In this document: one piece after another, positions 1 through 33,225 of the stretch | Position numbering within the stretch: the stretch's first letter is position 1 | How the letters are laid out: every line of letters starts with the position of its first letter | NCBI GenBank assembly: GCA_902805665.1 | Contig: CADCTB010000210.1 | Span: forward strand, 1 to 33,225 | From: an uncultured Acidimicrobiales bacterium | Lineage (GTDB): Bacteria > Actinomycetota > Acidimicrobiia > Acidimicrobiales > AC-14 | DNA: 33,225 bases | Direction of reading: 5' to 3' | Notes under the pieces: model-generated | Seen by the model: the letters and a program-made list of their open reading frames with translations, nothing else | What the model was told of the DNA's origin: nothing | Databases searched by the model: none | Position numbers and translations under genes: made by a program

Positions 1-300
1 GGCTTCGCCGCCCTGAGCCAGCTGCAGATCGCCCCGGCCATCATCAACGGCCTCTTCTACGCCATCCTGGCCATCGTCGTCGGTTCTGCCGTGATCGCCA
101 TCGGCGGCGGAGGCATCCAGCCCATGCAGCAGCGCTGGCAGCAGGCCATGCAGCGGTGGGACCAGGAGAAGCCCCAGATGCAGCAGCAGATGAGCGGCGC
201 CGGTGACCGCGTGCAGCAGCGGGCCCAGGAGCTCAAGGACAAGGCCCAGTCGCAGGCCGGCAACGGCTCTTCGCCGGGCGCCCAGTCGGCTCGCCGCTAA
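1..300 (+). CDS. Mechanosensitive-channel TM-helix family protein, C-terminal part (5' partial)
   Basis: Frame 1 is open from the first base to TAA at 298-300, so the gene starts outside the window. The visible 99 residues hold one hydrophobic helix (roughly residues 12-36, rich in Ala/Ile/Val and ending in a Gly run, IAIGGGGIQP) followed by a polar tail dominated by Gln, Arg and Lys (QQRWQQAMQRW and similar), probably cytoplasmic. The helix motif ALSQLQIAPAIINGLFYAIL is typical of the CmpX/TM-helix repeat proteins usually annotated as mechanosensitive ion channel family (family knowledge). The PRC-barrel gene follows 47 bp later on the same strand, which suggests a shared envelope-stress operon. 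The number of TM repeats cannot be judged from this fragment. Confidence 0.75.
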   Translation, partial: GFAALSQLQIAPAIINGLFYAILAIVVGSAVIAIGGGGIQPMQQRWQQAMQRWDQEKPQMQQQMSGAGDRVQQRAQELKDKAQSQAGNGSSPGAQSARR

Positions 301-347
301 CTGATCAGCAACAAGAACCCACACAGACAACGAGAGGAGTCACGACT

Positions 348-1118
348 ATGACCATGACCACCCAGGACGTGCGCGACTGGCGGGGACGCACCGTCGTCGG
401 CAGTGACGGCGGGAAGATCGGCAAGGTGTCCGACATCTATCTCGACGAGCAGACCGACCAGCCCGAGTGGCTGGCGGTGACCACCGGGCTCTTCGGTGGC
501 CGGGTCAGCTTCATCCCCCTCGCCCGGGCCAAGGCGGAGGGTGGCGAGCTGATCGTCCCGTTCACCAAGGACATGGTGAAGGACGCTCCCCACGCCGAGG
601 CCGACGGCCAGCTGTCCCAGGACGAGGAGGCGGCCATCTACCGCCACTACGGCCTCGACTACTCCGAGGACCGTTCCGACACGGGCCTTCCCGAGGGGAA
701 CGCCGCGACAACCGGCGGCCCCGGCTACGACACCAGCGGGCCGACGACCGACAACGCCATGACCCGTTCGGAGGAGGAGCTCCGCGTCGGCAAGGTCTCC
801 CGTGAGGCCGGCCGGGCCCGGCTGCGCAAGTGGGTCGAGACCGAGCACGTGACCCAGACGGTTCCCGTGTCCCGCGAGGAGGTCCGCATCGAGCGCGAGC
901 CCATCACCGACGCCAACGTCGGTCAGGCTCTGGACGGCCCGGCCATCTCCGAGGAGGAGCACGAGGTCGTCCTCCACGAGGAGCAGGCCGTGGCCTCGAC
1001 CGAGGCCGTTCCGAAGGAGCGCGTCCGCCTCGACAAGGAGGTCGTCGTCGAGGAGCAGTCGGTAGGTCAGGACCTGCGCAAGGAGCGCATCGAAGTCGAA
1101 GGCGACGTCCGGCGCTAA
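348..1118 (+). CDS. PRC-barrel / DUF2382 (YsnF/AvaK-type) stress protein
   Basis: 256 residues. Residues 8-80 form a PRC-barrel domain (RTVVGSDGGKIGKVSDIYLD, then the EWLAVTTGLFGGRVSFIPL strand pattern). Residues 140-250 are a charged DUF2382 domain with recurrent VSREEVRIEREPI, HEVVLHEEQ and KERVRLDKEVV strands. The two are joined by a Gly/Thr/Asp-rich linker. This architecture is common in soil actinobacteria and linked to general stress, but its biochemical role is not established. The ATG at 348 is preceded by GAGAGGAG at 8 nt spacing. It lies between two membrane-protein genes on the same strand, and a strong hairpin follows its stop. Confidence 0.88.
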   Translation: MTMTTQDVRDWRGRTVVGSDGGKIGKVSDIYLDEQTDQPEWLAVTTGLFGGRVSFIPLARAKAEGGELIVPFTKDMVKDAPHAEADGQLSQDEEAAIYRHYGLDYSEDRSDTGLPEGNAATTGGPGYDTSGPTTDNAMTRSEEELRVGKVSREAGRARLRKWVETEHVTQTVPVSREEVRIEREPITDANVGQALDGPAISEEEHEVVLHEEQAVASTEAVPKERVRLDKEVVVEEQSVGQDLRKERIEVEGDVRR

Positions 1119-1131
1119 CTAGCCGGAGGCA

Positions 1132-1165
1132 CCGGCGGGGAGGACAGCGACGTCCTCCCCGCCGG
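1132..1165 (+). terminator. Rho-independent-type terminator hairpin
   Basis: A perfect 14-bp inverted repeat (arms 1132-1145 and 1152-1165, loop AGCGAC) begins 13 bp after the PRC-barrel stop and is followed by CCCCTTTC. The T tract is short, as usual in GC-rich genomes. It may limit read-through into the membrane protein gene at 1191. Confidence 0.7.
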
Positions 1166-1190
1166 CCCCTTTCAAGAAAGGAGCATTGAC

Positions 1191-1859
1191 ATGGAGCATC
1201 GTTACGAAGGCGACACCCGGACCACTCGCACCAGACGTTCGGGAAGCAGCACCGTGCATGACGGGAGCGACCGGGCCCGCACCCGCCGCCTCGGCGGAGA
1301 CGTCGGGGTCGTCGAGGCCCACCGGCGCTTCGGGGGCATCGACGTCCCGGCAACGCTGGCCGGCATGGCGGCCGCACTCGGTACGGCGGTCCTGCTGGCC
1401 GGACTCCTCGCCGGAGCAGGAAGCTTCGGCTACCAGCGAGGCCTGACCGGCGCCGACGAGCTGTCGATCGGAGGGCTGATCGCAGGGCTGGCAACGCTGC
1501 TCGTCGCCTTCCTGGTCGGCGGCTGGGTCGCAGGACGGATCGCCCGATACGACGGCGGCCGCAACGGAGTTCTCACCGCTGTCTGGTTCCTTCTGCTCGC
1601 GGCAGTGACCAGCGGCCTGGGAGCATGGCTGGGCGACAAGTACGACGTCTTTTCCAGCGTGCGTCTACCTCAGTGGTTCTCATCGGACGCTCGCACCGGT
1701 GCCGCGCTGGCCACGGGGTTGGTCGCGTTGCTGGTGATGCTGCTGGCCGGGTGGCTCGGCGGTCGGTGGGGTGAGCGGTATCACCGGCGGGCCGACGCCT
1801 TCATCGCCAACACGCGTGAGGGTGGCGTCAGCCGACCTGTTCAGACCCGCATTCGATGA
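1191..1859 (+). CDS. Four-helix membrane protein, stress-cluster associated
   Basis: 222 residues. An Arg/Thr/Ser-rich cytoplasmic N-terminus of about 50 residues is followed by four predicted membrane segments (about 54-78, 92-115, 125-148 and 170-192). Glycine-rich helix motifs such as VGGWVAGRIARYDGG and LLAGWLGGRWGERYHRR place basic residues on the cytoplasmic side. The ATG is supported by AAGAAAGGAG seven nucleotides upstream. No enzymatic motif is visible. Similar proteins commonly neighbour PRC-barrel/DUF2382 genes, so a role in envelope stress is an inference from context. A 16-bp hairpin starts 2 bp after the stop. Confidence 0.8.
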   Translation: MEHRYEGDTRTTRTRRSGSSTVHDGSDRARTRRLGGDVGVVEAHRRFGGIDVPATLAGMAAALGTAVLLAGLLAGAGSFGYQRGLTGADELSIGGLIAGLATLLVAFLVGGWVAGRIARYDGGRNGVLTAVWFLLLAAVTSGLGAWLGDKYDVFSSVRLPQWFSSDARTGAALATGLVALLVMLLAGWLGGRWGERYHRRADAFIANTREGGVSRPVQTRIR

Positions 1860-1860
1860 G

Positions 1861-1895
1861 CGAAGAGCGCCGAGCCACCGGCTCGGCGCTCTTCG
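1861..1895. terminator. Bidirectional terminator between convergent genes
   Basis: Perfect 16-bp inverted repeat (1861-1876 and 1880-1895, loop ACC), flanked by TTCGTTCG. It lies in the 43-bp gap between the + strand membrane protein (ends 1859) and the - strand hydrolase (ends 1903), so it can serve both. Confidence 0.8.
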
Positions 1896-1902
1896 TTCGC
1901 GC

Positions 1903-2481
1903 TCATCGGTCGGCGCAGAAGGCCAGCACCCGCTTCCACAGGAGCTCGGCCGACGAGGGGTCGTACTCGTCCGGCAGTGAGGCGTCGGTGAACAGGTGGC
2001 CCCGGCCGGGATAGTCGAACGCCTCGACCGGCGCACCTGCGGCCTCCACGCTCCCGACCAGCGAGTCGACCCACTCCTGCCGGCGGTGCGGGTCGTCGAG
2101 GGCGTAGTGCACCTGCACCGGCGTGCCCGCCGGCCACGCGAGGACGTCGATCATGGCGAGTGGCAGCGTCCCGGAGGCCAGCACGACCCCGCCGACCGCC
2201 CGCTGGGTGGCCACGAACTCTGCCATCCCCCCGCCGTTCGAGAAGCCGATGGCGACGAAGCCGTCGGGCAGCGCTTCGACCCCCTCGAGCGCACGCTGCA
2301 TGAGGGCCGGGTAACCGATCGTCTCCGCGAAGCCCGTCGCTTCCTCGTAGTCGTCGAAGACGCGACCGTCGTACTGGTCGACTGTCGTGACCCTGTGTCC
2401 GGCGGCAGCCAGCCGGACGGCGGCGTCGTGGACACCGGGGCGAACCCCGAGGACAGAGTGGAACAGGGCGATGTCAGCCAT
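1903..2481 (-). CDS. Dienelactone hydrolase-like alpha/beta hydrolase
   Basis: 192 residues from ATG at 2481; a longer in-frame start at 2604 would cross the divergent regulator's operator. The N-terminus MADIALFHSVLGVRPG fits the first strand of the DLH fold. The nucleophile region reads AIGFSNGGGMAEF, a G-x-S-x-G-like elbow with Ser as nucleophile where many DLH proteins have Cys. YPALMQR and DYPGRGHLFTD supply the later part; the His of GRGH is the likely catalytic base, with an Asp in the VHYALDDPH region. Substrate unknown. It is divergent from a TetR gene with a shared palindrome, so regulation by that repressor is likely. Confidence 0.8.
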   Translation of the reverse strand: MADIALFHSVLGVRPGVHDAAVRLAAAGHRVTTVDQYDGRVFDDYEEATGFAETIGYPALMQRALEGVEALPDGFVAIGFSNGGGMAEFVATQRAVGGVVLASGTLPLAMIDVLAWPAGTPVQVHYALDDPHRRQEWVDSLVGSVEAAGAPVEAFDYPGRGHLFTDASLPDEYDPSSAELLWKRVLAFCADR

Positions 2482-2512
2482 AAGACGCTTCCTCTCGATA
2501 GGCCCGGGTGAG

Positions 2513-2547
2513 CTGTACAGTGTCCAGTTTAACTGAACGGTGTACAG
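2513..2547. promoter_or_regulatory. TetR-type operator, 35-bp interrupted palindrome
   Basis: Centred on 2530. Symmetric blocks are CTGTACA/TGTACAG, GT/AC and CAGTT/AACTG, with only three mismatched position pairs. It lies between the divergent hydrolase (start 2481) and TetR gene (start 2555). A -10-like TACAGT (2543-2548) for the TetR gene sits inside the right arm, so binding would block that promoter directly. Confidence 0.8.
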
Positions 2548-2554
2548 TTGGCAA

Positions 2555-3160
2555 GTGAGCCTTCCCCGATCACCCGGCCAGCGCGCCGGCCTCACCCGAG
2601 ACATGGTGCTCGCCGCCGCCCAGGAGTTGCTCGCCGAGGACGGACTCGAGGCGCTGACGATGCGGGCCCTGGCCCGGCGTCTCGAGGTGGCGCCAAACGC
2701 CCTCTACAGCCATGTGGCGACGAAGATGGCGCTGGTCGACGACATCCTCGACGATGTACTCGCCGCCGTGGAGGTGCCGGATCCCGACCGAGGTGACTGG
2801 CAGGCCGGGCTACGCACGATGATGGCGTCCACCCATCGGGTGTTGCTCGCCCACCCCGACCTGGTCCCTCTCTACCTGGCCCGCCAGGGCGCCCGGGGGC
2901 CGAACGCCCAGCGCCTGGGAGAGGTCATGCTGTCCCTGCTCCGGCGCGGTGGTGTCACCGGCCCGTCGGCGCGCGAAGCACAGCGGGCGCTCATCGTCCA
3001 CGCCATCGGTTCGGCCGCCTTTACCACCCGACGGCCGCTCGAGCGGGGCCAGGGCGACGCGGACGGCCCACCCCGCGCCGAGCTGATCCGGACCTTCGAG
3101 CGCAGCCTGAGCTGGCTGCTGGCGGGCATTGCCGCCACCGCCAAACCGGGCAAAGCCTGA
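2555..3160 (+). CDS. TetR/AcrR-family transcriptional regulator
   Basis: 201 residues. An N-terminal helix-turn-helix (about 12-58) reads LTRDMVLAAAQELLAEDGLEALTMRALARRLEVAPNALYSHV in pieces, with the typical LYSH recognition-helix end and following KMALVDDILD. The rest is a helical ligand-binding domain. An alternative GTG at 2540 falls within the palindrome, so GTG 2555 is preferred. That GTG lies 6 nt after a -10-like TACAGT, with no Shine-Dalgarno, which suggests a leaderless mRNA. It probably represses itself and the divergent hydrolase; the ligand is unknown. Confidence 0.88.
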   Translation: MSLPRSPGQRAGLTRDMVLAAAQELLAEDGLEALTMRALARRLEVAPNALYSHVATKMALVDDILDDVLAAVEVPDPDRGDWQAGLRTMMASTHRVLLAHPDLVPLYLARQGARGPNAQRLGEVMLSLLRRGGVTGPSAREAQRALIVHAIGSAAFTTRRPLERGQGDADGPPRAELIRTFERSLSWLLAGIAATAKPGKA

Positions 3161-3187
3161 TCACGCCGACCCCTGACACAATGCGCC

Positions 3188-3550
3188 ATGGCCATCATCG
3201 GCGCCCATGCCCTCCTCTACACCTCGGAGCCGGAAGCGGTTCGGAACATCTTCCGCGATGTCTTCGGTTGGCACCACGTCGACGACGGTGACGGCTGGCT
3301 CATCTTCGCCCTGCCACCCGCCGAGCTCGGCGTCCATCCGTCCGAGGGCCCCACGTTCGACAGCGGTATTCGTCACCAGCTCACGCTGATGTGCGACGAC
3401 ATCGGCGCCACCGTCGAGGAGCTGCGGGGGAAGGGCGTGGAGGTGAGGGGCGAGCCGGAGAACGAGGGGTTCGGCATCAGCACCACCCTCGTCCTGCCCG
3501 GCGGCTTGGACATCATGCTCTACGAACCCCGGCACCGAACCGCCATCTGA
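3188..3550 (+). CDS. VOC-family (glyoxalase/bleomycin-resistance fold) protein
   Basis: 120 residues, the length of a single VOC unit with two beta-alpha-beta-beta-beta modules. It starts MAIIGAHALLYTSEPEAVRNIFRDVFGW, typical of the family. The metal-site position in strand 1 holds His (GAHALLY) and the C-terminal strand ends with LPGGLDIMLYEPRH, where Glu is the usual ligand. No clear Shine-Dalgarno is seen. CACAAT lies 5 nt upstream of the ATG, so the gene may be leaderless. It follows the TetR gene by 27 bp but likely has its own start. Substrate cannot be deduced. Confidence 0.8.
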   Translation: MAIIGAHALLYTSEPEAVRNIFRDVFGWHHVDDGDGWLIFALPPAELGVHPSEGPTFDSGIRHQLTLMCDDIGATVEELRGKGVEVRGEPENEGFGISTTLVLPGGLDIMLYEPRHRTAI

Positions 3551-3592
3551 GCCCCGGGTGGCCCGGAGCCCGTCAGTGGCTCACTCCCACCA

Positions 3593-4519
3593 CTACGTGA
3601 GCCCGTGCGCCTCCGCGACCACACTGCGGACGATGCCGGCCGCAGCGTTCGAGCCGGCGGTGATCGCGTTCGCCACGGAAGGCATCTGGCAGCTCAGGTC
3701 GCCGGCGGCGGAGAGGCCCGGGACGCCCGTCTGGAACATGGAATCAACCTCCACGGCATCGGCGACGACCGGCCCCGGACTGCCGGCAGCTGCCCCGAGC
3801 TGCTCGGCCAAGGGCGAGCGTTGGTACAGGGTCACGGGCACCAGCAGCCCGCCCAACCGACGCTCCGTGCCGTCGGACAAGACAACGGCGGTCAAGGTGG
3901 TGCCCGGGCCGCACAGCTCGGCGACAGGGCGCTCGTCGATGGTGACCCCCGCGCTCCGCAGCCGCTCGACGTCGTCCGACTCCAGCTCGGCGGGACCGTT
4001 GGCGAGCAGCGTCACGTCATCGCTCCAGACCCGCAGCAGGAGGGCGCGGTGCACGCCCGTGGCGCCCCGGTCGAGCACGCCGAGCGGCTGATCCCGAACC
4101 TCCCACCCGTGGCAGAACGGACAGTGGAAGACCGAGCGGCCCCAGCGCTCGGGGATGCCGGGCAGCGGAGGGAAGCGGTAGTCCATCCCCGATGCGAGCA
4201 GCACCCGCCGTGCCGTCTCCCGGGAACCGTCGGCCATGTCCAGGACGAACCCCCCGTCCCGCCGCTCGCCGGCCACCACCTCACCGGACCGCAGCTCCAC
4301 CGTCGGGTAGGCCGCCAGCTCGTTGCGCCCGGCGGCGTAGAACTCGGCCGGCGGCCGCCCGTCGTTGCCGAGCAGGCCGCCGATGCCGTGGGCGACGAGG
4401 TTGCTCTGCCGCCCGGCGTCGACGACCAGCGTCCGCTGCCTGGCCCGTCCGAGCACCAGTGCCGCGCTCAATCCGGCGGCGCCAGCTCCCACCACGATGC
4501 AGTCCCATGACTTCTCCAT
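3593..4519 (-). CDS. NAD(P)/FAD-dependent oxidoreductase, thioredoxin-reductase-like
   Basis: 308 residues. The FAD motif GAGAAGLSAALVLGRA (11-26) is followed by a redox-type C-x2-C at Cys133-Cys136 (FHCPFCHGWEV), then a second nucleotide domain and a C-terminal FAD contact GLSAAGDLS. This is the small TrxB-like group often found with an XRE-cupin regulator. In the second Rossmann motif the expected first Gly is Asp (VLDRGATGVH), so NADPH binding may differ. ATG 4519 is the only start placing the FAD motif at the usual distance. Divergent from the XRE gene by about 50 bp. Confidence 0.88.
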   Translation of the reverse strand: MEKSWDCIVVGAGAAGLSAALVLGRARQRTLVVDAGRQSNLVAHGIGGLLGNDGRPPAEFYAAGRNELAAYPTVELRSGEVVAGERRDGGFVLDMADGSRETARRVLLASGMDYRFPPLPGIPERWGRSVFHCPFCHGWEVRDQPLGVLDRGATGVHRALLLRVWSDDVTLLANGPAELESDDVERLRSAGVTIDERPVAELCGPGTTLTAVVLSDGTERRLGGLLVPVTLYQRSPLAEQLGAAAGSPGPVVADAVEVDSMFQTGVPGLSAAGDLSCQMPSVANAITAGSNAAAGIVRSVVAEAHGLT

Positions 4520-4545
4520 GCGTTCATGGTGACATGGGTGTCGCA

Positions 4546-4575
4546 ATATGCCAAGATGCCTTGCTGATATGGCAA
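4546..4575. promoter_or_regulatory. Paired 9-bp direct repeat in XRE / oxidoreductase gap
   Basis: ATATGCCAA (4546-4554) and ATATGGCAA (4567-4575) are spaced exactly 21 bp, two helical turns, in the short divergent gap. They overlap both candidate starts of the XRE gene. They could be operator half-sites, but one pair alone is weak evidence. Confidence 0.35.
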
Positions 4576-5144
4576 CAACATCCGAAGAGCCGGTCGACGC
4601 CCGTGTCCGCCGCCGGCTGCGCGAGCTCCGGACCGAGCGTGGCCTGACGCTCCAGGAGGTCGCCGAGCGGGCCAGCATCGACATCTCGACGCTCAGCCGC
4701 CTCGAAGCCGGGAAGCGCCGGCTCGCGCTCGACCACATCCCGGCCCTGTCCGCCGCCCTCGGCGTGAGCGCCGACGAGCTGCTGGCCTCGTCGCTCCCGC
4801 AGGACCCTCGCGTCCGCATGCAGCCGCTCACCCGCGACGGCCTGACGATGTGGCCGCTCACCCACCGCGGGCCCGCCGCCGGCCTCCACGCCTTCAAGAT
4901 GGACTTGAGTGCGGAGCGGTGCACCCCGCCCGACGTCCTGCCCGTGCACGAGGGATACGACTGGCTCTACGTGCTCGACGGCAGCCTACGGCTCCTGCTC
5001 GGCGAGGAGGACCTCACGATCAAGCCCGGCGAGGCCGTCGAGTTCACCACCTGGACGCCACACTGGTTCGGCGCCGTCGACGGCCCGGTGGAGCTGATCG
5101 CCATTCTCGGCACCCAAGGCGAGCGTCTGCACCTCCATAGCTGA
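4569..5144 (+). CDS. XRE-family regulator with C-terminal cupin domain
   Basis: 191 residues from ATG 4569; an in-frame ATG at 4548 would add seven residues and neither has a clear Shine-Dalgarno. Residues 12-68 form an HTH_3 domain (LRELRTERGLTLQEVAERAS, then IDISTLSRLEAGKRRLALD). Residues 95-185 form a cupin_2 barrel (LPVHEGYDWLYVLDGSLRL, then KPGEAVEFTTWTPHWFGA). Two-domain XRE-cupin proteins are small-molecule-responsive regulators (family knowledge). The divergent flavoprotein gene is the obvious target. It ends 25 bp before the convergent PhoX gene. Confidence 0.88.
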   Translation: MATTSEEPVDARVRRRLRELRTERGLTLQEVAERASIDISTLSRLEAGKRRLALDHIPALSAALGVSADELLASSLPQDPRVRMQPLTRDGLTMWPLTHRGPAAGLHAFKMDLSAERCTPPDVLPVHEGYDWLYVLDGSLRLLLGEEDLTIKPGEAVEFTTWTPHWFGAVDGPVELIAILGTQGERLHLHS

Positions 5145-5169
5145 GGCCTGATCGCCACCGAGGGTGGTG

Positions 5170-6579
5170 TTACAGCGGGCCGCTCCGCCACGGGCCGGTG
5201 ATGGCGAAGGTGATGCCCGGGGACTGCAGGTTGGCGAACATCCAGTTCCCGTTCTTGGGTTCGAAGGTGGCCCCTGCCCACTCCGAGCCCGTGTAGTTGC
5301 CGTTCCCGGCGTAGCGACGAGCGGCCATGACGTCGGGCGGGAGCACCACGTTGTTCTGGGCGAAGCGGAAGATGTCGCCGGTCGGCGTGAGGCCGTGGAG
5401 GTACTCCAACCCGCTGCCGTCCTCGCACAAGACGATGCCGCCCCTCGGACTGACGCAGATGTTGTCGGGAGCGGCGACGAGGTCGGCGCTGGTCGAGCTG
5501 AGGACACACGTGAACGTGGACGCCACGGGGTCGTAGGCGAACACCTGCCCCAGTCTCAGGACCCCTCCATTGCTGGCGACGACGTACACGACGCCGTTGC
5601 CGTACCACGCGCCCTCACCACGGGTGATCAGCGCCGCCCCCTTGGCGGCGGCCTGGCCTCTCGTGCTGGTCACATAGTCGTTGGTCTGCGGGTCGGGATC
5701 CTCGACGATCACCCATGCCGCGGTATCGGTCTCGCCGGTCTCCCACATCCGGGTGTCGCTGCCGTTGTCGAGCTTCATGGCCTCCAGCACCCCGCCGGCG
5801 GCCAGGTTCGACCGCGAAGTGGGCCGGAAGCGGTAGAGGACCGAGTCCCCTGTGTCCTCGGTTTCGTAGACGAAACCGGTCGCGGGATCCGTGGCTGTCG
5901 CCTCGTGGTTGAACCGGCCCATGGCCGTGAGCGGTACCCCGCTGGCCATGCCGTCCGCCGGCACCTCGAAGTTGTAGCCGTGAAACTTGGTGGCGGTGTT
6001 GGAGGAGCCTGGGATCGTCAGGTTCTCTTCGCAGGAGATCCACGTGCCCTCGGGGGTCGGGCCTCCGGCACAGTTACGGATCGTTCCGCTCAGGCTGGCG
6101 TAGCTCTCGATCCACCGCCCGGCGTCGGGGTCGAACACGAGGTTCGTCGTGCCACCACCCGCGGCGGGGTCATACGTGTTACCGGCAGGCGCGAACGACG
6201 CGCCAAGTCCTCGCTCGTGGTTGCGGACGAGGCGCACCTGGTCACCGCCGCGAAACGCCCCCATTCCGTCGTGGGACCCCGGTGTGGGCCGGCCATCGGC
6301 CATGGGATCCCCGGTCCATCCGTAGCTGATGTACTCGAAGCCCTTCGGGAGCATCAGCAGCTCGAGGCCGGTCGCCTGGTCCTTCACCGGGTACAACGGT
6401 CCATAGCCGATGTCGCCGCCACGCGCGCCAGTGCCCCGGGCGCCGGAGACAGGTGCTGCGCCTGCGGCGCGTGATCCAAGGGCGCCGAAGGGCCCGGCGA
6501 GGGCGGCGGCACCGGCGCCGGCGCCGACCACTCCCTTCAGGAACGAGCGTCGGTGCACACCGGTCGGAGTCTCAGGCAT
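5170..6579 (-). CDS. PhoX/DUF839-family secreted protein with Tat signal
   Basis: 469 residues. The N-terminus carries a twin-arginine signal (HRRSFLKGVVGAGAGAAALA, followed by an Ala-rich h-region and ASRAAGA-like cleavage region). The mature part is a beta-propeller-like DUF839 domain, with RLVRNHERG, WISCEENLT, GRFNHEATATD, VYETEDTGDSVLYRF and ISPRGG/LCEDGSG-type motifs that in PhoX phosphatases bind Ca/Fe (family knowledge). Alkaline phosphatase activity is possible, but many DUF839 members are uncharacterised. ATG 6579 has AAGGAGAG about 8 nt upstream. No phosphate-regulation box was recognised. Confidence 0.85.
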   Translation of the reverse strand: MPETPTGVHRRSFLKGVVGAGAGAAALAGPFGALGSRAAGAAPVSGARGTGARGGDIGYGPLYPVKDQATGLELLMLPKGFEYISYGWTGDPMADGRPTPGSHDGMGAFRGGDQVRLVRNHERGLGASFAPAGNTYDPAAGGGTTNLVFDPDAGRWIESYASLSGTIRNCAGGPTPEGTWISCEENLTIPGSSNTATKFHGYNFEVPADGMASGVPLTAMGRFNHEATATDPATGFVYETEDTGDSVLYRFRPTSRSNLAAGGVLEAMKLDNGSDTRMWETGETDTAAWVIVEDPDPQTNDYVTSTRGQAAAKGAALITRGEGAWYGNGVVYVVASNGGVLRLGQVFAYDPVASTFTCVLSSTSADLVAAPDNICVSPRGGIVLCEDGSGLEYLHGLTPTGDIFRFAQNNVVLPPDVMAARRYAGNGNYTGSEWAGATFEPKNGNWMFANLQSPGITFAITGPWRSGPL

Positions 6580-6684
6580 GGGGGCGGCTCTCCTTGAGTC
6601 GAGGACGAGGGCCCGAACCTAGAAAGGGGGTTTGAACCTGCGCTGTCAGCCCGGTGAATGGAGACGAGCGTCGAGATGGACATT

Positions 6685-6718
6685 CGGCGAACACCTCTCC
6701 GGTCGACCCTGTTCGCCG
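6685..6718 (-). terminator. Hairpin downstream of the MerR gene
   Basis: An 8-bp inverted repeat (CGGCGAAC 6685-6692, GTTCGCCG 6711-6718) with an 18-nt loop containing GGTCGACC, starting 4 bp past the MerR stop. The T tract is weak, so it is only a possible terminator. Nothing else is visible in the 143-bp gap apart from the PhoX ribosome-binding site. Confidence 0.4.
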
Positions 6719-6722
6719 GCGC

Positions 6723-7379
6723 TCAACGGCGGCGCCTCCACGCGGCGGTGTGTCGAATCCTGTCGGTGTGGGCGAGCTTGCGCAGGGCCAGCAGCACCGG
6801 TTCGAACAGGACGGTTCCCAGCACGCTGAAGCGCAGTACGGCGGATCGGTCGACGGCCGGGTCGTAGGTCTCCGGAATCTCGACGTCGGCGAGGGACCGA
6901 ACCGTCCGGCCAAAGGGAACCAACTGCTTCGTCTCGGTGATCAGCCCGGGGAGGAACCGGTGGACGCCGACGACGGCCCGGACAAGGTCGTCGTGGCCAG
7001 GTGAGTCGGGGTCGACGTTCCAGCCCAGCAGGTGGAGCAGCTCGGCGACCTGGGCCTGAGCCCGGGCGTACGCCTCGATCTGGTCCTCGGGGACCGCCAG
7101 CGGCTCGCTCAGCGCGCCCACGGCGATCGAGAGGTACTCCGGCGGAGTGTCCTCCCGGTGGCGGTCCATGGCCGCGAAGACGCGCGCGATGGTGGCGATG
7201 GGCAGGCCTGCTGCTTCCCGGAGGGCCCGGACCAGGTCGAGGCGGTCGAGGTGCTGCTGGCCGTACTCGGCCTGGTTGGGGGCGGTCGGCTCCCCCGGAG
7301 GGAGGAGGCCCTCACGCAGGTAGTACTTGATCGTGGCGGTCGGCACGCCGCTGCGACGGCTGAGCTCGGCCATGCGCAT
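6723..7379 (-). CDS. MerR-family transcriptional regulator
   Basis: 218 residues. Winged helix at 3-70 (MAELSRRSGVPTATIKYYLREGLL, then YGQQHLDRLDLVRALREAAGLPIATI), typical of MerR proteins whose C-terminal half is a ligand domain rather than a metal site; no Cys cluster is present. ATG 7379 is set by GAGAGGGGAG 5-7 nt upstream. It is divergent from the DoxX-like gene, and the shared inverted repeat suggests autoregulation plus control of doxX. The protein ends in Arg-rich sequence. Confidence 0.87.
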   Translation of the reverse strand: MRMAELSRRSGVPTATIKYYLREGLLPPGEPTAPNQAEYGQQHLDRLDLVRALREAAGLPIATIARVFAAMDRHREDTPPEYLSIAVGALSEPLAVPEDQIEAYARAQAQVAELLHLLGWNVDPDSPGHDDLVRAVVGVHRFLPGLITETKQLVPFGRTVRSLADVEIPETYDPAVDRSAVLRFSVLGTVLFEPVLLALRKLAHTDRIRHTAAWRRRR

Positions 7380-7399
7380 CGGTTCTCCCCTCTCAACCC

Positions 7400-7428
7400 T
7401 TGACACGGATAGTAGCACTACCCATAAT
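7400..7428 (+). promoter_or_regulatory. Sigma-70-type promoter for the DoxX-like gene
   Basis: TTGACA (7400-7405), 17-bp spacer, CATAAT (7423-7428), with the coding start at 7461. It is one of the best consensus matches in the window. Confidence 0.7.
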
Positions 7429-7445
7429 AGGGAGTGTCACTATCC
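7407..7445. promoter_or_regulatory. MerR-type operator, 39-bp imperfect palindrome
   Basis: Arms GGATAGT/ACTATCC and CACT/AGTG, symmetric about 7426; 15 of 19 position pairs match. It overlaps the -10 and start region of the doxX promoter, as expected for the divergent MerR protein. Confidence 0.7.
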
Positions 7446-7460
7446 ATAAGGGAGCAACCG

Positions 7461-7949
7461 ATGATCTTCCTCCTCGTTTTGGCCATCGCCACCGCCGCCG
7501 CCCTCCTTGCCCTCCGAGGGCGGGCGCCTCGTACCGCCGCCCGCTGGGGCCTCGGCATCGCCATGGTGGTCGCCGGCGTGGCCCACCTGGCCAACCCCAC
7601 ACCGTTCGAGCAGCACCTCCCCGAATGGGTGCCCGCGGCAGGTGCTCTCATCGCGGCAACCGGCATCATCGAGATAGCTCTGGGCATCGGGCTCACGGTC
7701 GTCCGGAGCCGGCGGCGGCTGGTCGGGATGGCCACCGCCGCCTACCTCGCTGCTGTCTTTCCGGCCAACGTCTACGTGGCAGTGGCCGGCATCGACGTCG
7801 ACGGACAGCCGGGCGGCATCTATCCCTGGCTGCGGCTCCCGTTCCAGGCACTGTTCATCGCATGGGCGCTGTGGAGCACGGCCGAGCCCTCGGCGCCCGC
7901 AGAAGAGCCATTCGTCGACGAGCACCCACGGGCGACGGCGAACGGCTGA
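7461..7949 (+). CDS. DoxX-like membrane protein
   Basis: 162 residues with four hydrophobic segments (about 1-18, 29-47, 63-85 and 95-118, plus a C-terminal helix near 128-146). The GIAMVVAGVAHLANPTPFEQHLP motif is typical of DoxX/SURF4-like proteins, linked in some actinobacteria to thiol/oxidative homeostasis (family knowledge, weak for this member). ATG 7461 has AAGGGAG six nucleotides upstream. Expression is likely controlled by the divergent MerR regulator. A strong terminator follows. Confidence 0.8.
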   Translation: MIFLLVLAIATAAALLALRGRAPRTAARWGLGIAMVVAGVAHLANPTPFEQHLPEWVPAAGALIAATGIIEIALGIGLTVVRSRRRLVGMATAAYLAAVFPANVYVAVAGIDVDGQPGGIYPWLRLPFQALFIAWALWSTAEPSAPAEEPFVDEHPRATANG

Positions 7950-7955
7950 GGGGCG

Positions 7956-7987
7956 GGTGACGGCCGGCGGTAGCGCCGGCCGTCACC
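7956..7987 (+). terminator. Terminator hairpin after the DoxX-like gene
   Basis: Perfect 14-bp stem (7956-7969 with 7974-7987) and a GTAG tetraloop, 6 bp after the stop. No T tract follows. It ends 15 bp before the pyrophosphatase start. Confidence 0.65.
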
Positions 7988-8002
7988 GGGTAGGGGCTTC
8001 CG

Positions 8003-8512
8003 GTGAACGACGACGTGATCGACGTGCTGGTTGAGACGCCCAAGGGCAGTCGTTCCAAGTACGAATGGGACCACCACCGCGGTGGCCTGCGCCTGGACCG
8101 CCGGCTCGCTTCCGCCACCGTCTTCCCGGCCGACTACGGGTACGTGGCGGAAACCACGAGCGCCGACGGAGAAGCGCTCGACGCCCTGGTCCTCAGCTGG
8201 GACGGGACGTTTCCGGGCTGCTGGGTCAGGGCTCGACCGATAGGCGTGTTGTGGATCACCTACGCCGGCAAAGACGGCGGCGAGACCCGAGAGGCCAAGA
8301 TCCTCGCCGTCCCGGATCACGATCCGGACTGGGCCGAGGTTCGCGATCTCGACGACGTACCGAGCCACCGGCTGGAGGAGATCAGCCACTTCTTCGACGT
8401 CTACAAGGACCTCGAGCGGTCACGCACGACATCGCCCGGAGGGTACGAGAGCCGCGCCGTCGCCCTTCGGGTGATCGCCGAGAGCCGGGTTGCGGTGAGC
8501 GACACCGGGTAG
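8003..8512 (+). CDS. ppa: Divergent family I inorganic pyrophosphatase
   Basis: 169 residues, normal bacterial PPase length. Family landmarks are intact: VETPKGSRSKYEWD (Glu11, Lys19, Glu21), LDRRLASATVFPADYGY, VRARPIGVLWIT and HFFDVYKDLE (Tyr134-Lys135). The metal-binding signature is altered: the usual D-x-D-P-x-D reads DGEALD (Asp55, Glu57, Asp60), and the DAK element reads EAK (Glu97, Lys99) in a loop with a short insertion. Two catalytic-site Asp-to-Glu changes make it a divergent member; activity may persist or be altered. GTG 8003 has GGGG six nucleotides upstream. Confidence 0.85.
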   Translation: MNDDVIDVLVETPKGSRSKYEWDHHRGGLRLDRRLASATVFPADYGYVAETTSADGEALDALVLSWDGTFPGCWVRARPIGVLWITYAGKDGGETREAKILAVPDHDPDWAEVRDLDDVPSHRLEEISHFFDVYKDLERSRTTSPGGYESRAVALRVIAESRVAVSDTG

Positions 8513-8570
8513 CGGCACCGCCTGTTCGTCGGTGACGAGGACGTAGCATTGCCTCCTGGATCCCGGCGAC

Positions 8571-9392
8571 GTGACCCACACCCCTGAGCAACTCGATGCG
8601 TTCGCCAGGTGGGAGCGCCAGTCGTGGGAGGCGCGCGCCGCCTCCTATGCCAAGAGCATCACCGCCCTGACCCGGGGGGCGGCCGATGCCCTGCTCGACG
8701 CCGCCGACGTCAGGACCGGCACGGAGGTGCTCGACGCGGGGTGCGGGCCAGGCGTCGTCGCGCTTGCCGCCCGCCGTCGTGGGGCCGAGGTGACCGCCGT
8801 CGACCAGTCGGAGGCGATGGTGGCCCTCGCCCGCTCGGCGGGAGTCGACGCCCGGCAGGCCCCCGCCGACCGGCTGCCCTTCGAGACCGGCGCCTTCGAC
8901 GCCGCCGTCGCGGGGTTTCTGATCAACCACCTTCCCCGGCCCGTCGAGGGCGTCGCCGAGCTGGCTCGAGTGTGCAAGGCACGGGTGGCCGTCAGCGTCT
9001 GGGACGCGGCCGACGCCAACCCGGCTCTGGGCCTCTTCGGCCGCGTGGTGCAGTCCTTCGCCCTTGCCGATCCGGTACCCCCTGGGCCCGACAACTCGCT
9101 CTACTCCGACGACGCCCGGCTCACCGCCCTTCTCGCCGCCGGTGGGCTCGGCGACGTCCGCATCACCCGGGTGGCGTGGGCCCTCACCATCGAACCGGGG
9201 GCGTGGTTCGACGCCGTCGCGGCCGGCACGCCGCGCACCGGCGCGGTGCTCGCCGCCGCCTCCGCCGAGCGCCGGGCCGAGCTGCGAGCGCTGTACGTCG
9301 AGAGAGCCGGCGCCTCCTACGGGGGCGCAGACGGCCGGGTCACGCTGCCCGCTGCGGCCGTGATCGGCAGCGGCGTGAGGCCTGACGAGTAG
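8571..9392 (+). CDS. Class I SAM-dependent methyltransferase
   Basis: 273 residues. The Rossmann motif I is VLDAGCGPGVVALAARRRGA (about residues 48-67), followed by motif II AVDQSEAMVALAR, post-I ADRLPFETGAFDAAV, and later VAGFLINHLPRPVEGVAEL, the arrangement of ubiquinone/menaquinone-type or Methyltransf_11 enzymes. The C-terminal half (GPDNSLYSDDARLTALL onward) is a variable substrate domain. The substrate cannot be inferred. GTG 8571 lacks a clear Shine-Dalgarno, so the exact start is uncertain. Confidence 0.85.
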   Translation: MTHTPEQLDAFARWERQSWEARAASYAKSITALTRGAADALLDAADVRTGTEVLDAGCGPGVVALAARRRGAEVTAVDQSEAMVALARSAGVDARQAPADRLPFETGAFDAAVAGFLINHLPRPVEGVAELARVCKARVAVSVWDAADANPALGLFGRVVQSFALADPVPPGPDNSLYSDDARLTALLAAGGLGDVRITRVAWALTIEPGAWFDAVAAGTPRTGAVLAAASAERRAELRALYVERAGASYGGADGRVTLPAAAVIGSGVRPDE

Positions 9393-9431
9393 AGCGCCCA
9401 CGAGCGCACCGCCGGCCGGCACGTATCTCCG

Positions 9432-9448
9432 GAGCACCCCGCGTGCTC
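9432..9448. other. Small hairpin before the LysE gene
   Basis: GAGCAC (9432-9437) and GTGCTC (9443-9448) with a CCCGC loop, between the methyltransferase stop and the LysE start. It may be a terminator or an operator; there is no further support. Confidence 0.3.
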
Positions 9449-9456
9449 GACAACAC

Positions 9457-10035
9457 ATGGACGCGCTGCTCAAGGGAGCACTGATCGGGCTCTCGGTGGC
9501 CGCGCCCCCGGGCCCGAACGCCCTGATGTGCATGAGCCGGACCCTCGCCGGCGGCCGTGGTGCCGGGCTTCGCGCCGGCCTCGGAGCCGCGAGCGCTCAC
9601 GCCGTCTACGCCGGCGTCGCCGTCCTGGGTGTCGACCAGGCCTCGAAGGTGCTGCTCCGAGGGGCCACGCCGGTCCGGCTCATCGGAGGAATGATCCTTC
9701 TCGTCATCGGTCTACGTCTGGGGCTCAGCGAGTCCCGTCGACGTACCCCGTCGACGGTCAGCGCCTACCCGCTCACCTTCGCCATTGGCCTGGTCAACCC
9801 CTTGACCCTCCTCTACTTCACCGCCGCCGTGGCCCTGGGCACGATTCCCGCAGGCGCCGGATCGTCGGTCGTGGCGGGCGTCTTCATCGGTTCCGCGCTG
9901 TGGTGGACGGTCCTCACCCAGGTCGTCGCCACGCTGGGTCACCACCTCCACGATCGTGGCCTCGCATGGGCGAACCGACTGGTGGCAATCGCCATTGCCG
10001 CCATGGGCGCGGTCGCGGTCGGAACTGCCTTGTAG
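9457..10035 (+). CDS. LysE/RhtB-family exporter
   Basis: 192 residues with five or six membrane segments. The N-terminal motif GALIGLSVAAPPGPNALMCMSRTLAGG corresponds to the conserved family segment with the P-P-G-P-N/x core, and AIGLVNPLTLLYFTAAVALG to the second-half NP(x)xLLF(F) signature. Family members export amino acids or derivatives. No ligand is predictable. No Shine-Dalgarno is evident at ATG 9457. Confidence 0.85.
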   Translation: MDALLKGALIGLSVAAPPGPNALMCMSRTLAGGRGAGLRAGLGAASAHAVYAGVAVLGVDQASKVLLRGATPVRLIGGMILLVIGLRLGLSESRRRTPSTVSAYPLTFAIGLVNPLTLLYFTAAVALGTIPAGAGSSVVAGVFIGSALWWTVLTQVVATLGHHLHDRGLAWANRLVAIAIAAMGAVAVGTAL

Positions 10036-10062
10036 TAGCCGTCGAGCGCGATGCTCGAGGGC

Positions 10063-10479
10063 ATGGACCAGCGCATCTCATTGATAACGCTCGGTGTCGC
10101 CGACCCGGCCCGTTCCCGCCGGTTCTACGAGGCGCTCGGGTGGTCGGGCGAGTCGCCGGACGGCGACGTCGTCTTCTTCCAGACTCCGGGGATGATCGTG
10201 GCCCTCTGGGGTCGGGACAAGCTGGCCGAGGACAGCGCAGTGAGCGATACCGGTGGCTGGGGCGGGGTCACCCTCGCCCACAACGTCGCCTCGGCGGCCG
10301 AGGTCGACGCCGTCCTCGCCGAGGCGGAGGCGGCCGGCGCGACCATCGGCCGCCCCGGTGCCACCGCGTTCTGGGGCGGTTACTCCGGCGTGTTCATCGA
10401 CCCGGACGGCCACCCCTGGGAAGTCGCCCACAACCCCGCCTGGATCCTCGAGGAGGATGGCTCCGTGCGGCTTCGCTGA
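10063..10479 (+). CDS. VOC-family protein
   Basis: 138 residues from ATG 10063, preceded by GAGGG; an ATG at 10051 would add four residues. It begins MDQRISLITLGVADPARSRRFYEALGW, the classic start of single-chain VOC proteins, and ends with FIDPDGHPWEVAHNPAW, where the Glu of WEVAHNP is the usual last metal ligand. The variable middle shows GATIGRPGATAFWGGYSGVF. It lies 27 bp after the LysE gene. Substrate unknown. Confidence 0.85.
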   Translation: MDQRISLITLGVADPARSRRFYEALGWSGESPDGDVVFFQTPGMIVALWGRDKLAEDSAVSDTGGWGGVTLAHNVASAAEVDAVLAEAEAAGATIGRPGATAFWGGYSGVFIDPDGHPWEVAHNPAWILEEDGSVRLR

Positions 10480-10483
10480 TCCG

Positions 10484-10498
10484 TATTCTGGAGCCGTG
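10484..10498 (+). promoter_or_regulatory. Leaderless promoter of the SOD gene
   Basis: TATTCT (10484-10489) ends exactly 6 nt before the GTG start (10496), so transcription should begin at or next to the start codon. The same spacing occurs at the TetR and CGNR genes. Confidence 0.5.
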
Positions 10499-11467
10499 AG
10501 ATCGAACCGCTGGATGTCCCTGGTCGCCGTTGCGCTGGCGGGCACACTGCTCGCCGCCTGCGGAGGCGATGACGACGACGACAGCTCCGCCCAGACCACC
10601 GTCACCACCTCGCCGCCCGGGGTCACCGTGGACATGGTGGGCACCGACGGTTCCCCGGTGGGGCGGGTGACCTTCGTCGAGACGGGAAGCCACCTGGCCG
10701 TCGAGGCCAGGTTCACCAACCTGCCCCCCGGCATCCACGGCTTCCACGTCCATGCGGTGGGGAAGTGTGACCAGGGCTCCCCCGCATTCACCTCTGCCGG
10801 CGGTCACATGGTGCTCGGCGAGCAGGTGCACCCCGCCCACGCGGGTGACCAGCCGGTCCTTCTCGTCCTGGCCGACAGGACCGCGGAGCTCCGCTTCACC
10901 ACCGACCGCTACAAGCTGTCCGACCTGCGGGTGCCCGACGGCCGGGCCGTCATCGTCCACGCCAACGCCGACAACTACGCCAACGTCCCGACCCGCTACG
11001 TCCGCGAGCCCGACGCCACCACCAAGGCAACGGGCGACGCCGGCGACCGGATCGCGTGCGGGGTCGTCGCCGGAGCGGCGACGGGCACCACGACGCCGTC
11101 CGGGGGCGTGACGACCACCACCTCTCCCGCAGGAGCGACGACGACGACGGCGAGGGCGGCAACCACCACCACGCGGCAAGGGGTGACGACGACCGCACGA
11201 GCGGCCGGGACGCTGGACTGCCAGCCCGTCGCTTTCACGCCCAACAGCGAGGACGCGGCGAGCAGCATCAGGGCCACCGGCCTCACCTGCGCGGAGGCGG
11301 AGGCGTTCGTGCGCATCGCCGGGCGCCAGACCAGCTCGGGAGGGCCGGCCCAGCTCGACGTCGAGGGCTACCGCTGCGTCCGGGTCCGTTCCGTGCAGGA
11401 CCCGCTGCCCCAGGCGTTCTACGAGTGCACGAGCGGCACCAGGAAGGTCACCTTCACCCGGAGCTGA
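10496..11467 (+). CDS. sodC: Cu/Zn superoxide dismutase lipoprotein with C-terminal Cys domain
   Basis: 323 residues. Lipoprotein signal with LLAAC (lipidated Cys22) followed by an acidic GGDDDDD stretch. Residues 43-190 are a SodC domain with all ligand positions visible: His84 and His86 (GFHVH), His104 (GGH), His112, His115 and Asp118 (HAGD), His155 (VIVHA), plus disulfide candidates Cys91-Cys188 and the active-site Arg185 (GDRIACGVV). A Thr-rich linker (about 195-240) leads to a Cys-containing domain of about 85 residues (LDCQPVAF, LTCAEAEAFVR, YRCVRVR, YECTSGTRKV). Its last 14 bp overlap the convergent AlkD gene. Confidence 0.9.
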   Translation: MRSNRWMSLVAVALAGTLLAACGGDDDDDSSAQTTVTTSPPGVTVDMVGTDGSPVGRVTFVETGSHLAVEARFTNLPPGIHGFHVHAVGKCDQGSPAFTSAGGHMVLGEQVHPAHAGDQPVLLVLADRTAELRFTTDRYKLSDLRVPDGRAVIVHANADNYANVPTRYVREPDATTKATGDAGDRIACGVVAGAATGTTTPSGGVTTTTSPAGATTTTARAATTTTRQGVTTTARAAGTLDCQPVAFTPNSEDAASSIRATGLTCAEAEAFVRIAGRQTSSGGPAQLDVEGYRCVRVRSVQDPLPQAFYECTSGTRKVTFTRS

Positions 11468-12209
11468 GGTGGGAACTGGCGGCCTTCAGAGCTTCACGGG
11501 ACATGGACCCACGGTGCTCCTCCACGAACTGCTGCACTCGAGCCGGGTCTGCGCCTGACAGCTCGCGCAGGAGCCAGCCGACAGACGTCTGGCTGAACCT
11601 TGCCGCATCGGCGACGTTGGCTGCGCAGACCGTGAGCACCAGGTCGGTGAACCCGTCGAAGAACCGCTCTCCCTGAGAGGCGAGGTTCACGAAGCTCACC
11701 GCCGCGGCCCGCCGCTGCCACAACGCGCGTGAGGTCCTCCAACCCGCGATCGCCTCCGCCCGAAGACGGCGGTCCTCGCCCATCGCCACGAAGCGACCGA
11801 GCACCTTCACGCAATACCAGTCACAGGTGCTCCAGTCCTCGATGTGGCCCCGTTCGAGCGGTTGGGCCAGGGCGGGCACGTGCCGGAGCGTGAGCCGGTC
11901 GAGGAGCAGCTCGCTCAAGGCCAGCACTCCGGCGAGCTTGTCCTCGCAGTACGGCTCGGCGAACTGCGCCAACGCCAGCTGGATCTGGGCCTCGCCGTCG
12001 AGCTGGTCGACGCCTACGCGCCGCCACGTGTCATGGACGACGCGACGGGTCGTCGCCATCGGCACCCCCCGGAACGGCACGGAGCCCTTCAGATAACGCT
12101 CCCACCACTCCCGGGTCCGGTCGTCAGCGGCGGCGGCCAGCTGGGCCCCGATGGTCTGCGACAGGGGCGTGGCCATGGAAACGGAAGTCGCCATCGAACC
12201 AGCGGTCAC
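11454..12209 (-). CDS. DNA alkylation repair protein (AlkD/HEAT-like)
   Basis: 251 residues of helical repeats. FAEPYCEDKLAGVLALSELLL and HIEDWSTCDWYCVKVLGRFV match the AlkD/AlkC-type family that removes bulky N-alkylated bases without base flipping (family knowledge). The Asp/Trp pair in EDWSTCDW lies in the region of the catalytic Asp. GTG 12209 overlaps the TGA of the upstream monooxygenase gene by 4 nt (GTGA), implying translational coupling; ATGs at 12194 and 12176 are alternatives. The 3' end overlaps the sodC coding end by 14 bp. Confidence 0.82.
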   Translation of the reverse strand: MTAGSMATSVSMATPLSQTIGAQLAAAADDRTREWWERYLKGSVPFRGVPMATTRRVVHDTWRRVGVDQLDGEAQIQLALAQFAEPYCEDKLAGVLALSELLLDRLTLRHVPALAQPLERGHIEDWSTCDWYCVKVLGRFVAMGEDRRLRAEAIAGWRTSRALWQRRAAAVSFVNLASQGERFFDGFTDLVLTVCAANVADAARFSQTSVGWLLRELSGADPARVQQFVEEHRGSMSREALKAASSHLSSG

Positions 12210-12508
12210 TGGCCACGGGGCTCGCTGTCGACCCCGTGCTCGAACGACACGATCTCGTCGATGAGATCGGCCATGGCCGCGGCCTCGGGAATCTGCGGCA
12301 TCGAGGCAGCCGCTCGCTCCGCGGCCTCCCGGGAGCTCCACTCCACGAGATCGAGCCATGACCCGTCGTCCAGCCGGACCAGGCGGGCGTTGATCAGCTC
12401 CGGGTACCGCTCCCGCACCGCGGCGATCATCTGCGGCCGCAGCCGCAGCATCTCGTCCTCGGCGCCTGTGCGGATCCTGCTCCGGACCAACTCGTACACG
12501 ACAGCCAT
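12206..12508 (-). CDS. Antibiotic biosynthesis monooxygenase (ABM)-like small protein
   Basis: 100 residues, the size of a one-domain ferredoxin-like ABM protein. MAVVYELVRSRIRTGAED, YPELINARLVRLDDGSWLDLVEWSS and EIVSFEHG follow the usual strand-helix-strand pattern, including the central VEW(x)S strand. Members act as cofactor-free oxygenases or as dimeric binding proteins; activity here is unknown. GAGGAGG lies seven nucleotides before ATG 12508. It is translationally coupled to the AlkD-like gene and divergent from a CGNR regulator. Confidence 0.8.
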   Translation of the reverse strand: MAVVYELVRSRIRTGAEDEMLRLRPQMIAAVRERYPELINARLVRLDDGSWLDLVEWSSREAAERAAASMPQIPEAAAMADLIDEIVSFEHGVDSEPRGQ

Positions 12509-12532
12509 GGCACTGCCTCCTCTTCCTCGGAA

Positions 12533-12561
12533 CTAATGGTTCTTAGAGTATAATCCATTAG
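12533..12561. promoter_or_regulatory. Operator and promoter between ABM and CGNR genes
   Basis: Inverted repeat CTAATGG (12533-12539) / CCATTAG (12555-12561) with a 15-bp centre that contains a perfect TATAAT (12549-12554) for the + strand and TATACT on the - strand. TATAAT ends 6 nt before the GTG of the CGNR gene, suggesting a leaderless, self-controlled transcript. Confidence 0.72.
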
Positions 12562-13112
12562 TGCCCAGAATCGACAGGACGATGCCGTGGCTCGGGTTCC
12601 CTGTAGCCGTGGATTTGGTGAACACCATCGTCATGAGCGTTCCCGAAGTCGACCTGTTGACGACCGAGGAGGAGCTGGCGGTGTGGGCCGGCGCGGAAGC
12701 CGGACGCATCGTCGATGTGGAGGCGACCCGCGGTCACCTCGAAGAGGTCCGAGAGCTCCGGGGGCACGTGCGGACTGCGCTGTTCGCCGCCGCCGAGGGC
12801 CGGGCGCTTCCGGCGGAGGCAGTGGCCGTCCTCAACCGGGCCAGCGCCGCGGCCCCGAGCTACCCGGTGGTGAGTCCCGACGGTCTCGCCGAGGACGTCG
12901 TCGTCCAGGAGGACCGGTTCGTTCGCCTTCGGGCGGCCGTGGCCCGCTCCGCAATCGCGGTCATCGCCGGGGCCGATCGAGACCGGCTCGACGTCTGCCG
13001 AGCCCCCAGCTGCGGCATGCTCTTCCTCCGGCGGGGCGCGGCCCAGAAGTGGTGTTCCGATCCCTGCGGAAACCGCTCACGGGTGGCCCGTCACGCCCAG
13101 CGCCGGCGATGA
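12561..13112 (+). CDS. CGNR zinc-finger (ABATE-domain) regulator
   Basis: 183 residues. The N-terminal ABATE-like domain (GFPVAVDLVNTIVM, WAGAEAGR, VRELRGHVRTALFAAAEG) leads to the C-terminal CGNR zinc finger: CRAPSCGMLFLRR, then KWCSDPCGNRSRVARHAQR, with four Cys ligands and the hallmark CGNR. Such proteins are putative transcription regulators. GTG 12561 is the last base pair region of the inverted repeat and has no Shine-Dalgarno. It probably controls itself and the divergent ABM-AlkD pair. It ends 4 bp before the convergent DisA_N gene. Confidence 0.87.
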   Translation: MPRIDRTMPWLGFPVAVDLVNTIVMSVPEVDLLTTEEELAVWAGAEAGRIVDVEATRGHLEEVRELRGHVRTALFAAAEGRALPAEAVAVLNRASAAAPSYPVVSPDGLAEDVVVQEDRFVRLRAAVARSAIAVIAGADRDRLDVCRAPSCGMLFLRRGAAQKWCSDPCGNRSRVARHAQRRR

Positions 13113-13116
13113 CCGA

Positions 13117-14076
13117 TCAGTCGCAATCCGGGGAGCGACCGAGCACTGCGCCGTTGCGGAGCACGGAGACCGGACCGTCCTCGCTCACCGCGATGACGGT
13201 GGCCAGGGGGTCGTCGAAGCTGTAGCGGCGGCCGGACGTGTGCCGGGTCCCCCGGAACGCCTCGACGGTCTCCTCGGCGGTGTTGCTCGGCACCAGGCGC
13301 ACGCCGAGCTGGCGGAGCACCCCCTCGGCGTCGAAGACGGCAGCGCCGTCGATCTGGCCCAGCGCGTGCCGGAGGGGGGCGAGCTCAGAGGCTTCTCGGA
13401 TCCGGAGGTGCGGGGGCCTCGGCAACCGTTCCTCGACAGGAGGACCGGGAGAGGGATCGGACCGGTAGATGAGCAAGGAGCCGATCCCCCTCGACCCGAG
13501 GTCGTGGACGGCGAACTCCAGCAAGGCTTCGAGCACCTCCGAATCGCCGTGGTCCGGGCTGGCGGTGACGGTGTCGATCCAGCTGGTGATCGGAGGTTCG
13601 TGGTGCCAGGTGAAGCCCTGCCAGCGGAGGACCCCGAACGGCCCCACGATCCGGACCGATCCGGACGGATGTCGCTGGATGATCGTCGCGTCGAAGACCT
13701 CGGCCAGGACGACGAGGTCGCGCTCCGAGCCGGCGGGTCGGTCGAAGACCATCCACTCGATGGCGCCGTCGGTCCGGCGTAGGAGCCAACTCGACAGCCC
13801 ATCGGCGAAGCGCCGGGCCGCGGTGAGGGGCTGCTTGTCAGCCGATCCGCGCTTGATGCGGAGCTTGACTCCGGCCTCCCACGTGCCCGGATCCGACCTG
13901 GGCTCGAGCACCGTGCCCGAGCTGGCGATCCGGCGCTCGTGCACGGGTGGCCGGAGCGCAGCATCTATCTCATGCAGGAGCATCTCCCGGAACTCCTGCG
14001 GTCCTTCCAGCCGCAGGCCACTCTCCTCGAGCTCCTCGGCGAGTCGTCGCAGTCGCCCGGGGGCGGCCTCAGGCAT
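13117..14076 (-). CDS. DisA_N (diadenylate cyclase-type) domain protein
   Basis: 319 residues. Residues 180-312 resemble the DAC domain: EALLEFAVHDLGSRGIGSLL, IDGAAVFDAEG with the DGA motif at 243-245, and FRGTRHTSGRRYSFDDPLA with Arg-His at 278-279, ending VIAVSEDGPVSVLRNG. Canonical enzymes have RHR; here the third residue is Thr. The first 175 residues form a separate domain I cannot name. No DisA linker or HhH DNA-binding domain and no membrane helix are present, so it is neither a DisA nor a CdaA architecture. c-di-AMP synthesis is plausible but not assured. It lies 42 bp downstream of the AHSA1 gene on the same strand. Confidence 0.75.
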   Translation of the reverse strand: MPEAAPGRLRRLAEELEESGLRLEGPQEFREMLLHEIDAALRPPVHERRIASSGTVLEPRSDPGTWEAGVKLRIKRGSADKQPLTAARRFADGLSSWLLRRTDGAIEWMVFDRPAGSERDLVVLAEVFDATIIQRHPSGSVRIVGPFGVLRWQGFTWHHEPPITSWIDTVTASPDHGDSEVLEALLEFAVHDLGSRGIGSLLIYRSDPSPGPPVEERLPRPPHLRIREASELAPLRHALGQIDGAAVFDAEGVLRQLGVRLVPSNTAEETVEAFRGTRHTSGRRYSFDDPLATVIAVSEDGPVSVLRNGAVLGRSPDCD

Positions 14077-14118
14077 AGTGCCGAGGACGCTACAGGGAGC
14101 GCCACCGGCCGCCGGACG

Positions 14119-14598
14119 TCAACCGGCGAGCAGGCCGTCCAGGCGCTCGTAGCCCTGGCGGACGCCCTCCTCCATGCCGCTGGCGAGGAAGGCGTCGCGG
14201 CCCTCGAAGGAGTCGCAGAGCGACGTGCACACCAGGCGGGTCCGTCCGTTGCCGAGATCCTCGAAGGCCAGCTTCTCCAGCGCCACTTCATCGGGCATTC
14301 CCTCGAAGGTGAACGTCTGGACGATGAGCTCTGCGGGGCGGACCTCGTGGAAGCTCCCGAAGAAGCCGTACTCCTCCCCGTCGCTGACCATCAGGTAGCG
14401 GTACGATCCGCCGGTACGGCAGTCGAAGTGGTCGACCCGCATCTCGGTGCCGTTCGGCCCGTTCCACTGGACCATGAGGGCAGGATCGGTGTGGGCGCGG
14501 AAGACCTTCTCCGCCGGGGCGTCGAACTCCCGGGTGATCCTGACGAGGGGGACGTCGGGGTCGGCGATGATCTCGGTGTCGTGGGTGGTCACGGTCAT
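14119..14598 (-). CDS. SRPBCC/AHSA1-family protein
   Basis: 159 residues. VRITREFDAPAEKVFRAHTDPALMVQWNGP is the canonical start of Aha1/SRPBCC proteins, followed by GGSYRYLMVSDGEEYGFFGSF and a C-terminal helix MEEGVRQGYERLDGLL. The fold encloses a hydrophobic ligand cavity; ligands are unknown. ATG 14598 overlaps the stop of the ArsR gene (ATGA), so the two are translationally coupled, the standard ArsR-AHSA1 pair of actinobacteria. Confidence 0.88.
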   Translation of the reverse strand: MTVTTHDTEIIADPDVPLVRITREFDAPAEKVFRAHTDPALMVQWNGPNGTEMRVDHFDCRTGGSYRYLMVSDGEEYGFFGSFHEVRPAELIVQTFTFEGMPDEVALEKLAFEDLGNGRTRLVCTSLCDSFEGRDAFLASGMEEGVRQGYERLDGLLAG

Positions 14599-14957
14599 GT
14601 CGGTGCTCCTGTCTGGGGTGGGATGGGCTCGGGGTCGTCGGGCATGGACTGGAGGAGATCGTCGAGGCGGCGGTAGCGCTCCTCGGCCTGGCGGCGATAG
14701 CGCTCGATCCACTTGGTCATCAGGTCGAAGACCTCCGCTTCGAGGTGTACCGGGCGACGCTGGGCGTCCCTCGACCGACTGACCAGGCCGGCGTCCTCCA
14801 GCACCCTCAGGTGCTTCGAGACGGCCTGGACGGTCACGTCGTACGGCGCGGCGAGCTCGTTGACGGTGGCGTCCCCGACCGCGAGTCTCGCGACCATGTC
14901 CCTCCGGGTGGGATCGGCGAGCGCCGAGAACACCCGGGAGAGCGGATCAGCCCCCAA
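14595..14957 (-). CDS. ArsR-family regulator
   Basis: 120 residues with a winged helix at about 8-85: VFSALADPTRRDMVARLA, then DVTVQAVSKHLRVLEDAGLV, the family recognition helix. No metal-binding Cys box is present, so it belongs to the non-metal, AHSA1-coupled subgroup. The start is TTG 14957, fixed by AAGGAGG seven nucleotides upstream; no ATG/GTG in frame fits. Two operator-like repeats and a good promoter lie just upstream, so autorepression is likely. Confidence 0.88.
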   Translation of the reverse strand: MGADPLSRVFSALADPTRRDMVARLAVGDATVNELAAPYDVTVQAVSKHLRVLEDAGLVSRSRDAQRRPVHLEAEVFDLMTKWIERYRRQAEERYRRLDDLLQSMPDDPEPIPPQTGAPT

Positions 14958-14968
14958 CGCCTTTCCTC

Positions 14969-14998
14969 CTTGTTATCAACCACTTGGTTGATAACAAG
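14969..14998. promoter_or_regulatory. ArsR operator 1, 30-bp near-perfect palindrome
   Basis: 14 of 15 position pairs match around 14983/14984; the core is TCAACC-N4-GGTTGA (14976-14991) with outer arms CTTGTTA/TAACAAG. It covers the predicted start site of the ArsR transcript. Confidence 0.8.
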
Positions 14999-15024
14999 AT
15001 ACGCCCGGGTCGGGTCGTTGTCAA
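14996..15024 (-). promoter_or_regulatory. Promoter of the ArsR-AHSA1 operon
   Basis: On the - strand, TTGACA (15024-15019), a 17-bp spacer and TATCTT (15001-14996). The -35 overlaps the second operator and the -10 the first. Confidence 0.7.
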
Positions 15025-15036
15025 CCGTCGGGTTGA
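15021..15036. promoter_or_regulatory. ArsR operator 2 (core palindrome)
   Basis: A second TCAACC-N4-GGTTGA, 45 bp centre-to-centre from operator 1, without the outer arms. Sharing the exact core and spacer length supports both as binding sites for the same repressor. Confidence 0.65.
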
Positions 15037-15100
15037 GGACGCGCGGTTTTCGTCACTCCGGACGCCGGGGAGAAACGCCGGAGCGGCGCAGCGGAAAGGA

Positions 15101-15820
15101 ATGTTCGTCGACGTGAGCGGCCAGGTGCCCGAGGAGGAGATCGACAACCCGGCCGTCCGCCAACGTTGGCACGCCATGACCTTCCTGCACTGGCGGTGCG
15201 ACGTCGAGAAGCTGCGCGCTCTGCTGCCGGGCGGGCTGGAGGTCGACACCCACGACGGCGAGGCATGGGTGAGCATCACCCCCTTCCTGATGAAGGACTT
15301 CCGCCTGGGCCCGCTCCCCGCCGTCCCGGGCGTCTCGACCTTCCCGGAGACCAACGTGCGGACCTACGTGCGAGGGCCGGACGGACGTGACGGGCTCTGG
15401 TTCTTCTCCCTGGAGGCCGACAGCGTCCCGACCGTCCTTGGTGCTTCGAGTCTCTATGGGGTCCCGTACCAGTTCGCCGACATGTCGGTGGAGGAGCTCG
15501 ACGTCGTGCGCTACCGCAGCCGTCGCCGCGACAGGCCCGACGTCGGCCACGACATCAGCATCGTGCCCGGGGACCCTTGCCCCGCCCCCTCGGAGCTCGA
15601 TCACTGGCTGACCGGTCGCTGGCGGGCGTATTCGACGATCGCAGGTCGGTTGGCCGTGGTGCCCGTGCAACACCAGCCCTGGCCGCTGTGCGAGGCATCC
15701 GTTGCCAGTCTCGAGCAGTCGCTGCTGCGCGCGGTGGGCCTCCAGGACCCTGATGATTCCCCGCTGGTGCAATACTCGCCGGGCGTCGACGTCCGGCTCG
15801 GGGTGCCGCATCCCCTCTGA
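15101..15820 (+). CDS. DUF2071 (YqjF-like) protein
   Basis: 239 residues. VRQRWHAMTFLHWRCDVEKLRALLPGGLEVDTHDGEAWVSITPFLMKDFR is the typical DUF2071 opening (read here in pieces); later TNVRTYVRGPDGRDGLWFFSL and YGVPYQFADMSV fit the acetoacetate-decarboxylase-like fold of the family. Function unknown. ATG 15101 directly follows AAAGGA, so the spacing is too tight and GTG 15113 is a possible alternative. Divergent from ArsR and likely under the same operators. Confidence 0.82.
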   Translation: MFVDVSGQVPEEEIDNPAVRQRWHAMTFLHWRCDVEKLRALLPGGLEVDTHDGEAWVSITPFLMKDFRLGPLPAVPGVSTFPETNVRTYVRGPDGRDGLWFFSLEADSVPTVLGASSLYGVPYQFADMSVEELDVVRYRSRRRDRPDVGHDISIVPGDPCPAPSELDHWLTGRWRAYSTIAGRLAVVPVQHQPWPLCEASVASLEQSLLRAVGLQDPDDSPLVQYSPGVDVRLGVPHPL

Positions 15821-15936
15821 GGTCAAGTTGCGTGGTGGGGACGCCGATCCTCCTGCCATGACCCGCATTGCAAGGGTCCGTCCCCGCTGCAGGCCGCTGC
15901 GGCGGGGCGACCGTTAGCCAGCGCCGGGAGCGCACC

Positions 15937-16440
15937 GTGACCACCTGGGTCCTCGCCGAGGTCACGCTGGCCTTCGTCGTGTTCTGCGCCGACTCGGTGG
16001 GCGACGAGGACCGAGGGCTGGTCCAGCGCCTCGCCCGGGCCGTCCTGTGGATGGTGACGCTCACCAGGTGGTTCACCCACCGGAATCTGACGAAGTTGGG
16101 ACGATTCAGCGCAGTTGTGTGGTTCTTGGTGACGATGGGGTGGCTCCTGACCTTGGAGTACGACCGGATCAAGAACCCCGCCTTTCTGCTCGTCGCCGAG
16201 GCGACGATGGCTTTCGTCGTCTACTGCGTCGACGCCCTGTCGGCCGACCTGGTGAACAAGCCGGGGCGGCGCATCCTCCGCAGCCTGTTCTGGGTCGTCC
16301 CGATCGCCCTCTACCTCAGCGACGACGACAGCGTCGCCCTCATCGCGGCGAGCGTGACGGTCTGGGTCCTGCTCACCACCGGCTGGCTCCTCGGCCTGCT
16401 CGCCGACCGGGTCGCCGCACCCCTGGGAGGATGGCTGTGA
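15937..16440 (+). CDS. Small membrane protein made of two tandem homologous units
   Basis: 167 residues, about four membrane helices. Residues 3-80 and 82-162 align along their length: both begin with AE-x-T-x-AFVV-x-C-x-D, have a basic stretch (VQRLARA and GRRILRS) before a Trp-containing helix, and end VW-x-L-x-T-x-GWLL-x-L-x2-DR. This is an internal duplication, each unit with a conserved Cys and Asp in the first helix. I do not recognise the family. GTG 15937 has GGGAG eight nucleotides upstream. Its TGA overlaps the start of the GH43 gene, implying coupling. The 116 bp before it hold no clear promoter. Confidence 0.75.
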   Translation: MTTWVLAEVTLAFVVFCADSVGDEDRGLVQRLARAVLWMVTLTRWFTHRNLTKLGRFSAVVWFLVTMGWLLTLEYDRIKNPAFLLVAEATMAFVVYCVDALSADLVNKPGRRILRSLFWVVPIALYLSDDDSVALIAASVTVWVLLTTGWLLGLLADRVAAPLGGWL

Positions 16441-17411
16441 GACTGCTGGACACCTTCCGCGAACGCCGCCCCTTCCCCGGGCAGGACCCCTGGGTCGTCC
16501 CCCACGCCGGGTCGCTGCTGCTGGTCCAGGCCGCCGGCGGGAACCGCCGGATCGTCGTGAAGCGCTTCAAGGAGCTGGCCCGCATGGACCGCAACACCGA
16601 GACGGTGATCTGGGCTCCGAGCGGGCCCAGCAGCCACGGTCGCCACGTGTGGGCGCCCGAGCTGCACCAGATCGACGGGCGCTGGTACGTGTACTTCGCC
16701 GCCAGCGACGGCCGGGCGACCAACCATCGCATGTACGCCTTGGTCGCCGACGACCCCCTGGGGCCGTATGAGGAGCTCGGACCGGTTCGCGACCCCGACC
16801 ACGACGTCTGGGCCATCGATCTCACCGTCTTCACCCACGAGGACCGGCGGTATGCCGTGTGGTCCGGGTGGGAGGGCCCCGACGACGGCTTCCCCCAGAA
16901 CCTCTACATCGCCCCCATGTCGAACCCGTGGACGATCAGCGGCCCTCGCCGGTGCCTGTCGCGGCCTCAGCACGGCTGGGAGATGAGTGTGGCGCCGGTC
17001 AACGAAGGCCCCGAGGTCATCCGCCATGCCGGCCGGCTCTTCGTCGTCTACGCGGCCGATGCCAGCTGGACTCAGGCCTACAAGATGGGGCTGCTGGAGT
17101 GCACCGGGGGCGACGTCATGGATCCCACGTCGTGGCAGAAGCTGCCCCGACCCTTCTTCACCGGTGGCGGCCACGGCTGCGTGGTCGACACGCCGGCCGG
17201 CACCTACCTCGTCTACCACCGCAAGCTCGGCGGCGATCCCGGGTGGGCCGACCGCGAGATCCGCTCGGCGCCGCTCGACTGGGATGCCGACGGGTACCCC
17301 GTCGTCCGCCTGGGCGGACCGTCCGGCGGCACGTCGCCCGCGAGAGGCACCGGGAGCTCGCCCGGCTTGTCCGCAGGGGGATCGAGCGACGGCCTCGGCC
17401 GGGTCGCCTGA
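16437..17411 (+). CDS. Glycoside hydrolase family 43 protein
   Basis: 324 residues, a single five-bladed propeller without signal peptide. The catalytic triad is visible: base Asp17 (GQDPWV), pKa-modulating Asp128 (WAIDLTVF) and acid Glu190 (NEGPEV). HVWAPELHQIDGRWYVYFAAS is the diagnostic blade-two motif, and His246 (GGGHG) is the usual metal-coordinating centre. Arabinosidase/xylosidase-type activity is expected for the family. GTG 16437 overlaps the preceding stop (GTGA) and has GGGAGG at 6 nt; ATG 16431 is an alternative. The C-terminal 35 residues are Gly/Ser-rich and likely disordered. Confidence 0.87.
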   Translation: MRLLDTFRERRPFPGQDPWVVPHAGSLLLVQAAGGNRRIVVKRFKELARMDRNTETVIWAPSGPSSHGRHVWAPELHQIDGRWYVYFAASDGRATNHRMYALVADDPLGPYEELGPVRDPDHDVWAIDLTVFTHEDRRYAVWSGWEGPDDGFPQNLYIAPMSNPWTISGPRRCLSRPQHGWEMSVAPVNEGPEVIRHAGRLFVVYAADASWTQAYKMGLLECTGGDVMDPTSWQKLPRPFFTGGGHGCVVDTPAGTYLVYHRKLGGDPGWADREIRSAPLDWDADGYPVVRLGGPSGGTSPARGTGSSPGLSAGGSSDGLGRVA

Positions 17412-17428
17412 CACGGGGACTCTGAATG

Positions 17429-17462
17429 CGACGACGGGGCCGCAGAGGCGGCCCCGTCGTCG
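17429..17462. terminator. Bidirectional terminator, GH43 and NMT1-like genes
   Basis: Perfect 15-bp stem (17429-17443 with 17448-17462), loop AGAG, in the 117-bp gap between convergent genes. It is the strongest hairpin in the window. Confidence 0.82.
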
Positions 17463-17528
17463 GAGATGTCGTTCGGTTCGGCGCTAGGCGCGGCTGCCGG
17501 CGACCGCCGGAACGACGTTGCCCGACCA

Positions 17529-18527
17529 CTAGCGCGACATGACGAGCTTCTTGGTGTCGACCTGGCCGTTGAACTCGCCGATGTCCTTCAGCACCTGGAC
17601 CCACCTGTCGAGATCGCCGGCGCGCACGTCGAAGTTGTAGGTGGGCAGGGGGACGCTGGAAGCCACGGCCTCAGGCAGCTTGGTGTACTCCTGGAGGATC
17701 CGTCGGGCCTCGGCCGGGCTCTGACCGATGAACGCCTCAGCCTCCTTGAGCGACGTGACAAAGCGAGCCACCGCGTCGCGGTTCTTGTTGGCCCACGAGC
17801 CCTGTGCCAGCCAGAAGTTGGTCGCCAGCGGGTCGCCGATGGCGTCGAACGGGGTGGCGATGGAGACGTTGCCTGCCCTGATGAGCTGGCTGGCGATGGG
17901 CTCCAGCGCCTCGACGGCGTCGATGCGCCCGGCTCGAAGCTGGTCGGGCAGGTTGGGCGTCGGCGCCTCGACACCGCCGACCTTCGACGGGTCCCCACCC
18001 TTCTCCTTGACCTGGTACTTCACCGCGGCGTGGATGACGCCGCTGAGGGTGGGCGTCCCCACTGTCTTGCCCTGGAGCTGGCTCACGTCGGTGATGCCCG
18101 AGTCGGCCTTGACGATCACCTTGACGAACGGGTTTTCCTTGGTGCTGTTGGTGTTTCCTGCCGCCTGGATGACGTCGACGCCTGCGGCTCCAGCCCTGAT
18201 CAGGTCGGTGGCGGTCCCGAGGGCGAGGTCGAACTGGCGCCCGAGGGTGGCCGGGATGTCGGAGATGTTGGCGGCCTCGGTGAGGGTCACGTTCAGGTTG
18301 TTCTTCTCGAAGATGCCTTGGGCCTTGGCGATGTGGAGAGGCAGGACGGTCGTGGCGGGAACGTAGGAGACCCGAAGCTCGGTCGGACCGGCGCTGGTGG
18401 CTTGCGATCCGCTCTGCGTCTCCGAGGAGCTGCCGCCCCCACCGCACGCAGCTGCGACGAGACCGAGGGCTGCGGCTGCGGCTACCGCGGCGCGGCTACC
18501 GGACCGAAATCTCCTTGACTGGTTCAT
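17529..18527 (-). CDS. NMT1/SsuA-like ABC substrate-binding lipoprotein
   Basis: 332 residues. Lipoprotein signal with lipobox AAAC (Cys28) then a Gly/Ser linker. The mature part is an NMT1/TauA/SsuA-type type-2 periplasmic fold: LRVSYVPATTVLPLHIAKAQGIF, then FDLALGTATDLIRAGAAGVDVI, KTVGTPTLSGVIHAAVKY and AGRIDAVEALEPIASQLI. Relatives bind taurine, alkanesulfonates, nitrate or pyrimidine precursors (family knowledge). No matching SsuB/SsuC-type permease or ATPase is nearby; its neighbours are peptide-type transporter genes. AAGGA lies 9 nt before ATG 18527. A TGCAAC tandem element precedes it. Confidence 0.88.
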   Translation of the reverse strand: MNQSRRFRSGSRAAVAAAAALGLVAAACGGGGSSSETQSGSQATSAGPTELRVSYVPATTVLPLHIAKAQGIFEKNNLNVTLTEAANISDIPATLGRQFDLALGTATDLIRAGAAGVDVIQAAGNTNSTKENPFVKVIVKADSGITDVSQLQGKTVGTPTLSGVIHAAVKYQVKEKGGDPSKVGGVEAPTPNLPDQLRAGRIDAVEALEPIASQLIRAGNVSIATPFDAIGDPLATNFWLAQGSWANKNRDAVARFVTSLKEAEAFIGQSPAEARRILQEYTKLPEAVASSVPLPTYNFDVRAGDLDRWVQVLKDIGEFNGQVDTKKLVMSR

Positions 18528-18597
18528 GGGACTCTTCCTTTCGATGGAGGATGCTCTTGAACGACGGCCCCGAACGGGACGTGCGCTTGCAAAGTCA

Positions 18598-18629
18598 GTT
18601 CTAAGAGCCGCCATTGCAACGTCGTTGCA
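18598..18629 (-). promoter_or_regulatory. TGCAAC tandem box and -10, NMT1-like gene
   Basis: On the - strand, TGCAAC (18629-18624), 5 nt, TGCAAT (18618-18613), then 9 nt to TAGAAC (18603-18598). Start codon 64-70 nt further on. Same layout as four other promoters in the window. Confidence 0.65.
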
Positions 18630-18678
18630 TGACTCGGGCGCCGGAGCGATGGTCTGCGTCGCTGGTCGTCGCGACCCG

Positions 18679-19479
18679 TCAGCCGGCCGTTTCGAGGCGG
18701 CCCACTTCGGCCGCGGCATGCAACAGCATCTTCGTATAGGGGTCACTCGGGGACTGGAAGACCTCGGCGGTGCGCCCACACTCCACCAGCCGCCCCTGCT
18801 GCATGACCGCCACCTGCTCGCCGACCGCCCCGGCCATGTCGAGGTCGTGGGTGATGACCAGGAAGGCGATCCCATGACGGTCCCGCAGGTCACGGATGAC
18901 CTGCACGATGCTGCCCCGCAAGGTGGCGTCCACCATCGACGTCGGCTCGTCCGCCACCACCAGGCGTGGACGCCCGACGAGGGCCCGGGCCAGCACCACG
19001 CGCTGGCGCTGGCCGCCGGACAGCTGGTGGGGATAGCGCTGAAGGAAGTCCGAGGCGGGCGTCAGCCCCACCTCCTCGAGCGCTTCGTAGACCCTGGGAG
19101 AGCTTGCCCGTCCCGTCCCCGCGATCTGGAGCGGCTCGGCCACGGCCGAGGCCACCCGCATGCCGGGGTGCAGGGACTGGTATGGGTCCTGGAGCACGAG
19201 GTGCATGTTCCGGCGGAGATGGCGCAGCTGACGCTCCCGCAACCGTGCGTACTCGACCCCGTCGAACAGAAGCTCGCCGGAGTCGAGGCGCTCGAGGCCC
19301 ACGACGGCGCGACCGAGCGTGGACTTGCCCGACCCACTCTCGCCGACGAGGGCGACGATCTCGCCCTCCCCTACCGCGAGCGACACGTCGTCGAGAGCGG
19401 CGACACGGCGGCGGCGAGAGCCGGTTCCGGTACGGAACGTCTTGCTGGCGTCCCGGATCTGAAGGATGGCATCGGTCAT
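18679..19479 (-). CDS. Peptide-type ABC transporter ATPase (DppF/OppF-like)
   Basis: 266 residues, one ABC domain. Walker A GESGSGKST (about 44-52), Q-loop LQDP, signature LSGGQRQRV, Walker B RLVVADEPTSMVD and the H-loop VITHDL are all intact. The C-terminal extension (VECGRTAEVFQSPSDPYTKMLL) is the usual oligopeptide transporter tail. The preceding gene's stop overlaps its ATG by 4 nt (ATGA at 19476-19479), so it is coupled to the permease-ATPase fusion. It is the last gene of the transporter block. Confidence 0.92.
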   Translation of the reverse strand: MTDAILQIRDASKTFRTGTGSRRRRVAALDDVSLAVGEGEIVALVGESGSGKSTLGRAVVGLERLDSGELLFDGVEYARLRERQLRHLRRNMHLVLQDPYQSLHPGMRVASAVAEPLQIAGTGRASSPRVYEALEEVGLTPASDFLQRYPHQLSGGQRQRVVLARALVGRPRLVVADEPTSMVDATLRGSIVQVIRDLRDRHGIAFLVITHDLDMAGAVGEQVAVMQQGRLVECGRTAEVFQSPSDPYTKMLLHAAAEVGRLETAG

Positions 19480-21155
19480 GCTCGTGCTCCCAGAGGTGAA
19501 AGGCGGGTGTTCAGGAGGCGACGGCTGTAGTCCTCGGTCGGAGCGGAGGCCACCTTCGACGCGTCGCCGCGCTCGACGACGCGGCCGTCCTCCAGGATCA
19601 CCAGCTCGTCGGCCACGCGCAGGACCATCTGCACGTCGTGGGTGATGATCAGCACGGTGAGGCCGAGGCGGTCCTTCAGGTCCTGCACCAGCCGGAGGAT
19701 GGAGGCCTGGGTGACCAGGTCGAGGCCGGTCGTGGGCTCATCCGCGATGAGGAGATCGGGCGAGTTGGCCAGCGCCATGGCGATGATCACCCGCTGGCGC
19801 ATGCCGCCGGAGAGCTCGTGGGGATAGGCCTGGTGGGCCGACGCCGGCAGGCCGACGTCGCCGAGCAGCTCGGTGGCCCGCCGGCGCGCCCTGTCGGGCG
19901 GCATCGTCAGCTCAGCGGCCTCGGCGATCTGGGCGTGGATCGTGTACGCCGGGTTCAGGGCGTTCATGGCCGCCTGGGTGACGAGGCCGATCCGGCGGCC
20001 GCGCACCCGGGCCGCGGCCGCGGCGGAGAGCAGCTTCCGGCCTTCGAAGGTCGCCTCCCCCTGCACCACGGGATCGCCCGGCAGCAGGCCCAGCAGTCCC
20101 ATCACGATGGTGCTCTTGCCCGACCCGGACTCACCGACCAGGGCGGTGATGCGGCCGCGGGGCACCTCGAAGCTCACGCCCTTCACTGCCGGCGGGGTGC
20201 CCCTCCGGTACGACACCACCAGGTCGCGCACCTCCAGGATCGGATCTCCGGCCGGAGCAACGGGGGCGACCGTCGGGGGCCGGCGGCGAGGCCCACTGAG
20301 GAAGCGGAGCCGCCCCGACGTGCTGGCCAGCCGCGGGTCGGCCCATTCCTCGCAGGCGTAGCCGGTGAAGGCGAAGCCGAGCACGACCACGGTGAGGGCG
20401 AACCCGGGCGGCAGCATCCACCATTTCCAGGCCCCGGTGAGCAGGGCGTTGTTGGAGCTGGCGTTGGAGAGCATGATCCCCCAGCTGGCCTGGTTGGGGT
20501 CGCCCAGCCCGAGGAAGGCCAGCGCCGCTTCCGAGATCACCGCCGCGTTCGCCACCCGCACGAACTGGGCCGAGGCCAGCGGCGTGAGCCGGGTGAGGAT
20601 GTGGCGGGAGACGATGCGGGTGCCGGAACCACCCATGGCCCGGGCGGCCTGGACGTGCTGGAACTCCCGCAGCTTGAGCACCTGGGCCCACAGCACCCGG
20701 GCGGGCCGGGCCCATGACACGGCGGCGATCACCACCGCGGTGGTGACCAGGCCCCGACCGAGGAAGGCGGCAAGGACGAGCACGAGAGGCAGGAACGGGA
20801 AAGCCAGGGTGACGTCGGTCAGGCGCATGAGCACCGCCTCGGCCCATCCCCGCTTCCACCCGGCCACCACGGCCACGAGCAGCCCGATGGCCAGCGCCAG
20901 GGCGGCCGCCCCCACGCCGATGGCGAGGGAGATACGGGCGCCGTAGACGAGTTGGGCGAAGATGTCGACGCCGAGGTCGTCGGTGCCGAGGGGGTGGCCC
21001 AGGCCCGGGCGTCGCAGGGGGAGTCCGCTGGGACGGGTGGGCGAGTGGCGGGCCACCAGCGGTGCGAACATGGCAGCCGAGGCGGAAAGGGCCAGCAGCA
21101 CCAGCCCGAGTCGACCAAGGGTCCTGCCAGGACTTCGCTTCAGAGTGGAGCTCAT
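19476..21155 (-). CDS. Permease-ATPase fusion of a peptide-type ABC transporter (DppC-DppD)
   Basis: 559 residues combining two subunits. Residues 1-265 are a DppC-like permease: GHPLGTDDLGVDIFAQLVYGARISL, then the EAA loop RAMGGSGTRIVSRHILTRLTP region and about five helices. After a Pro-rich linker, residues 295-545 are a complete ATPase with Walker A GESGSGKST, signature LSGGMRQRV, Walker B DLLIADEPTTGLD and H-loop IITHD. Such fusions are known in actinobacteria. ATG 21155 overlaps the preceding permease stop (ATGA). Confidence 0.92.
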   Translation of the reverse strand: MSSTLKRSPGRTLGRLGLVLLALSASAAMFAPLVARHSPTRPSGLPLRRPGLGHPLGTDDLGVDIFAQLVYGARISLAIGVGAAALALAIGLLVAVVAGWKRGWAEAVLMRLTDVTLAFPFLPLVLVLAAFLGRGLVTTAVVIAAVSWARPARVLWAQVLKLREFQHVQAARAMGGSGTRIVSRHILTRLTPLASAQFVRVANAAVISEAALAFLGLGDPNQASWGIMLSNASSNNALLTGAWKWWMLPPGFALTVVVLGFAFTGYACEEWADPRLASTSGRLRFLSGPRRRPPTVAPVAPAGDPILEVRDLVVSYRRGTPPAVKGVSFEVPRGRITALVGESGSGKSTIVMGLLGLLPGDPVVQGEATFEGRKLLSAAAAARVRGRRIGLVTQAAMNALNPAYTIHAQIAEAAELTMPPDRARRRATELLGDVGLPASAHQAYPHELSGGMRQRVIIAMALANSPDLLIADEPTTGLDLVTQASILRLVQDLKDRLGLTVLIITHDVQMVLRVADELVILEDGRVVERGDASKVASAPTEDYSRRLLNTRLSPLGARA

Positions 21156-22210
21156 CCCCCCACCTTTCCGGGACGGCGGACCCGCGGGTCCAGGAACGGA
21201 TACACGAGCTCGGCCACCAGGTTGGCGGCGATGACGCCGAGGGCGATCAGCAGGAAGCACCCCTGGAGCACCGGATAGTCGCGGCTCAGGACGCTCTCGT
21301 AGATGAGGCGGCCGAGGCCGGGATAGGAGAACACCGTCTCCACCGGCGCCGCACCGCCGAAGAGGGCGCCGACGTTCAGCATGGCCACCGTCCACACCGG
21401 CACCAGGGCGTTGCGGCGGGCGTGGCGGCGGACACCCGAGGGGTCGAGACCCTTGGCCGCGGCCATGGTGACGTAGTCCTCGCCCAACTCCGACACGGCC
21501 GACGAGCGGGCCACGAGGTAGGCCGACCCGAGGCCGGCGAGCGTGAGGGCGGCGATCGGCAGGACTGCCCGGCGGGCCACTTCGAAGGCGAAGGCCAGGC
21601 CCTGCGCCTCGGTTCCGGGCAACGCCCCGAACACCGGGAGCAGCTTGAGCTGCACGGAGAAGAGCAGCATGAGCAGCAGGGCCACGAAAAACGGTGGGAA
21701 CGAGTCCGCCACCATCACGCCGGTGAGGGTGCGCACGTCGGACCTCGTGCCTCGGCGCCAAGCGGATCGGAAGCCCAGTGCGGCGCCGATGAGGGTGGAG
21801 AGCAGCACGGACGTGCCCACCAGGAGCAGCGTCCAGGGGAGGCGCTCGGCCAGGAGGGAGGTTACGGGGCGGCCGTGCCGGGTCGAGATGCCGAGGTCTC
21901 CCTGGACGAGGTTGCCCAGGTAGCGGGTGAACTGCTCCCACTCCGAGCCGTTCAGCCCGTAGCTCCCCGCCAGCTGCTCACGCTGTTCGGCGGAGATGGC
22001 GTTGGCCTGCTCGGCCGGGACCAGGAAGTCGATCGGGTCGCCGGGGGCGAGACGGGGCAGCGCGAAGTTGAGGATGACCGCCACACCCAGCACCAGCGCG
22101 GCCAGGGGAAGCGCCCGCAGGAACTGGCGGCCGATGGGGACCAGGCCGCTCCACCGGCTGTCCGACTGGTGTCCGAACGCCTCGGTCGGCGTCAATGAGA
22201 TGTCAGCCAC
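21152..22210 (-). CDS. Peptide-type ABC permease (DppB/OppB-like)
   Basis: 352 residues. A first helix (about 30-50) is followed by the family's periplasmic segment LAPGDPIDFLVPAEQ...GLNGSEWEQFTRYLGNLVQGDLG, then five more helices. The EAA-like loop reads EDYVTMAAAKGLDPSGVRRHARRN, contacting an ATPase. GTG 22210 has GAGG seven nucleotides upstream; a start at 22264 would overlap the tandem TGCAAC element. It has its own promoter-like element and is separated from the binding protein by a hairpin, so it may be transcribed separately. Confidence 0.92.
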   Translation of the reverse strand: MADISLTPTEAFGHQSDSRWSGLVPIGRQFLRALPLAALVLGVAVILNFALPRLAPGDPIDFLVPAEQANAISAEQREQLAGSYGLNGSEWEQFTRYLGNLVQGDLGISTRHGRPVTSLLAERLPWTLLLVGTSVLLSTLIGAALGFRSAWRRGTRSDVRTLTGVMVADSFPPFFVALLLMLLFSVQLKLLPVFGALPGTEAQGLAFAFEVARRAVLPIAALTLAGLGSAYLVARSSAVSELGEDYVTMAAAKGLDPSGVRRHARRNALVPVWTVAMLNVGALFGGAAPVETVFSYPGLGRLIYESVLSRDYPVLQGCFLLIALGVIAANLVAELVYPFLDPRVRRPGKVGG

Positions 22211-22242
22211 GGGAGTACCTCGTTGCTCGTCGTTCAGGACCA

Positions 22243-22274
22243 AACATGGCGGCTGCCGTTGCACCGGCGTTGCG
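22243..22274 (-). promoter_or_regulatory. TGCAAC tandem box and -10, permease gene
   Basis: On the - strand, CGCAAC (22274-22269), 5 nt, TGCAAC (22263-22258), 9 nt, CATGTT (22248-22243). The predicted start site is about 26 nt before GTG 22210, leaving room for its GAGG ribosome-binding site. Confidence 0.65.
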
Positions 22275-22293
22275 TGTGTTTCGTGGCGCAGGA

Positions 22294-22323
22294 AGGGCGG
22301 GCGCCGGGGGGGACGCCCGCCCT
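22294..22323 (-). terminator. Hairpin after the binding-protein gene
   Basis: Perfect 10-bp stem (AGGGCGGGCG 22294-22303 with 22314-22323) and 10-nt G-rich loop, 15 bp beyond the binding-protein stop. It could reduce read-through so that binding protein and permease levels differ. Confidence 0.6.
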
Positions 22324-22338
22324 ACCCGAGCAGGGGCC

Positions 22339-24138
22339 TCAGGCCTCTTCGGCCTCGAAGGCCTCCCGTCGCCGGCTGCGGCCGGCGAGCGCCCCGGCAC
22401 CGACGACACTGAGTCCGAGGACCACACCGATGGCGGCCCACGGCGGGCCGTCGTCCGCACCTGCGCTGCTCGCAGGCGTGCCCTCGGCCGCCGTTTCATA
22501 GCCCCGGATGAAGGAGCGCTTGGTCAGGATGCCGTGACCGGTGTCGGCGATCCAGCCGTTGTAGGCGGCCGTCCTGTAGGCGTAGTCGCCGTTCGGGTAG
22601 TACAGGACGAGCGCCGGGGCATCGGCGGCGTAGATGCGCTGCGCGTCCACCAGCAGGCGCTTCCGGTCGGTGTTGTCGATGGTCGCCCGGGCCTGCTCGA
22701 CCAGCTGGTCGAACTGGGGATTGGAGTAGCCACCGAAGCTTCCGGCCGGGGCGCCTGGCGCCGGGGAGTGGAAGAAGAAGTAGAGGGCGTCGGGGTCGGC
22801 GTGGGCGTGGGACTCCAGGTTGGTGATGAAGGAGTCGTAGTTGCCGGTGCCTCGGCGTTGGCGCAACGTGGCCGCGTCGATCGATTCGACGTTGATCTTG
22901 ACCCCGATGGACTCCACCTGCTGGGCGATCAGCTGTGCCGACCGCTGGTGCTGCGGCTCGTTGGCCGCCACCGAGAGGCCGAACTCCAGCCGGTTTCCTT
23001 CAGCGGTCCGCCGGACGCCATCCTCGCCTCGGCGGTAGCCCGCGTCGTCGAGGGCCTGGTTGGCCTTGGCGGCATCGAAGACGTGGCCACCCTGCGGGTC
23101 GGCCCACGCCGAGTCCGGGTGGACCCAGGTGTCACGGCCGGGACGGGCGTGGCCGAGGAGGACCGTCTGCACGATGGCGTTGAGGTCGATGCCCTCGGTG
23201 ATCGCGTTGCGCACCCGGGTGTCGGCCAGTGCTCCCTTCCGGTTGTTGAAGTGGAGGTGCACAGACTCCATCCGGGTCGACTGCACGACCTTGATCCCGG
23301 GCTGGTTCGACATCTGGTCGAACAACTCCGGCGGCACGGCCCGGTCGACGCTGTCGATCTGTCCGGTCTGCAGGGCGGCGAAGGCGGCGGACTGGTCACG
23401 CACGATCGGAAGGTCGATGGCGTCCACCTTCGGCTTGCCCTTGAAGTAGGCGGCGTTGGCCTCGAGCCGGTAGATCTGGTCCGGCACGAACGAGGCCATC
23501 TTGTACGGGCCCGTCCCCACCGGGAGGATGTCGGTGGCCTTGCTGGCGTCGTCGATCTTCTCCCAGATGTGCTTGGGCACGATGGGGAGGTCGCCACCGG
23601 GGAGGATCTTGAACGTCGGCGCCGCGTCCCGGAAGTTGATGCGCACGGTCAGCGGGTCGAGGACCTCGGCCGACTCGAACACCGGGTACTCCCAGACGTG
23701 GTGGCTGTAGCGGCCGCCGGTGGTCGACTTCATCTTCTGGAAGGTGAAGGCGACGTCATCGGCGGTAAGGGGTTGACCGTCGTGCCAGGTGACTCCGGGA
23801 CGGAGCTTGACGGTCCACTGCTTGCGGTCGGGCGACGGGTCGGCGCTCTGGGCCAGCCAGGGCTCCGGCTCGTCCTTGACCTGCGACCAGAACAGGGTGT
23901 CGTACACCAGGTTGGTCAGGTCGTGGCTCACGGGAAGTCCGAGCAGCGTCAGGGTGAACGGGGTGAGGTTGTTCTCACTGGCCTTGATGGCGACGGTGAC
24001 CTTCGACGCAGGCGGGCTGCCCGAGGACTGCGCGGCTGCGCCGGGTGAGACGCCTGCGACGACGGTGGCGCTCAAGGCAAGTGCGGCGATGCCGCCGGCG
24101 CGTCGCCGGCGCTTGGATGCGGGCTGCATGGTGTTCAC
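22339..24138 (-). CDS. Peptide-type ABC substrate-binding protein (SBP_bac_5) with C-terminal membrane anchor
   Basis: 599 residues. N-terminal signal (KRRRRAGGIAALALSATVVAG, ending GAAAQ) without a lipobox Cys. The SBP_bac_5 domain shows LTNLVYDTLFWSQV, KLRPGVTWHDGQPLTADDVAFTF, VGTGPYKMASF and VRNAITEGIDLNAIV. At the C-terminus a hydrophobic helix (about 565-587, AAIGVVLGLSVVGAGALAG) is followed by RSRRREAFEAEEA, so it is probably anchored there rather than by lipid. GTG 24138 has GAAGGAG nine nucleotides upstream. It is the first gene of the importer block and carries a TGCAAC element. Confidence 0.9.
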   Translation of the reverse strand: MNTMQPASKRRRRAGGIAALALSATVVAGVSPGAAAQSSGSPPASKVTVAIKASENNLTPFTLTLLGLPVSHDLTNLVYDTLFWSQVKDEPEPWLAQSADPSPDRKQWTVKLRPGVTWHDGQPLTADDVAFTFQKMKSTTGGRYSHHVWEYPVFESAEVLDPLTVRINFRDAAPTFKILPGGDLPIVPKHIWEKIDDASKATDILPVGTGPYKMASFVPDQIYRLEANAAYFKGKPKVDAIDLPIVRDQSAAFAALQTGQIDSVDRAVPPELFDQMSNQPGIKVVQSTRMESVHLHFNNRKGALADTRVRNAITEGIDLNAIVQTVLLGHARPGRDTWVHPDSAWADPQGGHVFDAAKANQALDDAGYRRGEDGVRRTAEGNRLEFGLSVAANEPQHQRSAQLIAQQVESIGVKINVESIDAATLRQRRGTGNYDSFITNLESHAHADPDALYFFFHSPAPGAPAGSFGGYSNPQFDQLVEQARATIDNTDRKRLLVDAQRIYAADAPALVLYYPNGDYAYRTAAYNGWIADTGHGILTKRSFIRGYETAAEGTPASSAGADDGPPWAAIGVVLGLSVVGAGALAGRSRRREAFEAEEA

Positions 24139-24220
24139 GTGCGGGGGCTCCTTCGGTTGATGGCGGCCGGACGGGCTGACTGGCTTCCTCGGGGGAAGGC
24201 CACCGGGGGCCAGTGAACAG

Positions 24221-24252
24221 AGCATCCGATGGCGCGTTGCACGCAGGTTGCA
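24221..24252 (-). promoter_or_regulatory. TGCAAC tandem box and -10, binding-protein gene
   Basis: On the - strand, TGCAAC (24252-24247), 5 nt, TGCAAC (24241-24236), 9 nt, GATGCT (24226-24221). It lies back-to-back with the + strand box at 24261, 8 bp apart, forming a four-copy symmetrical site. Confidence 0.68.
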
Positions 24253-24260
24253 TGGCGCAA

Positions 24261-24292
24261 TGCAACGGGCGTGCAACGGCGACCTTCACCAT
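24261..24292 (+). promoter_or_regulatory. TGCAAC tandem box and -10, DUF983 operon
   Basis: TGCAAC (24261-24266), 5 nt, TGCAAC (24272-24277), 9 nt, CACCAT (24287-24292). The predicted start site is about 28 nt before ATG 24327, with AAGGAGG in between. Confidence 0.68.
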
Positions 24293-24326
24293 GGGGTTGA
24301 CCGACCGACCCAAGGAGGCTCCGGCC

Positions 24327-24797
24327 ATGGAGGACCGAGTGCGTGACATCGAGCAGGCTCCGACACCGGCACGCATGCTGATGCGGGGCGCCATCAAGCG
24401 GTGCCCGAACTGTGGCGCTCGTGGGCTGTTCACGAACTGGTTCCGGATGGCCGAACGCTGCCCTACCTGCGACTACCGCTTCGAGCGCGAGGAAGGCTTC
24501 TTCCTCGGCGCCTACGTCATGAATCTGGCAATCGCCCAGGGCCTCGTGATGCTCCTGGCCGTCGTCCCGACCATCGTCCTGTTGAATGCCGACGCGGACG
24601 CCAGCCTGGTGCCTGCCATGGTGGGTGGGCTCATCGGGGCGGTGCTGGCGCCGCTGTTCTTCTACCCGTTCTCCAAGACGTTGTGGGTGGCAATCGAGCT
24701 GACCCTGCGTCCCGTGGACGAGACGGAGCCTTCCGACGTCCGGCCCGGCCGTCCCGAGCGCACAGAGTCGGCCGCCGCCGTGCGGCCCGTCCGATGA
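24327..24797 (+). CDS. DUF983 zinc-ribbon membrane protein
   Basis: 156 residues. A zinc-ribbon with two Cys pairs (RCPNCGARGLF and RCPTCDYRFEREEGFFLGAY) is followed by two membrane helices (about 60-84 and 90-112) and a polar, Pro/Glu-rich tail. This is the standard DUF983 layout, of unknown function. ATG 24327 is fixed by AAGGAGG at 8 nt. It is translationally coupled (ATGA) to the DUF1275 gene. Confidence 0.87.
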   Translation: MEDRVRDIEQAPTPARMLMRGAIKRCPNCGARGLFTNWFRMAERCPTCDYRFEREEGFFLGAYVMNLAIAQGLVMLLAVVPTIVLLNADADASLVPAMVGGLIGAVLAPLFFYPFSKTLWVAIELTLRPVDETEPSDVRPGRPERTESAAAVRPVR

Positions 24798-25507
24798 TCG
24801 CGCTTCTGTCCGGGAGCCGGCTCGCCGGCCGCTGGGACGCCACCCGTGCCGTCACCCTCGGTCTCGTGGGTGGGTACGTGGACACCGTCGGCTACATCAT
24901 GTTGCGCGGGCTGTTCCCGAACCACGTGACCGGCAACCTCCCTATCGCCGCCGCTCATCCCGGACGGCAGGCCATCCCGCTGCTGATCATGGTGCCCCTC
25001 TGGCTGGCGGCGGTGATCGCCGCCGCCGGGGCGGCAGGACGCATCGAGCGCCGGAACTCCTCGGCGGTGCTCCCGGTGATCCTCGGCGCAGAGGCCCTGC
25101 TTCTCGGCCTGTTCCTGGTCATGGGCGTGGCCCTGATTCCCGACCGGGACGCGTCGACACTGGTGACGCAGACGGTCGTGGGAGCAGCCGGCGTGTGCGC
25201 GATGGGCGTGCAGAGCGTGGTGACCCGACTGGGCGGCTATGCGTTCCCGACGACCATGGTGACCGGCACGCTCACGCTGCTGGGTATGGACAGCGCGCAG
25301 GCCCTGTTCGGAGCGCAGCCGAGCGGCGAACGGGCGGTTGTCGTGCGTCGGGTCAAGGCGTTCGGCAAAGTCGTGCTCGGCTTCGCCGTGGGTGCCGCGC
25401 TCGGAGGATTGATGGCCGCGGTGGTCCAGTTCTGGGCGATCGTCCTACCGCTCGGCGCCGTCGCCATGTGCGCCTGGGGGCAGGCTCGGGTCGACTCCCG
25501 TCACTAG
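24794..25507 (+). CDS. DUF1275/YoaK-family membrane protein
   Basis: 237 residues, about six membrane helices. VTLGLVGGYVDTVGYIMLRGLFPNHVTGNL is the diagnostic N-terminal segment, and GVQSVVTRLGGYAFPTTMVTGTLTLLG repeats the pattern in the second half, so the protein has the family's internal pseudo-symmetry. Function unknown, transport suspected. Its ATG overlaps the DUF983 stop, and its last 4 bases overlap the end of the convergent regulator gene. Confidence 0.87.
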   Translation: MIALLSGSRLAGRWDATRAVTLGLVGGYVDTVGYIMLRGLFPNHVTGNLPIAAAHPGRQAIPLLIMVPLWLAAVIAAAGAAGRIERRNSSAVLPVILGAEALLLGLFLVMGVALIPDRDASTLVTQTVVGAAGVCAMGVQSVVTRLGGYAFPTTMVTGTLTLLGMDSAQALFGAQPSGERAVVVRRVKAFGKVVLGFAVGAALGGLMAAVVQFWAIVLPLGAVAMCAWGQARVDSRH

Positions 25508-28500
25508 TACCGGGCCGCCAACGCGCCGGTGAGCCGGCCCCGGGTGACGAACCCGTCGCGCAGCTCGGACGGGAGGGCGGCGGCGAGCCGGTGGAAGGCC
25601 GCCTGCGACTCGGAACGGGGCGCAACCTCGGCGACGAGCAGGTCGGACCCGGTTGCCATCGCCGCGACCACCGCCTCCTCATGTCGACCGAGGTGGGCCA
25701 GGGCCAAGGCTTCGTATTTGCGGGAGCGCCGTTCGAGGGACACCTCGAGCAGCTCCTCCGCCTCCTCGGGAACGAGCCGGCAGCGAACCTCGCGGTACCG
25801 CAGGTCGGCCCGCCACTTGAACGGCAACCAGGTCGACAAGAGCGGCTGAGCCTGGTCGACGAACGCGCCGGCGGCATCCTGGTCTCCCGCCAGCAGGGCG
25901 CACTCGGCGGCGCCGAGGAGGCCATGGAGCTCCTGCTCCACCTGCAATGAGCCGGCCTTCACCTCCCGCGCCTCGGCGACGGCCTGCTCGGCCAGATCAC
26001 CTGCCCGGCCCAGGTCGCCGACCTCCCGCCACACCCACGACAGCAGGGTGTCGGTGCGGGCCCGGTAGAAGTGGACGTCGTACTCCTCGAGCAGACGGCG
26101 CTTGCGCTCGAGGGCCCGGAGGGCGCCGCCGAAGTCGCCGAGGTTCCCCCGGGCCAGCCCGGCGAAGAACAGCGTCCGCAAGAGGGGCCGGAACGCTCCG
26201 GTGCGCGCCGACTCGGCCGCGGCCTGGTCGAGCGTGCGACGGGCCTCGGTGAAGCGGTCGCCGTGCTCGAGCAGGGCGCCGAGACAGCTCAGCGCCGAGG
26301 CCATGGTGGCCGGATCCGGAGCCCGTGACAGGGCCTCCTCGTAGGCGCCTGCGGCCCCGTCTATGTCGCCCGCCCAATGGCGAATGCGTCCGACCAGGAC
26401 CAGGGCGCTCGGCAGGGCGCCCGGGGCCGCAGCCGCAGACTCCGCGAGCTCCGCCGCCCGGCCCGCCAGCTCGGTGGCGACGGCGGAGTCGCGGCCGTAG
26501 TACGCCGTCCAGCCCAGCCGCTCGAGCGCCTGCGCCTCCAAGGCGTCGTCACCCAGCCGGCGGGCAGCTTCGAGGGCGGCGGTGTGGTCGGCCTGTGCTC
26601 CTTCGTAGTCCGCCAGCTCCTCCTTGAGCTGGCCCCTCCGGATACGGGTACGGGCGAGCGCCGCTGTGTCCCCGGCCCGGTCGGCGCAGGTCACCGCCTC
26701 CGACAGGAGGCGCTCGGCATCGCGCAGGGCGAAGGCGCGAATGGCATGCTCGGCCGCCGCCGACCAGAGCTCATGGGCTTGCGCCCAGTCGCCGACAGCG
26801 GCGAGATGGGCGGCCGCCGCCTCGGGACGATCAGGCAGTCGGGCCGCGGCCCGACGGTGTTGGCTCGCCCGTATGGGGTCCGCGGTCGTCGCGTACAGGA
26901 CGTCGCGGATGATGCTCCCGGCGAACTCGAAGCGGTTCCCCGCAGTCACGACGAGGCCGGCGCGGAGCGCACGCTCGGCGCGACGTACTGCGTCGCCGAT
27001 CCCGACGTCGGCCAGATCGGCGACGAAGTCGAGGTCGAACCTCGACCCGACCACGGCAGCCACCCTCAGGAGCTCCTCCACGTCTCTTCCCGCCCGGGCG
27101 ACACGTTCCTCGACGACGCGGGCGAGCGACTCCGGCTGGGGCGCCCCGTCACCTCCGGCCGTCAGACGAAGGGCCTCGACGACGAACTGGGGGTGGCCGC
27201 CGGTGCGCTCGAACAGCTCGGTGGCGCTGACCTCCTGCGCCTCGAAGCGGCGAGCCAGCTCCTCCACCGCGGCGAGTGGAAGCGGCCCGAGAGTCATCCG
27301 ATCGGCGTCGCCACCGAAGAGCGGGAGAACGTCCTCGGCCCTGTCCGAGGCCACCGTCCCGAGTACGAGCATGGGCTCGTTCGTCAGCCGTTCGAGCAGG
27401 AAAGCCAGCGCCTCGTGCGTCGATTCGCCGCCGTGGTGGAGGTCGTCGAGGAGCAGCAGGACGGGCTGCTCCCGGGCCAGCCGCTGGAGGAAGCCGGTGA
27501 CGGCCTCGAGCGATCGCCTGTGCTCGAGCTCCGGCGTGGCCCGCTGGTAGCCGGCCACCGTGACGATCGAACGGAGCTCCGGCATGAGCTCGGTCAGGGT
27601 GCCGGCCCACTGGCCGGCCAGCTCGTGCAGCCGCTCCGGGCTCATCGTGTCCAGCAGTCCCCGCAGCGCCTCGAGGATCGGCTGCAGGAACAGCGACCGC
27701 TCGGCCTCCCGACACCCGGCCCGCAGCACCGCGGCACCGGAGGCCCCGGCCCGGCCCGCCACCTCGGTGACCAGCCGGCTCTTGCCGACGCCTGCGGCGC
27801 CCGACACGAGCATCACGCCGCATCGACCCCCGGCGGCAGCCGCCCACCGACCGACGAGAGTCGAGATCTCCCTCTCCCGACCGACCAGCGCCGACGTGGT
27901 GGCGGGAACGGCTGCGAGCGCCTCAGGCACCTCGCGGGATGGAGATACGGGCTCGGACCGCAGGATGGCCAGGTACAAGGCCTCCGTGTCGGCACTCGGA
28001 TCGGCGCCCAGCTGTTCGACCAGCGTCTCCCGGAGCCGCTGGTACGCGCTAAGGGCCGCGGCCGCGTCGCCGCCGAGGTAGAGGGCCTGCATGACCGCCC
28101 GGTGAGCCTCCTCGTCGAGCACGTCGGCGACGATGGCCCGCTCCGCGACATCGAGAGCCACTCGGTGCTCGCCGAGAGCCAGGGCGGCGGTCCACGCCGC
28201 CCTGCGGACGCGGCGGGCCAGTCGCTCGGCCTCCCGGCGACCGTCGCCCGCCCAGATGGCATAGGGCTCGTCCTCGAGGAACTGGCCCCGTTCCAACAGC
28301 TGGCGCGCCTGTGCGGACGCGGATGCCGCCAACGCCGGGCGGCCGCTCCGCAGCTGGCCCTCGGCCTCCTTGACCAGCCGCTCGGCCTCGTCGACGTCGA
28401 TCCAGCAGCCGGCCGTCTCGAACCGGTAGCCGCTGCGACCGCCGACGATCCGGTCCGCCCCCAGGAGCCGTCGCAGCCGGCTTACCAGGGAGGCGACGTT

Positions 28501-28716
28501 CTGCGCGGCGCCGAGAGGCGGGTCGTCCTCCCACAGCGCGTCGGCGATGGCGTCCACGGAGACGAAGGACCGACGGCGGACGACGAGCAGCTGGAGGACC
28601 GTCGTGGCCTTCCCGACCGGAGGGCGAATGGTGTCCCCGGCGACGAGGTCGAAGCGACCCATGAGCCGGACGCGGAGCTCCGGCGCCGGGAACTGGTCCA
28701 CCCCGATGTCGGCCAC
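25504..28716 (-). CDS. SARP/BTAD-AAA-TPR transcriptional regulator
   Basis: 1070 residues. Residues 13-100 form an OmpR-type winged helix (ELRVRLMGRFDLVAGD, VDAIADALW, NVASLVSRLRRLLG, GYRFE). Residues 105-255 are the BTAD domain, ending in QLGADPSADTEALY. Residues 275-560 are an NTPase module with Walker A GAAGVGKS (306-313) and Walker B LLLLDDL (about 419-426). The remaining 500 residues are TPR-like helical repeats. This is the large AfsR/SARP architecture, known to bind direct repeats of 11-bp period. GTG 28716 has CACCAT 6 nt upstream and no Shine-Dalgarno. It lies 60 bp after the DsrE-like gene on the same strand. Confidence 0.92.
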   Translation of the reverse strand: MADIGVDQFPAPELRVRLMGRFDLVAGDTIRPPVGKATTVLQLLVVRRRSFVSVDAIADALWEDDPPLGAAQNVASLVSRLRRLLGADRIVGGRSGYRFETAGCWIDVDEAERLVKEAEGQLRSGRPALAASASAQARQLLERGQFLEDEPYAIWAGDGRREAERLARRVRRAAWTAALALGEHRVALDVAERAIVADVLDEEAHRAVMQALYLGGDAAAALSAYQRLRETLVEQLGADPSADTEALYLAILRSEPVSPSREVPEALAAVPATTSALVGREREISTLVGRWAAAAGGRCGVMLVSGAAGVGKSRLVTEVAGRAGASGAAVLRAGCREAERSLFLQPILEALRGLLDTMSPERLHELAGQWAGTLTELMPELRSIVTVAGYQRATPELEHRRSLEAVTGFLQRLAREQPVLLLLDDLHHGGESTHEALAFLLERLTNEPMLVLGTVASDRAEDVLPLFGGDADRMTLGPLPLAAVEELARRFEAQEVSATELFERTGGHPQFVVEALRLTAGGDGAPQPESLARVVEERVARAGRDVEELLRVAAVVGSRFDLDFVADLADVGIGDAVRRAERALRAGLVVTAGNRFEFAGSIIRDVLYATTADPIRASQHRRAAARLPDRPEAAAAHLAAVGDWAQAHELWSAAAEHAIRAFALRDAERLLSEAVTCADRAGDTAALARTRIRRGQLKEELADYEGAQADHTAALEAARRLGDDALEAQALERLGWTAYYGRDSAVATELAGRAAELAESAAAAPGALPSALVLVGRIRHWAGDIDGAAGAYEEALSRAPDPATMASALSCLGALLEHGDRFTEARRTLDQAAAESARTGAFRPLLRTLFFAGLARGNLGDFGGALRALERKRRLLEEYDVHFYRARTDTLLSWVWREVGDLGRAGDLAEQAVAEAREVKAGSLQVEQELHGLLGAAECALLAGDQDAAGAFVDQAQPLLSTWLPFKWRADLRYREVRCRLVPEEAEELLEVSLERRSRKYEALALAHLGRHEEAVVAAMATGSDLLVAEVAPRSESQAAFHRLAAALPSELRDGFVTRGRLTGALAARY

Positions 28717-28776
28717 CCGAGGATGGTGTCACCTCGGCGGGCGGGTCGCACGAACCGATAGTGCGAAGAGAAGGGC

Positions 28777-29148
28777 TCAGCCGAGGTGGACCAGGACCGA
28801 TCGCCCTTCCGCGACCTCGACGAGGATCTCCGACAGCGGCCGCGCCCGTGCGCCGATGGCCGCGACCTGCTCGTCGTTGATGCCCCGGCGCTCGGTCGAC
28901 CGCGGGCACACCGACACGTCGACCCCACCTTCGTGGGCGCTGTCGATCCGGCTGCGCAGGTCGGCTGCCCCCCGCACCGTCGCCACGAACGCGGGGTCGG
29001 CGGCGAACACCGCGTCACCGGCCAGCCGTACCTCGGCGTCGACCTCCGCCACGGCAGCAGCCGAGGCGAAACGGTACGCGGCAGCGAGCGGGCCGGTGTC
29101 GGTGGCCGGGTTGACGCCGACGAAGAAGATCAGCTTCATGCGTTTCAC
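28777..29148 (-). CDS. DsrE-like protein
   Basis: 123 residues from GTG 29148, chosen because GGGAGG lies 4 nt upstream; ATG 29139 is the alternative (120 residues). MKLIFFVGVNPATDTGPLAAAYRFASAA is the DsrE/F opening strand and helix, and GGVDVSVCPRSTERRGI carries the conserved Cys (Cys81) at the position used for sulfur transfer in the family. The sulfur acceptor here is unknown. It precedes the SARP-type regulator and its promoter bears a TGCAAC element, so the pair is likely autoregulated. Confidence 0.75.
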   Translation of the reverse strand: MKRMKLIFFVGVNPATDTGPLAAAYRFASAAAVAEVDAEVRLAGDAVFAADPAFVATVRGAADLRSRIDSAHEGGVDVSVCPRSTERRGINDEQVAAIGARARPLSEILVEVAEGRSVLVHLG

Positions 29149-29176
29149 GATTCCTCCCTGAGTGCTCCGTGTGGCC

Positions 29177-29208
29177 AAGATCACATGGGCACTTGCACAG
29201 CGGTTGCA
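29177..29208 (-). promoter_or_regulatory. TGCAAC tandem box and -10, DsrE-regulator operon
   Basis: On the - strand, TGCAAC (29208-29203), 5 nt, TGCAAG (29197-29192), 9 nt, GATCTT (29182-29177). The predicted start site is about 22 nt before GTG 29148. Confidence 0.65.
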
Positions 29209-29284
29209 CGCTCGAGTGCGGTTGCCGGCGGCGGACCGTCTTCAGCGCTCACCGTGACCTCACACCCTCCTCATACTTTGTTGC

Positions 29285-30622
29285 TTGACTGAGGCCGTGC
29301 CTGGAGACGACACCCGGAGCCGGATCGCCCATCTGTACCGGCGGGCCGCCTTTGGCGCCCGGCCGGAGGAGCTCGATGCCGCGGTCGCCGCCGGCTATGA
29401 GGCCACCGTCGACAAGCTGGTCGACCTGACGGCCGCCGACGCTGGAGCAGCGGCCGCCCCCGCGCCCACGTTCACCCCGGAGGTGCTGGCGGCCCAGCTG
29501 CCCCCCGATCCCGAGGCCCGGCGCCAGGCCCAGCTGGCCGGGCAGAAGGCCAACCGGGAGGAGGGGCGGCGCCTCAACCAGTGGTGGATCGACCGGATGG
29601 TGCTGTCGACCACGCCTCTGCGGGAGCGCTTGACCCTCTTCTGGCACGACCACTTCGCCACCTCGGTGCAGAAGGTCAAGGAGCCGGCGCTCATGTACCG
29701 GCAGAACGAGATCTTCCGGGCCCTGGGGACCGGCAACTTCGAGACTCTCGCCCAGGCGGTGGCCAAGGACCCGGCCATGCTGATCTGGCTCGACGCCAAC
29801 GAGAATCGCAAGGGGCGTCCGAACGAGAACTTCGCCCGCGAGCTGTTCGAGCTGTTCCTCCTCGGGATCGGCAACTACACCGAGGGTGACGTCCAGGAAG
29901 GGGCCCGGGCCTTCACCGGCTGGCAGTACCGGCGCCAGACCGGGGCCTTCAACCTCACGCCGGCACAGCACGACTCCGCGGCCAAGACGGTCTTCGGCCA
30001 GACCGGCAACTTCGGCGGGGAGGACGTCATCCGCATGGCCATCGCCCAGCCGGCCAGCGCCGCGTACGTGGTGTCCCGGCTCTGGAGCGGCTTCGTGCGT
30101 CCTGTTGCCGCGACCGACCCGGTCATACGTCAGCTCACCCCCGCCTTCGCCAAGGATCTCGACGTCGGCAAGCTCATGCGGGCGATCTTCCTCCACCCCG
30201 AGTTCCTGGCGCCGGCCAGTCGCACCGGTCTGGTCAAGCAACCGATCGAGTACGTGGTCGGGACGCTCCGGGCGCTCGGCCTGCGGGCCGCCGGCACCGG
30301 GACCAACCTGCCCCAGACCCTCGACGCCCTCGGACAGCAGCCCTTCGCTCCTCCGAGCGTCGGCGGGTGGCCGCCGAACGGCTACTGGCTGACCACCAGC
30401 TTCGCCCTCACCCGCCTGCGCTTCGCCTCGGCGGTGGCCCAGAAGGCCAAGCTCGACAGCATCACGTCGGTTCCCGTCACCGATCGTCCGGCCGCGGTTG
30501 CCCGGCTGCTGTCGGTCGATGGGTGGGGGCCGTCGACATCGGCCGGGCTGGCCCAGGTGGCCGGCGACCCCAAGGCGCTGCTCGCCGTCGCCCTGGTGTC
30601 CCCCGAGTACGTGCTGGCCTGA
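29285..30622 (+). CDS. DUF1800-family protein
   Basis: 445 residues from TTG 29285; GTG 29297 is equally possible (441 residues). The family motifs are clear: RIAHLYRRAAFGARPEEL at the start, LFWHDHFATS (about 118-127), NENFARELFELFLLGIGNYTEGDV and GGWPPNGYWLT near the end. DUF1800 proteins are usually encoded next to DUF1501 proteins, as here, and are thought to be extracellular-matrix or export-associated; function unknown. No signal peptide is seen. CATACT at 29272-29277 is a possible -10. An RBS and 12 bp separate it from the DUF1501 gene. Confidence 0.87.
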   Translation: MTEAVPGDDTRSRIAHLYRRAAFGARPEELDAAVAAGYEATVDKLVDLTAADAGAAAAPAPTFTPEVLAAQLPPDPEARRQAQLAGQKANREEGRRLNQWWIDRMVLSTTPLRERLTLFWHDHFATSVQKVKEPALMYRQNEIFRALGTGNFETLAQAVAKDPAMLIWLDANENRKGRPNENFARELFELFLLGIGNYTEGDVQEGARAFTGWQYRRQTGAFNLTPAQHDSAAKTVFGQTGNFGGEDVIRMAIAQPASAAYVVSRLWSGFVRPVAATDPVIRQLTPAFAKDLDVGKLMRAIFLHPEFLAPASRTGLVKQPIEYVVGTLRALGLRAAGTGTNLPQTLDALGQQPFAPPSVGGWPPNGYWLTTSFALTRLRFASAVAQKAKLDSITSVPVTDRPAAVARLLSVDGWGPSTSAGLAQVAGDPKALLAVALVSPEYVLA

Positions 30623-30634
30623 AGGAGGCGACGA

Positions 30635-31879
30635 ATGCCCATCACCCGTCGTGAGTTCGTCCTCGGTGGACTGGGAGCCGGCGTGGCGGGCGCCGCCGGC
30701 CTCGTCCTGTCCCGCACGCCGTCGGACTCCGAGCCTCGGACCGCGTCGAAGCCGTCGTCGACCGGCTCCGCGGCGGGCGGCATCCTCGTCCTGCTCACCC
30801 TCTACGGCGGCAACGACGGGCTGAACACCGTGATCCCCTACGAGGACGGCAGCTACCTCGGGGGCCGCGCCACGCTGGGCTACCAGCCCGACCAGGTGCT
30901 CCCTCTGGGAGACGGGCTCGGGCTGCACCCGAACCTGAAGGCGCTCAAGAGCCTCTGGGACGCCAAGCGCCTGGCCGTCGTGCGCGGTGTGGGCTATCCG
31001 AACCCGGACCGCAGCCACTTCCGGTCGATGGACATCTGGCAGAGCGCCATGCCGGACGACCAGGTGGTCACCGGGTGGGTCGGCCGCTGGCTGGACCAGA
31101 CCGGGAACGACCCCCTCCGGGCCGTGTCGGTCGGCGGCTCGCTGCCCCGCATCTTCGGCGGCGACAAGGCCGCAGGGGCGGCAGTGCCCGTCGGCGAGCT
31201 GACGCTTCCGGGCGGCCCTTCCGTGCGCTCGGCGTTCGCCGCCATGGCCCAGCCCTCCACCGGCGCCTCGCCGCTGGCCGCTCGCGTGGCCCAGTCCGGC
31301 AGGGACCTGCTCGCGGTGGACGACGCCATCGCCCATCTGCTCGCCGGTCGACCACAGAACGACGAGGCCAGCGGTTCCACGTCGCTCGAGGGCACCGGTG
31401 GGGCCAACCAGCTCACCCCCCAGCTGGAGCTGGTGGCCAGGCTGGTCAAGGCCGGCTCGCCGACCCGGGTCTACGGCGTGAGCCTGGGCGGGTTCGACAC
31501 CCACGCCAACGAGAAGGAGACCCACGCCCGGCTTCTGGGCGACGTCGACGAAGCGGTGGGCGCGTTCTTCAAGAGCCTCGAGGGATCGGCGCAGGGTTCC
31601 CGGGTCGTCCTCGTCGCCTACTCGGAGTTCGGCCGGCGGGTGGCGGCGAACGGCAGCAACGGCACCGACCACGGCACGGCGGCGCCGGTGTTCGCGGCCG
31701 GCGCACCCGTGAAGGGCGGCTTCTACGGCGACGAGCCCAGCCTGACCGACCTCGACAGCGGCGACCTGAAGTTCACCACCGACTTCCGATCGGTCTACGC
31801 CACCCTGCTGGAGGACCTGATCGGCGTCGAGTCGAAGGCCTCGCTGGGCACGTCCTTCAAGCCGGTCCCGTTCCTCTGA
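30635..31879 (+). CDS. DUF1501-family Tat-exported protein
   Basis: 414 residues. Twin-arginine signal ITRREFVLGGLGAGVAGAAG, then a polar linker. The domain shows LTLYGGNDGLNTVIPY, NPDRSHFRSMDIWQSA, SEFGRRVAANGSNGTDHGTA and VFAAGAPVKGGFYG, the sulfatase-like DUF1501 pattern with probable metal/nucleophile residues Asp and His. AAGGAGG lies six nucleotides before ATG 30635. It follows the DUF1800 gene by 12 bp and forms with it the common DUF1800-DUF1501 operon. Confidence 0.9.
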   Translation: MPITRREFVLGGLGAGVAGAAGLVLSRTPSDSEPRTASKPSSTGSAAGGILVLLTLYGGNDGLNTVIPYEDGSYLGGRATLGYQPDQVLPLGDGLGLHPNLKALKSLWDAKRLAVVRGVGYPNPDRSHFRSMDIWQSAMPDDQVVTGWVGRWLDQTGNDPLRAVSVGGSLPRIFGGDKAAGAAVPVGELTLPGGPSVRSAFAAMAQPSTGASPLAARVAQSGRDLLAVDDAIAHLLAGRPQNDEASGSTSLEGTGGANQLTPQLELVARLVKAGSPTRVYGVSLGGFDTHANEKETHARLLGDVDEAVGAFFKSLEGSAQGSRVVLVAYSEFGRRVAANGSNGTDHGTAAPVFAAGAPVKGGFYGDEPSLTDLDSGDLKFTTDFRSVYATLLEDLIGVESKASLGTSFKPVPFL

Positions 31880-31915
31880 CCACGTGCCGACCAGCTGGTC
31901 TTGCGCGATGCTGAA

Positions 31916-31933
31916 TCGGTGCCTCCGCACCGA
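31916..31933 (+). terminator. Hairpin after the DUF1501 gene
   Basis: TCGGTGC (31916-31922) and GCACCGA (31927-31933) with a CTCC loop, 37 bp after the stop and 27 bp before the DUF1059 start. A further palindrome, GACCAGCTGGTC, lies at 31889-31900. Possible terminator. Confidence 0.45.
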
Positions 31934-31959
31934 CCGGTCAGAATGAGAGAAGGACGCTG

Positions 31960-32136
31960 ATGTACGAGCACAGTTGCGCAAAGGCAGGAGCCGTGGGCTG
32001 CGGCTGGGTTCTCCGAGCCAACTCCGAGGAGGAGCTGAAGGCCAAGGTGATCGAGCACGCCCGGAAGAAGCACAACGTCCAGGGCATGACCGACACGATC
32101 TACACCTACCTCCGCAAGCAGGCCCAGAAGGCGTAG
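31960..32136 (+). CDS. DUF1059-family small protein
   Basis: 58 residues, below usual length cut-offs. MYEHSCAKAGAVGCGWVLRA is followed by NSEEELKAKVIEHARKKHNV, the Cys..Cys..W then helix layout of DUF1059, whose members are small proteins of unknown function. AGAAGGA lies six nucleotides before ATG 31960. It ends 50 bp before selD. The Cys6/Cys14 pair and His residues could hold a metal, which is inference only. Confidence 0.8.
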   Translation: MYEHSCAKAGAVGCGWVLRANSEEELKAKVIEHARKKHNVQGMTDTIYTYLRKQAQKA

Positions 32137-32186
32137 GAGCCTCCGTCGCACAGGTAACCGCGGCACCCCCGGTAGATTCGACGGGA

Positions 32187-33225
32187 GTGACCCCCACCGC
32201 CCCTCGACGACTCACCCAGTTCAGCCACGGCGCAGGCTGAGCCTGCAAGCTCGCCCCCGGCGAGCTGGCGCAGGTCCTGCGCCGCCTCGAGCTACCGAAC
32301 CATCCCAACCTGCTCGTGGGCACGGCCACGAGCGACGATGCCGCGGTCTGGCGGCTGGACGACGACCGGGCCCTCGTGGCCACCGCCGACTTCATCACGC
32401 CGATCCACGACGACCCCCGCATCTGGGGCCGGATCGCCGCCGCCAACTCGGTGAGCGACGTCTACGCCATGGGCGGCCGCCCGATTCTGGGCCTGAACCT
32501 GGTGGGATGGAACACCGAGGAGCTGAACAACGAGATCCTCCTCGAGGTCCTGCAGGGCGCAGCGGAAGCCGCGGCGGAGGGCGGGTGGATCACCGTCGGC
32601 GGCCACACGGTGGACGACCCGGAGCCCAAGTTCGGGCTGGCCATGGTGGGTGAGGTCCACCCCGACCGCATCCTCACCAACGCCGGCCTGCGCCCGGGCG
32701 ACAGCCTGGTGCTCACGAAGGCCCTCGGGGCCGGCATCGTCGCCACCGCCATGAAGGCGGGCAGGGCCCCCGACGACGTGGTGGCCGCCGCGGTCGCATC
32801 CATGATCCGGCTCAACCGCGAGGCGGCCACCCGGGCGCTCGAGGCCGGGGCCACCGGCGCCACGGACATCACCGGCTTCGGCCTCCTCGGCCACCTGCGC
32901 AGCATGGCCGAGGGGTCCGGGGTCGACGTCGACCTGCGGGCGTCCGCCATCCCGGTGCTGCCCGGGGTGCCCGAGCTGGTCACCGGCGGCCTGATCCCCG
33001 GCGGCAGCCGGCGCAACCTGGCCTGGGCCGGCGAGCGGATGGAGGTCGACGGGGTCGACGACTCGGTGATCATCATCCTTGCCGACGCCCAGACGTCGGG
33101 CGGGCTGCTCTTCGGAGCCGAGGCCGGGCGGGCCGAGGAGGCGGTGGCCGCTCTGCGCGAGTCGGGCCACGCCGCCGCGGTGGTCGGCACGGCGTCCGAG
33201 GGCTCGGGCGCCATGCGCGTGCACG
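32187..33225 (+). CDS. selD: Selenide, water dikinase with in-frame UGA selenocysteine (3' partial)
   Basis: SelD makes selenophosphate from selenide and ATP. GTG 32187 starts a frame reading RLTQFSHGAG, then TGA (32238-32240), then ACKLAPGEL. E. coli SelD reads RLTQYSHGAG-C-GCK there, so the TGA falls exactly on catalytic Cys17 and should be selenocysteine (residue 18 here), with Lys21 matching Lys20. Afterwards the frame stays open for 328 codons with SelD motifs: NLLVGTATSDDAAVW, ADFITPIHDDP, AMGGRPI, GGHTVDDPEP, ATDITGFGLLGHL, PGGSRRNLAW and DAQTSGGLL. It runs off the window near its normal end (347 residues in E. coli). TAGATT at 32173 may be its -10; no good Shine-Dalgarno. Confidence 0.92.
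32242..32274 (+). ncRNA. SECIS-like hairpin in selD mRNA
   Basis: Immediately after the TGA: outer stem CCTGC (32242-32246) with GCAGG (32270-32274), a small internal loop, and inner stem AGCTCGCC (32248-32255) with GGCGAGCT (32259-32266), loop CCC. The apical loop begins 15 nt past the TGA, close to the usual distance of a bacterial SECIS. The loop lacks the usual G, although the inner stem top could open to expose GG. Confidence 0.6.

Follow-up and report, generated by a model that had tools for sequence, protein, structure and literature searches.

The stretch of DNA analysed here, called the window, spans 33,225 nt of an uncultured actinobacterium and carries importer genes, two genes of the DUF983 and DUF1275 families, a large regulator gene and a small DsrE-like gene akin to those of sulfur carriers. 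These genes are arranged as follows:

17529..18527, minus strand: NMT1/THI5-like solute-binding lipoprotein
18679..19479, minus strand: second ABC ATPase of the family-5 importer
19476..21155, minus strand: fused DppC-type permease and ATPase (start assigned visually to an in-frame ATG; domain matches obtained on the open frame 19476-21941)
21152..22210, minus strand: DppB-type permease (domain matches obtained on the frame 21152-22264)
22339..24129, minus strand: family-5 solute-binding protein (SBP_bac_5), Nik/Opp/Gsi-like but short of every NCBIfam cut-off
24327..24797, plus strand: DUF983 protein (start assigned visually to the ATG that follows AAGGAGG)
24794..25507, plus strand: DUF1275 protein, its gene sharing 4 bp with that of DUF983
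25504..28716, minus strand: SARP-type, AfsR-like regulator of 1070 aa with winged helix and BTAD, AAA_16 ATPase and TPR-like C-terminal part
28777..29139, minus strand: DsrE-like protein of 120 aa with Cys78 in CPRS, separated by 60 bp from the regulator gene that follows on the same strand

Five boxes of the form YGCAAC-N5-TGCAA, all intergenic and oriented towards a gene, lie among them:

Box 1, 18598..18629 (repeat pair 18614-18629), minus strand: TGCAACGACGTTGCAA, hexamer TAGAAC, upstream of the NMT1-like gene
Box 2, 22243..22274 (repeat pair 22259-22274), minus strand: CGCAACGCCGGTGCAA, the CGCAAC variant, hexamer CATGTT, upstream of the DppB-type permease gene
Box 3, 24221..24252 (repeat pair 24237-24252), minus strand: TGCAACCTGCGTGCAA, hexamer GATGCT, upstream of the family-5 solute-binding protein gene
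Box 4, 24261..24292 (repeat pair 24261-24276), plus strand: TGCAACGGGCGTGCAA, hexamer CACCAT, upstream of DUF983-DUF1275
Box 5, 29177..29208 (repeat pair 29193-29208), minus strand: TGCAACCGCTGTGCAA, hexamer GATCTT, upstream of the DsrE and regulator genes

The five boxes of common design announced in the preliminary description were all recovered at these positions. Its further claims, that the window holds no other tandem pair and that single TGCAAC copies are intragenic, also hold: no other exact pair occurs, and the two unpaired copies (15666 and 18719, both plus strand) fall within called genes. At every box, 10 nt separate TGCAA from a hexamer with A at position 2 (5/5) and, in four of the five, T at position 6; the exception is box 1, a near-palindrome. 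An Rfam search of the window and three loci gave no match. The clustering of five boxes in one region might suggest chance, or local duplication of intergenic DNA. This explanation can practically be dismissed, as 100 shuffles of the window yielded a mean of 0.03 exact boxes (maximum 1) against the five observed, the flanks and inner spacers differ from box to box, and boxes recur upstream of orthologs on other contigs and in other genera. With up to two mismatches allowed, the window contains eight sites against a shuffle mean of 2.7, one of the extra sites being the opposite strand of the near-palindromic site at 18614.

The same distinction is seen across the organism's own genome, where the exact pattern has seven matches, five of them inside the window, and the reversed control pattern none. 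The question of whether boxes are equally common genome-wide was thereby answered in part, through pattern searches: exact boxes are not scattered. With one mismatch there were 14 matches against 15 in the control; degenerate sites are not visibly in excess, and none are claimed. A sixth good box, on contig C63, precedes a paralogous NMT1-type importer operon, in which the NMT1 paralog (85% identical to the window protein over 305 residues) is followed by an ATPase gene and two permease genes. The regulon initially listed lacks this sixth promoter. The family-5 importer paralog on contig C218 (54% identical) has no box.

The spacing of the repeats is strict. YGCAA pairs occur 19 times at a period of 11 bp, and none of the other periods between 6 and 26 has more than three. 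The count covers the window and the loci retrieved on account of the regulator; loci retrieved through the 11-bp pattern would bias it and are left out. The box geometry is that published for SARP operators, namely direct repeats at 11 bp (or 22 bp) with the 3' repeat 8 bp from the -10 element (PMC10936776, excerpt), and the 7-mers TGCAACG likewise lie 8 bp before the hexamer. In one relative, G007, the hexamer of each of the five fitting boxes is followed 6-7 nt later by the target's start codon, which is what leaderless transcripts beginning at that point would give. On this register the hexamer lies at about -12 to -7, and the two repeats have their first T at -38 and -27, the T positions reported as critical for AfsR binding (PMC10936776, excerpt). 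The promoter-proximal repeat had been taken to replace the -35 element; in the published geometry it is the upstream repeat that overlaps this position (PMC10936776, excerpt), and that detail is revised.

The fixed distance to a conserved hexamer could also point to the core promoter of an alternative sigma factor, with TGCAA as its -35 element. A sigma factor needs no two repeats at a strict 11 bp, and the nAnnnT hexamer has the look of an ordinary housekeeping -10; box presence, moreover, tracks a clade of SARPs. The sigma-factor reading is therefore very improbable.

The regulator encoded in the window has the features expected of a SARP. Its predicted OmpR-type winged helix followed by a BTAD region (about residues 14-252) assigns it to the SARPs, with a BTAD match of 2.6e-21 (77 bits against a cut-off of 22.1) and a Trans_reg_C match of 25.8 bits, slightly below the cut-off of 26.2. 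Its AlphaFold model (pLDDT 90) matches the structures of AfsR and EmbR. The best structural match is EmbR of Mycobacterium tuberculosis (PDB 2fez, 2ff4; TM by query 0.82-0.84), which shares the SARP fold and carries a C-terminal FHA domain where the window regulator has its ATPase-TPR part (PMC10936776, excerpt). The AAA_16 ATPase (residues 277-451; 94.5 bits) includes a Walker A motif GAAGVGKS at 306 and a Walker B-like LLLLDD at 420. By its sequence the protein is of the "large" SARP subtype, defined by about 1000 residues, an NB-ARC/AAA-type ATPase and TPRs; the TPR part is the weakest point of this assignment, with a TPR_12 match of only 22.4 bits, below the cut-off of 30.1. Among the residues with which AfsR contacts DNA, W74, P79 and R94, and also R92 and S91, are kept in the aligned regulator, whereas T88 is replaced by Ser, K95 by Arg and Q48 by Lys, and S80, Q81 and R87 are changed too. 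Nine regulator orthologs form one clade (support 99/97). Within the helix motif V-x-(S/T)-L they have S or T as the third residue, where ten sister-clade sequences have V. A contig search with the regulator returned one close relative (L081, 76%), the other 17 being at 27-33%.

Conservation of the boxes was followed in ten genomes of the family, including the own genome (G000), four with close regulator orthologs and six without. G003, G007 and G008 have orthologs of 53-79% identity, the G007 one being split over two contigs, and the other six have none. The four regulator genomes hold 18 exact boxes, with the hexamer A in 16/18 and T in 13/18, compared with 2/8 and 0/8 for the eight pattern matches in the six genomes lacking the regulator; these eight include a palindromic site in G002 without the hexamer A and T on either strand. 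Even with the five window boxes left out, A is present in 11 of 13 (binomial 3e-8). The two exact matches lacking the hexamer in regulator genomes are on G000:C193 and G003:C87. Boxes lie upstream of the SBP5, DppB and DUF983 orthologs in the own genome, G003 and G007; DsrE is boxed beside the regulator in G007 and G008, as in G000; and NMT1 is boxed twice in G000 and once in G008. The conservation anticipated in relatives that keep the regulator is thus seen upstream of orthologous genes in all three, with the hexamer mostly missing elsewhere in the family. Since such boxes go together, in relatives, with the regulator that neighbours the five window sites, those sites are most likely where it binds.

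Some sites depart from this picture. G003 and G008 each have two regulator paralogs, and about 20 kb around each of G008:C11 (67%) and G003:C79 (53%) contains no good box; a single loose match near G008:C11 falls inside a gene. Loose matches on G007:C137 and G003:C72 were rejected as boxes for being intragenic, and G004, which lacks the regulator, has one match to the loose pattern. At least two boxes of relatives (G007:C233 and G087 5161) extend into the end of the gene called before them. The matrix was built from 15 sites, which score high by construction, so their scores do not count as evidence; it left out G000:C193, G003:C87, G007:C233 and three sites in G002. G007:C233 fits the box pattern and was included in the later hexamer and start-codon counts.

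Beyond the family, close regulator orthologs were found in three (G120, G087, G050) of 288 sampled genomes of the order. The expectation that boxes track the regulator extends to two further, more distant families, in which boxes stand beside regulator orthologs of 44-47% identity. Three of the 98 pattern matches outside the family (counted by eye) lie less than 6 kb from the regulator, in two of the three ortholog genomes (approximate Poisson 5e-8); control patterns give background matches in many genomes. Around the G087 regulator a looser pattern finds four boxes, and the gene set there is different. G050 has no box on its two short contigs. In long loci from regulator genomes the hexamer has A in 24/27 and T in 20/27, compared with 0/3 for both in same-order loci without a close ortholog and 1/7 for both in loci of named relatives (16/17 Chloroflexota-type by title).

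The view of this protein as the only such regulator is correct for the window and not for the genome, in which the regulator query finds 24 matches, including fragments and ATPase-only matches. Because similar regulators are so numerous, the assignment rests on co-occurrence. The boxes might instead be read by another BTAD protein, or by a MerR-, ArsR- or XRE-type regulator, the SARP being merely a regulated gene. Those 24 matches leave room for this, as do the box upstream of the DsrE-regulator pair, which would make the SARP a target, the MerR- and ArsR-type genes elsewhere in the window and an XRE-cupin gene near the ComA cluster of G007. Such a regulator is nonetheless unlikely. Among the called genes of the window, the SARP is the sole regulator with a clear homolog in ten box or regulator loci of relatives; the ArsR-type gene matches one protein at those loci (35% over 54 aa), and a 29% match is all that the DsrE partner has in the box-bearing G003. 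Every genome with hexamer-bearing boxes upstream of these genes also has a member of the SARP clade, and the box geometry suits SARPs. The proposal of the SARP-type regulator as box reader is supported by its co-occurrence with the boxes in the family and in two distant families, binding being predicted, and we put the probability that the resident large SARP has its operators in these boxes at roughly 0.85.

Beyond what was computed (box reality, spacing, conservation upstream of orthologs, co-occurrence with the regulator clade and SARP fold), we infer binding, activation and gating as follows. Two SARP protomers would sit side by side on the two 11-bp repeats (consensus CGTGCAACGGC twice), at about -40 to -19. 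The target promoters would carry a weak -10 (nAnnnT), and the SARP would help RNA polymerase as AfsR does, while the ATPase-TPR part may gate its activity in response to a signal. In the own genome the regulon would comprise six promoters: two for the family-5 importer, at its binding-protein and permease genes, two for NMT1-like proteins, one for DUF983-DUF1275 and one for DsrE with the regulator. The DsrE and regulator genes probably form an operon, and with box 5 upstream of it the regulator's own promoter would belong to the regulon, making autoregulation probable.

The closest parallel is AfsR of Streptomyces coelicolor on its afs box (PDB 8hvr, 8k60). AfsR has the same winged helix-BTAD-ATPase-TPR architecture, and its operator consists, as here, of two direct repeats of 11 bp that cover -40 to -19, at a promoter with a poor -35 and a weak -10, CACTGT, that is nAnnnT as in the window boxes. 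Its repeat CGTT(T/C)ATCGNN (PMC10972967, excerpt) agrees with CGTGCAACGGC at 7/9 specified positions. The two proteins share 25-27% identity over the SARP part; the window repeats differ in their GCAAC core, and the targets differ as well, being importers, DsrE and DUF983-DUF1275. The SARP-LAL operators of PimR, SanG and PolR, with heptamer CGGCAAG and 4-nt spacers, have the 11-bp period and a GCAA core in common with the window boxes (PMC5930380, excerpt). These proteins are also large SARPs with an ATPase region (PMC5930380, excerpt). Their targets are antibiotic clusters, and the main PimR operator is reported clear of the -35 box.

Taken together, the sequence evidence gives good support to a predicted SARP regulon that is new, with a new operator and unusual targets. 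SARPs are mainly known as activators of antibiotic clusters, and the in-window targets are not biosynthetic gene cluster genes. Literature searches returned nothing on a TGCAAC direct-repeat regulator, papers on SARPs and Acidimicrobiia were unrelated by title, and further searches gave no title dealing with such a regulon; the claim of novelty is limited to these searches. For an uncharacterised SARP clade of uncultured Acidimicrobiia, this supplies the sequence of a predicted operator, the genes it would serve and the register of its promoters. The box offers a way to trace the regulon of every regulator ortholog, and it ties DUF983, DUF1275 and the DsrE family to importers.

The physiological theme is inferred as well. 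The best guess, a weak one, is that the regulon serves to take up and handle an organosulfur compound. More speculatively still, an Acidimicrobiia clade of STAND-type large SARPs might be dedicated to nutrient acquisition instead of antibiotics, sensing organosulfur (or selenium) status, perhaps through the DsrE partner as a redox or sulfur sensor feeding the ATPase-TPR module. It would then switch on NMT1/sulfonate-type and family-5 importers and, in some relatives, a cluster of ComA (phosphosulfolactate synthase) and nitrile hydratase. ComA has no match in the own genome, an empty answer that by itself proves nothing. A SARP acting on nutrient genes is not without precedent, as AfsR is reported on the phosphate and nitrogen promoters pstS, phoRP and glnR (PMC10936776, excerpt). 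The DsrE-like protein belongs to the DsrE/DsrF-like family by its PF02635 match (6.4e-11) and conserved Cys. Its Cys78 aligns with Cys in two relatives and with TGA-encoded residues in three, and the family appears to be selenocysteine-bearing in relatives.

The best-supported reading of the boxes is that an AfsR-like activator acts from them and regulates itself through the DsrE promoter. Each box is a tandem YGCAAC-N5-TGCAA pair followed by a hexamer with A at position 2 and, in four of the five, T at position 6. All five boxes proposed in the preliminary description were found, with the coordinates and strands claimed there.

18598-18629, minus strand, box
22243-22274, minus strand, box
24221-24252, minus strand, box
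24261-24292, plus strand, box
29177-29208, minus strand, box ahead of the DsrE-like gene
28777-29139, minus strand, DsrE-like gene
25504-28716, minus strand, large SARP regulator (1070 residues)

Their predicted targets are an NMT1-like lipoprotein, a DppB-type permease, a family-5 binding protein, DUF983-DUF1275, and DsrE with the regulator, whose gene starts 60 bp after the boxed DsrE gene. Through this last box, the regulator would raise its own expression; activation as the direction of control, ATP gating and the signal are transferred by analogy from AfsR and may apply here. The importer's DppC-type permease and DppD-type ATPase form one fused reading frame (19476-21941). Box 1 is nearly palindromic at 18614-18630, so that TGCAACGTCGTTGCAT is readable on the opposite strand too; in that direction the next called gene is on the other strand.

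Dinucleotide shuffling of the window (100 rounds) gave, on average, 0.03 chance matches to YGCAACNNNNNTGCAA. A pattern search of the bacterium's own genome (3.52 Mb, 227 contigs) gave seven matches, five of them inside the window, and none for the reversed control. One outside match, on contig C63, lies 86 bp upstream of an NMT1-like gene with 85% identity to that of the window; genes for an ABC ATPase and two permeases come next. The other, on C193, has no hexamer and probably arose by chance. A one-mismatch scan of this genome returned 14 matches versus 15 in the control, hence no excess. Six promoters of the box type are therefore most likely in this genome: the five of the window and that on C63. 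A family-5 paralog on C218 (54%) carries no box. Adjoining the boxed C63 operon is a truncated DUF1275 paralog (L016:5233-5700; 83% identity, residues 8-163 only).

Only one period of the repeats is enriched: in the window and ten loci chosen for their regulator, 19 YGCAA pairs are spaced at 11 bp, and none of the other periods between 6 and 26 bp has more than three. The repeat consensus, from a 15-site count, is CGTGCAACGGC, twice. Of the 27 pairs in the long loci taken from regulator genomes, 24 have A at hexamer position 2 and 20 have T at position 6; the corresponding figures are 0/3 and 0/3 for loci of the same order that lack a close ortholog, and 1/7 and 1/7 in loci of named distant relatives. 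In family genome G007, the start codon of the target lies 6 or 7 nt past the hexamer at all five fitting boxes, and in G087, from another family, an ATG lies 6 nt past it at one of four. For most of the remaining boxes, the likely start is at least 28 nt away, usually behind a stretch resembling a ribosome-binding site. Leaderless transcription of the G007 genes would put the hexamer at about -12 to -7, the repeats from -40 to -19 and their first T's at -38 and -27. AfsR repeats are described as covering -40 to -30 and -29 to -19, with the -35 element spanning -38 to -33; a change of T-38 or T-27 is reported to abolish binding (PMC10936776). The AfsR repeat, given as CGTT(T/C)ATCGNN, agrees with the box consensus at 7 of 9 positions (PMC10972967), and the PimR heptamer CGGCAAG shares GCAA with it (PMC5930380).

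Profile searches of the regulator matched BTAD, AAA_16 and, weakly, TPR. By sequence, its closest solved structures are EmbR and AfsR. A structure model of residues 1-270 (mean pLDDT 90) matched EmbR with a TM-score by query of 0.82-0.84 and AfsR within its transcription complex with 0.78-0.79; the structure matches ranking after these were TPR proteins (E 6.5e-4 and worse). In a tree of 27 sequences, a branch supported at 99/97 separates the nine orthologs from the other sequences; their clade takes in the G050 regulators although these have no boxes. The recognition helix reads V-x-(S/T)-L-x-S-R in the nine orthologs, with V in place of S/T in ten sister-clade sequences, a correlation and not proof of contact; AfsR contact residues are partially matched.

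Close regulator orthologs occur in four of ten family genomes: the genome of the window, G003 (76% and 53% identity), G007 (62% and 79%, split over two contigs) and G008 (67% and 61%). Best-scoring matches in five others reach 31-36%, and the search of G009 found none. The 26 exact boxes are spread over all ten genomes; the hexamer has A in 16/18 and T in 13/18 of those in the four regulator genomes, and A in 2/8 and T in 0/8 in the other six. Boxes precede the same genes in G003, G007 and G008.

G003, contig C101: boxes ahead of the family-5 binding protein and DppB
G003, contig C66: box ahead of DUF983
G007, contig C78: boxes ahead of DUF983, the family-5 binding protein and a divergent DppB-type gene
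G007, contig C170: box ahead of DsrE, adjoining the regulator
G008, contig C26: box ahead of DsrE, adjoining the regulator
G008, contig C26: box ahead of an NMT1-ATPase-permease-permease operon

Other genes are also boxed in G003. Near its 76% regulator this is a VOC-family gene, distinct from the window targets; on C94, a fitting box (L071:8712-8727) precedes an uncharacterised 201-residue gene and then a BNR-repeat protein gene (genes 6449-8661). The 201-residue gene is a candidate target in G003, with no window counterpart seen. Since, within the family, family-5 proteins of at least 64% identity and DUF1275 were found only in regulator genomes, the family supplies no boxless ortholog to serve as a control.

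Among 298 order genomes (ten of the family; a sample of a larger group), further close orthologs occur only in G120 (47%), G087 (44%) and G050 (54% and 43%, split); remaining matches at E <=1e-60 show 34-37% identity. A loose pattern plus hexamer, searched in the same number of genomes and blind to regulator position, yielded 98 non-family matches by visual count. Three sit on regulator contigs, 5.8 kb from the regulator in G120 and 2.1 kb and 38 bp from it in G087, for which the chance is about 5e-8 under a uniform density, with genomes assumed to be 3.1 Mb and the regulator surroundings taken as 60 kb. Of the four boxes in G087, two are TGCAAT variants; each of the four has GACCAT or GAGGCT at the same downstream distance. 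Three loci outside the family that show all or part of the importer-DsrE gene order (G141, G038, G111) have no box, and their genomes lack a close regulator ortholog.

Of the 15 order genomes outside the family with a DsrE-like match, 14 have a relative that carries a single in-frame TGA.

L172, 6368-6727, minus strand, DsrE-like relative
L173, 9295-9654, minus strand, DsrE-like relative
L174, 9238-9597, minus strand, DsrE-like relative

Because the TGA, codon 78 in L172, lines up with the window protein's Cys78 (UPGC versus CPRS), the TGA-bearing relatives are suggested to be selenoproteins; DsrE-like selenoproteins with UXXC have been described (PMC1088965). An Rfam search of the window and three loci returned no match and no SECIS family. 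The TGA-bearing gene directly follows importer genes in L172:6368-12223 (binding protein, permease, permease-ATPase, ATPase) and L174:9238-12382 (part of these), which ties DsrE to the importer independently of the boxes.

Boxed genes of G120 (126 residues) and G007 (100 residues) are homologous (35% identity, 8e-17) and lie in a cluster shared in part by the two genomes. The G007 cluster (contig C233, L171:701-14531) encodes ComA (phosphosulfolactate synthase), DUF7714, two lyases, PALP, AllG/AllH, nitrile hydratase alpha/beta, a DsrE-like protein and an XRE-cupin regulator; that of G120, a lyase, a PALP enzyme, AllG and nitrile hydratase. The ComA-type cluster is conserved, with parts in L166, L168, L169, L073 and L068. 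Four genomes have parts of it close to SARP orthologs, including beside the regulators of G008:C11, G003:C79 and G050, in whose vicinity no box was found. ComA had no match in the window's own genome. Together with Cys78/TGA of DsrE and the SsuA likeness of the NMT1-like protein, the boxed ComA cluster hints weakly at an organosulfur theme; SsuA is the nearest family to the window protein, yet far below cut-off (72 versus 163.5 bits). The gene set of G087 (haloperoxidase-like, phosphotransferase-like) does not fit this theme. Elsewhere in the window, 13117-14076 encodes a protein that combines a DACNK sensor domain with a DisA-type nucleotide-binding (DAC) domain.
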